In this document: positions 1 through 64,000 of the stretch, in pieces | Position numbering within the stretch: the stretch's first letter is position 1 | Layout of the letters: each line of letters begins with the position of its first letter | Assembly: GCF_002968285.2 (NCBI RefSeq) | Contig: NZ_CP134400.1 | Coordinates: 2,728,001-2,792,000 of the forward strand | Reading direction: 5' to 3' | Length of the DNA: 64,000 nt | DNA from: Mycobacterium sp. ITM-2016-00318 | Lineage (GTDB): Bacteria; Actinomycetota; Actinomycetes; Mycobacteriales; Mycobacteriaceae | Position numbers and translations under genes: made by a program | The notes under the pieces: generated by a model | The model's database searches: none | What the model saw: only the letters and a program-made list of their open reading frames with translations | What the model was told of the DNA's origin: nothing

Positions 1-502
1 GGCTGCGGGCAACGAGACGACGCGCAACGCCATCAGTCACGGGATGGTGGCACTCACCCGGTACCCCGAGGAACGGGAGAAGTGGTGGGCGGATTTCGAC
101 GGCCTGGCAGCCACGGCGGTCGAGGAGATCGTCCGATGGGCATGCCCGGTCATCTACATGCGACGCACTTTGACCCAGGACGTCGAGATGCGCGGCATCG
201 AGATGAATGCGGGGGCCAAGGTTTCGATGTGGTACAACTCAGGCAACCGCGATGAAGCCAAGTTCGACAGGCCGTGGCTTTTCGACCTGGCCCGGGATCC
301 CAACCCGCAGATGGGGTTTGGTGGTGGCGGTGCGCACTTCTGCCTGGGTGCGAACCTGGCGCGCCGGGAAATTCGTGTGCTGTTCGAAGAACTTCACCGT
401 CAGGTACCCGACATCGTGGCCGTGGAGGAGCCGTCGCTTCTGCACTCCGCTTTTCTGCACGGCATCAAGCGGTTGCCCGTTGCGTGGACGCCGCCCGCAT
501 GA
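1..502 (+). CDS. cytochrome P450, C-terminal part (5' end outside window)
   Basis: The reading frame is open from base 2, so the gene starts upstream of the window. The visible 166 residues are the C-terminal part of a heme monooxygenase. The I-helix oxygen-activation stretch AGNETTRNAISHG is at the very edge, the ExxR element follows (EEIVRW), and the heme-binding loop FGGGGAHFCLG carries the cysteine that ligates iron. The TTRN motif resembles mycobacterial P450s acting on steroid side chains or fatty acids (CYP125/CYP124/CYP142 type). That is inference, because the substrate-binding N-terminal half is missing. It ends 9 bases before the stop of the convergent SDR gene. Confidence 0.9.
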   Translation, partial: AAGNETTRNAISHGMVALTRYPEEREKWWADFDGLAATAVEEIVRWACPVIYMRRTLTQDVEMRGIEMNAGAKVSMWYNSGNRDEAKFDRPWLFDLARDPNPQMGFGGGGAHFCLGANLARREIRVLFEELHRQVPDIVAVEEPSLLHSAFLHGIKRLPVAWTPPA

Positions 503-511
503 CGGACTTCG

Positions 512-1375
512 TCACCGCAGGACGCGGCTGAACTGCCGGAGCGGGTGGATGCCGTGAAGGTCGCGGTACGACGGGGGGCGTCGGCCGCCGTCGTCGTCGA
601 TGCCGTACTCGCGTGCCAGCTCAGCGCCGATCCATGTCTGACCGCTCTTCTCCATCAGCGCAGGATCGTTGAACAGCGCCCAGATCAGGTGGCCGGTCAA
701 TTCGGGGGTCTCGGCGATATCGAGCAGGCCGCCGAACTTCTCCGGGTCGCCCGCCACGAGGTTCTTCAACCGCTCGGTCAGCAGGATGCCCATCCAGATG
801 GACACCGAGGCGACGCCGAACTCCTCGAAGTCGACGGCCATGTCGGCGGCCATCTTGTCCACCCCGGCCTTGTGCACGCCGTACGACGGCCCGAAGACGT
901 AGTGCGCCGCACCGGGCGCGGATGTGAAGACGACCAGCCCGCGGCGCTGCGGGATCATCAGCGGCGCGGCATGCACCGTGGCGATGTAGGCGCTGCGAAG
1001 CCCGACGTCGAGGATGTCGATGACGTTGGTCGGCTTGTCCCAGAATGGTGTCCTCGCCATCATCTCGTCGCGGATGATCGCGGCGTTGTTGACCAGGATG
1101 TCCAATCGGCCCTGCTCACGGGCCACCCGGTCGAACAGCGCCTGGGTCTGCTCGTCGTCGGCGTGGTCGACGGGCGCGGCGATGCCTTCACCGCCCGCCG
1201 CCGTCACCAACTCGGCGGTCTCATGGATCGTTCCGGCCAGCGGGGACTGCCCGGGCGTCTCGGTGCGTCCCGTGACGTAGACGGTGCACCCGTGGCTGCC
1301 CAGCGCGTGGGCGATTCCGCGCCCCGCGCCCCGGCTCGCCCCTGTGACGACGGCGACCGTCTTGTCGGCGGCCAT
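512..1375 (-). CDS. SDR family oxidoreductase
   Basis: This is a 287-residue NAD(P)-dependent short-chain dehydrogenase. Visible motifs are the cofactor glycine motif TGASRGAG near the N terminus, NNAA in the middle, and the catalytic Ser and Tyr-x-x-x-Lys in SYGVHK. I chose the ATG at 1375 because its first base is shared with the stop of the upstream hydrolase (TGATG junction), giving a coupled pair. An in-frame extension toward 1534 lies inside the hydrolase gene and is arginine-rich shadow sequence. The C-terminal tail after the core fold is longer than in minimal SDRs. Substrate unknown. Confidence 0.85.
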   Translation of the reverse strand: MAADKTVAVVTGASRGAGRGIAHALGSHGCTVYVTGRTETPGQSPLAGTIHETAELVTAAGGEGIAAPVDHADDEQTQALFDRVAREQGRLDILVNNAAIIRDEMMARTPFWDKPTNVIDILDVGLRSAYIATVHAAPLMIPQRRGLVVFTSAPGAAHYVFGPSYGVHKAGVDKMAADMAVDFEEFGVASVSIWMGILLTERLKNLVAGDPEKFGGLLDIAETPELTGHLIWALFNDPALMEKSGQTWIGAELAREYGIDDDGGRRPPSYRDLHGIHPLRQFSRVLR

Positions 1376-2046
1376 CACCAACCGCGCTCTCTCCATTCGG
1401 CGAGGTGCGGCCGCTCGGCGCCCAGTGTGGTGTCGTCGCCGTGACCCGGGTAGACAACCGTCGAGTCGCCGTAGACGTCGAAGACGCGGTCGCTGACATC
1501 GCCGAGAAGCTTCTCGAAATCGCCCTCCTGCCATGTCTTGCCGACCCCGCCGGGAAACAGGCAGTCGCCGGTGAACAGGTGGGTCGCGTCATCCGCCCCT
1601 TCGAGGGCCAGCGCGACCGAGCCCGGTGTGTGGCCCCGCAGGTGGATGACGGCGAAGGACAGCTCGCCGATCTTGATCGTGTCGCCGTGGGCCAGGAACC
1701 GGACCGGCTTCACCGGGAGCGGCTCTGAGTCGAGTTCGTGAGCCGCGGTGGGCGCGCCGGTGGCCTTCGCCACGGCGTCCAACGCCTGGATGTGGTCCCA
1801 GTGCTGGTGGCTGGTGACGATGAGCGACAGCTTGGGCGCGTACCGCTCGATCAGCTCGAGCAGGATCTCGGCGTCGTTCGCGGCGTCGATGAGTAGCGTT
1901 TCGCCGGTCCGGGAACACGTGATCAGGTAGGCGTTGTTGTCCATCTTGCCCACCGAGACCTTGACGATCGACGCGCCGTCGATCGTGCGGCGAGCGGCGC
2001 ATCTGGGCTCGACGTGACCGGTGTAGTTGTCGTCGACGACTGTCAT
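1375..2046 (-). CDS. metallo-beta-lactamase-fold hydrolase (glyoxalase II-like)
   Basis: A 223-residue MBL-fold hydrolase. The zinc-binding signature HQHWDH (HxHxDH) is present, with later ligand positions in the RGHTPGS, TGDCLF and YPGHGD segments, as in glyoxalase II-like thioester hydrolases. The start at 2046 (MTVVDDNY) is preferred over an upstream in-frame ATG at 2106, whose extra 20 residues look non-coding. The gene is divergent from uvrA and translationally coupled to the downstream SDR. In M. tuberculosis the neighbour of uvrA in this position is Rv1637c, a protein of the same family. The exact substrate is not predictable. Confidence 0.85.
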   Translation of the reverse strand: MTVVDDNYTGHVEPRCAARRTIDGASIVKVSVGKMDNNAYLITCSRTGETLLIDAANDAEILLELIERYAPKLSLIVTSHQHWDHIQALDAVAKATGAPTAAHELDSEPLPVKPVRFLAHGDTIKIGELSFAVIHLRGHTPGSVALALEGADDATHLFTGDCLFPGGVGKTWQEGDFEKLLGDVSDRVFDVYGDSTVVYPGHGDDTTLGAERPHLAEWRERGW

Positions 2047-2105
2047 GGTGCTCACCGTATCGGCCTCGGCTAGGACTTGACTCAGGAGTTGTCGGTGGCG
2101 GCACA

Positions 2106-2111
2106 TAGCAT
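2106..2111 (+). promoter_or_regulatory. putative -10 element of uvrA
   Basis: TAGCAT lies 33 bases before the uvrA start and matches the mycobacterial TANNNT -10 form. A TTGACT at 2077-2082 is too far upstream (23-base gap) to be a normal -35. No LexA-type SOS palindrome is visible in the 98-base gap. Confidence 0.3.
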
Positions 2112-2144
2112 GGGGATCAACTATGTCTTCGGGAGGTTTAACGG

Positions 2145-5051
2145 GTGTCTGACCGCCTGGTTGTCAAGGGTGCGCGGGAGCACAACCTGCGAAGCATCGA
2201 CCTCGATCTACCTCGCGATGCGCTGATCGTCTTCACCGGACTGTCCGGGTCGGGCAAGTCCTCGCTCGCGTTCGACACGATCTTTGCCGAGGGCCAGCGG
2301 CGGTATGTCGAATCCCTCTCGGCGTACGCCCGACAGTTCCTCGGCCAGATGGACAAGCCCGACGTCGACTTCATCGAGGGCCTGTCGCCCGCGGTGTCGA
2401 TCGACCAGAAGTCCACCAACCGGAACCCGCGGTCGACGGTCGGCACCATCACCGAGGTCTACGACTATCTGCGTCTGCTGTACGCGCGCGCCGGGACGCC
2501 GCACTGCCCGGTATGCGGGGAGCGCATCGCCAGGCAGACCCCCCAGCAGATCGTCGATCAGGTGCTGGCCATGGACGAGGGCCTGCGGTTCCAGGTGCTC
2601 GCCCCGGTGGTGCGGACCCGAAAGGGCGAGTTCGTCGACCTCTTCGACAAGCTGAACTCCCAGGGCTACAGCAGGGTTCGGGTCGACGGCGTGGTGTATC
2701 CGCTGACCGAGCCGCCCACACTGAAGAAGCAGGAGAAACACGACATCGAAGTCGTCGTCGACCGCCTGACCGTCAAGGCGTCGGCCAAGCAGCGGCTGAC
2801 CGACTCGGTGGAGACGGCACTCAACCTCGCCGACGGCATCGTCGTGTTGGAGTTCGTCGACCGCGAGGACGACCATCCGCACCGGGAGCAGCGCTTCTCC
2901 GAGAAGCTGGCCTGTCCCAACGGGCATCCGCTCGCCGTCGACGACCTGGAACCGCGGTCGTTCTCCTTCAACTCGCCCTACGGCGCCTGCCCCGAGTGCA
3001 CCGGTCTGGGTATCCGCAAGGAGGTCGACCCCGACCTCGTGATCCCGGATCCGGATCTCACCCTGGCCGAAGGGGCCGTGGCGCCGTGGTCGATGGGCCA
3101 GACAGCCGATTACTTCACCCGCATGCTGTCGGGTCTGGGCGACCAGATCGGCTTCGACGTCGACACCCCATGGAAGAAGCTGCCTGCCAGGGCCCGCAAG
3201 GCGATTCTCGAGGGTTGCGACGAGCAGGTTCATGTGCGCTACAGGAATCGCTACGGCCGAACCCGTTCGTACTACGCCGATTTCGAGGGCGTGATGGCGT
3301 TCCTTCAGCGCCGGATGGAGCAGACCGACTCCGAGCAGATGAAGGAGCGCTACGAGGGTTTCATGCGCGATGTTCCGTGCCCGGAATGCGACGGCACCCG
3401 GTTGAAGCCCGAGATCCTGGCCGTGACGCTGTCGGCGGGCACCTACGGCCGCAAGTCGATCGCCGAGGTGGCAGAGCTCTCGATCGCCGATGCCGCGGAC
3501 TTCCTGAACTCGCTGACGCTCGGGACGCGCGAGTCGGCGATCGCAGGCCAGGTGCTCAAGGAGATCCAGTCGAGACTCGGCTTCCTGCTCGACGTCGGTC
3601 TGGAGTATCTGTCGTTGTCACGCGCGGCTGCGACGCTGTCCGGTGGTGAGGCGCAACGTATTCGGCTCGCGACGCAGATCGGGTCGGGCCTCGTCGGTGT
3701 TCTCTACGTCCTCGACGAGCCGTCCATCGGCCTGCATCAGCGTGATAACCGCAGGCTGATCGAGACCCTGCTGCGGCTGAAGAACCTCGGCAACACGCTG
3801 ATCGTCGTCGAGCACGACCTCGACACCATCGCACATGCGGACTGGGTGGTCGACATCGGCCCGCTCGCCGGGGAGCACGGCGGTCGAATCGTGCACAGTG
3901 GTCCGTATCAGGAACTCCTGAGCAATCGCGAATCCCTCACCGGCGCTTATCTTTCCGGCCGAGAAAACATCGAAGTACCTGCCATGCGGCGGCCCATCGA
4001 CCGTAAACGACAGCTCACCGTGGTCGGTGCAAGGGAGCACAACCTGCGCGAGCTCGACGTGTCGTTCCCGCTCGGCGTGCTGACGTCGGTCACCGGAGTG
4101 TCGGGATCCGGCAAGTCGACTCTGGTCAACGACATCCTCGCAGCGGTGCTGGCCAACAAGCTCAACGGCGCCCGCAACGTTCCTGGCCGGCACACCCGCG
4201 TCAACGGTCTGGACCATGTCGACAAGTTGGTCAGGGTCGACCAATCGCCGATCGGTCGTACGCCGCGGTCCAACCCGGCGACCTACACCGGCGTCTTCGA
4301 CAAGATCCGCTCGCTGTTCGCCGCCACCACGGAGGCCAAGGTGCGCGGTTACCAGCCGGGCCGGTTCTCGTTCAACGTCAAGGGCGGCCGGTGCGAGGCG
4401 TGCTCTGGCGACGGCACGATCAAGATCGAGATGAATTTCCTCCCCGATGTGTACGTGCCGTGCGAGGTGTGCAACGGCGCCAGGTACAACAGGGAAACCC
4501 TCGAAGTGCACTACAAGGGCAAGACCGTCTCGGAGGTGCTCGACCTGTCGATCGAGGACGCGGCCGAGTTCTTCGCTCCGATCAGCTCGATACACCGGTA
4601 TCTCAAGACGCTGGTCGACGTGGGGCTGGGCTACGTGCGGCTGGGCCAGCCTGCGCCGACGCTTTCGGGCGGTGAGGCGCAGCGCGTCAAGCTCGCGGCA
4701 GAGCTGCAGAAGCGTTCGACGGGTCGGACGGTCTACATCCTCGACGAGCCGACCACCGGCCTGCATTTCGAGGACATCCGCAAGCTGCTCGACGTGCTCA
4801 ACGGGCTCGTCGACAAGGGCAATACGGTCATCGTCATCGAACACAATCTCGACGTCATCAAGACGTCCGACTGGATCATCGACCTCGGCCCCGAGGGCGG
4901 ATCGGGAGGCGGAATCGTCGTCGCCGAGGGTTCGCCAGAGGAGGTCGCCGCAGTCACGGAAAGCTACACCGGCAAATTCCTCTCCGAGGTGCTGGACGCG
5001 GTACCTGCCAAGACCACCTCGACGAGGCGTCGCAGGAAGGTCAGCGCGTAA
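2145..5051 (+). CDS. uvrA: excinuclease ABC subunit A
   Basis: UvrA is the DNA-damage sensor of nucleotide excision repair. The 968 residues have the family length and its tandem ABC layout. The first Walker [10 protein letters not shown], is at residues 32-40; the first signature and Walker B are LSGGEAQR and VLDEPS; the second Walker [11 protein letters not shown], is near residue 651; and a second LSGGEAQR is followed by LDEPTTGLH. Cysteine pairs of the zinc modules are visible ([23 protein letters not shown]). Translation starts at a GTG (2145) with a GGGAGG ribosome site 8 bases upstream. The C-terminal tail ends in a basic stretch (TRRRRKVSA). Confidence 0.98.
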
Positions 5052-5056
5052 GTTAT

Positions 5057-5075
5057 ATTCTCCCTATCTGAGAAT
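5057..5075. promoter_or_regulatory. inverted repeat ATTCTC-N7-GAGAAT between uvrA and SDR
   Basis: A perfect 6-base inverted repeat with a 7-base spacer begins 6 bases after the uvrA stop and ends 33 bases before the next start. It is AT-rich in a GC-rich genome, so it reads better as a regulator site than as a strong terminator. No regulator gene lies next to it. Confidence 0.3.
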
Positions 5076-5107
5076 GCCATTACCGCACGACACAGTAGGG
5101 AGACCAT

Positions 5108-5848
5108 GTGAAAACGGTGGTGATCGGCGCATCGAGCGGGCTCGGGCGCTGCATTGGGGTCGGGCTGGCCGAGCGTGGCCATCGAGTGGCGCTGCTCGCC
5201 CGTCGACGTGAACGCATCGAGAAGGCGGCCGCGGAGGCAGGCGCGGACGCAGTCGCCGTCGAATGCGACGTGACCGACGAGGCGTCGGTGCGCTCGGCCA
5301 TCAGAGAAGCAGCCGACGCCCTCGGCGGCATCGACAACATCGTCTACACCCCGGCGATCGGGTCGGTCGTGCGCCTTGTGGACACGGACGCCGAAACGTG
5401 GAGCCGCGTGTTCGCCACCAACGTCACGGGCGCCGCCATCGCGACGGCGGCGGCCATTCCGTTCCTGACGGAGTCGGCGGGCAAGGTGGTGTACCTGTCG
5501 TCGGACGCAGGCACCTACGGACCACCGTGGCCGGGGCTTGCCGCATACGGCGTCAGCAAGGCTGCCCTGGAACGGCTGATCGAGGCCTGGCGCGCCGAGC
5601 ACCCGGGCGTCGGGTTCACGAGCCTCATCGTCGGCGAGTGCGCGGGCGGCGACGGCGATTCGGCGACGGGCTTCAGTACCGGCTGGGACCGGGAGCTCGC
5701 CGGGGAGTTCTATCCACAGTGGATCTCGCGCGGTTGCATGCCGGGGCAGCTCATGCCCGTCGAGGACCTTGTCGAGGTGGTTCACACCATCCTGCAGACC
5801 AAGTCGGCGACGTCGATGCCCGTCGTCGTCGCACGCGGCGCACCGTAG
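5108..5848 (+). CDS. SDR family oxidoreductase
   Basis: A 246-residue short-chain dehydrogenase. The cofactor motif is GASSGLG at residues 7-13 and the catalytic Tyr-x-x-x-Lys is in YGVSK. The usual NNAG motif is replaced by VYTPA, a departure from classical SDRs that also occurs in divergent mycobacterial members. The start is a GTG at 5108 with AGGGAGA just upstream; the overlapping ATG at 5106 runs straight into a stop. It follows uvrA by 56 bases and converges on the GNAT gene with 5 bases between stops. Substrate unknown. Confidence 0.85.
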   Translation: MKTVVIGASSGLGRCIGVGLAERGHRVALLARRRERIEKAAAEAGADAVAVECDVTDEASVRSAIREAADALGGIDNIVYTPAIGSVVRLVDTDAETWSRVFATNVTGAAIATAAAIPFLTESAGKVVYLSSDAGTYGPPWPGLAAYGVSKAALERLIEAWRAEHPGVGFTSLIVGECAGGDGDSATGFSTGWDRELAGEFYPQWISRGCMPGQLMPVEDLVEVVHTILQTKSATSMPVVVARGAP

Positions 5849-5853
5849 ACCGC

Positions 5854-6711
5854 CTAATAGCCGACAGACGGCAGCCACGCCCCACGCGGATCGGTGTAGG
5901 CGCCGATGCTCATCAGCGTCGACTGCTGCACCAACTGCAATCCCGCGTTCAGGCACCACCTCATCAGCGCGGTGTTGCGTGACGGCACCAGAAAACCAAG
6001 GCCGACGATGGTTTCGGCCGCACCCAGCAGAGCGATTATGTCCCCGTCGGTCTCACCGACCGCGTGGAATAGATAGCCGTAGCCGGTCGCGTATCCGCTG
6101 ATCGCGCCGCCACGTTCGACGACTCGTGCGGTGCCGGCGCCGATCCACTCAGTCAACTCGCCGTGACGATCGTGGCCGTGTACTCGCCGACATAACTCGT
6201 CGCAGCTTCCCACGTCGTTAGGGGTGGCGGTGCGGACGTCGCCCTCCGTCCTGCCTGGAGTCCTCATGTCGCCCTGGAACACCGACAGCGGTTCACGAAC
6301 GGCGAACCCCAGCTTGGCATATAGAGAAAACGACCGGTAGTTGTAAGCGGTCTGGACGAGGCGAACACCGCGGGCGTCGCGCTGGGCGGAGCGCTGGAGA
6401 AGGCGTTGCATCAACTCCCTGCCGACGCCGCCCTGGACGGAAGGGTGGACGCTGACCGGACCGATGCCGATGATTTGGCCGCGCTCGTCTTGGAAGGCGC
6501 TCCCGACGACACCGCCGTCTCGCTCGGCCACCATGCCGAAGATGCCGTCGGTTCCCAGCATCGACTCCATCATCATGGCCGTGAATTCCGGTGACTGGGG
6601 CTCGATGGGAAACGCGTGGTGGGCGGCGAGCGACTCGAAGGCGGCGTACATGGCGCGTGCACAAGCATCGGCGTCGATCGGCGTTGCCTGGCGAATCACG
6701 GTGCCGGTCAT
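5854..6711 (-). CDS. GNAT family N-acetyltransferase
   Basis: A 285-residue protein whose first half reads as a GNAT acyltransferase fold. It has an N-terminal beta strand (VIRQATPIDADACARAM), a central acetyl-CoA binding region around VSVHPSVQGGVGRELMQRLL, and the NYRSFSLYAKLGF segment typical of the last helix/strand. The second half looks like a second, degenerate GNAT-like domain. The acceptor is unknown. Its ATG shares one base with the stop of the winged-helix gene upstream (TGATG), so the two are probably co-translated. Confidence 0.75.
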   Translation of the reverse strand: MTGTVIRQATPIDADACARAMYAAFESLAAHHAFPIEPQSPEFTAMMMESMLGTDGIFGMVAERDGGVVGSAFQDERGQIIGIGPVSVHPSVQGGVGRELMQRLLQRSAQRDARGVRLVQTAYNYRSFSLYAKLGFAVREPLSVFQGDMRTPGRTEGDVRTATPNDVGSCDELCRRVHGHDRHGELTEWIGAGTARVVERGGAISGYATGYGYLFHAVGETDGDIIALLGAAETIVGLGFLVPSRNTALMRWCLNAGLQLVQQSTLMSIGAYTDPRGAWLPSVGY

Positions 6712-7880
6712 CAGCTCATCGTCGCCCTCGACAGCGGTGAAGGGAAGCGCGGGCTGATCCGCACCCCGTCGAGCCAGTCGGTCAGCGCATCAGCCTGGTG
6801 TGTCAGTGCCGCGCGGCCGTCTCGCCCGACATCGTCGAGCAGTCTCAATTCGACGCGTCCGTCGGCGTCCTGCACCCAGCCACCGACCACCATCCCGTTC
6901 CACCAGGCTGTGGGCCCGGCGTTGCCGTTCGTGTCGAACACGTGGCTGCGGTGCTCACCGAGATACCAGCCTCGGTCGAACCATCCCATGGTCGTCGGGT
7001 CGAGGCCGGGCAGCAGCGCGCCCCAGGGGTCAGGTGCGGGTTCCTCATCGAGATCGTCGGGTAGCGCGAAGCCCGGCGTTCCGCCCAGATCCACCTCAAC
7101 CGCGTCGATATCGCGCAGAGCTTGCCGCGCCCACGTCAACGTGTTGCCGAACCACCACTTGATGTCGGTGACGGTGGCCGGTCCGAAGGTGCGCAAATAT
7201 CTCGAGACCAGTTGTGCACGTGCCGCTTCCAGCGTGATGTCATCACGACGCTCGGCGAGCCAGTCCGCGGCGGCCGCCCAGCGGGGCCGCGATGTCGTCC
7301 ACGTCCCTTCATTGGGGCCGCGGACGATCTCGCCGCGGGCACTCAGCACGGTGAGCACTCGCGGCGAAAGCGGAGTGTTTCCGCCCCAAAGCTTTCCGGG
7401 TGCCGGATCGTAGGTGCCCGCCAGCTCGTGGAGTGCCGCGCGCAACTCTTTGGCGCTGGTCGGGCCGTTCTCGGCGAGGTGCCGCAACACCGCCTGACAC
7501 GCGCTCTCCAACCACCGCTCACCGTCGCCGGCGATACCGGCCTTCTGCGCATCGGCGATGAGCCTCCGGCGTTCGTTTTCGGCGACCCGGTCGCTGGCGG
7601 CCGCCTGAACGTGCGGTAGGTAGGCGGCGCCGACCACCCACAGCGTGCGCCGCATCGCGAGGTGCTTGACGGCGCTGCGGCGCTCGTATAGCGCGGCGTC
7701 CAGGTCCGGCACCGCGAAGCCCGGCAGCCGGGCCCACAGCGACAGGTACGGGGTGGCTGGGTCGGTGGCATGCAAACCCACCAGGTCGCTGACCACGTCG
7801 TCAAGCTCGGTGGCGGGTGCAGCCAGAAACTGCCGCCGCGCCAGCCGGGCCCGCCGCTCGGCGTCAGAGAAAGACCGCAT
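6711..7880 (-). CDS. winged-helix DNA-binding protein, AlkZ/YcaQ-like (HTH_42)
   Basis: A 389-residue protein of the HTH_42 family, whose studied members AlkZ and YcaQ are DNA glycosylases acting on crosslinks and bulky adducts. The family opening is seen as LVGLHATDP followed by YLSLWARLPG. In AlkZ-type enzymes the catalytic Q-x-Q lies at this place; here it reads His-Ala-Thr, so glycosylase activity is uncertain. Later segments (KHLAMRRTLWVV, YLRTFGPATVTDIKWWFG, WYLGEH) match the tandem winged-helix core. It overlaps the downstream GNAT gene by one base. Confidence 0.75.
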   Translation of the reverse strand: MRSFSDAERRARLARRQFLAAPATELDDVVSDLVGLHATDPATPYLSLWARLPGFAVPDLDAALYERRSAVKHLAMRRTLWVVGAAYLPHVQAAASDRVAENERRRLIADAQKAGIAGDGERWLESACQAVLRHLAENGPTSAKELRAALHELAGTYDPAPGKLWGGNTPLSPRVLTVLSARGEIVRGPNEGTWTTSRPRWAAAADWLAERRDDITLEAARAQLVSRYLRTFGPATVTDIKWWFGNTLTWARQALRDIDAVEVDLGGTPGFALPDDLDEEPAPDPWGALLPGLDPTTMGWFDRGWYLGEHRSHVFDTNGNAGPTAWWNGMVVGGWVQDADGRVELRLLDDVGRDGRAALTHQADALTDWLDGVRISPRFPSPLSRATMS

Positions 7881-7957
7881 CGGTTGGACACCGTACCCAC
7901 GCGGCCCGACGAAGTTTGGGATCGGTAGGGATCCGGCCCGTCTTGACTACGTCACGA

Positions 7958-7976
7958 CGCCGCCGACACGGCGGCG
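7958..7976 (+). promoter_or_regulatory. hairpin in the lipoprotein gene leader
   Basis: CGCCGCCG-ACA-CGGCGGCG is a perfect 8-base inverted repeat with a 3-base loop. It lies 22 bases before the lipoprotein ATG and 9 bases after a TTGACT at 7943-7948. It could be a 5' mRNA stabiliser or an operator; the sequence does not decide. Confidence 0.35.
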
Positions 7977-7998
7977 CACGAACGAAGGGACTACGACG

Positions 7999-8481
7999 AT
8001 GAACCGAGTTGTCGTTGGCGCGCTGGGACTGCTCGCAGGCGCCGCGCTGATGGTGGGTTGCTCGAACGACAAGGGTGGGTCGGAGCCGACCGCGGCCGCC
8101 GCAGGAACCCAGGCCGGCGCGGGCGGAGCCACCGACGTCAAGGTTGACGGGGGCGATCTCGCAGGGCTGGACAAGAATTCCGTGACCTGCGTGAAGCAGG
8201 CCGGCAAGATCACCGTCGCCAGTAGTGCGATCGGCGGTCAGCAGGGACTTGGCATCGTGATGACCGACGCCGACACGCCGACCGTGGAGTCGTTGGGCAT
8301 GGTGGTGGACGGCAACGCCCTCGCCGTCAGCAACATGGGCGGCATGAAATCGGGCTCGGCCGAGGTCAAGGTGGATGGCGACACTTACACCATCAAGGGT
8401 GAAGCCACCGGCGCCGACATGAAGAATCCGATGGCCGGCATGATCACCAAGCCGTTCACCGTCACGGTGACCTGCAAATAA
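7999..8481 (+). CDS. LpqH-type (19 kDa antigen family) lipoprotein
   Basis: A 160-residue lipoprotein. The N terminus has MNR, a hydrophobic run and a lipobox ending MVGC, with Cys21 as the expected diacylglyceryl anchor. A Ser/Gly/Ala-rich linker follows, then a beta-rich domain. Two further cysteines (NSVTCVK and the final TVTCK) match the disulfide pair of the mycobacterial 19 kDa lipoprotein antigen family. It should sit on the outer face of the plasma membrane. The ATG at 7999 has a GAAGGGA ribosome site; longer in-frame readings toward 7645 run through the promoter and the divergent gene. Confidence 0.85.
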   Translation: MNRVVVGALGLLAGAALMVGCSNDKGGSEPTAAAAGTQAGAGGATDVKVDGGDLAGLDKNSVTCVKQAGKITVASSAIGGQQGLGIVMTDADTPTVESLGMVVDGNALAVSNMGGMKSGSAEVKVDGDTYTIKGEATGADMKNPMAGMITKPFTVTVTCK

Positions 8482-8494
8482 CCGGAATCAGCGG

Positions 8495-8525
8495 AGCGGC
8501 GGGCGTGCATTGCGCGCCCGCCGCT
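8495..8525 (+). terminator. stem-loop terminator after the lipoprotein gene
   Basis: AGCGGCGGGCG and CGCCCGCCGCT form a perfect 11-base stem around a 9-base loop, 13 bases after the lipoprotein stop. The short tail TCCTAAGATT is a weak U-tract, typical of mycobacterial terminators. The hairpin also ends just before the putative -10 of the next gene. Confidence 0.65.
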
Positions 8526-8528
8526 TCC

Positions 8529-8534
8529 TAAGAT
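8529..8534 (+). promoter_or_regulatory. putative -10 of the TPR-CHAT transcription unit (leaderless)
   Basis: TAAGAT is followed by exactly six bases and then the ATG at 8541, with no ribosome site between. In mycobacteria this spacing puts transcription start on or next to the start codon, so a leaderless mRNA is expected. No convincing -35 is seen. Confidence 0.45.
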
Positions 8535-8540
8535 TGCGCC

Positions 8541-10172
8541 ATGAGCACTGCAGAGCTCCAGCGGGCTCGCAGCTTGATCTTCGCCGCACAGGAAGAGACG
8601 GCGAAGGATCTGCTGATCTCTTTGGGCGAGGACATCGAGGACGGCGAGCGGGACGACATCCTTCTCGAACTCTTCGCCCTGCTCGGTGAGCTCTACCTCG
8701 TCCGCACCGCCTACGACGGCACCGAGGAGTGTATTCGCCGCATCGACGACTGCCTTGCCGTCTACCGATCGATTGGGGCGGGCACCGATCCCCAAGCGGC
8801 CGCGCGGGTGACGATGTCGGACACCGAGATCGACCGCATGGTGTGTCGGTATACGCGCCGCGCCCAGTTCTTACGGACTGGGCTCGCGGCCGCCGCCCAC
8901 GGTGACCACGAGGGAGCGGAACTCGCCCTGTTCGTCCTGTGCAACGACGAATCGGGCGGGGCGCACCCCGACCTGGCCGACGAGCACCGATTCCTGATCA
9001 CGTACGCGCAGATTCTCTGTGCGGGCGCGCTGTGCGACGACGATCTCCATGTTCAATCGGTTCCGTTGTGGGAGAGAGTGATCGAGGCGATCGATCGACC
9101 CGGCGCGGGCAGCGAGTCCGACGACCATCTGCTCGTTGCGGGCGCCACCGGCTACGGCAGGTTCTGCATCGAGACCGGCAGGTTGTCCGAAGCGGAGCCG
9201 TGGCTGCGCAGAGCAGGCGCGCGAGCGGAATCCCGGGGCTGGGCGTTGGCGAAGGCGAGAACGCAACTCGAGCGCGGAACTGCCGCGTGGGCGTCGGGCG
9301 ACGTCGGGCAGACCCAGACCCTGGTTCACGAGGCGTATCCCGCCATCGCCGAGGGCTATCGTGCCCACGACGTGTCCAGAAGCTGGCTGTACTTCGGCCT
9401 GATCGCCATGTCGTTGAACAAGCTCGACGATGCCGACGAGCGTTTCGGCTACGCCGAGAGGCATTGGCGCGAGGTGGAGAAGCCGCTGCACATCCACCGG
9501 ATCCTGCTGCAGCGCAGTTGGGTCGACATATTGCGGAACCGCTTCGATGCGGCGACCGAGAAAGCCGCGCAGGCAAGGGAACTCCTAGACTCGTGGCCGC
9601 GCCACAGCTGGCTGCAGTACGCCAGGCTCGACGACCACATCGGCAGCATCCTGCGCGCGCAGGCGCTGGCCGAGCCCGCTGATGCCGCACGCAAACTCGA
9701 GCAGGCCGCCGAGCTGAAGGTGCCCGCAGCGCTCGCGGTGGACTCGGTACGGCACGCGATCGTCGACGCCGATGCCCGAATGCGGTGGGCCACTCTGGTG
9801 TCGGCGCGGATTCTCGCGGGCGCCTTCGCCGTGGCCTACGAGTGGGGTAACACCGGTCTGCTCAGCGAGCTCGTCGAGTACCACTGCGCGCGCGGTGCTT
9901 TCAGCACCGAACCGACCGACAGCGTCGCCGTCGACTGGATGGGCGCGGCCACCGCAGCGGTACCCGTAGAGGCAGATGACGAGTACGCGCTGGTTGCCGC
10001 GGGTTCGCCGGCGGCCTCGCTCACCGGAGGGCTGACCCGGCTCGGACCACTGCCGCCGCTGCGCATGGATCCCGATATGCCACCGATCATGAGCCGTTAC
10101 CGCCAGTTGGCGCAGCAGCGGTACGGCCGTGAGATCACCTCGGGAGAGGTCGCTTGGTCGACGTGGCCGTGA
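8541..10172 (+). CDS. tetratricopeptide-like helical repeat protein, partner of CHAT protein
   Basis: A 543-residue soluble protein, almost wholly alpha-helical. Repeated helix pairs with TPR-like spacing of small and aromatic residues are visible, for example GRLSEAEPWLRRAGARAESRG, then LNKLDDADERFGYAERHWREV and NRFDAATEKAAQARELLDSW. No signal peptide or membrane segment is seen. It overlaps the CHAT gene by 19 bases, and TPR arrays are the usual sensor or scaffold part attached to CHAT proteases. Here the array is a separate polypeptide instead of being fused. The last 70 residues (two LGPLPP-type turns and an Arg/Tyr-rich end) look like a non-repeat tail, perhaps the docking piece. What it senses is unknown. 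Confidence 0.75.
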   Translation: MSTAELQRARSLIFAAQEETAKDLLISLGEDIEDGERDDILLELFALLGELYLVRTAYDGTEECIRRIDDCLAVYRSIGAGTDPQAAARVTMSDTEIDRMVCRYTRRAQFLRTGLAAAAHGDHEGAELALFVLCNDESGGAHPDLADEHRFLITYAQILCAGALCDDDLHVQSVPLWERVIEAIDRPGAGSESDDHLLVAGATGYGRFCIETGRLSEAEPWLRRAGARAESRGWALAKARTQLERGTAAWASGDVGQTQTLVHEAYPAIAEGYRAHDVSRSWLYFGLIAMSLNKLDDADERFGYAERHWREVEKPLHIHRILLQRSWVDILRNRFDAATEKAAQARELLDSWPRHSWLQYARLDDHIGSILRAQALAEPADAARKLEQAAELKVPAALAVDSVRHAIVDADARMRWATLVSARILAGAFAVAYEWGNTGLLSELVEYHCARGAFSTEPTDSVAVDWMGAATAAVPVEADDEYALVAAGSPAASLTGGLTRLGPLPPLRMDPDMPPIMSRYRQLAQQRYGREITSGEVAWSTWP

Positions 10173-11386
10173 GCGGCGCTCCGGGGCAGACCTTGGTCCT
10201 ACGGTTCGCCGACGTCGGCGTCGCCACCTACGCCAGCCTTCGCGTCCTCGGTGCACCGTCGCGCACGGTCACCTGGGTGGTCGATGAGCCGACGCTGGTC
10301 ACAGCGTTGGAGCAGCTGGCGCGGGCGCTACCGGACCCGCACGGCGCCGAAACCCAACGCGAGGCCGTCGAACGCGCCATCGCCACAGGGCCTTTCGCGT
10401 CACAGGGCGGCGAGTCGGAGATCGCGCGCCTGCTGGGCTCTCAACTCATCGCGGCAGCCGCATGGCAGCTGCTGAACGATTGCGCCGCATCGCCTCGCGC
10501 GGCTCTGTTCATCTCGCCCAGCGCGCGGCTGGCAAGGGTGCCGTGGTCCGCCTTGGCGATGCCAGGCGACGACGGTTTCCGGCTCATCGAACTCGTCGAT
10601 GTGCTGATGGCTGCACCGCCCAACATCGTGAACGCGTCGCGGTATGCCGTCGACTGGCAGACCAGGAAGGACGAACCGCCGCTGCTGGTGCTCGATCCGC
10701 GCGTGCCCGGACAGCGGCCCGATTCCCCGCTGGGATCGGTTCTGGGCCGACCGTCGCCGGAGACGCCGTTGGCGCGCCATTTCGGCGAGTTGATGAAGCG
10801 TCGAGCCGTACTGCCCGGGGTGGCAACCGCTGTCGAGTTGTTCCGGCGCAGTGATGCAGGCCGGGGGTGGCTGGCCGGCCAGCTCGCGCTCTCACCGAGC
10901 AGACTGCTCTATGTGGGACATGCGACTGCCGCGGACGGCGATGTGGGCCATGCGGACCGCGCGGCGCTGCACCTCGCAGACGAGCGGCCACTGACAGCGG
11001 CGGATCTGATGTCGGCCCGGCTGCCGTTTCCGCCTCGAGTCGCGCTCCTGGCGTGCGCGTCTGGTGGCGACTATCAGTTCGACGAGGCGACGGGGCTTGT
11101 CGCCGCCTTCATTCTGGGCGGTGCGCAGCTGGTGACGGCCACGCTGTGGTCGCTTCCCACTGCCGCCGGCTACCGGCACTTCGCCCCGGATTCCGTTGAC
11201 TTCAGCGCTGATCCGATGGCCGATGCGATCGTGGCGGTCGACACCGCCCACGAAAACCCCGACGCGGGTGGCGCAGTCAACCGTTGGCAACGCGCGCAGA
11301 TGCGGAGGTGGCGCGATGGGGATGTGACCGCGAGCCCGCTGTATTGGGCCGCGCTGGTCACATTCGCCGTCGGCGGGGCCCGGTGA
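10154..11386 (+). CDS. CHAT-domain (caspase-like) putative cysteine protease
   Basis: A 410-residue protein whose C-terminal 230 residues form a CHAT domain, the caspase-HetF-associated cysteine peptidase fold. The catalytic His is His256 in LLYVGHA and the nucleophile is Cys301 in VALLACASGG. The downstream GLVAAFILGGAQLVTATLW and SPLYWAALV segments are the conserved helix/strand and C-terminal parts of the family, so the dyad looks intact. The N-terminal 110 residues are beta-strand then helix and may contact the TPR partner. The TTG at 10154 has GGAG 7 bases upstream; a GTG at 10169 overlapping the TPR stop (GTGA) is the alternative. Cellular target unknown. Confidence 0.85.
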   Translation: MVDVAVSGAPGQTLVLRFADVGVATYASLRVLGAPSRTVTWVVDEPTLVTALEQLARALPDPHGAETQREAVERAIATGPFASQGGESEIARLLGSQLIAAAAWQLLNDCAASPRAALFISPSARLARVPWSALAMPGDDGFRLIELVDVLMAAPPNIVNASRYAVDWQTRKDEPPLLVLDPRVPGQRPDSPLGSVLGRPSPETPLARHFGELMKRRAVLPGVATAVELFRRSDAGRGWLAGQLALSPSRLLYVGHATAADGDVGHADRAALHLADERPLTAADLMSARLPFPPRVALLACASGGDYQFDEATGLVAAFILGGAQLVTATLWSLPTAAGYRHFAPDSVDFSADPMADAIVAVDTAHENPDAGGAVNRWQRAQMRRWRDGDVTASPLYWAALVTFAVGGAR

Positions 11387-11389
11387 CGG

Positions 11390-12016
11390 TCAGGCGGGCG
11401 GCACAGACACCGCGACCTCGGTCTCGTCCTCCGGCCGGAAAAACGTGTCGATGACACTGCCCGGTGCGACCTTCGTCATCGAAGACGCTGGTATCAAGGC
11501 GGTTTCGTGGACGGCGAACTGACCGCCGCCCGGCCTGCGAACCATCAGGTCGAGCTCGACCTCGCGGTAGTCCTCCAGGCGTTCACCGGTTGCACGCATA
11601 CCGGTGATGACGCTGTGGGAGCGGATTCCGTGCCGGATCAGCCCCAGCTGGTGGCCGGTGAGCAGTCCCTTGTCGACGAGCATCTGATCGAAGGCGGCAC
11701 GGACCGCCATCATGTCGTCGGCCAGCGAAAGGCGTTCTCGGGCAGCGGGGTCGAAAGCGACGAGCAGGACGGCGCCGGGACGCAGCGTCGAGGTGATGGT
11801 GTCGTCTCGGAGCCGGCCGGCGAATCGCAGCCCCGTCACGCTCTCGACCTCGATCGTGGCCGCGTCAGTGATCGTGGATACGACGCCGACGCCGACGCCG
11901 ACGCCGGTGGCGGTAGCGGGGTGTTTCGCCGATGCGCGGGAACGGGTGAGAAGAAGGGTCGTGGAGATGCCGACTCCGATAACGGCAAGCACGGTGGGCA
12001 ACATCGCATGAGGCAT
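11390..12016 (-). CDS. membrane-anchored protein of unknown function in the CHAT module
   Basis: About 208 residues, not recognised. An N-terminal hydrophobic segment (MLPTVLAVIGVGISTTLLL) should be one membrane helix. A short linker follows with GVGVGVGV, encoded by four copies of a 6-base unit at 11881-11904, and then a soluble alpha/beta domain with many Asp/Arg. It is convergent with the CHAT gene (3 bases between stops) and divergent from the next gene. The start is uncertain: ATG 12016 is chosen, ATG 12004 would remove four residues, and a TTG at 12055 is possible. The position suggests a membrane partner or anchor for the module; this is inference. Confidence 0.6.
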   Translation of the reverse strand: MPHAMLPTVLAVIGVGISTTLLLTRSRASAKHPATATGVGVGVGVVSTITDAATIEVESVTGLRFAGRLRDDTITSTLRPGAVLLVAFDPAARERLSLADDMMAVRAAFDQMLVDKGLLTGHQLGLIRHGIRSHSVITGMRATGERLEDYREVELDLMVRRPGGGQFAVHETALIPASSMTKVAPGSVIDTFFRPEDETEVAVSVPPA

Positions 12017-12066
12017 GCATCTAGGTTCGGCCGGCGGCTCGGCTACCGAACCCAACTTTCCGGCTA

Positions 12067-12079
12067 GGTGATATTCACC
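12067..12079. promoter_or_regulatory. palindrome GGTGA-TAT-TCACC in divergent promoter region
   Basis: A perfect 5-base inverted repeat with a 3-base centre lies between the divergent membrane-protein gene and the 12100 gene, 8 bases upstream of the putative -10 of the latter. It could be an operator serving both directions. Confidence 0.3.
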
Positions 12080-12087
12080 CCCGCTCC

Positions 12088-12093
12088 TATCCT
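12088..12093 (+). promoter_or_regulatory. putative -10 for the 12100/13404 gene pair (leaderless)
   Basis: TATCCT is followed by exactly six bases and then the ATG at 12100. The layout is the same as in front of the TPR gene at 8541, which suggests that both transcription units of the CHAT module make leaderless mRNAs. Confidence 0.45.
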
Positions 12094-12099
12094 CTAGGA

Positions 12100-13407
12100 A
12101 TGACCACGGGTGCTGCAGCAGGCACGGCGATCGCGGTGGCGCGGCCGCGTCAAGCCGTGATCGACGCAGCCTGGCGGGCGATCGGCCAGGGCGTCGAGGT
12201 GCTCAGCGGTGACGACGGCGGTCCGTTGCGCAGGAGCGTCAAGCGGATCATCGACCCCCTTGTGCTGCGGTTGCGCTCGAATACGCAGTACTCGGCGCCG
12301 TTCGTCGACGCCGTCGTGGCATCGGCGATGCACGAACTGATCGTCGGCAACGCGGCCGCGCTGCGGGACGCAGCAGCGTGGTTCGAGGTGCTCAAGCGTG
12401 AACGCCGCAGGCTGCGCATCACGGCTGGCAACGCGCAGGAACTGTACTTTCCCGTCTGCTTCGAACTCGCCGTTACCAAAGGGTCGCCGTCAGGCGCCGA
12501 TGACGAAGCGGCAGCGGTGCTGCGTGACATTCACGCCGACCGTGATCGCACCGGTGTCGAGGTGCTCAACCGCTTCGTCGCAGACGAGCAGGTCGTCGCG
12601 AAACTGTCAGAGCAGCTTCGACACAGCTGGCGAGACGTGCGGGCAGGCGGCGAGATCACCGGCCCGTTCCTCGCGGGGCTGTCCACGGTGCTGGGGTCGG
12701 CGCAGGGCCATTCCGAGAAAGTGGCACGGCAACGGGTGTGGTCGGCGCTGATCGCCGACGCAACGCCGTACAACCTCGGCGCAAAGGCTCATGATGCGAA
12801 AGCAGACCTACCGTGGTCGATCGTATCGCTTGGGTTGAGTTCGGTTGAGCCGCAACAACCTCCGGCGGTCGTAGGTGGATCAGCCTCTGACCGGCCGCTG
12901 AATCGTTCGGTCGTCGACCGCGTTCGTGGCACGCTGCGGCGCGCCCTCGATCGCGATGAATTGCCTGACGTCCCACTGCTGTGCGCGGAAGAGGTCGACA
13001 GGTCCTGCGCGCCATGGGGGCTGCTTGCCGAGGACAATCAGGCCACGCTGATAGCCGGAATCGAGATCGCGGTCGATCTCGCGCCACTGACCGACGCGGT
13101 GCCGCGCTATCAGCTGTCCTGCCTGATTCAGGCGCGGCTGCGCAAAGAGGCCTACGTCATGCATGCGCGCCGGTATCTGGTGGAGGGCGGCCCGATTCAC
13201 CCCCGCCAACAGCAGGTGAACGACGATCTCTCCGAGTTCGCGCGTCCGTATCTGAGTCGGTTGTGGGCCCGACTGCACGGCCGCGACGTCTGGCAGGAGC
13301 CGTGCGCCGACGTCGACGACGTTCGGTCGCTGCTCGAGGGGGTTGCACGATCGGTGAGCCTCGACCACCGTCAGCGGATCAAGGCGATGTTGCAGGAGGC
13401 CGGATGA
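12100..13407 (+). CDS. protein of unknown function, CHAT-module gene
   Basis: A 435-residue soluble protein, not recognised. It is mostly helical, with an Arg-rich first half (KRERRRLRITAG) and a proline-containing linker near residue 250 that divides it into two halves. The second half ends in an Arg/Glu-rich helical region. No signal peptide, membrane helix, Walker motif or enzyme signature is visible. Its stop overlaps the start of the next gene (ATGA), so the two are translationally coupled. The tight packing with TPR and CHAT genes suggests a partner such as an adaptor, sensor or substrate. Confidence 0.7.
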   Translation: MTTGAAAGTAIAVARPRQAVIDAAWRAIGQGVEVLSGDDGGPLRRSVKRIIDPLVLRLRSNTQYSAPFVDAVVASAMHELIVGNAAALRDAAAWFEVLKRERRRLRITAGNAQELYFPVCFELAVTKGSPSGADDEAAAVLRDIHADRDRTGVEVLNRFVADEQVVAKLSEQLRHSWRDVRAGGEITGPFLAGLSTVLGSAQGHSEKVARQRVWSALIADATPYNLGAKAHDAKADLPWSIVSLGLSSVEPQQPPAVVGGSASDRPLNRSVVDRVRGTLRRALDRDELPDVPLLCAEEVDRSCAPWGLLAEDNQATLIAGIEIAVDLAPLTDAVPRYQLSCLIQARLRKEAYVMHARRYLVEGGPIHPRQQQVNDDLSEFARPYLSRLWARLHGRDVWQEPCADVDDVRSLLEGVARSVSLDHRQRIKAMLQEAG

Positions 13408-14495
13408 AACTCGTCGCCGAATCCGGTTTGTGGAGCACCGGCCCGCAGTCGACACCGACTCCGCTTGTCGCGGTGCTGGAAGTCAGCGGCGCCGTGCTGT
13501 CGTGGACGATCGACGACGCTGCGGTTGCTCCGACCATCACGTTCACTGACGTGTCCCGCGCCGACTGGCTGTGGCGCCTGCTCGGCGAATCCGGCCACAG
13601 CGCGGTCGCGGCAGCGATGAACGGACGCCTACCCGACAATGCCCAGACGATCGACGTGAACGGCGTCGCCGTGCTGCCCGGATCGGTGGACCAGCTGCGG
13701 CGGTTGGCACTCGGTCACTGGATGCGGCGCTGGTGGCCTGCCAGCCATCGCGACGGTATCGCTGCCCTCAACGGCGCCCTGCTCGACGCCGAGATCGCGC
13801 TCCTGACATCGGGTGCGCAGGACTTCTTCGGCGATGACACCTTCGACTCGGACATGGCTGGGCTTCTCGCTGGCCATTCGGCAGCCTTGAATGAACTTGT
13901 CAGGGTGGGGGATCCGCGCGTCGTCGACTTGGTGCGTTCCGCGAGCGAGCTGACCGACGACGTCGGCATCGTCCTCGCCGAGCCGGTCGCCACTGCACCG
14001 CAGCGCGACGATTACGCCCTCGCGGCGGGCGCCGATCGGGATCGGCGAGCCACCGAAGCCATTGCGCGAGGGACCACCTCGGTGGCGTGGGCGGGCGTTC
14101 CGCCTGCGATATTCGACGCCGCGGAGAACACGGTCGACTGGCACGTCGAGGCGGCGGCACCCGGTGTCGATGCCGTTGTCGCGGTGGAGTTGTTGGGGTC
14201 CGGCTCACCCGCGGGTATCGCCGCGCGGCTGCGAGCAGGCGATCTGCGCGGCGAGGGTGTCCTCGATTACCGCGGGCACGCCCGCTTCCCGCTGCTCGAC
14301 GCGCAGCAGCAACCGGTGACGGAATCAGCGGCCTGGAACCACGATTGGCAGTTTCCCAGGCTGACGGTCGGTGTCGACGTCGATGAATCGGCGCAGACGC
14401 GCGGCCGGGTTCGCGACTTCGCGCGGGTCCGCTTGGCTGCTCCTGCCGGCGATGCCTTTCTCGCCGAGATACTGGCCGCCGAATCGGATTATTAG
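13404..14495 (+). CDS. protein of unknown function, CHAT-module gene
   Basis: A 363-residue acidic protein with a Trp-rich N-terminal half (DWLWRLLGES, HWMRRWWPASHRDG) and a beta-rich C-terminal half. It is not recognised; there is no signal peptide, membrane helix or known catalytic motif. The start is fixed by an ATGA overlap with the upstream gene and an AGGAGG site at 13394-13399. The coding frame also runs open upstream, but that part is a shadow of the previous gene. Its stop overlaps by three bases the stop of the convergent small gene. Probably the obligate partner of the 435-residue protein. Confidence 0.7.
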   Translation: MKLVAESGLWSTGPQSTPTPLVAVLEVSGAVLSWTIDDAAVAPTITFTDVSRADWLWRLLGESGHSAVAAAMNGRLPDNAQTIDVNGVAVLPGSVDQLRRLALGHWMRRWWPASHRDGIAALNGALLDAEIALLTSGAQDFFGDDTFDSDMAGLLAGHSAALNELVRVGDPRVVDLVRSASELTDDVGIVLAEPVATAPQRDDYALAAGADRDRRATEAIARGTTSVAWAGVPPAIFDAAENTVDWHVEAAAPGVDAVVAVELLGSGSPAGIAARLRAGDLRGEGVLDYRGHARFPLLDAQQQPVTESAAWNHDWQFPRLTVGVDVDESAQTRGRVRDFARVRLAAPAGDAFLAEILAAESDY

Positions 14496-14812
14496 GACTT
14501 CTCGTCGTCTGAGCGCATCGATTTGCGGATCTGTTCCAGCCGTTCCGCTGCCGCGCGTTGACGCTCCTCGTACTGCTCTTCCACTGAGCGGCCCTCTGGA
14601 GTTTCGGCAGCGAGTTCGGTCGCGCCGATCGCAGTTCCGTACCGCGTCTCGATCTTCTCGCGGACCGATTCGAAGGTCGGAATCCCGTCAGGCGTGTACC
14701 CGGTATCGGCGGCCTCCGCGGGCGGCGGGGCGGGTGGTGGAGGCTCGAGCGCTTCGGAGGTGGCTTCTTCCGGCTCGGGCGTTGGCTCGTCAGCGGTCGG
14801 ATCGCCGGACAT
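14492..14812 (-). CDS. small acidic proline-rich protein with C-terminal helix
   Basis: A 106-residue protein, not recognised. The first 35 residues are Asp/Glu/Pro-rich and probably disordered (including EPPPPAPPPAE). The rest has a conserved-looking core (TGYTPDGIPTFESVREKIE) and a long charged C-terminal helix rich in Glu, Arg and Gln that could form a coiled coil. The ATG at 14812 is preferred; the frame stays open far upstream but over the divergent cyclase gene. Convergent overlap with the 13404 gene makes it part of the same compact block. A regulatory or scaffold role is only a guess. Confidence 0.6.
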   Translation of the reverse strand: MSGDPTADEPTPEPEEATSEALEPPPPAPPPAEAADTGYTPDGIPTFESVREKIETRYGTAIGATELAAETPEGRSVEEQYEERQRAAAERLEQIRKSMRSDDEKS

Positions 14813-14890
14813 GAAGTCACAGTACTCGGAATGTGGTTCAGCTTTGTCGGAACCACCGCTGGTCGGATCCGGCGGTGGGACACTGCGGTC

Positions 14891-16270
14891 ATGGCGCGGA
14901 TGCCGGATACGCACTACGCAACAGGCCCCACAGGCAAGATCGCCTACCAGGTCATCGGAGATGAACCCATCGACCTTGTGATCGTGCCCGGCTGGATATC
15001 CCATATCGACAAGCAATGGGACGACGCATCGTGGCGAGGGTTCATCGAGGAACTCGCTTCGTTCGCTCGTGTGGTTGTCTACGACAAGCCCGGTACCGGT
15101 CTGTCGGATCCCGTTGACGGTGTACCGACGGTGGAGAACCGGGCCGACGACTTGCGCGCAGTGATCGACGCGGCCGGCTGCGAACGACCGGCCCTGTTCG
15201 GGTTTTCCGAGGGCGGCCTCATCAGCACGTTGTTCACCGCGTCCTTTCCTGAGCGAGTCAGCGCCCTTGTCCTTTATGGAACCGGTGCTGGCGGAACCCC
15301 GGACAATCTGGACATGTCGACACAAGTGCGGGCTTTCGAATTGATCGCCAAACTTCGATCGACAGTCGAACACTGGGGCGAGGGCCTGACGATTGATTGG
15401 GCGGCGCCCAGCAAGAAGGGCGACGCCGAGGAGCGTCGGAGGATGGCGGCTTTCGAGCGTGCCGCGATGAGCCCCAAGATGGCACTGATCACCTGGCAGG
15501 CGGTCCTGCGCCAGCTCGACATGGCGGATGTATATGCCAACGTGCGAGTTCCGACTCTGGTTCTACATCGCAAAGACGACATGATTCCCGTCGAACTCGG
15601 GCGGGCGTTGGCCGCGAGGATCTCAGGGGCTCGCCTGGTCGAGCTTGAGGGGATCGACCACATTCCGTGGTATGGCGACTACAAGTCGATCACCGGCGAA
15701 ATCGAGGAGTTTCTCACCGGCCAGCGTCACCAACATCTGCCGGATCGGGTACTGGCCACGGTGCTGTTCACCGACATCGTCGAATCCACCCGACGCGCGG
15801 CCGAGCTAGGTGATCACCGCTGGCGCGAACTACTTCAACGCCATGACGAGATAGCACGCGTCGAAATCGCTTCCTATCAGGGCCGTTTCGTCAAGCAGAC
15901 AGGCGATGGTCTGCTTGCGACCTTCGACGGTCCAACCAGAGCTGTCCTCTGCGCGACGGCACTCTCCGAGCGCATGCCACAGATCGGTCTCGATATTCGT
16001 GGCGGTCTGCACACAGGTGAGTGCATACGTCGAGGCGATGACATCGGCGGTATTGCGGTTCACATCGCGGCCCGGATCGCAGCAAAGGCCTGTGCAAAGG
16101 AAGTGCTCGTGTCGAACACCGTGAAAGACCTGGTCTACGGCTCCGGAATCACCTTCGAGGATCGGGGCGCACACAACTTGAAGGGCGTCCCCGGGGTATG
16201 GCAGTTGCACGAACCGACCGGTTACCACGATCCGGTTGAGAACGCGCTTGCCGCGGCGGAACAGTACTAG
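14891..16270 (+). CDS. alpha/beta-hydrolase fused to class III nucleotide cyclase
   Basis: A 459-residue two-domain protein. The N-terminal 270 residues are an alpha/beta-hydrolase with a nucleophile elbow GFSEGG near residue 104 and a candidate catalytic His in EGIDHIPW. The C-terminal domain starts near residue 289 with the metal-binding motif ATVLFTDIVEST and continues through KQTGDGLLATFDGP. The same domain order is found in M. tuberculosis Rv1900c (LipJ), an adenylyl cyclase. At the place of the usual Asn of the NxAAR motif this protein has His (VHIAARIAAKA), so turnover may be altered. The start is ATG 14891; ATG 14900 is possible. It closes the accessory block 6 bases from the esterase remnant. 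Confidence 0.85.
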   Translation: MARMPDTHYATGPTGKIAYQVIGDEPIDLVIVPGWISHIDKQWDDASWRGFIEELASFARVVVYDKPGTGLSDPVDGVPTVENRADDLRAVIDAAGCERPALFGFSEGGLISTLFTASFPERVSALVLYGTGAGGTPDNLDMSTQVRAFELIAKLRSTVEHWGEGLTIDWAAPSKKGDAEERRRMAAFERAAMSPKMALITWQAVLRQLDMADVYANVRVPTLVLHRKDDMIPVELGRALAARISGARLVELEGIDHIPWYGDYKSITGEIEEFLTGQRHQHLPDRVLATVLFTDIVESTRRAAELGDHRWRELLQRHDEIARVEIASYQGRFVKQTGDGLLATFDGPTRAVLCATALSERMPQIGLDIRGGLHTGECIRRGDDIGGIAVHIAARIAAKACAKEVLVSNTVKDLVYGSGITFEDRGAHNLKGVPGVWQLHEPTGYHDPVENALAAAEQY

Positions 16271-16276
16271 CGCCAC

Positions 16277-16441
16277 CTACTCGCGGCTGTCTGTTCGAAC
16301 GAGGGGGCTGACCGGCGTGGGCGGGAGCGGGGTGGGCGGCACATCGGGTGTTCCGATCTGGCCGGCCAGCCTGGGCAGGGCGGCGGCGAATGCGTGCGAG
16401 GCGAACGGCCAGTCGTGTCTGCCCGGCCGACTGTGAGTCGG
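16277..16441 (-). pseudogene. 3' remnant of an esterase gene directly after lysX
   Basis: After the lysX stop there is a second TAG, and then the same frame stays open for 55 codons to a TAG at 16277-16279. The peptide contains HDWPFASHAFAAALPRLAG, which looks like the C-terminal His-containing end of an esterase D or mycolyltransferase-like alpha/beta-hydrolase, followed by a proline-rich tail. There is no start codon or upstream part. I read it as the leftover end of a gene once encoded downstream of lysX. In M. tuberculosis Rv1639c occupies that position; whether the remnant belongs to it needs an alignment. Confidence 0.6.
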
Positions 16442-16444
16442 CTA

Positions 16445-19400
16445 CTACCGGGGTTTGGCCAGTGGAAAAGGCAGCGTCTCACGGATGCTGCGGCCGGTGA
16501 TCAACATGACCACCCGGTCCACACCCATGCCCAGTCCGCCGGTCGGCGGCATCGCATACTCCATGGCCTGCAGGAAATCCTCGTCGAGCTCCATCGCCTC
16601 CGGATCGCCGCCCGCCGCAAGCAGCGACTGCTCCTGCAGGCGCCTGCGCTGTTCGACCGGGTCGGTGAGTTCGCTGTAGGCGGTGCCCAGCTCGACTCCC
16701 CACGCCACGAGATCCCAGCGCTCGGCGACCCCGGGAATGCTGCGGTGCGGCCGGGTCAGCGGCGACACCGACGTCGGGAAGTCCTTGTAGAACGTCGGCT
16801 CCTCGGTTCGGTCCTCGACCAGGCGCTCATAGAGCTCGAGGACGACCGCGCCGGCGTCCCAGTGGTTGAGGTACGGGATGTCGGCGGCGTCGCACAGCCT
16901 GCGCAAGGTAATCAGGTCGGTTTCCGGCCCGATCTCCTCGCCGAGCGCCTCGGACACGGCGCCGTGCACCGTCTTGACCGTCCATTGACCGGAAATGTCA
17001 ATCTTTTCGAGCGTGCCGTCGTCGCCGGGCCTCAGAAAAACGTGTTCACCGTTGGCGGCGAGCGCGGCGTTCTGGATCAGTTCACGGCAGCCGTCGATCC
17101 ACACGTTGTAGTCGGCGTGTGCCTGATACGCCTCCAGCAGCGTGAATTCGGGATTGTGGCTGAAGTCAACGCCTTCGTTGCGGAACGCGCGGCCGAGTTC
17201 GAAGACTCTTTCGACGCCGCCGACGCACAACCGCTTGAGGTACAGCTCCGGTGCGATGCGCAGATAGAGATCGAGATCGTAGGCGTTGATGTGGGTGAGG
17301 AACGGGCGTGCGTTGGCGCCACCGTGAATCTGCTGCAGTATCGGGGTCTCGACCTCGAGAAACCCCTTTCCGACCAATGTTTCGCGGATGGCGTGCAGCA
17401 CGCCGCTGCGCGCTCGGATGAGTTCACGGGCTTCGCTGTTGATCGCCAGGTCGACGTAGCGGGCGCGTACCCGGGCTTCCTGGTCGGTCAGGCCCTTCCA
17501 CTTGTCGGGGAGTGGGCGCAGGCACTTGCCGATCAGCCGCCAGCTGCCAACGATCAACGACCGGATGCCCGACCGGCTGTTGCCCATCGCGCCGGTCACC
17601 TCGATAAGGTCGCCGAGGTCGATCGCACCGGTGAAGTCCGCGGTGGTCCCGCTATTCAGTTCCGAGTTGTCAAGCAGCAGTTGAACTTCACCTGACCAGT
17701 CGCGCAGCTGCGCGAACAGCACACCGCCGTAGTCGCGAATTCGGAGCACCCGGCCCGCCACGGTCAACCCGGTGCCGTCGGCGGTCTCGATCGCCTGGTC
17801 GACCGTGTGACTCGGTGCCTGTCCGACGGGATAGGCGTCCACGCCACTGGCTTGCAAATCCTTGAGCTTGGCCATCCGGACGCGCACCTGTTCGGGCAGC
17901 CGGGGCGCGTCGCCGTTCTCCGGCAGGTCGGCCCGCAGTCCGGCCAGGTCGGGCGCGCTGCCGTCGTGATGCAGCAGACCCGTGGCGACGAGGCGCTGCG
18001 GAGCGGCAATGTGCTGTCCGGTGTGTTGTTCGTTGCGGCGTGAAAACGGAAGAACCAGAAAGCCTTCTGCGATCACCGATGCGACGCCGACCCGCGGGAC
18101 CAGCCGGGCGTCCTCATAGCAGGCGTAGCGCGGCACCCATTCGGGCTTGTACTTCATGTTCGAGCGGTACAGCGTCTCCAGCTGCCACCAGCGGGAGAAG
18201 AAAACCAGCAGCCCCCGCCACAGCCGCGCGACCGGACCTGCGCCGAGCTGCGCGCCGTGCTCGAACGCCGACCGGAACATCGCGAAGTTGAGCGAGACCC
18301 GGCTGACGCCGATGCCCTCTGCCTGCTGCAGCAGCTCGGTGACCATGAATTCGATTGTGCCGTTTGGTGATTGCGGTGACCGTCGCATCAAGTCGAGCGA
18401 GACACCGTTGTTGCCCCACGGCACCAGCGACAGCATCGCGACAACGGTCTCGTGCTGCAGCGCCTCGATCAGCAGGCAGTCGCCGTCGGCCGGATCGCCG
18501 AGCCTGCCCAGCGCCATCGAGAAGCCGCGCTCGCTCTCGGTGTCGCGCCAGGCGTCGGCCCGTTTCACGACGGCGGCCATCTCGTCGGGGGAGATGTCGC
18601 GGTGTCGCCGCATTCGCACCGTGAGCCCGCCACGGCGCGCGCGAGTCACGGCCTGGCGGACCGCGCGCATGTCGGGGCCCGACAGCCGGAAACCGTCGGG
18701 GTGCAGGATCGCCTCGTCGCCGAGTTGCAGCGCGTTGAGTCCTGCTTCGCGAAACGATTGCGCCGCAGCCGAGCTGGCGCCCATCACGCCCGGCGCCCAG
18801 CCGTACTCCTGGCACAGTCGCAGCCACGCCTCGATCGCCTGCGGCCACGACTTCGGATCGCCGACCGGGTCGCCGCTGGCGAGGCATACTCCGACCTCGA
18901 CGCGGTAGGTGATCGCCGCTCGTCCGTTCGGCGCGAACACCGCAGCCTTGTCCCGTCTCGTCGCGAAGTAGCCGAGCGAGTCGTTCTTCCCGTACAGCTT
19001 GAGCAGCCCGCGGATCGCCGATTCGTCCTCGCCGGTGAGTGCATTCTCGGAGCGCTGCGACCGGAACAGCACGATCGCGGCGGCCATCAGCGCCAGAGCG
19101 CCGAACAAGCCGAGAACTGCGTTGACGAGCACGTGCGGGTGCTGGCCGTCGAAGGCGTTGGAGTCGACGCCTGCGAAGGCTGCGACGCGGTTGACGGCGT
19201 AGGCCAGCCGGTAGTCGCGCTCCAGCGAGCCGGGAAAGAGTTCGAGCAGACCCCAGCCCACCAAAATTCCGATCGCCAGCCCGGCGATCAGCGTGAGCGC
19301 CGCCTTGAACAGCGCACCGCGGCGCACCTTCGCCCAGAACTCCTTGCGGGCTAGGATCAGGAAGACGACCGCCGCGATATGGAAGGCGAGGCCGATCATC

Positions 19401-19750
19401 TCGCCGGTCTCCTGCATCCACGTCTCGCCCCTTGCGACGATGTCGTAGACGTTCCAGACGATCGACGCGGCCATGTAGAGGACGAGGATCAACCAGGCGA
19501 GGCGTTTGCGGGCCGCCAGCGCAGCGGCCAGCAGCGCCAGCACGAAGGCCCACGCGAAACTCGTGTCGGGGAAGTTGAAGATGTAGTCGTTGACGAACTC
19601 GCGAGGTTCCTTGATGAGCCATCGGATGCCCGGTGAGACGCTCGCCAGAAGTGACAGCGTGGCGATGACGCCGACCGTCCAGCCTGCGGCCGCCGGCACC
19701 CAGGAATAGTGGGATCTGGGTCGGACCAGCGGCGGGCTAGTGAGGGTCAT
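16445..19750 (-). CDS. lysX: lysyl-phosphatidylglycerol synthetase / lysyl-tRNA synthetase LysX
   Basis: LysX makes lysyl-tRNA and transfers the lysine to phosphatidylglycerol, which lowers surface charge and protects against cationic peptides. The 1101 residues show all parts in order: about six N-terminal membrane helices, a cytosolic GNAT-like transferase domain (DUF2156; [21 protein letters not shown]), an OB-fold anticodon-binding domain ([14 protein letters not shown]), and a class II synthetase core with motif 2 ([15 protein letters not shown]) and motif 3 ([12 protein letters not shown]). A TATCCT lies 8 bases before the ATG at 19750, so the message may be nearly leaderless. The same place next to infC is held by Rv1640c in M. 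tuberculosis. Confidence 0.97.
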
Positions 19751-19820
19751 AGGCCGCGAGGATATTCGCTCATCCGCAGAAATGGGTGTGACGCGACGCG
19801 GGAGGCATCAGAAGCAGGCG

Positions 19821-20156
19821 TTACCAGACCGGGCCGGTGTATTTCTCGCCGGGACCCTGGCCGGGGTCGTCGGGAGCGGCGCTGGACTCGCGGAATGCCA
19901 GTTGCAGGCTCTTCAATCCGTCGCGCACCGGGCCTGCATGCGGGCCGAGGTACTCCGCCGATGCCGAGACCAGGCCGGCCAGTGCGGTGATCAGCCTGCG
20001 CGCCTCGTCGAGGTCGCGCTTGGGGCTGTCATCGGGGTCCTCCGACGAGAGGCCGAGTTTCTCCGCCGCGGCGCTCATCAACATCACCGCCGCCCTTGTG
20101 ATCACCTCGACGGCGGGAATGTCGGCCAGCTCGCGAATGTCAGGAACCTCGGTCAT
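19821..20156 (-). CDS. DUF1844 domain protein
   Basis: A 111-residue protein with the DUF1844 pattern: an N-terminal MTEVPDIRELADIPAVEV segment, then MLMSAAAEKLGLS and a DEARRLITALAGL helix. The family is small, helical and found beside infC and lysX-type loci in actinobacteria; its function is not known. The ATG at 20156 is preferred; an extension to 20264 would run into the infC leader. The C-terminal 25 residues are Pro/Gly-rich and probably disordered. Confidence 0.8.
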   Translation of the reverse strand: MTEVPDIRELADIPAVEVITRAAVMLMSAAAEKLGLSSEDPDDSPKRDLDEARRLITALAGLVSASAEYLGPHAGPVRDGLKSLQLAFRESSAAPDDPGQGPGEKYTGPVW

Positions 20157-20256
20157 GCCTGCTAGACTGGCACGCGCGACCGTCCCGGCACATGTCAGGG
20201 ACAGCAAGTGGAGTCCCAACTCCCACCACTGACCATATCGGTGCAGTGGTCCGGTC

Positions 20257-20329
20257 ACAGGCACCTAGTGCCTGTCCTGGTCGGCTTTGGGCCCTGCTTC
20301 GAGCAGGGCTTCTGTCGTTTTGACGGCAG
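20257..20329 (+). promoter_or_regulatory. structured leader of infC-rpmI-rplT (three hairpins)
   Basis: Three inverted repeats follow each other in the 220-base gap before infC. ACAGGCAC-CTA-GTGCCTGT is at 20257-20275, GCCCTGCT-TCG-AGCAGGGC at 20291-20309, and CTGTCG-N6-CGGCAG (one G-U pair) at 20312-20329. The second stem is followed by TTCTGTCGTTTT and may act as an attenuator; the third could stabilise an alternative fold. A possible -10 (TAGACT, 20163-20168) lies upstream. Control of IF3 and L20 operons by leader structure is known in other bacteria; for this leader it is inference. Confidence 0.5.
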
Positions 20330-20376
20330 TGCTGAAGGAGCTGGGTTTCCTCGAAGAGGACAACATAGGAGGCCCC

Positions 20377-20991
20377 ATCAGCACTGAGACCCGTGTCAAC
20401 GAACGCATTCGAGTACCTGAAGTCCGCCTCATCGGACCGGGTGGCGAGCAGGTAGGAATCGTGCGTATCGAAGACGCTCTCCGCGTCGCCGTCGATGCCG
20501 ATCTCGATCTCGTAGAAGTAGCCCCAGACGCCAAACCGCCGGTTTGCAAGATCATGGACTACGGCAAGTACAAATACGAGGCGGCTCAGAAGGCACGCGA
20601 GTCTCGCAAGAACCAGCAGCAGACCGTCGTCAAGGAACAGAAGCTGCGTCCCAAGATCGACCCCCACGATTACGAGACCAAGAAGGGTCACGTCATCCGC
20701 TTCCTGGAAGCCGGGTCGAAGGTCAAGGTGACGATCATGTTCCGCGGACGCGAGCAGTCGAGACCCGAGCTCGGCTACCGACTCCTGCAGCGGCTGGGCG
20801 CCGACGTCGCCGATTACGGTTTCGTCGAGACGTCGGCCAAGCAGGACGGGCGCAATATGACGATGGTGCTGGCCCCGCATCGCGGCGCGAAGACTCGCGC
20901 CAAGGCGGCGCACGACGCCGATGCACCCGCCGCCCAGCGCGCCGGCGCTGCGCCGGCCGAGCCCCCAGCGACACCGACCGAAACAACATAG
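20377..20991 (+). CDS. infC: translation initiation factor IF-3
   Basis: IF-3 binds the 30S subunit and proofreads the start codon. The protein of 204 residues matches the family from (I/M)[18 protein letters not shown] through [11 protein letters not shown] and the C-terminal domain ([13 protein letters not shown]), ending in an Ala/Pro-rich tail. No ATG or GTG fits the conserved N terminus. The codon there is ATC at 20377, four bases after a perfect AGGAGG (20367-20372). E. coli infC uses ATT and is autoregulated through it, so an ATC start is plausible and probably regulatory. The frame is open upstream to a TTG at 20287, but those residues cover the leader hairpins. Confidence 0.93.
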
Positions 20992-21003
20992 AACTGAGGA
21001 CAC

Positions 21004-21198
21004 ATGCCCAAGGCGAAGACCCACAGCGGAGCGTCAAAGCGGTTCCGGCGCACCGGCACCGGAAAGATCGTCCGCGAGAAGGCCAACCGTAGGCACCTGC
21101 TCGAGTACAAGTCGAGCAAGCGCACCCGCCGCCTCGAGGGGCGCACCGAGGTGTCGGCCAACGACAAGAAGCGCGTCAACAAGCTGCTCAACGGCTAG
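21004..21198 (+). CDS. rpmI: 50S ribosomal protein L35
   Basis: A 64-residue basic protein with the family opening [14 protein letters not shown] and the terminal NKLLNG. It is a structural protein of the large subunit. It starts 12 bases after infC and belongs to the infC-rpmI-rplT unit. Length and sequence are typical. Confidence 0.98.
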
Positions 21199-21247
21199 CT
21201 TTCGCGCCCCACTGACCTGTTAGACCTCAACGACAAGGAACACCCCC

Positions 21248-21637
21248 ATGGCACGCGTGAAGCGCGCAGTCAACGCCCAGAAGAAGCGGCGGACAGTACT
21301 CAAGGCCTCGAAGGGCTACCGCGGGCAGCGGTCCCGGCTGTATCGCAAAGCCAAAGAGCAGCAGCTGCATTCTCTGAACTATGCGTACCGTGACCGCCGT
21401 GCCCGTAAGGGCGAGTTCCGCAAGCTGTGGATCTCCCGGATCAACGCCGCGGCCCGCGCCAACGACATCACCTACAACCGGCTGATCCAGGGCCTGAAGG
21501 CCGCGGGCGTCGAGGTGGATCGCAAGATCCTCGCCGAGCTCGCCGTCAGCGATCCGACCGCGTTCACCGCGCTGGTGGACGTCGCCACGGGCGCGCTGCC
21601 CGAGGATGTGAACGCCCCGTCCGGCGAGGCTGCCTGA
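21248..21637 (+). CDS. rplT: 50S ribosomal protein L20
   Basis: A 129-residue protein with the conserved L20 opening [16 protein letters not shown], the [15 protein letters not shown] segment and [12 protein letters not shown]20 is needed for early assembly of the 50S subunit and, in some bacteria, represses its own operon. An AAGGA ribosome site precedes the ATG. Its stop is followed directly by the rRNA methyltransferase gene. Confidence 0.98.
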
Positions 21638-21660
21638 CACTCACCGAGCGCTCCGACCGG

Positions 21661-22407
21661 GTGGCGGCAGCGATCAAGCTGCACCGCCACACCGGTCGTC
21701 GCCGCGCCGCACGCTTCCTCACCGAGGGGCCCAACCTCGTCGAGGCCGCGTTGCGGCGTGGGCTCGTCATCGAAATCTTCGTCACCGAGGCCGCGTTGAC
21801 CCGATTCGCGCCGATGCTCGGTGATGCGCCGGTGCACCTCGTCACCGACCGCGCCGCAAAAGCTCTCTCGGACACGGTGACTCCGGTGGGCCTGGTTGCG
21901 GTATGTGAAGTGCCCGCGACAAGCCTCTCCGATGTGCTTGGCGCTTCACCCGATCTGATCGCCGTTGCGGCCGACATCTCGGAGCCCGGCAATGCGGGCA
22001 CCGTGATTCGAATCGCCGACGCGATGGGCGCCGACGCCGTCGTACTCGCGGGCCACAGCGTCGACCCCTACAACGGAAAGTGCCTGCGCGCCTCGGCGGG
22101 CAGCATCTTCGCAATCCCTGTGGTGACCGAAACCGACGCCGGGGGAGCGGTTTCCGCGCTCTGTGACGCCGGACTGCGCGTTCTGGCGACCAGCCTCGAC
22201 GGCGACACGAGCCTGGACGACGCCGACCTGACAGGGCCGACGGCATGGTTGTTCGGCCCCGAAGCCCACGGCCTGCCCGCGGACTTGGCGGCGATGGCGG
22301 CCGCACGCGTCCGGATCCCGATGGCGGGCGGCGCCGAGAGCCTCAACGTGGCGGCGGCCGCGGCCATCTGCCTGTACCAGAGCGCGCGAGCACACCGCCT
22401 CAACTAA
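21661..22407 (+). CDS. tsnR: TrmH/SpoU family RNA 2'-O-methyltransferase
   Basis: A SPOUT-class RNA ribose methyltransferase of about 248 residues. Motifs are the N-terminal RFLTEGPNLVEAAL segment (substrate-binding domain), then ADISEPGNAGTVIRIAD (motif 1), LFGPEAHGLP (motif 2) and IPMAGGAESLNVAAAAAI (motif 3), which form the knotted SAM site. The GTG at 21661 is the first usual start. Homology-like sequence (LTLTERSDR) continues upstream to a CTG at 21634 that overlaps the rplT stop, so the true start may be there. In M. tuberculosis tsnR (Rv1644) follows rplT in the same order. Confidence 0.88.
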   Translation: MAAAIKLHRHTGRRRAARFLTEGPNLVEAALRRGLVIEIFVTEAALTRFAPMLGDAPVHLVTDRAAKALSDTVTPVGLVAVCEVPATSLSDVLGASPDLIAVAADISEPGNAGTVIRIADAMGADAVVLAGHSVDPYNGKCLRASAGSIFAIPVVTETDAGGAVSALCDAGLRVLATSLDGDTSLDDADLTGPTAWLFGPEAHGLPADLAAMAAARVRIPMAGGAESLNVAAAAAICLYQSARAHRLN

Positions 22408-22550
22408 TCGCTGAGTCGTCGAGTGTGCGGTTTCGCCCGCGACCCGCCGCGAACGCGTCCGCAGCCGCACAGTCGCCGTCGCCCAGCGACTCTTGAGCGA
22501 CAACGGAGCGACAGCCGCTCGATGTCAGACCGGCGTGTCATGGTCTGACG

Positions 22551-22877
22551 GTGAGCCAACTGCTGACGGTGAGCGGCACCGACCTTCGTTACCTGCTTAC
22601 CGCGTATCTGTTCGACCATGGACCCGCGACGGTCGAGGAACTGGTCGACGCGTTGGCTTATCACGGCTTCCGGCCGATCGGACGGCCTTCGAAGGCCGTT
22701 TCGGACGCACTGCGTTGGGAGACGGCGCGCGCACGCGCAATCCGGATCAGCCGCGGGAATTACCGCCCTGGAACGATGTCGCGGGCGACCCGACACCGGA
22801 TCATTGCGCGGGTGCGGACACTGCACGACGAAGTCGCTGCGCTGTCGCGCCGCCGTGATGCGGGCCTGACCGCTTAG
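22551..22877 (+). CDS. small protein with possible winged-helix fold, function unknown
   Basis: A 108-residue basic protein starting at GTG 22551. Segments such as LLTAYLFDHGPATVEELVDAL and RPSKAVSDALRWETARARAI look like the helices of a winged-helix DNA-binding fold, but no specific family is recognised. The stop overlaps by three bases the stop of the convergent acyl-CoA dehydrogenase. The 143-base gap upstream has only weak repeats. Confidence 0.55.
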   Translation: MSQLLTVSGTDLRYLLTAYLFDHGPATVEELVDALAYHGFRPIGRPSKAVSDALRWETARARAIRISRGNYRPGTMSRATRHRIIARVRTLHDEVAALSRRRDAGLTA

Positions 22878-24115
22878 TCGCTGAGCAGGCCCCGCGCCAC
22901 ATGCGTGATCTGTACTTCGTTGCTCCCCGCGTAAATCATCAGCGATTTGGCGTCGCGGGCCAGCTGCTCGACGCGGTACTCCGTCATGTAGCCGTTGCCG
23001 CCGAACAGCTGCACCGCGTCCATCGCGACATCGGTCGCCGCCTGCGAGCAGTACCACTTGATCGCCGATGCCTCAGGCAGTGAGATCTCCGCTCCGGTCT
23101 GTGCGGCTTCGATGACCCGGAAGAGCATGTTGCGGACGTTCATTCGGGCCACTTCCATATTGGCGAGCTTGAGTTGGATCAACTGGAACTGGCCGATCTC
23201 CTGGCCCCACAAGGTGCGGCTCTTGGCGTAGTCCACGCATAGCCGCAAACACTCTTCGATGACGCCGAGAGCCATTGCGGCGACGCCGATCCGCTCGGCG
23301 GAGAAGTTCGACCGCGCGCTGGCCCGGCCGTCGCCGGCGGAGTTGTCCTCGGTCTCGCCCAGCAGCCGGTCCCGGCCGAGACGGACGTTGTTGAAGAACA
23401 GCTCTCCGGTGCGTGAACTGTGAATACCCATCTTGCGGAAGGGCTTCGACTGGACGAAGCCCTCCATCCCGCGATCGAGTACGAACGTCAAGACCTTGCG
23501 GTCGCGCTTGTCAGCTCCGTCGCCCTCGTCGAGCTTGGCGTACACCACGACCACGTCGGCGTCGGGCCCGTTGGTGATGAATGTCTTCTGCCCGTTGAGG
23601 ATGTAATCCGCGCCGTCGCGGGTCACATACGACTTCATGCCGCCGAAGGCGTCCGAGCCGGAGTCGGGCTCGGTGATCGCCCATGCGCCGACCTTCTCGT
23701 AGGTGACCAGGCCCGGCAGCCACCGTTCCTGCTGCGCGAGCGTGCCGCGGCCCGCGATGGTCGGCACCGTCAGACCGAGGCTGACGCCCATGCCGGTCAC
23801 CACACCCATGCAGACCCGGCACAGTTCGCTGACGACGACGAAGCCCATGCCCGCCGAGCCGCCGTCGCCGCCGAACATTCCGCCCGACCCGCCGCCGCTG
23901 GATTTTTCGGTGCCCTCGCGCATCCGGGCCAGTCGCTTCTCCAACGATTCCTTCGCCAGCGCATCGATCCCGAAGGTGGCGAACAGCTTGCGGATGATGG
24001 GGTAGGGCTCCATCTCACCGCTTTCCAGCGCGTCGACATGGGGCCGAACCTCTTTGTCGATGAACTCGCGCACTGCGTCGCGCACGGCGATGTCTACGTC
24101 AGACCACTCCAGCAT
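22874..24115 (-). CDS. acyl-CoA dehydrogenase
   Basis: A 413-residue FAD enzyme that introduces a 2,3-double bond into an acyl-CoA. Visible are AITEPDSGSDAFG (FAD/substrate site), NGQKTFITNG, the central RTLWGQEIGQFQLIQ helix region, and GNGYMTEYRVEQLARDAK near the C terminus, where family members place their flavin contacts. A Gly/Ser-rich insertion after residue 70 (SSGGGSGGMFGGDGGS) is unusual. A TAGGCT lies 7 bases before the ATG, so the message may be leaderless. Substrate chain length cannot be told. Confidence 0.9.
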   Translation of the reverse strand: MLEWSDVDIAVRDAVREFIDKEVRPHVDALESGEMEPYPIIRKLFATFGIDALAKESLEKRLARMREGTEKSSGGGSGGMFGGDGGSAGMGFVVVSELCRVCMGVVTGMGVSLGLTVPTIAGRGTLAQQERWLPGLVTYEKVGAWAITEPDSGSDAFGGMKSYVTRDGADYILNGQKTFITNGPDADVVVVYAKLDEGDGADKRDRKVLTFVLDRGMEGFVQSKPFRKMGIHSSRTGELFFNNVRLGRDRLLGETEDNSAGDGRASARSNFSAERIGVAAMALGVIEECLRLCVDYAKSRTLWGQEIGQFQLIQLKLANMEVARMNVRNMLFRVIEAAQTGAEISLPEASAIKWYCSQAATDVAMDAVQLFGGNGYMTEYRVEQLARDAKSLMIYAGSNEVQITHVARGLLSD

Positions 24116-24153
24116 GCGACCGAGCCTATGCGGACGCGAGGAGCATACGAATT

Positions 24154-25185
24154 TCAGGCCGCCGTGCTACGGCCACGTGCGGGGCGTAGCCCTGCAAGCG
24201 AGAACGTGGTGTGCACCAGCGAGCCGGCGCGATCGAGCAGGCTCTTGCGGCGCGGGACGTAGTGCATCGGCAGGTCCCTTCGGTCGCGGGGCGGCGCCAT
24301 GAATGCGGGTGCCTCCACCAACGGCGCGTCGTCGGGTATCCGGCCAGACGCGCGCCGGTAGGCGGCCAGAGCACGTGGGTGCAGTCGGATCTCGTCGGGC
24401 ACGACGACGAACGCCATCTCGACCAGCTTCCCGAACAGCCGCAGAAGCACCTCGTCGCCCGGGGTCCACCGCATGCCTGCCTTCTCGCGCACCACCGGGT
24501 CGAACAAGCCCGCAGCGATCCAGCGCTGGCCGGCCACCATCGGCTTGAAGATCTGGTCCCACACCGGGGTCGGCATCAGCACGAACCACGGCTTGGGGAT
24601 CTTGATCGAGAAGATGTCGAGGGTGGCGCGGTTGATCTCCAGTTCGTCGCTGCACACCCGGTCCCAGTACTCGCAGAACTCCTCCCACGACTTGGGCACT
24701 GGTCGCATGCTCATGCCGTACTGGGCGTACCACTGCACGTGCTCATCGAAGAGTTGCCGCTTGTCGGCCTCGGTGAGGCCGCCGCAGAAGTACTCGGCGG
24801 TCTTGATGACCAGCATGAAGAAGGTGGCGTGCGCCCAATAGAACGTTTCGGGGTTGAGGGCGTGGTAGCGCCGCCCTTCGGAGTCGACGCCCTTGATGGT
24901 CGAATGGAAGCCCTTGACCTGTTGACCCGTCCTGGCCGCCCGTTCGCCGTCGTAGACAACGCCCATGATCGGGTACACCGAGCGCGCCACGCGCTGCAAC
25001 GGCTCGCGCAGCAGGATCGAGTGTTCCTCGACCGCTGCGCCGAGTTCTGGATACATGTTCTGCAGCGCCCCGATCCAGACGCCCATCATTCCGGTGCGAA
25101 GGTCCCCGAAGTATTTCCAGGTCAAGGAGTCCGGTCCGAGCGGGTCGGCCGGGTGGGAACGCCTCGTCGTCGAACTGGCCGTCAC
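24154..25185 (-). CDS. DUF2236 / MpaB-type oxygenase family protein
   Basis: About 343 residues of the DUF2236 family, related to the latex-clearing and mpaB-type heme oxygenases that many mycobacteria have in several copies. Typical parts are PLGPDSLTWKYFGDLRTG near the start, HSTIKGVDSEGRRYHALNPE, and FYWAHATFFMLV with the conserved His. The frame is open to 25269, but the GTG at 25185 is chosen because a TATCTT -10 stands six bases before it and a palindromic operator would otherwise be inside the gene. Reaction not known; the presence of a heme-type His is inference. Confidence 0.8.
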   Translation of the reverse strand: MTASSTTRRSHPADPLGPDSLTWKYFGDLRTGMMGVWIGALQNMYPELGAAVEEHSILLREPLQRVARSVYPIMGVVYDGERAARTGQQVKGFHSTIKGVDSEGRRYHALNPETFYWAHATFFMLVIKTAEYFCGGLTEADKRQLFDEHVQWYAQYGMSMRPVPKSWEEFCEYWDRVCSDELEINRATLDIFSIKIPKPWFVLMPTPVWDQIFKPMVAGQRWIAAGLFDPVVREKAGMRWTPGDEVLLRLFGKLVEMAFVVVPDEIRLHPRALAAYRRASGRIPDDAPLVEAPAFMAPPRDRRDLPMHYVPRRKSLLDRAGSLVHTTFSLAGLRPARGRSTAA

Positions 25186-25191
25186 AAATTC

Positions 25192-25220
25192 AAGATAAGC
25201 TTGACAACGCACGTTGTCCA
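25192..25220 (-). promoter_or_regulatory. promoter with embedded palindromic operator for the DUF2236 gene
   Basis: On the reverse strand TGGACA (25220-25215), a 17-base spacer and TATCTT (25197-25192) stand six bases before the GTG at 25185. The palindrome GACAACG-CA-CGTTGTC (25203-25218) fills the spacer and overlaps the -35, where a TetR-type repressor would block RNA polymerase. No regulator gene is adjacent. Confidence 0.55.
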
Positions 25221-25270
25221 CGATTTCGGGGCGCGTCGCGAGCGTGTTTGCCCGCCGAAAGTGCGGCATT

Positions 25271-25276
25271 TAACCT
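25271..25276 (+). promoter_or_regulatory. -10 of the cyclase gene (leaderless)
   Basis: TAACCT is followed by six bases and the ATG at 25283. TTGCCC at 25248-25253 is a plausible -35 with a 17-base spacer. No ribosome site is present. Confidence 0.5.
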
Positions 25277-25282
25277 TGCGCA

Positions 25283-26149
25283 ATGAATGTCGAATCGTTC
25301 GAAGAACGGTCCGGCACGTCATCGGGACCGCGGGGATGGCTGCGGAACACCAACCACAACCCTGGCATCGTCGGGTTCCTGCGGCGTGCACGTCGTTCCC
25401 TGCCAGGGGACCCCGATTTCGGCGATCCGTTGTCCGCCGCAGGTGTTGGCGGGCCGAGCGCCGCCGCCCGCGCCGCTGACCGGCTACTCGAACGCGACGT
25501 CGCATCGCGGGAGGTGAGCCTGGCCGGACTGCAGGTCTGGCAGGCACTGACAGAACGGGTTTCAGGCAAGCCCGCCAACCGTGAGGTGACGCTGGCCTTC
25601 ACCGATCTCGTCGGGTTCTCGGCCTGGGCGTTGAAGGCGGGCGACGATGCCACGCTGAAGCTGCTGCGCCGGGTCGCGCAGGTCGTGGAACCGCCTCTGC
25701 TGGAAGCCGGCGGGCACATCGTCAAGAGAATGGGCGACGGCACCATGGCGGTGTTCGCCGACCCCGCCACCGCCGTCCGCGCGGTTCGCAACAGCCTCGA
25801 TGCCGTGAGAGATGTTGAGGTGGAGGGCTACACGCCACGGATGCGCGCCGGAGTGCACACCGGCAGGCCGCAGCGCATCGGCTCGGACTGGCTCGGCGTC
25901 GACGTCAACATCGCCGCCCGGGTGATGGAACGCGCCGCACGCGGTGGCCTGATCGTGTCGCAGGCGACGATGGACCGCATTCCCGCCGAGGATTTCGAGG
26001 CGCTCGGCCTGTCCGCCAAGCGCATACGCAAGCAGGTCTTCTCACCCAGACAGGACGGCGTGCCTACGGATCTGGCCATGTACCGCGTCAAAACTCGCAG
26101 AGAGTTGCCAGGCGACGACGAGGAGAACGGCGACCTCACCAACGCATAG
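25283..26149 (+). CDS. class III adenylyl cyclase (Rv1647 type)
   Basis: A 288-residue cytosolic cyclase making cAMP from ATP. The C-terminal domain begins with LAFTDLVGFS (first metal Asp, near residue 107), continues with KRMGDGTMAVFADP and ends with the canonical GVDVNIAARVMERA, so the catalytic set looks complete. The N-terminal 100 residues are helical and probably regulatory. M. tuberculosis Rv1647, a characterised adenylyl cyclase, sits at the same place upstream of pheS. It is divergent from the DUF2236 gene, with 97 bases between starts. Confidence 0.9.
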   Translation: MNVESFEERSGTSSGPRGWLRNTNHNPGIVGFLRRARRSLPGDPDFGDPLSAAGVGGPSAAARAADRLLERDVASREVSLAGLQVWQALTERVSGKPANREVTLAFTDLVGFSAWALKAGDDATLKLLRRVAQVVEPPLLEAGGHIVKRMGDGTMAVFADPATAVRAVRNSLDAVRDVEVEGYTPRMRAGVHTGRPQRIGSDWLGVDVNIAARVMERAARGGLIVSQATMDRIPAEDFEALGLSAKRIRKQVFSPRQDGVPTDLAMYRVKTRRELPGDDEENGDLTNA

Positions 26150-26159
26150 TGGTCGGGAG

Positions 26160-26399
26160 ATGTTGTTTCGTGTGCTGCGGGCGCTGGCCCGGATCCGCGT
26201 CACCGTTGCTTACGCGGCGACCCTGACCGCTGTCACGACCGCGCTGATGGCCGATGGCGGCTCGGCGCTGATCGTCGCCGGGTTCGTCGGTGCGTCCGGC
26301 GCCGTTTTCGCCGAGCTCGCGGTCGGACGGCGACGGACTCGCGCGAATGCGCCGCAACCGGTCGGGGCGGCCTGCGCGCTGTCACCCGGTGTCGCGTGA
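26160..26399 (+). CDS. small membrane protein
   Basis: A 79-residue protein with two hydrophobic segments (VTVAYAATLTAVTTALM and SALIVAGFVGASGAVFAELAV) between basic ends, so two membrane helices are likely. It begins 10 bases after the cyclase and ends 36 bases before pheS. The N terminus (LRALARIRVTVAYA) resembles the beginning of longer rhomboid-like actinobacterial membrane proteins, and M. tuberculosis has a much longer membrane protein here (Rv1648), so this may be a shortened remnant. Function unknown. Confidence 0.5.
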   Translation: MLFRVLRALARIRVTVAYAATLTAVTTALMADGGSALIVAGFVGASGAVFAELAVGRRRTRANAPQPVGAACALSPGVA

Positions 26400-27478
<1,079 letters not shown>

Positions 27479-27479
<1 letters not shown>

Positions 27480-29965
27480 TGCGACTTCCCTACAGCTGGC
27501 TGCGGGCCGTCGTCCAGGCTGGCGCTCCCGGCTGGGACGTTCCCGCTGACGAACTCGAGCAGACGCTGATCCGCATCGGCCACGAGGTCGAAGACATCAT
27601 TCCGGTCGGTCCCGTCAGCGGCCCGCTGACGGTCGGCCGTGTGCTCGAGATCGATGAGCTCACCGAGTTCAAGAAGCCGATACGTGCGGCCAAAGTTGCC
27701 GTCGGCGAGGCGCAGCCTCGCGACATCGTTTGCGGTGCAACCAATTTCGCTGTCGGTGATCTGGTCGTCGTGGCTCTGCCCGGCACCACGCTGCCCGGCG
27801 ACTTCACCATCACCGCGCGAAAGACGTACGGCCGCGCGTCCGACGGCATGATCTGCTCGACGGCCGAGCTGAACCTCGGCACCGACCATTCCGGCATCCT
27901 CGTGTTGCCGCCTGGCACGGCCGAGCCGGGCACGCCCGCCGCCGACGTGCTCGGCCTCGACGACACCGTGTTCCACCTCGCGATCACTCCCGACCGCGGC
28001 TACTGCCTCTCGGTCCGCGGGATGGCCCGCGAGATCGCCAACGCCTACGACCTGGACTACGTCGATCCCGCCGACGTCGCGCCGTTACCCGTCGACGGCG
28101 AGGCACTGCCGGTGTCGATCGACCCAGGAACCGGCGTGCTGCGCTTCGGGCTTCGCCCGGTCACCGGAATCGATCCGGCCGCGGTTTCGCCGTGGTGGTT
28201 GCAGAGGCGGCTGTTGCTCAGCGGGATCCGGGCGATCTCACCTGCGGTCGACGTGACGAACTATGTGATGCTCGAGCTCGGCCACCCGATGCACGCGCAT
28301 GACCGCAGCCTGATCACCAGAGGCTTCCGCGTCCGCTTCGCCGAGCCGGGGGAGACCGTGGTCACCCTCGACGACATCGAACGCAAGCTGGACAGCGCTG
28401 ACGTCCTCATCGTCGACGACGTCGCCACCGCTGCCATCGGCGGCGTGATGGGCGCGGGCACCACCGAGGTGCGCGGCACCACCACCGATGTGCTTCTCGA
28501 GGCCGCCGTCTGGGATCCGGCCGCGGTGTCGCGAACACTGCGGCGGCTGCATCTGCCCAGCGAGGCCGCGCGCCGCTACGAGCGTGGCGTCGACCCGGCT
28601 GTCTCAGTCGCCGCCCTGGACAGATGCTCGGCGCTGCTGGCCGAGATCGCAGGCGGCACAGCCGAACCCAAGCTGACCGACTGGCGCGGCGAGCCGCCGC
28701 GCGCCAACTGGTCACCCCCTCCGGTCGGCATGCCGGCCGATCTGCCCGACCGCACCGCAGGGATCGACTATCCCGAGGGCACCACCCAGCGCAGGCTCAC
28801 CCAGATCGGCGCGAAGGTGGCCGTCGAAGGCTCGCTGGTCACCGCCACACCGCCGAGTTGGCGACCCGACCTCAAGCAGCCCGCTGACCTGGTCGAGGAG
28901 GTGCTGCGGCTGGAGGGCCTTGAACGCATTCCCTCCGTGCTTCCGCAGGCGCCTGCCGGACGCGGCCTGACGCCGGTGCAGAAGCGTCGTCGCGCGGTCG
29001 GTAAGTCACTGGCGCTCAACGGATATGTCGAGATCCTCCCGACGCCGTTCCTACCCGCGGGTGTATTCGATCAGTGGGGACTGCCGCGCGACGATCCGCG
29101 TCGGACCGCGTGCACCGTGCTCAACCCCCTCGAGGCCGACCGCCCGGAATTGGCCACCACACTGCTGCCGGGACTGCTGGAATCGCTGTCCCGCAACGTT
29201 TCCCGAGGCGCTGTCGACGCGGCACTGTTCGCGATCGAGCAGGTGGTCGAGCCGACCTCGCAGACGCGCGCGGTCGAATTGATCCCGACCGACCGCAGGC
29301 CGACCGATGCCGAGATCGCGACCCTCGACGCGTCGCTGCCGAATCAACCCGAACACGTCGGCCTCGTGCTCACCGGCCTGCGGGAACCGGCAGGTCCGTG
29401 GGGGCCAGGCCGCCCCGTCCACGCCACCGATGCGTTCGAGGCCGTGCGGATCATCGGCCGCGCTGCGGGCATCGAGTTGACTCTGCGCCCCGCGCAGTAT
29501 CTGCCCTGGCATCCCGGCCGATGTGCCGAAGTGCTCGTCGGCGACACAGTCGTCGGCCATGCGGGCCAACTGCATCCTGCGGTGATCGAACGGTCAGGGC
29601 TGCCGAAGGGCACGTGCGCGGTCGAGGTGAACCTCGACGCCATTCCGCTCACCGAGACACTGCCGGCACCCGCGGTGTCCCCGTTTCCGGCGGTGTTCCA
29701 GGACATTGCGCTCATCGTCGGTGACGACGTGGCCGCGCAGAGCGTCGTCGACGCGGTGCGCGAAGGCGCGGGGGAGCTGCTGGAAGACGTTCGGCTGTTC
29801 GACGTGTACACCGGTCCGCAGATCGGCGAGGGCCGCAAGTCACTGGCCTTCGCACTCCGTTTCCGGGCAGCGGACCGGACGCTGACCGAAGACGAGGCCA
29901 GCGCCGCCCGTGACGCCGCGGTCGCGAACGCCGCGCACCGGGTCGGAGCCGAGCAGCGCCGCTGA
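27479..29965 (+). CDS. pheT: phenylalanyl-tRNA synthetase beta subunit
   Basis: The 828-residue editing and tRNA-binding subunit. In order: a tRNA-binding domain ([22 protein letters not shown] and DIVCGATNF), the B3/B4 editing module ([21 protein letters not shown]), B5, and a C-terminal ferredoxin-like anticodon-binding domain ([18 protein letters not shown] to the end). Length is normal. It is translationally coupled to pheS. The operon ends in the inverted repeat at 29970. Confidence 0.97.
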
Positions 29966-29969
29966 GATT

Positions 29970-30022
29970 GCGATTTCGGCGCGCTGACCGACGCTCAGCG
30001 CACGCCAACGCGCCGAAATCGC
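29970..30022. terminator. bidirectional terminator between pheT and the FAH gene
   Basis: GCGATTTCGGCGCG (29970-29983) and its exact complement (30009-30022) form a 14-base stem. The 25-base loop region holds a second, competing stem: GCGCTGA (29981-29987) with TCAGCGC (29995-30001). The structure fills the gap between convergent stops, so it can end transcription from both sides. Confidence 0.7.
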
Positions 30023-30861
30023 TACTGCACGGGGTTGGTCAGCGATGCGAAGCCGTCGCCCAGTTCGCAGCGCACGATATCGCCCGCCACAATGGGCACC
30101 GCGCCCGGCGTTCCCGTGGACAGTATGTCGCCGGGATAGAACGGCATGACGTGACTGTGGAAGCTGAGCAGCTCCGCGGGGGAGAAGGTCATGCCCGCGA
30201 CGGTGTCCTCACGATGCACCGTGCCGTTGTCCACGGTCGCGACCCGCAGTGCCTGCAGCGGTCCTACCGAAAGCACCTCGTCGAGCGTGATCAGATCGGG
30301 CCCAAAGGAGAAGAAGGTCGGGTAGTTCTTCACGCGGGTGAGATAGCGCGGGTTCTCCAGCAGGATCGCCTCGGCGGTCTGGTCGAGGACGGGCACGACA
30401 CCCGCGACGTAGGACATCGCTTCTTCGACTCCGACCTGATAGCAGGTCCGGCCGATGACGAGGCCCAGTTCCGTCTCCGCCGTGACGCGACCGATCCCCT
30501 GCGGAACCACGGTCGGCTCATCCGGTCCGACGATGGTGTGGTCGCCCTTGATGAACGAGGCGGGCGATGTGCGCGGAGCCTGCTCGCCGAGGTCTCCTGC
30601 GTGCGCGCCGTAGTTCAGGCCGATGCCGAGGATCTTGTGTGGCCGTGTCCACGGCGCGGCGACAGGTGAATCGGGATCCACGCAGGCAGCGTCGGCGACA
30701 CCGGCAGCGACCGCGTCGGCGAGCCGGTCCAGCGACCCCGCCTCCAGCAGGCCGAGAAGATGGTTTGGCGCGCCGCCGAGAATGCGATCGACACGGGCGA
30801 GCCTGCCGTCGGGCAGTGCGACACATGCCGCGCCGTCGGCCGTGAGCGTTCGAAGGCGCAT
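30022..30861 (-). CDS. fumarylacetoacetate hydrolase family protein
   Basis: A 279-residue FAH-fold enzyme. Typical elements are KILGIGLNYGAHAGD, SFIKGDHTIVGPDE, TAETELGLVIG (metal-binding Glu residues), and the C-terminal LSFHSHVMPFYPGDILSTGTPGAV, which is the family signature. Members cleave or hydrate 2-oxo acids and acylpyruvates. It is the last gene of the lhgO-DapA-SDR-FAH operon, 6 bases from the SDR. The role is probably the final step of a 2-oxo acid breakdown path (inference). Confidence 0.85.
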   Translation of the reverse strand: MRLRTLTADGAACVALPDGRLARVDRILGGAPNHLLGLLEAGSLDRLADAVAAGVADAACVDPDSPVAAPWTRPHKILGIGLNYGAHAGDLGEQAPRTSPASFIKGDHTIVGPDEPTVVPQGIGRVTAETELGLVIGRTCYQVGVEEAMSYVAGVVPVLDQTAEAILLENPRYLTRVKNYPTFFSFGPDLITLDEVLSVGPLQALRVATVDNGTVHREDTVAGMTFSPAELLSFHSHVMPFYPGDILSTGTPGAVPIVAGDIVRCELGDGFASLTNPVQ

Positions 30862-30867
30862 GCCGGC

Positions 30868-31654
30868 CTAGACGACGCTCTTGAGCTGTCCGCCGTCCAC
30901 CCGGATCACCGAGCCCGTCACGTACGATGCCCGCTCGCTGCAGAGGAAGGCGGCGACATCGGCGTACTCGTCGGGACGCCCGTAGCGACCGAGCGCCATC
31001 GTCGCCGCACTGGCGGCCATCACGTCGTCGGTGCTCTTACCTTCCCGATCCGCTCTGCGTTCATCGAGAATTGCGTGCGGGCGGTGGCGATTCGGCCGGG
31101 CACGATGATGTTGGCGGTCACACCGTCGCGGCCCACCTCATCGGCGAGCGTCTTCGACCATGTGTGCAGGCTGGCGCGCAGGGTGTTGGAGATCGCGAGG
31201 TTGGGATGGGGCTGAGCGCGCCACCCGACGTCGAGGTGAGGATGCGGCCCCAGGCGCGCTCGCGCATACCGGGCAGCACCCTGTCGGTGATCACGATGAC
31301 CGAGAGGATCATCTGCTCGAAGCTCGCGCGCCAGGTGGCGGCGTCCTGACCCGCGGCAGGCGTCGGCGGCGGACCGCCGGTGTTGTTGACCAGAATGTCC
31401 ACCGGCCCAAGGGAGTTCTCGATTTTGGACACATGCCCGTCGATGGAATCGATGTCGCCAAGGTCCCAGGTGAGCGGCAGCGCCTTCGCACCTGCGCTCT
31501 GGACCCGCTTCACGGTCTCGGCGATTTTGTCGGCAGTGCGTCCTGCCGCCGCGACGTTGGCGCCCTCTTCGGCGAGGCGCACTGCGATCGCGCTACCGAG
31601 ACCGCCGCCTGCGCCGAGTACGAGTGCGGTACGTCCGGTGATGCCGAGATCCAT
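30868..31654 (-). pseudogene. SDR family oxidoreductase gene with two frameshifts
   Basis: From ATG 31654 (AAGGAG upstream) the frame reads as a good SDR: GAGGGLGSAIAVRLAEEG, then VNNTGGPPP and ILTSTSGGALSPIP. Near 31200-31206 the frame is lost, one base missing by comparison with the natural continuation (NLAISNTLRASLHTWSK, then [18 protein letters not shown]). Near 31066-31072 it is lost again, and the last part ([16 protein letters not shown], then [18 protein letters not shown]) is in the third frame, ending at 30868. All SDR parts are present if the two single bases are restored. It is either a recent pseudogene or a sequencing error. Confidence 0.8.
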
Positions 31655-31666
31655 GGCACGGCTCCT

Positions 31667-32563
31667 TCAGTGGGTGGCGGTGATGGCGGGCAGGGTCGCA
31701 AGATGTTTCTCCAAAAGCGGGATCAGTTGTTCCGGCAGCTTCAGCGCGGGCGGGCGGACCCGGCCGGTGGCGATGACACCGCGTCGTCGAAGCAGTTCCT
31801 TGCGAATCGAAAGGCCTACCCCGCAGCTGCCCCTCGAAGTTGGCCAGCGGTAACCACGGCGCCCACGCGTCTCGGGCCGCATCGAAGCCACCGTCGCGAT
31901 GTGCGCGCAGCACGGCCGCCAGCGCAGCCGGATGGCTGAAACCCGTCATCGCACCGGCTGATCCGGCAGCCAACTCGTCGAGCAGTCCGACGCCCCCGAG
32001 ACCGCCGAAGACGGGCACGTCGAGCTTCGACGCCAGGTGCGCCACGGCGACGGACGTCGGTGGCGTCTCCGATTTCACGCCGACTGCGAACTGGCAGGCC
32101 GCCACGATCTCGACGACCTCATCGTCGCTGACGTTGACGCCCGACACGACCGGGTAGTCCTGGATGAGGATGCCGACACCGGTCGCTTCGTTCAGTCGCC
32201 GAGCGAGTCGGCCGCGGCCGCCGGATCCGGGTCAGCGATCTGCGCCATCAAGGCGACCGGTGGGCGGGACACCGCGCCGAGCAGTCGCTGTGCCTGCCCG
32301 ACGACAGCGTCTGGATCACGTTCGGACAAGCCGAGCACGAATGGAAGGTCGGTCGATGACGCGACGGTCTGCGCGACGCTGTTGGCCTCGTCAGGGTTCA
32401 GCGACGCGGCCTCACCGAAGACGCCGAGCGCAACGAGGCCGCCCGCACCGTCGGCGGCGAACGAGGCCACTTCGGAACGCAGCGACTCGAGGTCCACCGC
32501 GAGATCGTCATCGAAGGGGGTGGCGAGGACGCCCCAAAGTCCCTCCGAGAGAGGCCGAGTCAC
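31667..32563 (-). pseudogene. DapA-type aldolase/synthase gene with two frameshifts
   Basis: A dihydrodipicolinate synthase/N-acetylneuraminate lyase family gene starting at GTG 32563 (LSEGLWGVLATPFDDD). Frame one stops early at 32192. A single missing base near 32197-32203 moves the reading to another frame (EATGVGILIQDYPVVSG and later GGVGLLDELAAGSAGAMTG). A single extra G in a G-run near 31819-31822 moves it again to VGLSIRKELLRRRGV and the end at 31667. The three pieces together give about 298 residues, the family length. The active-site Lys would lie in FAVGVKSETPP. Its place between SDR and lhgO suggests a catabolic 2-oxo acid aldolase. Confidence 0.8.
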
Positions 32564-32581
32564 GGAGCTACCTGCCTTCTT

Positions 32582-33826
32582 CTATTGCTTTTCCGTCGTT
32601 GTGACGATGTGCTCGGCGATGGCGAGCGAAGACGTGGCCGCAGGGGACGGGGCGTTGCGAAGCAGCACGATACGGTCGCGGATGCTGATCCGGAAGTCAT
32701 CGACGAGACCGCCATCGGAATCGAGCGCCTGGGCGCGGATGCCCGCCACGCCGGGAACGACGTCGTCGTCGTCGAGTTCAGGAACGTACGCGCGGGCGGC
32801 GGCGATGAACCGTCGCTTGCTCAGCGATCCGCGCATCTCGGTGATTCCCGTCCGCCAATGGCGGCGCGCGAACCGCCAGAATGCCGGTGTGCGAGCCACT
32901 TCGGCCATGTCCGGAACCGAGATCGTGCCCCAGGTGTAGCCCTCGCGAGCCAACGCGAGCACGGCGTTGGGTCCGATGAGAACCTCCCCGTCGACGCGCG
33001 GGGTGACGTGCACACCGAGAAACGGGTAGCGCGCATCGGGCACCGGATAGACGAGTCCGTTGACCAGGTTGCGCCGCTCCGGCTTGAGCGCGTAGTACTC
33101 GCCGCGGAAGGGCATGATCACCGGATCGGGGTCGTCGCCTGCAAGCTCGGCAAGCCGATCGCTCTGCAGGCCACCGCAGACGATGACCCGGTCGAACGTC
33201 GCTTCGGCGCCACCGCTTGCGCCGCGGACCGTTACCACCACTTCGGTGCTCGATGCGCGCAACCCAACGACCTCGTGTCCGAGAAGGACCTTGGCGCCCG
33301 CAGCGGCCGCGTCGGCGGCGAGCGCCCGCGTCACCTCGGCGAAGTTCACGATCGAGGTGGAGGGGGAGTGCAGCGCGGCGACACCCCGCACATGCGGCTC
33401 CAGCTCGTGTAACTCCTCTGGTCCGATGATGCGGACGCCCGGTACGCCGTTGGCCAGCGCCCGCTCCAAGATGTTGTCAAGCCGTGCGCGTTCGACGTCG
33501 TCGAGGGCGACCAGAACCTTGCCGCACGCGATCCGCGGGATGTCGCGCTCGGCGCAGAACTGCTCGAGGAGCCCGACACCGCGACGACAGAGCACCGCCT
33601 TGTTGGAGCCCGGCTCGTAATACAGGCCGGCGTGCACCACGCCGCTGTTGCGCCCGGTCTGATGCGACGCGAGGCGATCCTCTTTCTCGAACAGGGTCAC
33701 CTCGGCGTCGGGGCGGCGGCTAAGAATCTCGCGCGCGACCGCCGCCCCGAGGATTCCGCCACCGACGACTCCGACCCGGTCTGTCACCGGCGCGGGCGAG
33801 TCGGGCACGTGCAAGTCTCCGAGCAT
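32582..33826 (-). CDS. lhgO: L-2-hydroxyglutarate oxidase (LhgO-type FAD oxidoreductase)
   Basis: A 414-residue FAD oxidoreductase of the DAO/LhgO type. It has the FAD motif VGGGILGAAVA, then HQTGRNSGVVHAGLYY (flavin-binding family signature) and YPFLGVHVTPRVDGE near the substrate site. LhgO oxidises L-2-hydroxyglutarate to 2-oxoglutarate with quinone as acceptor. The ATG at 33826 gives 13 extra residues; a GTG at 33787 starts closer to the usual family N terminus. It is the first gene of a reverse-strand operon with the DapA-like, SDR and FAH genes. The true substrate could be another 2-hydroxy acid. Confidence 0.8.
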   Translation of the reverse strand: MLGDLHVPDSPAPVTDRVGVVGGGILGAAVAREILSRRPDAEVTLFEKEDRLASHQTGRNSGVVHAGLYYEPGSNKAVLCRRGVGLLEQFCAERDIPRIACGKVLVALDDVERARLDNILERALANGVPGVRIIGPEELHELEPHVRGVAALHSPSTSIVNFAEVTRALAADAAAAGAKVLLGHEVVGLRASSTEVVVTVRGASGGAEATFDRVIVCGGLQSDRLAELAGDDPDPVIMPFRGEYYALKPERRNLVNGLVYPVPDARYPFLGVHVTPRVDGEVLIGPNAVLALAREGYTWGTISVPDMAEVARTPAFWRFARRHWRTGITEMRGSLSKRRFIAAARAYVPELDDDDVVPGVAGIRAQALDSDGGLVDDFRISIRDRIVLLRNAPSPAATSSLAIAEHIVTTTEKQ

Positions 33827-33887
33827 GGGGGTGGGGCAGGGTCAAAGACCATTGTGTCGCGCAACGCCTCGGCGCGCTCGGCCGAGC

Positions 33888-35090
33888 CTAGTTCGGGCTC
33901 ACCAACAGTCGGACCGGGCTGCGGCCGAGCACCTGCCGCCATGGTATGTCGGCCGGATCCTCGCTCAGGCGCAACGGCGGATCGGCGGCGAGAACAGCGC
34001 GCAAGGATTCTTCCACCGCGATCTTGGCCACTGCCGTACCAAGGCAGTAATGCGTGCCCGCGCCGAAATTCAGCAGCCGCCCTTGTTCAGGTCTGGTGAA
34101 GCGCTCGGGATCGAAGCGATTCGGTTCGAGCCACGCTGTCTCGTCCCGACACGCAGCAGCGATGCACAAAAACACCATCGAGCCGGCCGGGATGGTGGCG
34201 CCGTGCAGGCCTATGGGTTCCGTCGCAGTGCGGGGAATTATCGGGATGCTTGGCTCCATGCGCATCGTCTCGGCAGTCGCACTTGACAGCCGAGCGTCGT
34301 CGCAATGCACTCCCGTGAGGTGTTCGAGGTTCTGCAGTGCCACCAACGTGCTGCACGGAATCTGACTGCCGGCCGTATCATGACCGGCGACAAGCAGATT
34401 CGCGATCATGTTGACCGTTTCGGTGTGAGTCAGGCGCTCACCGTCCGTCTCGGCTGCATGCAGGGCGGTCACGAGATCGCTTCCCGGGCTCTCCTCGCGT
34501 CGAGCCGTCAGTCCGTCGACATAGGTTTGTAGTTCTGTGATTGCGCGCGTCGCGTCCGCTATCTGGTCGGGTGTCATGACGTAGAACACCGGGCTCAGAT
34601 CCTCGGCCCACTGCCGGAAAACCTCGACATCTTCGTCGGGCACGCCGAGAAGGCGACAGATCAGCCGGGTTGCCAACGCCGAACATGCCGCCACCAGGTC
34701 GCCGCCTTCCTGGACGGAAGAGACCGCGGTGGCGGCCATCTGTGCGGCCTGGCCCCGAAGCGCCTCGACGGACCGCGGCGTGAACGCCCGCGAGACGAGC
34801 GACCGAATGCGACGGTGGTAGTCGCCCTCCGTCGTGAACATCAACCCGCCGTACCAGTCGCGAAGGGCTCCGTCGGCGATGCCCATCATGTCGAACAATG
34901 ACAGCCCGATCCCGGAAAGTCGCTGATCGTGGGCGAGCCTTTCGCAGTCGTCCTGACGCAGCACAATGGTGGCGCCGGTCATTTCATCCACGGCTAAGGG
35001 GCCCTGACGGGCCGCCTCGCGGAGAAGATCGTGCAGTTCACTGGTAAACGAGCCGGTCAGATCGATAACCGCTCTGCCCCCAACACCCAT
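33888..35090 (-). CDS. cytochrome P450
   Basis: A complete 400-residue heme monooxygenase. Visible are the I-helix motif VAGHDTAGS, the ExxR in AETMRMEPS, and the heme loop NFGAGTHYCLGTAVAK with the ligand Cys. The segment FTTEGDYHRRIRSLVSRAFTP is the usual C-helix. No reductase or ferredoxin lies next to it, so it must use shared redox partners. It is divergent from argC, with 157 bases between. Substrate unknown. Confidence 0.92.
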   Translation of the reverse strand: MGVGGRAVIDLTGSFTSELHDLLREAARQGPLAVDEMTGATIVLRQDDCERLAHDQRLSGIGLSLFDMMGIADGALRDWYGGLMFTTEGDYHRRIRSLVSRAFTPRSVEALRGQAAQMAATAVSSVQEGGDLVAACSALATRLICRLLGVPDEDVEVFRQWAEDLSPVFYVMTPDQIADATRAITELQTYVDGLTARREESPGSDLVTALHAAETDGERLTHTETVNMIANLLVAGHDTAGSQIPCSTLVALQNLEHLTGVHCDDARLSSATAETMRMEPSIPIIPRTATEPIGLHGATIPAGSMVFLCIAAACRDETAWLEPNRFDPERFTRPEQGRLLNFGAGTHYCLGTAVAKIAVEESLRAVLAADPPLRLSEDPADIPWRQVLGRSPVRLLVSPN

Positions 35091-35212
35091 ACCTCGGAGT
35101 ATGCGGCATAATCGCAGATGAAGCGGAGAAACGTCAGCTTGACAACGCAGGCGCTTCCCGTCGCAAAGATCTGTGCAGCTAACAGACTGGCAAGCGCCAC
35201 GTAGAGTTAGTT

Positions 35213-37492
<2,280 letters not shown>

Positions 37493-37496
<4 letters not shown>

Positions 37497-38361
37497 CGAC
37501 ACCGACGCAGACCAAGGCCGACGTGCTCGCCGCCGCGCTACCGTGGCTGAAGGCGTTGCACCACAAGGTGGTTGTGGTCAAGTACGGCGGCAATGCGATG
37601 ACCGATGACGCGCTGCGCCAGGCGTTCGCGGCCGATATGGTCTTCCTGCGCAACTGCGGTATTCATCCCGTCGTGGTGCACGGGGGCGGCCCGCAGATCA
37701 CCGCGATGTTGAAACGTCTCGGGATCTCGGGCGATTTCAAGGGCGGCTTCCGCGTCACCACCCCCGAGGTGCTGGACGTGGCGAGAATGGTGCTGTTCGG
37801 CCAGGTGGGCCGCCAGCTGGTGAACCTGATCAACATGCACGGGCCCTACGCCGTCGGTATTACCGGCGAGGACGCGCATCTGTTCACCGCGGTGCGCCGA
37901 AGCGTCACTGTCGACGGGGTCGACACCGATATCGGTCTGGTCGGCGACGTGGAGCAGGTGAACACGGCTGCCGTTCTGGATCTGATTGCCGCCGGACGCA
38001 TTCCAGTGGTCTCGACGATCGCGCCGGATGCTGACGGCGTCGTGCACAACATCAACGCCGACACCGCTGCGGCCGCGCTGGCCGAGGCGCTCGGCGCCGA
38101 GAAGTTGCTGATGCTCACCGACGTCGAAGGCCTCTACACCAGCTGGCCCGACCGTGACTCGCTGGTGAGCGAGATCGACGTCGCCGCACTGACACAACTA
38201 CTGCCGACCCTGGAGGCGGGCATGGTGCCGAAGATCGAAGCCTGCATGCGAGCCGTATCGGGCGGGGTGCCCAGCGCACACGTCATCGACGGCCGCGTCG
38301 AGCACTGCGTGTTGGTGGAGTTGTTCACCGACGAGGGCGCTGGAACGAAGGTGGTCCCCGC

Positions 38362-38365
<4 letters not shown>
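37493..38365 (+). CDS. argB: acetylglutamate kinase
   Basis: It phosphorylates N-acetylglutamate, normally the step controlled by arginine. The 290 residues show KYGGNAM (phosphate-binding Lys/Gly), [15 protein letters not shown], and [14 protein letters not shown], with the C-terminal [19 protein letters not shown]. The N-terminal helix with HHKVVVV is of the arginine-sensitive type. The start is fixed by ATGA overlap with argJ; a longer frame upstream is a shadow. Confidence 0.97.
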
Positions 38366-40945
<2,580 letters not shown>

Positions 40946-40971
40946 GCCTGTCAACAAAGGAGATTGATTAC

Positions 40972-44353
<3,382 letters not shown>

Positions 44354-44408
44354 CAGACACAAAGGCTAGTGCACCGCGGCGTCTTCGGTAGCCACTAAAG
44401 TCAGCAAC

Positions 44409-45014
44409 ATGGAGGGCCAGCCACCCGCACCCGTCGAGCGGACCAGCCGATGGAGTCAATGGTTCGCTCGCTTGACCGCTTCGCAGACCAGGCGGGTGGC
44501 GCTTCTTCTCGTGCTCGTCGCCACAGCGGCCTTCGGCGGCCTCGATACCGTCAACAAACAGGTCACGCCGTTCAAACCCGGTGAGGAGTTCAACGACGGC
44601 GAATACACCGTCACGATCGAGCGCGCGAGAGTGGTCGACGAGCTGAAGGGAACCTACGGGTCTCCGAAGCCGGGGATGAAGTACCTGGGTGTACTCACCA
44701 CACTGCGCAACGACGGCACCGTGCCGGGGCGACTCCGCGATCAACTTGATCTGCGCGATGTGCCCGCGAAGGATTTCTTCGGCGCCTTCCGGTTTCGCGA
44801 CGGTTCGGCCATTCAGAACCTCGGCCCTGGGCTCACCGAGCAGTTGGTCTTCGCCTGGCAGGTTCCCGATGCCGTCGCGCAGTCCCTTGCTTCGGTCACC
44901 ATTCGCGTCTGGAAGAAGACCTACACACAGCTGAAGGTCACCTACGGCGGCAAGGAGTGGATCGACACCGACAACTACGGGCAGGTCGTCGTGCCCGTGC
45001 AGGGGCCGTCGTGA
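44409..45014 (+). CDS. membrane-anchored protein with extracytoplasmic beta domain (first of three)
   Basis: 201 residues, not recognised. There is a 28-residue cytosolic start, one membrane helix (VALLLVLVATAAFGGLDTV), then a domain of about 150 residues rich in alternating hydrophobic residues, as in immunoglobulin-like or DUF4352-type extracellular folds (YTVTIERARVVDEL and KYLGVLTTLRNDG). It starts 55 bases after the divergent hydrolase. It overlaps the next gene (GTGA), and the same build is seen in three consecutive genes. Confidence 0.7.
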   Translation: MEGQPPAPVERTSRWSQWFARLTASQTRRVALLLVLVATAAFGGLDTVNKQVTPFKPGEEFNDGEYTVTIERARVVDELKGTYGSPKPGMKYLGVLTTLRNDGTVPGRLRDQLDLRDVPAKDFFGAFRFRDGSAIQNLGPGLTEQLVFAWQVPDAVAQSLASVTIRVWKKTYTQLKVTYGGKEWIDTDNYGQVVVPVQGPS

Positions 45015-45580
45015 AGCTACGCATGCCCGACGCGCGACGGGCGCTGGCCGCTGCCGGGGTGGTCGTCACCGTAGCGGTAGCCGCCGTGTTGTGGCAGAAC
45101 CTGCCGACACCGACCGACGTGCTCGGTCCCTTCGAGGTCTGCGGCGATGCGGGCACCTCCACGAGGGGTCGGGGCGTCACGGCCACCGTGACCGAAGTTC
45201 GCGTCGCCCGGGAAGTCAACTCCGTCAAGCCCGCAGGTGTCTGGGTGGTGGTCGATATCGCGCTGGAGGGCACAGTCAGCACCGAGCCGGCCCACAGCCA
45301 GCTGGTCGTCGGGCCCAACGCCTATACGCCGTCCGATGTGTTCTTCACCGACACTGTGTTCGGCGAGATCAGTCCGGGGATAACACTGCGAGGTTCCTGG
45401 GTGTTCGACGTCGCCGCCGCGCTCGTCGCGCCGGAGTCGTCGGACCCGTTGACGCTTCTGCTCTGGGTCGGCGACGGCCGGCTCGATTCACGTCTGAACA
45501 TCGGGATCCCCACGCAAGGCTCGCATTTCGACCGGGTCGACGAAGTGACACTGCGGAAGCCGGAAAGTTCCGCATCGTGA
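45011..45580 (+). CDS. membrane-anchored protein with extracytoplasmic beta domain (second of three)
   Basis: 189 residues, not recognised. A basic start is followed by one membrane helix (LAAAGVVVTVAVAAVLW) and a beta-rich outer domain with a single Cys (GPFEVCGDAG), TVTEVRVAREVNS and GVWVVVDIALEG. Its pattern parallels the preceding protein (short N terminus, helix, strands with charged turns), so the two may be ancient duplicates. The GTG start overlaps the previous stop, and its stop overlaps the next start in the same GTGA manner. Confidence 0.7.
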   Translation: MKLRMPDARRALAAAGVVVTVAVAAVLWQNLPTPTDVLGPFEVCGDAGTSTRGRGVTATVTEVRVAREVNSVKPAGVWVVVDIALEGTVSTEPAHSQLVVGPNAYTPSDVFFTDTVFGEISPGITLRGSWVFDVAAALVAPESSDPLTLLLWVGDGRLDSRLNIGIPTQGSHFDRVDEVTLRKPESSAS

Positions 45581-46089
45581 GGGCCCGGTTGTCGAAGTTG
45601 TGGGTGCGCAACGTGATCGGAGCGGTCGCCGCGTTGGTGTCCATCGCGGTGGCCATATTCACCGGTCTGAGCGACTCGTGGGCGACCTATCGCCACACCG
45701 TCGTTCCCGGAGGCGTTGTGCCCAGGGGGCAGAGCGGCGAAGCGGATGGGTACACGTGGAAGATCGATGCGACGAAGTACCTGAACCGCAGTCCGCGCAG
45801 CTACGGCCCGGCGCTACCCGCAGGCACCGTGTTGAGGGTCGTCACCGTCGAGCGGACCGGGCCGCCCCCGCAGAAAGTGGTCTGCAACGGTGTCATCACC
45901 GACGGGAAGCGCCGATGGAAAAGCCAAGGCGTCGGCGGGTTCACGGCACCCGAAGGTGACGGCGTGACGAGCCTGTGCAGTCGGATCGGGCTGCTTCAGT
46001 TCACGTTCCTGCTGCCCCAGGATGCCGTGCCGACCGCGATGGACATCGTGCAGTTCGACGGCCGGATCACGGTGCGGCTGCTTTTGTAG
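45577..46089 (+). CDS. membrane-anchored protein with extracytoplasmic domain (third of three)
   Basis: 170 residues, not recognised. One membrane helix (VIGAVAALVSIAVAIFTGL) is followed by an outer domain with two Cys (VVCNGVIT and TSLCSRIG) that may form a disulfide. A GTG start at 45577 overlaps the previous stop. Its 3' end overlaps the convergent membrane-protein gene by 23 bases. The three-gene chain with perfect overlaps points to a complex of fixed stoichiometry. Confidence 0.7.
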   Translation: MRARLSKLWVRNVIGAVAALVSIAVAIFTGLSDSWATYRHTVVPGGVVPRGQSGEADGYTWKIDATKYLNRSPRSYGPALPAGTVLRVVTVERTGPPPQKVVCNGVITDGKRRWKSQGVGGFTAPEGDGVTSLCSRIGLLQFTFLLPQDAVPTAMDIVQFDGRITVRLLL

Positions 46090-47371
46090 TGGAGTCGTCC
46101 TTGGCGCCAACCTGCTCGAGGCAGTACGCCACGGTCGCCGCAATCAGACACACCCGCAGCGGCTCGACGATCACGTGCGAGACCAACGCGATGGTGTCGG
46201 CGAAGCCGTTCCAGAACGTGATCGGGTGCGGGCCGAAAAGCCATGCGATGGAACGGAAGAGGTAACCGATGCTGACCTCGGGGCGGTAGAAAGCGCCCGC
46301 CATGTCGAGCCATGCCAGCGCGAGATAGCCACATATATACAGCGTTATCGCGAGCGCGCCGCCATGCAGAATCAACCGCGCAGAGTCGACGATGTTCGAG
46401 TAGTTGCCCATCCTTGCGCGTGCCCATCCGGCGAATCTCGTGCCGACGTCATTGTCGACGCGCCAGCCTCTCTGGCTCAATCTTCTCCGGCCGGCATCCG
46501 CGCGTTCGAAGACGATGTCGGCGCGGTCGCCGACGACGCGGCGCGCGACGTCCCGCCAGTCAGGCATGGAGACGCCGTAGACGATGCCGGCCACGGCGAG
46601 CCACAGCAAGGGGATCGTCGCACCGCCGAACGCGGTGCGCAGCACTGCCATCGCGGCGTCCCACAGTATTTCGAGCGGCGTGAAATATGAGAAGAGCTCG
46701 GCGCGAATGGAATCTGCCCACACGATGATTCGTCGCTCACCGATCCAGCCCATCGGATCGAGCACGAAGGTCGCTCCCTGAGTGGCCGCGAAGCTGAGCG
46801 TGAGGAAGACCCAGAGCGCATCGACGTACACCCGTATCCCGATCACCCAACGCGGCAAGCTGTCCTTGAATCTGCTGAGCACGTAGCGCGCGACAAGGGC
46901 AGCGGCGATGATCGCCCACGTGACGCCGCTGATCGGCAGTTCGTCGGGGTGTAGTCCGCCACTGGACTGGCCAGTTGTCAACGCGGTCGTCATCGAGTCG
47001 GCGACCCGATAGTCCAGCGCCGCGGTCTCGAATTCCAGCCAATCTTCGGCGAACAGTTTCCACGCCAGATAGATCGCGAAGAACGGCACGATGATGTTGG
47101 CGAAGACGTCGACACTGCGCGCCGACCGTCGGGGCAGTGCGGCCAGGACGGGTATCGCCGAGCGCAGCACCAGGAACATCGCGCCGTACGAGCCGAGCCG
47201 GGCCAACCCGGCGAACGGCATGATCAGCGACGCCCAGACGTCGTTGTCCCAGCCGACATACGCGGCGAGTTCGATGGCGCCCTTGCGCCCGAACCAGCCG
47301 AGGAGGTAGAGCGCGGCGAGTTGTGGGAAATAGTGCCACCACATTGCGAAGGGCCGAAGCACGTAGCGCAC
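46067..47371 (-). CDS. polytopic membrane protein of unknown function
   Basis: A 434-residue protein with about eight hydrophobic segments, for example FPQLAALYLLGWFG, VFANIIVPFFAIYLAWKLF, VTWAIIAAALVARYVL, TIPLLWLAVAGIVYGVSM and LHGGALAITLYICGYLALAWL. A charged cytosolic loop of about 60 residues (RDVARRVVGDRADIVFERAD) lies before the last two helices. The start is a GTG at 47371. Convergent overlap with the three exported-protein genes suggests that they work at the same membrane site. No transporter or enzyme motif is seen. Confidence 0.75.
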   Translation of the reverse strand: MRYVLRPFAMWWHYFPQLAALYLLGWFGRKGAIELAAYVGWDNDVWASLIMPFAGLARLGSYGAMFLVLRSAIPVLAALPRRSARSVDVFANIIVPFFAIYLAWKLFAEDWLEFETAALDYRVADSMTTALTTGQSSGGLHPDELPISGVTWAIIAAALVARYVLSRFKDSLPRWVIGIRVYVDALWVFLTLSFAATQGATFVLDPMGWIGERRIIVWADSIRAELFSYFTPLEILWDAAMAVLRTAFGGATIPLLWLAVAGIVYGVSMPDWRDVARRVVGDRADIVFERADAGRRRLSQRGWRVDNDVGTRFAGWARARMGNYSNIVDSARLILHGGALAITLYICGYLALAWLDMAGAFYRPEVSIGYLFRSIAWLFGPHPITFWNGFADTIALVSHVIVEPLRVCLIAATVAYCLEQVGAKDDSTTKAAAP

Positions 47372-47392
47372 AGCAACATCGTAAGCAGTGAT

Positions 47393-49171
47393 CTATTCGT
47401 CGGCGGCGCGCAGCCACGCCTCCTCGAGCGAATCCTTTCTCGCCAGCAGCTGGTTGAGCTCGGCGTTGAGCTCACCGAGCCGGACATGATCGGCGGCGGT
47501 CTCGGCCATCGCGTGATGCATCGCGGCGATCTGTTCGTCCAACTTGGCGAGCTGCCCTTCGATGCGCGCCATCTCCTTGCTTGTGCGCCGCGCGCGCGCC
47601 GATGCCGTCTCAGTGCGCTGCGGCTCGGGTTGGGGCGATTCGGGTTCGGCGGCGACGCGCTCGTCGAGGTATTGCTCGACGCCGCCGGGCAGCAGGTCGC
47701 AGCGCCCTGAACCGGTCAGCGCGTAGGTGACGTCGGTGACGCGTTCCAGGAAGTACCGGTCGTGAGTGACCACGATCAGCGTGCCGGGCCAGTCGTCGAG
47801 GTAGTCCTCGATGACGGTCAACGTGTCGATGTCGAGGTCGTTGGTCGGTTCGTCGAGCAGCAGCACATTGGGCTCGTCGAGGAGGATGCGCAGAAACTGC
47901 AAGCGGCGCCTCTCGCCGCCGGACAGCTCGCCGATTCGGGCGGTCAGCTTGTCTCCGACGAAACCGAAATCCTTTAGCAGGGTGTCGGCGCTGATCTCGC
48001 GTCCAGCCGCCAATTGGCTGATTCGCCGGTGGTGTTCAACTGCATCGATCACCCGTTCTGCGCCTGTCAGCTCGACCAGTACCTGGCTCAGGTAGCCGAT
48101 CTGCAGCGTGGTGCCGCGTTTGATCGTGCCCGCCGCGGGCGCCAGGTCACCGGCGAGCAGCCGCAGCACCGACGTTTTGCCGGTGCCGTTGACCCCGACT
48201 AGCCCGATTCGCTCACCAGGCCCGATGGACCAGTCGACCTTGTCGAGGATGACGCGGTCACCGACCTCGAGGCGCAGCCGGTGCAGGTCGAAGACGTCCT
48301 TGCCGAGCCTCGTGGTCGCAAAGCGCTGCAGCACAAGCGAATCACGCGGTGGCGGCTCGTTGGCGATGAGTTCGTTGGCAGCTTGGATCCGGAACTTCGG
48401 CTTCGACGTCCTTGCGGGCGGTCCGCGGCGCAGCCACGCCAACTCCTTGCGCATCAGGTTCCTGCGTCTGGCCTCGGTACCGGCGGCCAGTCGCATCCGC
48501 TCGGCGCGAGCAAGCACATAGGCGGCGTATCCGCCGTCGTAGGCGTCGACCGCGCCGTCGTGCACCTCCCACGTCTTGGCGGTGACCGCATCGAGGAACC
48601 AGCGGTCGTGGCTGACGACCACCAGGGCCTGCGACCGCCGACCCGACAGGTGCTGCGCAAGCCAGCCGATCACTTCGACGTCGAGGTGGTTGGTCGGCTC
48701 GTCGAGCACCAGCACGTCGTGTCCGGCGATGAGGACGGCGGCGAGCGCGACCCGGCGTCGCTCACCGCCGCTGAGGTCGGCGACGTCGGTGTCGAGGTCC
48801 ACCGCCGCAAGCAGGTGCTCGACGACTGCGCGGGTGTCGGGTTCGGCGGCCCAGATGTGGTCCGGCCTGCCGCCGACTTCTGATTTCCCGTCGCTTCGCT
48901 CGCTCAGGACGACCTCGCGAATCGTGGCTCCGGCTGCGAAGTCGTCACTTTGCCGCAGGTAACCCACCGATAAGCCCGACGTGTGGGTGACCCGACCAGA
49001 ATCGGGCTCGCGGGTGCCGGTCAGCACTCCGAGCAGCGTGGATTTGCCGTCTCCGTTGCGCCCGACCACGCCAACGGCGTCGCCCTCGTCGACGCCGAGG
49101 CTGACGCCGTCGAGCAGTGTCCGGGTGCCGTAGCCGACCGTCGCGCGTTCGACGTTGATCAAGTTGGCCAT
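47393..49171 (-). CDS. ABC-F family ATPase (ribosome-associated type)
   Basis: 592 residues with two ABC cassettes and no membrane domain. Cassette one has GRNGDGKSTL, LSGGERRRVALA and VLDEPTNHLD; cassette two has GVNGTGKTSVL, LSGGERRRLQFL and LLDEPTNDLD. Between them lies a charged ABC-F linker (EARRRNLMRKELAWLRRG). The C-terminal 70 residues are a coiled coil (MARIEGQLAKLDEQIA), as in the Uup group. Such proteins act on the ribosome or on DNA junctions instead of transport. The ATG at 49171 is chosen; the open frame upstream overlaps the divergent gene. Confidence 0.9.
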   Translation of the reverse strand: MANLINVERATVGYGTRTLLDGVSLGVDEGDAVGVVGRNGDGKSTLLGVLTGTREPDSGRVTHTSGLSVGYLRQSDDFAAGATIREVVLSERSDGKSEVGGRPDHIWAAEPDTRAVVEHLLAAVDLDTDVADLSGGERRRVALAAVLIAGHDVLVLDEPTNHLDVEVIGWLAQHLSGRRSQALVVVSHDRWFLDAVTAKTWEVHDGAVDAYDGGYAAYVLARAERMRLAAGTEARRRNLMRKELAWLRRGPPARTSKPKFRIQAANELIANEPPPRDSLVLQRFATTRLGKDVFDLHRLRLEVGDRVILDKVDWSIGPGERIGLVGVNGTGKTSVLRLLAGDLAPAAGTIKRGTTLQIGYLSQVLVELTGAERVIDAVEHHRRISQLAAGREISADTLLKDFGFVGDKLTARIGELSGGERRRLQFLRILLDEPNVLLLDEPTNDLDIDTLTVIEDYLDDWPGTLIVVTHDRYFLERVTDVTYALTGSGRCDLLPGGVEQYLDERVAAEPESPQPEPQRTETASARARRTSKEMARIEGQLAKLDEQIAAMHHAMAETAADHVRLGELNAELNQLLARKDSLEEAWLRAADE

Positions 49172-49254
49172 CAGCCGCCGATGATAGGTAGGGCATCTCG
49201 CCGAGGACGCCGCAGGCTCTGTGCCATGATGACCTCGGCAATCGGGGGACATCT

Positions 49255-52242
49255 GTGACAAAAGGGGAACCGCCGGTGGTGGACCTTGGTGCGATAACCA
49301 GGCCAGTGGGCCGGTTGGTGGCCACCGCGCAGAACGGTCTGGAAGTGCTGCGGTACGGCGGCCTCGAGACCGGTGCCGTGCCGTCGCCGTTCCAGGTCGT
49401 GGAAAGCGTGCCGATGTACCGGCTGCGGCGCTACTTCCCGCCGGATACCCGGCCTGGCTCCAAACCGCCGGGCCCCCCGGTGCTGATGGTCCACCCCATG
49501 ATGATGTCGGCCGACATGTGGGACGTCACCCGCGACGAGGGTGCGGTCGGCATCCTGCACGCCGCGGGCATCGACCCGTGGGTGATCGACTTCGGTGAAC
49601 CCGACAAGGTCGAGGGCGGCATGCAGCGCAATCTGGCCGACCACGTCGTCGCGCTGAGTGAGGCCATCGACACCGTCAAGGAGACGACCGAGCGCGACGT
49701 TCATCTGGCCGGCTACTCGCAGGGCGGGATGTTCTGCTACCAGACCGCGGCGTTCCGCCGATCGAAAGATCTCGCGAGCATCGTCGCGTTCGGCTCGCCG
49801 GTGGACACGCTCGCCGCGCTGCCGATGAACCTTCCCGCCGGGCTGGCGGCCGGTGCCGCCGACTTCATGGCCGACCACGTGTTCAGCCGGATCGACATTC
49901 CCAGCTGGCTCGCGCGCACCGGCTTCCAGATGCTCGACCCGATCAAGACCGCGCAGTCGCGTTTGGACTTCCTGCGGCAGCTGCACGATCGCGAAGCGCT
50001 GTTGCCGCGGGAGCAACAGCGACGATTCCTGGCATCCGAGGGCTGGATCGCGTGGTCGGGCCCCGCGATCGCCGAACTGCTCAAGCAGTTCATCGCGCAC
50101 AACCGGATGATGACCGGCGGGTTCTCCATCCACGGGGACCTTGTGACGCTCAGCGACATCAACTGCCCGGTGCTGGCGGTGGTCGGCGAGGTCGACGACA
50201 TCGGCCAGCCCGCTTCGGTGCGCGGCATCAAACGCGCTGCGCCGCAGGCTGACGTATATGAATTCCTCATCCGCGCAGGCCATTTCGGCCTCGTCGTCGG
50301 ATCGAAGGCGGCCACTCAGACGTGGCCGACGGTGGCCCAGTGGGTCAAGTCGATCGACGGTGACGCGGATCTGCCCGAAGGCGTCGTGCCGATGGCGCTC
50401 CAGCCGTCGGAGCCGAACGAAAGCGGTGTACCGCTGGCATCGCGAATCGCCCACGGCGCCACCGCCGCCGGCGAGATGGCGTTCACCATCGCCAGATCTG
50501 CCGCCGAGGCGGTCGTCGCCGCCAACAAGTCGGCGCGCGCACTGGCAGTCGAGACGGTCCGCACCCTGCCCAGGCTGGCCAGGCTCGGCCAGATCAATGA
50601 CCACACCCGCATCTCACTCGGCCGCATCATGAGCGAGCAGGCGCGGGATGTGCCCAACGGCGAGGCCCTGCTGTTCGACGGGCGCGTGCACACCTACGAG
50701 GCGGTTGATCGCCGCGTCAACAACGTGGTGCGCGGCCTGATCGAGGTCGGCGTTCGACAGGGCGCGCATGTCGGTGTGCTGATGGAGACCCGGCCGAGTG
50801 CGCTGGTGGCGATCGCCGCCCTGTCGCGTCTCGGCGCGGTCGCCGTGCTGATGCCTTCCGACGCCGATCTGGCAACCGTCGTGCGGCTTGGCGCGGTGTC
50901 CGACGTCATCGCTGACCCGAGCAATCTCGACGCTGCCCGCGGCCTCTCGACGAGGGTGCTCGTGCTCGGCGGCGGCGAGTCGCGGGAACTGCACGTGCCC
51001 GATGACGCCGACGTCGTGGACATGGAGCGGATCGACCCTGACGAGGTGGATCTGCCCGGCTGGTACCGGCCGAACCCGGGCCTGGCGCGCGACCTGGCGT
51101 TCGTCGCATTCAGCACGGTGGGCGGCCAGTTGCTCGCTCGCCAGATCACCAACTTCCGCTGGGCGTTGTCGGCGTTCGGGACCGCATCGGCGGCCAACCT
51201 CGGCCGCGGCGACACCGTCTACTGCCTTACCCCGTTGCACCATCAGTCGGGGCTGCTGGTGAGCCTGGGCGGCGCGGTCGTCGGTGGTTCTCGAATAGCC
51301 CTGTCGCGGGGCCTTCGGCCGGACCGGTTCATCCAGGAGATCCGCCAGTACGGCGTGACGGTGGTGTCCTACACGTGGGCGATGCTGCGCGATGTGATCG
51401 ACGACCCGTCGTTCGCGCTGACCGGCAACCATCCGGTGCGGCTGTTCATCGGCTCGGGTATGCCGACGGGCCTGTGGAAACGCGTTGTGGACATCTTCGA
51501 GCCCGCCCACGTCGTCGAGTTCTTCGCGACCACCGACGGCCAGGCGGTCCTGGCCAACGTGGCCGGAGCGAAGATCGGCAGCAAGGGGAGGCCCCTTCCC
51601 GGCGGCGGCGACGTCGAACTCGCGGCGTACGACCCGGAGGACGACCTGATCCTCGAGGACGACCGCGGCTTCGTGCGAAGAGCGGAGACGAACGAAGTCG
51701 GCGTCATGCTGGCGCATCCGCGCGGGCCCATCGACCCGACGGCGTCGGTGAAGCGCGGCGTGTTCGCTCCCGCCGACACCTTGGTGTCCACCGAGTACCT
51801 GTTCCGGCGTGATCTGGACGGCGACTACTGGGCCGTGGACAACCGCAGCCTCGTCATCCGCACCGAACGCGGACCTGTCTACGCGGCGCCGGTCAACGAC
51901 GCACTCGGCATGATCGACGCGGTGGACCTGTCGGTGACCTATGCCGTCGACATCGGCCGGCAGCGGGTGGCGGTGGCCGCCCTCGCTCTGCGCCCCGGCG
52001 GAAGCATTGCAGCAGGAGATCTCTCTGAGGCGCTCGCGGAACTTCCCGTCGGAGGGGCGCCCGACATCGTGCACGTGGTGCCCGAAATGACCCTCAGCGC
52101 GTCGTACCGACCGCTGATCAGCCCGCTGCGTGCGATGGGTGTGCCAAAGCCCTCACGTAACGCCTGGTACCTCGACGTGGATACCAATAAGTACAAGCGA
52201 CTGACGGCCGCGGTGCGCACCGAGATCATCGGCGCGGACTGA
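49255..52242 (+). CDS. bifunctional lipase / acyl-CoA ligase-like protein (Rv1683 type)
   Basis: A 995-residue two-domain protein. The N-terminal 375 residues are a PhaC-like alpha/beta-hydrolase with the nucleophile in GYSQGG (Ser155) and a C-terminal His in IRAGHFGLVVG. The remainder has the layout of an AMP-binding acyl ligase, but the phosphate-binding signature that normally reads like SGTTGxPKG is here FSTVGGQLLARQITN near residue 617, so adenylation may be weakened. M. tuberculosis Rv1683 has the same two-domain plan and place and has been linked to triacylglycerol use. A GTG start lies 83 bases from the divergent ABC-F start. Confidence 0.85.
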   Translation: MTKGEPPVVDLGAITRPVGRLVATAQNGLEVLRYGGLETGAVPSPFQVVESVPMYRLRRYFPPDTRPGSKPPGPPVLMVHPMMMSADMWDVTRDEGAVGILHAAGIDPWVIDFGEPDKVEGGMQRNLADHVVALSEAIDTVKETTERDVHLAGYSQGGMFCYQTAAFRRSKDLASIVAFGSPVDTLAALPMNLPAGLAAGAADFMADHVFSRIDIPSWLARTGFQMLDPIKTAQSRLDFLRQLHDREALLPREQQRRFLASEGWIAWSGPAIAELLKQFIAHNRMMTGGFSIHGDLVTLSDINCPVLAVVGEVDDIGQPASVRGIKRAAPQADVYEFLIRAGHFGLVVGSKAATQTWPTVAQWVKSIDGDADLPEGVVPMALQPSEPNESGVPLASRIAHGATAAGEMAFTIARSAAEAVVAANKSARALAVETVRTLPRLARLGQINDHTRISLGRIMSEQARDVPNGEALLFDGRVHTYEAVDRRVNNVVRGLIEVGVRQGAHVGVLMETRPSALVAIAALSRLGAVAVLMPSDADLATVVRLGAVSDVIADPSNLDAARGLSTRVLVLGGGESRELHVPDDADVVDMERIDPDEVDLPGWYRPNPGLARDLAFVAFSTVGGQLLARQITNFRWALSAFGTASAANLGRGDTVYCLTPLHHQSGLLVSLGGAVVGGSRIALSRGLRPDRFIQEIRQYGVTVVSYTWAMLRDVIDDPSFALTGNHPVRLFIGSGMPTGLWKRVVDIFEPAHVVEFFATTDGQAVLANVAGAKIGSKGRPLPGGGDVELAAYDPEDDLILEDDRGFVRRAETNEVGVMLAHPRGPIDPTASVKRGVFAPADTLVSTEYLFRRDLDGDYWAVDNRSLVIRTERGPVYAAPVNDALGMIDAVDLSVTYAVDIGRQRVAVAALALRPGGSIAAGDLSEALAELPVGGAPDIVHVVPEMTLSASYRPLISPLRAMGVPKPSRNAWYLDVDTNKYKRLTAAVRTEIIGAD

Positions 52243-52309
52243 GGCCGTGCCGCAGGTCCGACACACTGTTAGGGTTGCACCGCCCCCGCGAGGAGCACTG
52301 GAGGATCGG

Positions 52310-52798
52310 ATGACATCGCAAAACGGTAGGCGCCGCCTGGTCGGTGCCCTTGCTGGCGGCATGGTCGCCGGCGCACTTTTTGCGGGCATCGGCGCGCCGA
52401 CTGCCGTTGCCGCTCCAGGCGACGATGAGACGACCGATACCGAGGCTCCCGCGGCGCCGAAAATGACGGGCGAGCAGGCGCTGGCCATCATTCAGCAGGA
52501 CTATGACCTGGGCGCAGGCGGCGGTCAGCTCTCCAATCTCGTCCATGAGGTGCTCACCCTTCGAAATCTCGGCTTCCGGCCGTCGAAAGCGAACCAGACG
52601 GCCATCACCGAGGCGCTCGAGAAGCGGCCCAACCAGGCGCCCCTCGTGGAGGCCCTCAAGGCGACCGTCGCCTACCAACGCAAGCTCCAGTCACAGGCGG
52701 CCGCACAGCAGGCCCAAGGCGGAAACAACAACTTCGCCATCGGCGGAGCGCCCGCTCCCTTCGATCAGGGCGGCACCATCATGGGTCATCCCGGCTGA
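52310..52798 (+). CDS. secreted protein of unknown function
   Basis: 162 residues with a Sec signal peptide: NGRRRL, a hydrophobic core, and AVAA before PGDD, so cleavage is expected near residue 35. The mature part has an acidic Thr/Pro stretch, a helical central region (TGEQALAIIQQDYDLGAGG and LTLRNLGFRPSKANQ), and a Gln/Ala then Gly-rich tail. It is not recognised. The ATG at 52310 has GGAGGA 4 bases upstream. It lies between the lipase/ligase and the Trm112-like gene and may be co-transcribed with both. Confidence 0.75.
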   Translation: MTSQNGRRRLVGALAGGMVAGALFAGIGAPTAVAAPGDDETTDTEAPAAPKMTGEQALAIIQQDYDLGAGGGQLSNLVHEVLTLRNLGFRPSKANQTAITEALEKRPNQAPLVEALKATVAYQRKLQSQAAAQQAQGGNNNFAIGGAPAPFDQGGTIMGHPG

Positions 52799-52806
52799 TT
52801 CACCTC

Positions 52807-53016
52807 GTGCTCGACGACACGCTGCGCAGCATCCTGGTCTGTCCCGAGGACCGCGGTCCGCTGCTGTTGATCGGTGACGACGAATATCTCTACAACCCTC
52901 GGTTGCGTCGGGCGTACCGGATCGAGGACGGCATCCCGGTGCTGCTGGTCGACGAGGCGGTGGCGATCGACGACGACGCCGAACACGAACGGCTGCTGAG
53001 CCGCGCGAAATCCTGA
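52807..53016 (+). CDS. Trm112 family protein
   Basis: A 69-residue protein of the Trm112/YcaR family, with LRSILVCPEDRGPL, the YNPRLRRAYRIEDGIPVLLVDEA core, and an acidic end. Only one of the usual Cys is kept, so zinc binding is doubtful. Eukaryotic Trm112 activates methyltransferases; the bacterial role is unclear. It matches the position of Rv1684 in M. tuberculosis. GTG start at 52807, 8 bases after the secreted-protein gene. Confidence 0.85.
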   Translation: MLDDTLRSILVCPEDRGPLLLIGDDEYLYNPRLRRAYRIEDGIPVLLVDEAVAIDDDAEHERLLSRAKS

Positions 53017-53084
53017 CGGTTCGTCACTATTCGGGCGCCTCCCCTTCCCCTCAGCCCGCCGGAACGCAAGTGCAGGAGCCGTTT

Positions 53085-53705
53085 TCACACTTTGGCCAAC
53101 CCGGGCAAGTCCTCGGTCAGATAGCGCTGCAGGTTAGGGGCGATCGTTTCCGCGATCTGGTCAACGGGAAGGGATCTGAACGGTTCCAGCTCGAGGATGT
53201 AGCGCGCCATCACCACACCGACCAACTGCGACGCCACGAACTGGACGCGCACACGTCCGCTGCCCGGCGGATTGTCGACCCGCGAGCCGACCTCGACGGC
53301 GATGACATCCTGCAGGAACGACCGAACGAGCGAGACATCGTTGCCTGCGAGAATCGACCGCAAAGTCGCGATGAAACCCTTGCCCATCTCGGAATCCCAC
53401 AGCGGCAACAGGATCGACGGCAGCACATGGCCGATTCGGTCGACGGGAACTTCTCGCAGCGGTCCGATCACGGCCATCGGGTCGATCGGGATGTGGATCG
53501 CCGCGGCGAACAACTGCGTCTTGGTGCCGAAGTAATGGTGTACCAACGCGGGATCCACTTCGGCGTCGGCGGCGATGGCGCGGATCGACGTCTTGTCGAA
53601 CCCGTTGCGGGCGAACAGCTCCCGGGCGCAGTCGAGAATGCGCTCACGGGTGACCGAGGTCCCGGGCGGTCGCCCGGGACGTTTGCGCTCGGTGTTGGTC
53701 GTCAA
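53085..53705 (-). CDS. TetR family transcriptional regulator
   Basis: 206 residues with an N-terminal basic arm (RKRPGRPPGTSVTRERI), the TetR helix-turn-helix (TSIRAIAADAEVDPALVHHY) and a helical ligand-binding domain. It is the third gene of the ATPase-permease-regulator operon (4 bases after the permease stop). It probably represses that operon and is released by a substrate of the transporter. The start is a TTG at 53705; no ATG or GTG fits before the DNA-binding arm. M. tuberculosis Rv1685c has the same position. Confidence 0.88.
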   Translation of the reverse strand: MTTNTERKRPGRPPGTSVTRERILDCARELFARNGFDKTSIRAIAADAEVDPALVHHYFGTKTQLFAAAIHIPIDPMAVIGPLREVPVDRIGHVLPSILLPLWDSEMGKGFIATLRSILAGNDVSLVRSFLQDVIAVEVGSRVDNPPGSGRVRVQFVASQLVGVVMARYILELEPFRSLPVDQIAETIAPNLQRYLTEDLPGLAKV

Positions 53706-53709
53706 GACT

Positions 53710-54528
53710 TCACGGTGTCCTTCGTCGTAGCGTCGCAGCGGCCAGGCACAGGGCGATGACCGCGAATCCGATCACCACCACGATGTCCCGCAACGCGATC
53801 GCCGTCAGGTCCGGGTAGGCGCCGACCTGCTGCAGCGCTTCAAGAGCGTAACTGGCGGGCAGCACGTTGCTCACCCATTGCAGCCAATCGGGCAATACGT
53901 TGCGGGGAACGATGATGCCGCACAACAGCAGCTGCGGGGCGATGACCAGGGGCATGAACTGCACCGCCTGAAATTCTGTCCTCGCGAATGCACTGCACAG
54001 AAGGCCGAGGCCGACTCCGAGCACCGCATTGATGATCGCGATCACGAACACCAATAACGGGCTGCCCTTGGTGTCCAGTCCGAGGAGCCAGAAAGACACG
54101 ACGCAGGCCAGCGTGGCTTGTGCGGCCGCCGCGATCGAGAACGCCGTACCGTAGGCGGCCAGCAGATCCAGCCGGCGCAGCGGTGTGGTCAGGATGCGCT
54201 CCAATGTTCCCGAAACCCGTTCGCGCTGCATGGTTATCGACGTGATGAGGAACATGACGATCAGGGGGAACACGCCGAGCATGATCAGGCAGGCGTTGTT
54301 GAACGGTGACGGGGTACCCGGCCGATGGGGCGCGTTCTGGAACATGAAGTACATCAGCGTGATGATGAGACTCGGTACCACGAGAATCATCGCCACGCTG
54401 CGATGGTCTGCCGCGAGCTGGCGAAGAATGCGTCCGGTGGTCGCGACGTAGCTCTGCGGGTTCAGCTTGCTGCGGCTGCGGTGCTGTGCCGGATGACGGA
54501 CAGAAACGCTTCCTCCAGTGATTGACAT
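53710..54528 (-). CDS. ABC-2 type transporter permease
   Basis: 272 residues with about six membrane helices (VAMILVVPSLIITLMYFMF, CLIMLGVFPLIVMFLI, AQATLACVVSFWLLGL, LVFVIAIINAVLGVGLGLL, FMPLVIAPQLLLCGIIV, DIVVVIGFAVIALCLAAATL) and the ABC-2 signature-like loop VLPASYALEALQQVG. It forms the membrane part of an exporter with the upstream ATPase. The ATG at 54528 lies 67 bases inside the ATPase gene; no other ATG or GTG suits the N terminus. Orthologous in place to Rv1686c. Confidence 0.88.
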   Translation of the reverse strand: MSITGGSVSVRHPAQHRSRSKLNPQSYVATTGRILRQLAADHRSVAMILVVPSLIITLMYFMFQNAPHRPGTPSPFNNACLIMLGVFPLIVMFLITSITMQRERVSGTLERILTTPLRRLDLLAAYGTAFSIAAAAQATLACVVSFWLLGLDTKGSPLLVFVIAIINAVLGVGLGLLCSAFARTEFQAVQFMPLVIAPQLLLCGIIVPRNVLPDWLQWVSNVLPASYALEALQQVGAYPDLTAIALRDIVVVIGFAVIALCLAAATLRRRTP

Positions 54529-55226
54529 CCCGTGTCCTCTCGTAGCTTTCGTGGTGTGGTGTGGGCAAGTAGGTGGCCGTCCCGCATCAGCAGCAGGTCA
54601 CCGCAGTGGTCGGCCTCGTCCATGACGTGGCTGGAGACCAGCAGTGTCGTTCCACGCCTGGCCAACTGATCGAACTGCTGCCACAGGTCGACGCGCAGCA
54701 CGGGATCGAGGCCGACGGTCGGCTCGTCGAGAACCAGCAGATCCGGAGCGGCCACCAGCGCGCAAGCCAGCGAAACGCGTGTCCGCTGGCCGCCGGAGAG
54801 ATTGCCGCACACGGCCGTTCGGTGATCATCGAGTCCCACCGCGGACACGGCTTCGTCAGCGGCCTTGGAATCCATGCCGTACAGGGCGCCGATGTACCGG
54901 ACGTTGTCGATGATTCGAAGGTCGTCGTAGATCGTGGGGGCCTGCGGCATGTATCCGACACGCCTGCGCAGGGGCGCCGAGCCCGCCGGTTGGCCCAGCA
55001 CCGTGACGCTGCCACCGGTGAGGATCTGCGTCCCCACGATGCTTCGCATCAATGTGGTCTTGCCGCAGCCTGAGGGGCCGAGCAGACCGGTGATCGTGCC
55101 GCGCGCGATCTGCACCGACAGGTCGTGGATGGCCGGGCGCTTGCCACGCACCACCCGGAGATGGTCGATGGTCACGACCGGTTCGACTCCCCGCTGCAAC
55201 AATTCATCACTCGATGAAGTCATCAT
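54462..55226 (-). CDS. ABC transporter ATP-binding protein
   Basis: 254 residues of the DrrA-like exporter class. Walker A is [10 protein letters not shown], the Q-loop PQAPTIY, the signature [12 protein letters not shown], Walker [14 protein letters not shown] and the H-loop [10 protein letters not shown]. The C-terminal region ([21 protein letters not shown]) is typical of drug or lipid exporters. It is first in the operon and divergent from mpg. Two adjacent ATGs are possible starts (55226 and 55223). Confidence 0.92.
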
Positions 55227-55286
55227 GTGGTGAATACTGCTCCCCGGGCGTTCGGAGTGTCAAGGGGCGAAGGCAGAATCGCCACG

Positions 55287-55898
55287 ATGACCGCGCAATT
55301 GCTGCCCGCCGTTCCCGTGGACGCGGCCCGCCGTCTACTGGGAGCAGCGTTGGTCGGACGCGGGGTGAGCGCGATGATCATCGAGGTCGAGGCGTACGGC
55401 GGCCCGCCCGACGGTCCGTGGCCGGATGCCGCGTCGCACTCCTTCCGCGGCCGACGCGGGCGAAACACGGTGATGTTCGGACCGCCCGGGCGGATGTACA
55501 CCTACCGCAGCCACGGCATTCACATCTGCGCCAATGTCGTGTGCGGCTACGACGGAGTCGCCGGGGCGGTCCTGCTACGTGCCGCGGCGGTCGAGTCCGG
55601 ACTCGGCATTGCACGAGATCGCCGGGGCGAATCCGTGCGCCCCGCAGCGCTGGCGCGGGGCCCAGGCAACCTCTGCTCGGCGCTGGGAATCACGATGGAT
55701 GACAACGGGATCGACCTCTTCGATGCTCGCAGCCCGGTGCGGCTCGAGCTGTCCGAGGAGCACGCCTCGGTCGACGGGCCTCGCGTCGGCGTCAGCCAGG
55801 CGGCCGACCGGGCGTGGCGGTTCTGGTTGGCCGGCCGGGCGGAGGTGTCGCTGTACCGCCGCAGTCCGCGGGCACCGGCGCCCGGCCAGAGCGACTGA
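55287..55898 (+). CDS. mpg: 3-methyladenine DNA glycosylase (AAG type)
   Basis: 203 residues of the alkyladenine glycosylase family, which removes alkylated purines from DNA. Visible are [21 protein letters not shown] (catalytic Glu region), [29 protein letters not shown], and [13 protein letters not shown]. The ATG at 55287 gives the usual N terminus; the open frame to 55227 is the intergenic region. It is followed by tyrS after 18 bases, as Rv1688 and Rv1689 are in M. tuberculosis. Confidence 0.94.
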
Positions 55899-55916
55899 TA
55901 CGGGAAGATCGGGACC

Positions 55917-57203
55917 ATGGGAACGGCCAACATCCTCGACGAATTGGACTGGCGTGGGCTGATCGCGCAGTCCACCGACCCGGATGCGCTCGGGCAGCAG
56001 CTGGCCGCGGGCCCCGTCACCGTCTATTCGGGTTTCGACCCGACAGCGCCGAGCCTGCATGCGGGGCACCTCATACCGCTGCTGACGCTGCGCCGGTTCC
56101 AGCAGGCCGGCCACCGGCCGATCGTGCTGGCGGGCGGAGCGACCGGCATGATCGGCGACCCCCGCGAGGTCGGCGAACGCACGCTGAACACCGCGTCCAC
56201 CGTCGCCGACTGGACAGATCGCATCCGCGGTCAGCTCGAGCGCTTCGTCGACTTCGATGACACAGCGTCGGGCGCGGTCGTCGAGAACAACCTCACCTGG
56301 ACCAGCGAGCTGGCCGCGATCGAGTTTCTCCGCGATATCGGCAAGTACTTCTCCGTCAACGTGATGCTCGACCGCGACACCGTGCGGCGACGCCTCGAGG
56401 GCGAGGGAATCTCCTACACCGAGTTCAGCTACATGCTGTTGCAGGCCAACGACTACGTTGAGTTGAACCGGCGCTATGGCTGCACGTTGCAGGTCGGCGG
56501 CTCCGATCAGTGGGGCAACATCATCGCCGGGGTGCGACTCGTGCGCCAGAAGCAGGCCGCGACCGTTCACGCGTTGACCACCCCGCTGGTCACCGACTCC
56601 GATGGCAACAAGTTCGGGAAATCGACCGGCGGCGGAAATCTCTGGCTCGACCCGGAGATGACGAGTCCCTACGCGTGGTATCAGTACTTCTTCAACACAG
56701 CCGACGCCGACGCGATCCCATACCTGCAGTGGTTCACCTTTCTGTCGCGCGACGAGGTCGCCGAGCTCGAACACGCGACTTCGGAACGCCCTCATGAGCG
56801 CTCGGCACAGCGCAGGCTCGCTCAGGAACTCACCACGCTGGTCCACGGAGCGTCGGAGTGCACGGCCGTCGAACACGCCAGTCAGGCGTTGTTCGGACGG
56901 GCCGATCTTGCGCAGCTCGACGAACCGACACTGGCTGCGGCCCTTCGCGAAGCCGGCAACAACCAGGTGGCGGAACTAGCGCCGAATGCGCCACACGGCA
57001 TCACCGACCTGCTCGTGGCCAGCCGACTGGTCGACAGCAAGGGCGCCGCCAAGCGCACGGTCGCCGAGGGAGGCGCGTACGTCAACAACGTCCGCGTCGA
57101 AAGCGAGGACTGGACCCCGCAGCCGTCGGACTTCCTCCACGACCGGTGGCTGGTACTGCGTCGCGGCAAGCGGAATATCGCCGGGGTGCAACGCGTTGAC
57201 TGA
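55917..57203 (+). CDS. tyrS: tyrosyl-tRNA synthetase
   Basis: A class I synthetase of 428 residues. The HIGH-type motif is [15 protein letters not shown] follows, and the tyrosine pocket is [11 protein letters not shown]. The KMSKS-type loop is KFGKS, and a C-terminal S4 domain ends [15 protein letters not shown]. Length and motifs are of the bacterial TyrS group. The rRNA operon begins about 100 bases after its stop. Confidence 0.97.
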
Positions 57204-57300
57204 TCTGTCGGTGCTGACGCATGACCGCGCACGCAAGGAGTGAGTGTCGGAAGTGCGCACGACCGGCGGAACCGTTGAGACACACCGCCGATCAGCCCAT

Positions 57301-57329
57301 TTGACTCCGACTTTTCCCTCACGTAACTT
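57301..57329 (+). promoter_or_regulatory. rRNA operon promoter
   Basis: TTGACT (57301-57306) and TAACTT (57324-57329) stand 17 bases apart, a good match to the mycobacterial housekeeping sigma consensus. Transcription would start near 57336, leaving a leader of about 290 bases before 16S. No second promoter of equal quality is seen between tyrS and 16S, in keeping with the single promoter known for rrnB of M. smegmatis. Confidence 0.75.
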
Positions 57330-57427
57330 GTTGAAGTCGTCGCGACGCGGTCCAGCCGCTGAGCGCGACGGCGTCCCAGAGGGAAGTTCCCGCTTCGGCG
57401 GGTTCCTGACCGTCCGCACTACGAGTA

Positions 57428-57478
57428 CGCGGCCAAAAGCCGCGGGCTTGTCGCGCGGGTTGTTTGAGAACTCAATAG
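57428..57478 (+). promoter_or_regulatory. rRNA leader antitermination region (boxB-like hairpin and boxA)
   Basis: CGCGGC-CAAAA-GCCGCG (57428-57444) is a perfect 6-base hairpin. It is followed by the conserved mycobacterial boxA region TGTTTGAGAACTCAATAG (57461-57478). Nus factors load here to let polymerase pass structured rRNA. The T-rich stretch that follows (57480-57620) contains the 5' strand of the processing stem. Confidence 0.65.
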
Positions 57479-57622
57479 TGTGTTTGGTGGTTTTTGTTTG
57501 TTGTTTTTTGTCGTGTCCGCATTTTCCCGTTTGGGGGCATGACGTTGTTTTTTTGCCAGTTTTGACTGGTTGCTTTGATCGGATTGTTCTGATTCGAATT
57601 CTGCCTCGTTGTGTTTGAGGGG

Positions 57623-62636
<5,014 letters not shown>

Positions 62637-62724
62637 CACAACCAAAAACCCGCAACCACACACCACACCAGCTCAAACAACCCCACCCCACCACCAAACA
62701 CAACTTCACCCACAAGTGAACAAA

Positions 62725-62840
62725 GTTACGGCGGAAATAGCGACAGGGAAACGCCCGGACCCATCCCGAACCCGGAAGCTAAGCCTGCCAGCGCCGATGA
62801 TACTACCCAACCCGGGTGGAAAAGTAGGACACCGCCGAAC
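62725..62840 (+). rRNA. rrf: 5S ribosomal RNA
   Basis: 116 bases from GTTACGGCGG to CCGCCGAAC, whose ends pair (TTACGGCGG with CCGCCG). The internal CCGGAAGCTAAGCC is the typical 5S loop. An 88-base spacer rich in CA runs from 23S to 5S and holds no other gene. Confidence 0.95.
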
Positions 62841-62852
62841 ACACCTTGAAGA

Positions 62853-62885
62853 CCTCTGCCCCCCAATTCTGTTGGGGGGCAGAGG
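62853..62885 (+). terminator. rRNA operon terminator
   Basis: CCTCTGCCCCCCAA and its exact complement form a 14-base stem around a 5-base loop, 12 bases after 5S, followed by CATTTCTAC. This is the strongest hairpin in the window and the expected end of the rrn transcript. Confidence 0.9.
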
Positions 62886-63125
62886 CATTTCTACTACTCG
62901 ATGATGGGCGCCTCAGCCCACCTTGGTCAGTGATCCCATGCCACCACCTCCGCTCACGCCCCGTGGGAGAGTGCGGTCGGACGTTGTCACACAAGGCATC
63001 CCGTCGGATGCTGCCACCGTCTGTGTTCGAGGTGTTGACTGATCCGTGTTCCGAGGCGGTGTGCATTCAGAGCCCGACCCCAATGGGCCGTATCCTTGCA
63101 CGAGGTTCCACGGCGAAAGGTTTCA
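62886..63125. other. intergenic region after the rRNA operon
   Basis: 240 bases without a supportable gene. TTGACT at 63034 has no matching -10. A TATCCT at 63091-63096 with TTCAGA at 63066 (19-base spacing) is a weak promoter candidate for the TPR gene that follows. Confidence 0.4.
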
Positions 63126-63944
63126 GTGGTCGACAACAGAGCAGGTGGCGAACGTCGTCAACCTCGCGGAGGAAACGGTCCACGCGGTCCGCAGAGACGG
63201 GATAGTCGTCAACAGGCGCCACGATCGTCGGGGCCGAACCGTGCCAGGATCACGCAACCGAAGTCGGATGCGTCCGCCGACCAAAGCGGACCTGCGCTGT
63301 CACCCGACATCGAGGCACGCCAGCTTGCGCCCGAAGTTCGTCGAGAACTGACGACGTTGGACCGCAACACATCTGATTTCGTCGCCCGCCATCTGGTGGC
63401 CGCCGGTGAGCTGCTCGACGAGGACCCCGAGGCCGCACTGGAGCATGCCCGCGCCGCGCGGGAGCGTTCGGGCCGGATCGCCGCGGTCCGCGAAGCCGTC
63501 GGCATCGCCGCGTATCGCTGCGGCGACTGGGCGCAGGCGCTCGCCGAACTGCGCGCCGCTCGCCGGCTGGGCAGCAAATCGCCGCTGCTTCCGCTGATCG
63601 CCGACTGTGAGCGGGGCCTCGGCCGTCCCGAGCGGGCGGTCGAGTTGGCCCGCAGCCCCGAGGCCGCTGCACTGACCGACGACGACGCCGATGAACTGCG
63701 CATCGTTGTGGCCGGCGCCAGGTCGGATCTCGGACAGATCGATCAGGCCCTCGCGATCCTGTCCACCCCGCAACTCGACCCGACGCGCACCGGGCAGACC
63801 GCCGCCCGCCTCTTCTATGCCTACGCCGAGACACTGCTCGCTCTCGACCGTCGACAAGAAGCCCTGCAGTGGTTCATCAACGCCGCAGCCGCCGACGTCG
63901 AGGGTGTGACCGATGCAGAAGATCGAATCACGGAGCTCACCTGA
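63126..63944 (+). CDS. TPR-repeat protein (Rv1691 type)
   Basis: About 272 residues. The first 60 are basic and disordered (Arg, Gln, Gly, Pro rich). A helical region of TPR-like pairs follows (DEDPEAALEHARAARERSG, CGDWAQALAELRAARRLG, LGRPERAVELARSPEA, ALDRRQEALQWFINAAA). It may scaffold other proteins or bind RNA with its basic start. The GTG at 63126 with AAAGG upstream is preferred over the ATG at 63096. In M. tuberculosis the same family lies between tyrS and an HAD phosphatase. Confidence 0.8.
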   Translation: MVDNRAGGERRQPRGGNGPRGPQRRDSRQQAPRSSGPNRARITQPKSDASADQSGPALSPDIEARQLAPEVRRELTTLDRNTSDFVARHLVAAGELLDEDPEAALEHARAARERSGRIAAVREAVGIAAYRCGDWAQALAELRAARRLGSKSPLLPLIADCERGLGRPERAVELARSPEAAALTDDDADELRIVVAGARSDLGQIDQALAILSTPQLDPTRTGQTAARLFYAYAETLLALDRRQEALQWFINAAAADVEGVTDAEDRITELT

Positions 63945-63945
63945 C

Positions 63946-64000
63946 GTGACAACCCTTGTCCAGGAACATGATTGCCTCCTTCTTGACCTCGACGGCACCG
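63946..64000 (+). CDS. HAD family phosphatase, N-terminal fragment (runs out of window)
   Basis: The GTG at 63946 begins one base after the TPR stop. Only 18 codons are seen, but they include the HAD motif I LLLDLDGT, with the nucleophile Asp. M. tuberculosis Rv1692, a glycerol-phosphate phosphatase, stands at this position; the identity here is by place and motif only. Confidence 0.75.
   Translation, partial: MTTLVQEHDCLLLDLDGT

Follow-up and report, generated by a model that had tools for sequence, protein, structure and literature searches.

In Csx29, the protease of the type III-E CRISPR system known as Craspase or CASP, a TPR part is joined to a CHAT part with a His/Cys pair; according to the available text of PMC10028731, the TPR part gates CHAT allosterically by relaying an activating signal, the partner Csx30 is cut once at a precise position, and the fragments act downstream. 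In the CATRA systems (PF20270) a further constant protein accompanies a caspase-superfamily protease (PMC8195603, available text), and the EACC1 caspase system of actinobacteria couples a membrane protein to a caspase-superfamily protease (PMC7159879, section 33). The module described here lies in a 64,000-nucleotide stretch of the Mycobacterium sp. ITM-2016-00318 genome (the window; Table 1). It shares each of these likenesses and matches none of the catalogued systems checked.

Table 1. Features of the protease module and its flanks, in window coordinates.
Feature	Position	Strand	Size	Remark
PF05481 lipoprotein gene (Myco_19_kDa family)	7999-8481	+		upstream of TPR gene
Hairpin	8493-8527	+		follows lipoprotein gene, precedes TPR promoter; strong, resembles a terminator but lacks a T-run
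-10 element TAAGAT	8529-8534	+		12 bases 5' of TPR ATG
TPR gene	8541-10172	+	543 aa	
CHAT gene	10154-11386	+	410 aa, counted from TTG	other possible starts: GTG 10163, GTG 10169
His256 codon, GH[AV]	10919-10921	+		predicted catalytic residue of CHAT
Cys301 codon, ACxSG	11054-11056	+		predicted catalytic residue of CHAT
Membrane-protein gene	11390-12055	-		convergent with CHAT gene, 3 bases between
-10 element TATCCT	12088-12093	+		12 bases 5' of ATG of 435-aa gene
435-aa gene	12100-13407	+		
363-aa gene	13404-14495	+		shares ATGA with end of 435-aa gene
YALAAG motif, residues 204-209 of 363-aa protein	14013-14030	+		in linker; candidate site of CHAT cleavage, or mimic of the tmRNA tag
Small acidic gene	14492-14812	-		4-base overlap with 363-aa gene

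Unlike Csx29, the mycobacterial module encodes TPR and CHAT in two genes, and it has neither a CRISPR array nearby nor a PADLOC match for any of its five proteins. The absence of CRISPR, which the preliminary description had already noted, was borne out by the lack of spaced repeats in positions 1-20000 of the window and of any Rfam CRISPR family in the window; membership in Craspase was rejected on location (no array in 1-20000) and gene structure (two genes). CATRA, whose ternary systems include a TPR part, was rejected as well, because the CATRA-C family PF20270 is absent from the window's genome (it occurs in 6 of 148 class genomes) and hhalign comparisons of the five module families with eight CATRA proteins all gave probabilities below 1%, where a true relative scores 100. 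EACC1 carries a swapped C-terminal effector behind its caspase (PMC7159879, available sections), whereas the CHAT protein of the module shows none and the composition of the module is constant; an alignment of 13 distant and mycobacterial sequences contains no extra domain C-terminal to CHAT. Effector displacement within a constant frame, given in section 6 of PMC7159879 as a hallmark of conflict systems, is not a feature of the module. The CHAT operons of three Rhodococcus plasmids (L175-L177) belong to the same CHAT family (hhalign probability 100, E 2.9e-84) and have a TPR gene nearby, but their two partner proteins are different, with no detectable similarity to the 435-aa or 363-aa family, and an NYN-domain gene lies in the neighbourhood. 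An extra gene in the most divergent member locus (L180, 12369-13514) was considered as an NYN nuclease but is given no name, having no Pfam match. No gasdermin Pfam match was found among the module neighbours scanned, and fold searches with the models of the 435-aa and 363-aa proteins yielded nothing usable. Among the literature matches listed, taken by titles and the beginnings of abstracts with subscription journals mostly outside, none describes the module, which does not prove its absence from the literature, and none joins a CHAT domain-containing protein with Mycobacterium.

With CHAT as bait, 80 mycobacterial loci were collected, and 78 of them carry the TPR, CHAT, 435-aa and 363-aa genes in the same order and on the same strand; the remaining two are cut by contig ends. 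A second collection used the 435-aa protein alone as bait and disregarded CHAT. It gave 33 non-mycobacterial genomes with a match (22 + 11 more), and 29 distant loci were used (G076, G090, G097 and G168, of genus g39, were left out). The genes are consecutive in the order 435-363-TPR-CHAT in 26 of the 29; of the three exceptions, two have a broken 435-aa fragment and one stops at a contig end. All 26 intact distant loci have the same four core genes, with an exported partner that alternates between a lipoprotein and a propeller. The compact TPR-CHAT module with unrecognised partners that had been proposed is upheld for these four genes, which the comparison across actinobacteria finds together in mycobacteria and distant actinomycetes. 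The comparison shows them to be inherited as one unit, a set that has stayed together across many soil actinomycetes.

The proposal would have suffered if homologues of the partners were found mostly away from CHAT. For the 435-aa gene the opposite holds: its homologues and CHAT occur in 49 and 49 genomes of an order-level set of 298, with 48 in common, and in 34 and 38 genomes of a class sample of 394, with 33 in common, and the two adjoin in 26 of the 29 distant loci. The shared genomes represent eight genera of the order and six of the class sample, two of which overlap. Of the 35 genomes listed for the window's genus, 27 carry the module, which also occurs on plasmid records. Its neighbouring genes read as housekeeping, and there is more than one chromosomal setting in mycobacteria: lysX lies downstream of the block in 18 loci and is absent from 38 despite at least 7 kb of DNA, 23 loci being too short.

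The tight packing noted in the preliminary description was verified from all the coordinates, including the gap between the CHAT and membrane-protein genes and the overlaps of the 363-aa gene with the 435-aa and acidic genes. The 19-base overlap of TPR and CHAT stands if CHAT starts at the TTG, and shrinks to 10 or 4 bases with the GTG at 10163 or 10169; all three lengths are found among relatives, by a heuristic choice of start. The 435-aa and 363-aa genes overlap by 4 bases in each of the 76 loci that allowed both to be measured at full length. Purifying selection acts on the block genes, with dN/dS of about 0.09-0.27 in the comparison with L002. The small acidic gene was dropped from the module because only 17 of 80 loci have it, adjoining the 363-aa gene in 12 and on the opposite side of the block in five (L015, L037, L053, L061 and L062).

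Both forward units had been credited with leaderless-type promoters, and the mycobacterial loci agree. TANNNT stands exactly at -12 in 75 of 78 TPR and 71 of 80 435-aa upstream regions, and at -14 to -12 in 76/78 and 76/80, far above the shuffled expectation of 1.3 and 2.5, respectively; a Shine-Dalgarno-like sequence precedes four of the 78 TPR genes and none of the 80 435-aa genes. Both mycobacterial units have a conserved promoter sequence of leaderless type, and the -10 pattern of the 435-aa gene recurs in 12 of the 29 distant loci. The region around the hairpin (8479-8545) folds with an MFE of -41.3 kcal/mol (z -5.6; none of 200 shuffles as good), for the window sequence only.

The CHAT protein is the sole PF12770 match of its genome (56.7 bits, E 3.4e-15, curated cut-off 24). 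His256 and Cys301 are present in all 51 sequences of an alignment, of which 25 are mycobacterial and 26 distant, and the pair is found in at least 97% of 81 mycobacterial CHAT rows; the predicted protease residues are intact. No meaningful match was obtained between the CHAT profile and PDB chains, Csx29 included. The TPR protein of the window has a weak match to TPR_19 (E 0.47), and a distant orthologue a clear one to TPR_12 (2.8e-19). TPR and CHAT are two genes in the window and one open reading frame in eight of the 29 distant loci; by this comparison they act as one unit, split or fused.

The membrane protein has an N-terminal hydrophobic segment and two DUF3592-like repeats, the DUF3592 matches being below the cut-off, seen in its relatives (E 0.0014-0.0061) and not in the window protein. 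Its gene was detected by tblastn in 78 of 80 mycobacterial loci. Among the 29 distant loci the profile matched in 18, partly with incomplete matches, and no such gene was found in the other 11. The lipoprotein (PF05481, E 3.3e-29), overlooked in the preliminary description, is a sixth constant member in mycobacteria: 74 of 80 loci have a PF05481 match ahead of TPR, and the other six have fewer than 250 bases upstream of TPR, or no TPR. The block's copies in mycobacteria and Nocardia cluster away from the four other PF05481 genes of the genome, by branching order alone. An exported partner, either a lipoprotein or a PQQ-like propeller anchored by a transmembrane segment, occurs in 18 of the 29 distant loci. 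The lipoprotein or membrane-anchored propeller and the membrane protein are frequent extra members of the module.

The 435-aa and 363-aa proteins matched no Pfam or NCBIfam family over the cut-off, no PADLOC model and no solved structure (PDB). The 435-aa protein is modelled as all-helical (mean pLDDT 90.2, pTM 0.68), is rich in conserved arginines, and is probably an adaptor or sensor. Both had been named as candidates for sensor or substrate, possibly with a cleavable loop. In the 435-aa protein such a loop was rejected, the sole stretch with pLDDT below 50 being residues 1-10, and a cleavable linker was for this reason sought in the 363-aa protein, where a candidate exists. The model of the latter (mean pLDDT 77.4, pTM 0.75), built on mycobacterial sequences only and the best of five (pLDDT 77 to 59), consists of N-terminal strands, a helical domain, a linker and an Ig-like beta domain. 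This protein, known here from loci beside CHAT, is probably the latch or substrate.

The linker is of low confidence (pLDDT 32 at residues 201-210) and contains ALAAG, the most conserved of the 359 pentamers of the 363-aa protein (53 rows). The motif stands alone between hypervariable stretches (entropy 2.71 on each side). The ranking and the family profiles used 25 mycobacterial sequences per family plus distant ones; L073, which reads ALVAG, and L065, which is masked, lie outside those 25 and entered only the tally of variants, in which two relatives read ALAAA. LAAG is not rare elsewhere (seven cases in the TPR set, five in the 435-aa set). The motif resembles the tmRNA tags of the hosts, [YF]ALAA: in the window's genome the tag is ADSNQRDYALAA, and the 363-aa protein reads PQRDDYALAA-G. 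The residue before ALAA is that of the tag in six of the seven tag-Y genomes for which the motif itself was read, but in only five of 21 tag-F genomes. Across 28 genomes the similarity of a motif to its own tag was 185 against 139 for random pairs (P 0.0145, ignoring relatedness), and at the level of 12 clades P was 0.064, which suggests covariation but does not prove it.

We infer for the module a protease activity, a trigger and a substrate, as follows. At rest the module proteins would be joined in a cytosolic complex, with TPR keeping CHAT inactive and the 435-aa helical protein serving as adaptor or sensor; the state of the envelope would be signalled by the membrane protein together with the exported lipoprotein or propeller. 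Upon the trigger, CHAT would be released or reorganised and cut the 363-aa protein at the YALAAG linker, parting the helical domain from the Ig-like domain; this irreversible cut would be the output, or would release it. We prefer to read the module as a TPR-gated CHAT protease, chromosomal and linked to the envelope, whose target is the linker of the 363-aa protein, and hold this tentatively at a little less than an even chance. Csx29 and Csx30 are the precedent for the gating and the single cut in a partner; counting against the reading are the near-constant spacing between motif and beta domain, the ALVAG and ALAAA variants, the LAAG cases in the TPR and 435-aa sets, the 11 distant loci in which no membrane-protein gene was found, and the spread among the 363-aa models with their purely mycobacterial input. 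A further proposal, which we consider unlikely, is that the linker copies the trans-translation tag of the host. A cut between Ala208 and Gly209 would then unmask an ssrA degron, leaving the helical half with ...DYALAA as its free C-terminus, to be passed to ClpXP; in a variant, the motif would be a pseudo-tag, displaced by accumulating tmRNA-tagged peptides so that the protease is switched on. The model for this proposal is the anti-sigma factors RseA and RsiW, which undergo a regulated cut followed by degradation of the remaining fragment by ClpXP, although they are membrane proteins cut by site-1 and site-2 proteases and not by a CHAT protease. RseA and ClpXP are both mentioned in the available text of PMC10028731.

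The same protease module could also work with the motif as a structural strand or docking site, the 435-aa and 363-aa proteins being regulators of CHAT and the substrate being encoded elsewhere. The nearly constant spacing of 9-13 residues between ALAAG and the following beta domain is what a buried first strand would give, the alternation of small and hydrophobic residues in YALAAG suits an edge strand, and profile comparison shows no likeness between the 363-aa protein and the neighbours of the Rhodococcus plasmid CHAT genes. This is a quite possible explanation, if on balance not the expected one, as the model has very low confidence at the motif, and EIYALAAG persists in L180 despite the changed stretch that follows it. 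A chance arrangement of the genes, or a shared housekeeping location with no common function, is hardly credible: plain inheritance could account for the block within mycobacteria, but not readily for the 435-aa protein and CHAT recurring together in eight and six genera, with differing gene orders and a fusion.

A role in phage defence or abortive infection, with CHAT killing or arresting the cell once activated, is suggested by the CHAT proteases that act in type III-E CRISPR (PMC10028731, available text) and with bacterial gasdermins (in the sources available), by the plasmid CHAT relatives within 8 kb of NYN-domain genes on three Rhodococcus plasmids, and by the proximity of relatives of the 435-aa protein to relatives of CHAT on five plasmid records from Streptomyces and one record from Nocardia. 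We regard it as improbable, as PADLOC recognises none of the five proteins, the neighbourhood is housekeeping-like with no repeat array in positions 1-20000, and the 26 intact loci have a constant composition with no swapped effector, against the hallmarks in section 6 of PMC7159879. Moreover, no relatives were found in viral contigs with the 435-aa profile (two-pattern scan) or in phage records with the 363-aa protein (tblastn). The prey-guard or stress-death role suggested earlier is not supported: nothing was found for either, and the housekeeping-like setting and constant composition are unlike the conflict systems treated in section 6 of PMC7159879.

Of this module, the searched libraries cover the CHAT domain only. 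With its defined set of four proteins, one candidate cut site and controls by loss of function, it makes the role of CHAT proteases without CRISPR directly testable. If the motif does copy the host tag, regulated proteolysis would be joined to the degradation route of trans-translation. If the preferred reading of an envelope-linked, TPR-gated protease is right, many mycobacteria and other actinomycetes would possess a stably inherited, caspase-like signalling device outside CRISPR.

All of the gene positions in the preliminary description were borne out on the window sequence, which belongs to a 5.46 Mb chromosome in a single contig; the nearest relatives of its CHAT protease among named genomes are in Mycolicibacterium and Mycobacterium. 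The partners had been called unrecognised, and indeed only CHAT among the five module proteins (TPR, CHAT, membrane, 435-aa and 363-aa) exceeds a Pfam cut-off (PF12770, with no other match in the window genome); none of the five has an NCBIfam match above cut-off, or any match in PADLOC. The surroundings read as housekeeping, with an rRNA operon and genes that we take to be uvrA-like, LysX-type, ribosomal, pheST-like and arg-like. The product of the gene adjoining the module scores 383 bits against NF058673 LipJ (cut-off 800), and because this gene is matched at ≥60% identity in only three of 80 mycobacterial loci, it is regarded as a neighbour and not a module member.

Features of the window and of related loci
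Sequence	Position	Strand	Feature
Window	2145-5051		uvrA-like gene (presumed)
Window	7999-8481	+	PF05481 lipoprotein
Window	8541-10172	+	TPR
Window	10154-11386	+	CHAT
Window	11390-12055	-	membrane gene
Window	12100-13407	+	435-aa gene
Window	13404-14495	+	363-aa gene
Window	14831-16270		alpha/beta hydrolase fused to adenylate cyclase domain
Window	16445-19750		LysX-type protein (presumed)
Window	57627-62840		rRNA operon
L112	9327-10995		broken 435-aa remnant beside membrane-protein gene
L131	9630-9890		broken 435-aa remnant beside propeller-protein remnant
L175, L176, L177 (Rhodococcus plasmids)	5148-9362, 4964-9221, 4721-9218		three-gene run: two unknown proteins, CHAT of the module's CHAT family
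L180 (genome G516)	5328-13514		most divergent module: TPR fused to Ser/Thr protein kinase (opposite strand), CHAT, 435-like, 363-like, extra 381-aa gene
L181 (Nocardia genome G021, contig 10)	8493-11376		second TPR-CHAT pair, same families

With the CHAT protein as bait (58–83% identity), 80 of 105 confirmed mycobacterial loci were kept, so that CHAT is present in all 80 by construction. TPR, CHAT, 435-aa and 363-aa genes are all present in 78 of them, with identical order and strand in 78/78, and the two incomplete loci sit at contig ends (L049 without TPR, L019 without the 363-aa gene). The membrane gene, on the minus strand between CHAT and the 435-aa gene, has a tblastn match in 78 of the 80 (missing in L005 and L037), and since it is shortened in many species only 25 loci attain 70% of the window protein length. 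The PF05481 lipoprotein gene lies upstream in 74 of the 80; the six loci with no match have almost no upstream DNA. The chromosomal setting of the block varies: lysX lies downstream of it in 18 loci but not in 38 that have at least 7 kb of DNA there, 23 being too short to tell.

Wider searches used the 435-aa profile, independent of CHAT as bait. In the order sample (298 genomes) this profile and that of the CHAT family each matched 49 genomes, 48 of them in common, and in the class-wide draw (394 genomes) they matched 34 and 38, respectively, with 33 in common; the two draws are not independent, because mycobacterial and Nocardia genomes are common to both. The proposed check of co-occurrence was thus upheld for the 435-aa gene (48/49 and 33/34 genomes with CHAT). 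The unpaired genomes hold broken 435-aa (G219, G413) or CHAT (G314) pieces, weak CHAT matches (G279, G464, G495 and G503; E = 1.2e-4 to 5.5e-7) or, in G516, a divergent 435/363 pair then located beside CHAT. Of 29 loci fetched by 435-aa match alone from 33 non-mycobacterial genomes, with sources including Nocardia, Saccharothrix, Actinosynnema, Actinokineospora, Actinophytocola, Umezawaea, Glycomyces and Stackebrandtia, 26 carry 435-363-TPR-CHAT consecutively on one strand; L123 stops at a contig end, and L112 and L131 hold fragments, the module having decayed in these two genomes. The membrane-protein profile matches 18 of the 29, partly as partial matches, and an exported partner also occurs in 18, either a lipoprotein (6) or a transmembrane-anchored PQQ-like propeller (12, one a remnant in L131), whose PQQ matches lie below the Pfam cut-off. 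Both L105 and L110, from Nocardia, have a single 435-363-TPR-CHAT operon, with the lipoprotein and membrane genes divergent from it. The lipoproteins encoded at the mycobacterial and Nocardia loci appear to form one group, distinct from the four further PF05481 genes of the window genome. These comparisons show that the module is inherited as a unit.

At least 97% of 81 mycobacterial sequences retain CHAT His256 and Cys301, as do all 51 of a wider set (25 mycobacterial, 26 distant), so the catalytic residues are intact. The partner is named TPR because distant orthologues match TPR_12 (E = 2.8e-19 in one), and TPR and CHAT, a single ORF in 8 of the 29 distant loci, evidently form one functional unit, split or fused. 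The kinase domain on the G516 TPR protein (E = 1.7e-24) hints that TPR may be the input side. Pfam gives no match for the extra 381-aa gene there, and no 435-aa or 363-aa gene was seen beside the second Nocardia pair among heuristically called genes of 18.5 kb.

Leaderless-type promoters had been proposed for both module units, and the upstream sequences agree: in mycobacteria, 75 of 78 TPR and 71 of 80 435-aa upstream regions have TANNNT exactly 12 bases 5' of the start codon. A Shine-Dalgarno-like sequence is rare there (4/78 and 0/80), whereas it is common before the lipoprotein (73/75) and 363-aa (64/77) genes. Among the 29 distant loci, 12 show a -10 at this -12 distance from a possible 435-aa start and 17 do not. 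In the window, a strong hairpin (z = -5.6) lies between the lipoprotein gene and the TPR promoter. In M. tuberculosis, leaderless translation reportedly holds up better during starvation and nitric oxide exposure (PMC8485053), and by analogy the module genes may share this resilience.

A cleavable loop had been sought in either of two proteins. The 435-aa protein gave no candidate; its predicted structure is all-helical with high confidence (pLDDT 90.2, pTM 0.68) and similar to no solved structure at a usable score. Among its 80 columns with 85% conservation, basic residues (19) outnumber acidic ones (6), a bias that would be compatible with an acidic ligand or partner. The 363-aa protein did, although its models are weaker (best pLDDT 77.4, other four 75 to 59): N-terminal strands, a helical domain, coil 184-220 and an Ig-like beta domain are predicted. 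ALAAG (205-209) is the most conserved of 359 pentamers in its profile (mean entropy 0.10 over 53 rows, 2.71 in each flank), with a preceding linker of 5-65 residues and a following spacer of 9-13. The constant spacer argues for a structural strand; the isolation of the motif and the low confidence there (pLDDT 32, the lowest in the interior) argue for a linear motif. It reads YALAAG in 34 rows, FALAAG in 6 and other forms, with L, W, V, H or minor variants, in 13; among 104 members, two have ALAAA, one (L073, with ALVAG) lacks LAA and one (L065) cannot be read at this point.

Post hoc, the motif was seen to resemble the tmRNA tag, which by ARAGORN ends in [YF]ALAA in 29 of 30 module-bearing genomes and YDLAA in one; the tag of the window genome is ADSNQRDYALAA, and its 363-aa protein reads PQRDDYALAAG. 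The five residues preceding ALAA match the own-genome tag better than others' (28 genomes, P = 0.0145), but only weakly once genomes are collapsed to 12 clades (P = 0.064), and LAAG also occurs by chance in other module proteins. The likeness is a lead: a CHAT cut after Ala208 would free an LAA end, and ClpX recognition of such ends is established.

Relatives on plasmid records would favour a defence system: 435-aa and CHAT relatives lie close together on five Streptomyces plasmid records and a 2.66 Mb Nocardia record listed as a plasmid, and the full set is present in both records opened (one Streptomyces, the Nocardia one). However, conflict systems are marked by displaced effectors, effector segments that vary and a patchy distribution (PMC7159879, section 6), whereas the module is constant in composition and, for the window's genus, occurs in 27 of the 35 genomes listed from the order sample. 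In these features it does not resemble a typical defence system. Viral contigs (two-pattern scan, 435-aa profile) and phage records (tblastn, 363-aa protein) yielded no relative. On three Rhodococcus plasmids a divergent CHAT has other partners, in what looks like a mobile subtype; a TPR gene is close by, and an NYN-domain gene lies less than 8 kb away in all three, one match exceeding the Pfam cut-off.

We infer that the module proteins would sit in a resting complex in which CHAT is gated by TPR and the 435-aa protein, with envelope input through the membrane protein and exported partner, and a cut of the 363-aa protein at its linker as output. The mechanistic precedent is Csx29, which the module resembles in outline: PMC10028731 describes how a signal passed allosterically along the TPR domain brings the CHAT His and Cys into order, and how a partner protein is cut once. 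Unlike that system, the module has no CRISPR array nearby, as first described, and in the window it encodes TPR and CHAT separately, so it is not a member of it. In short, the module is a new, well-defined form of TPR-CHAT protease system, which brings two protein families (435-aa and 363-aa) absent from the libraries searched and, in the candidate cut site of the 363-aa protein, a sharp, testable prediction.
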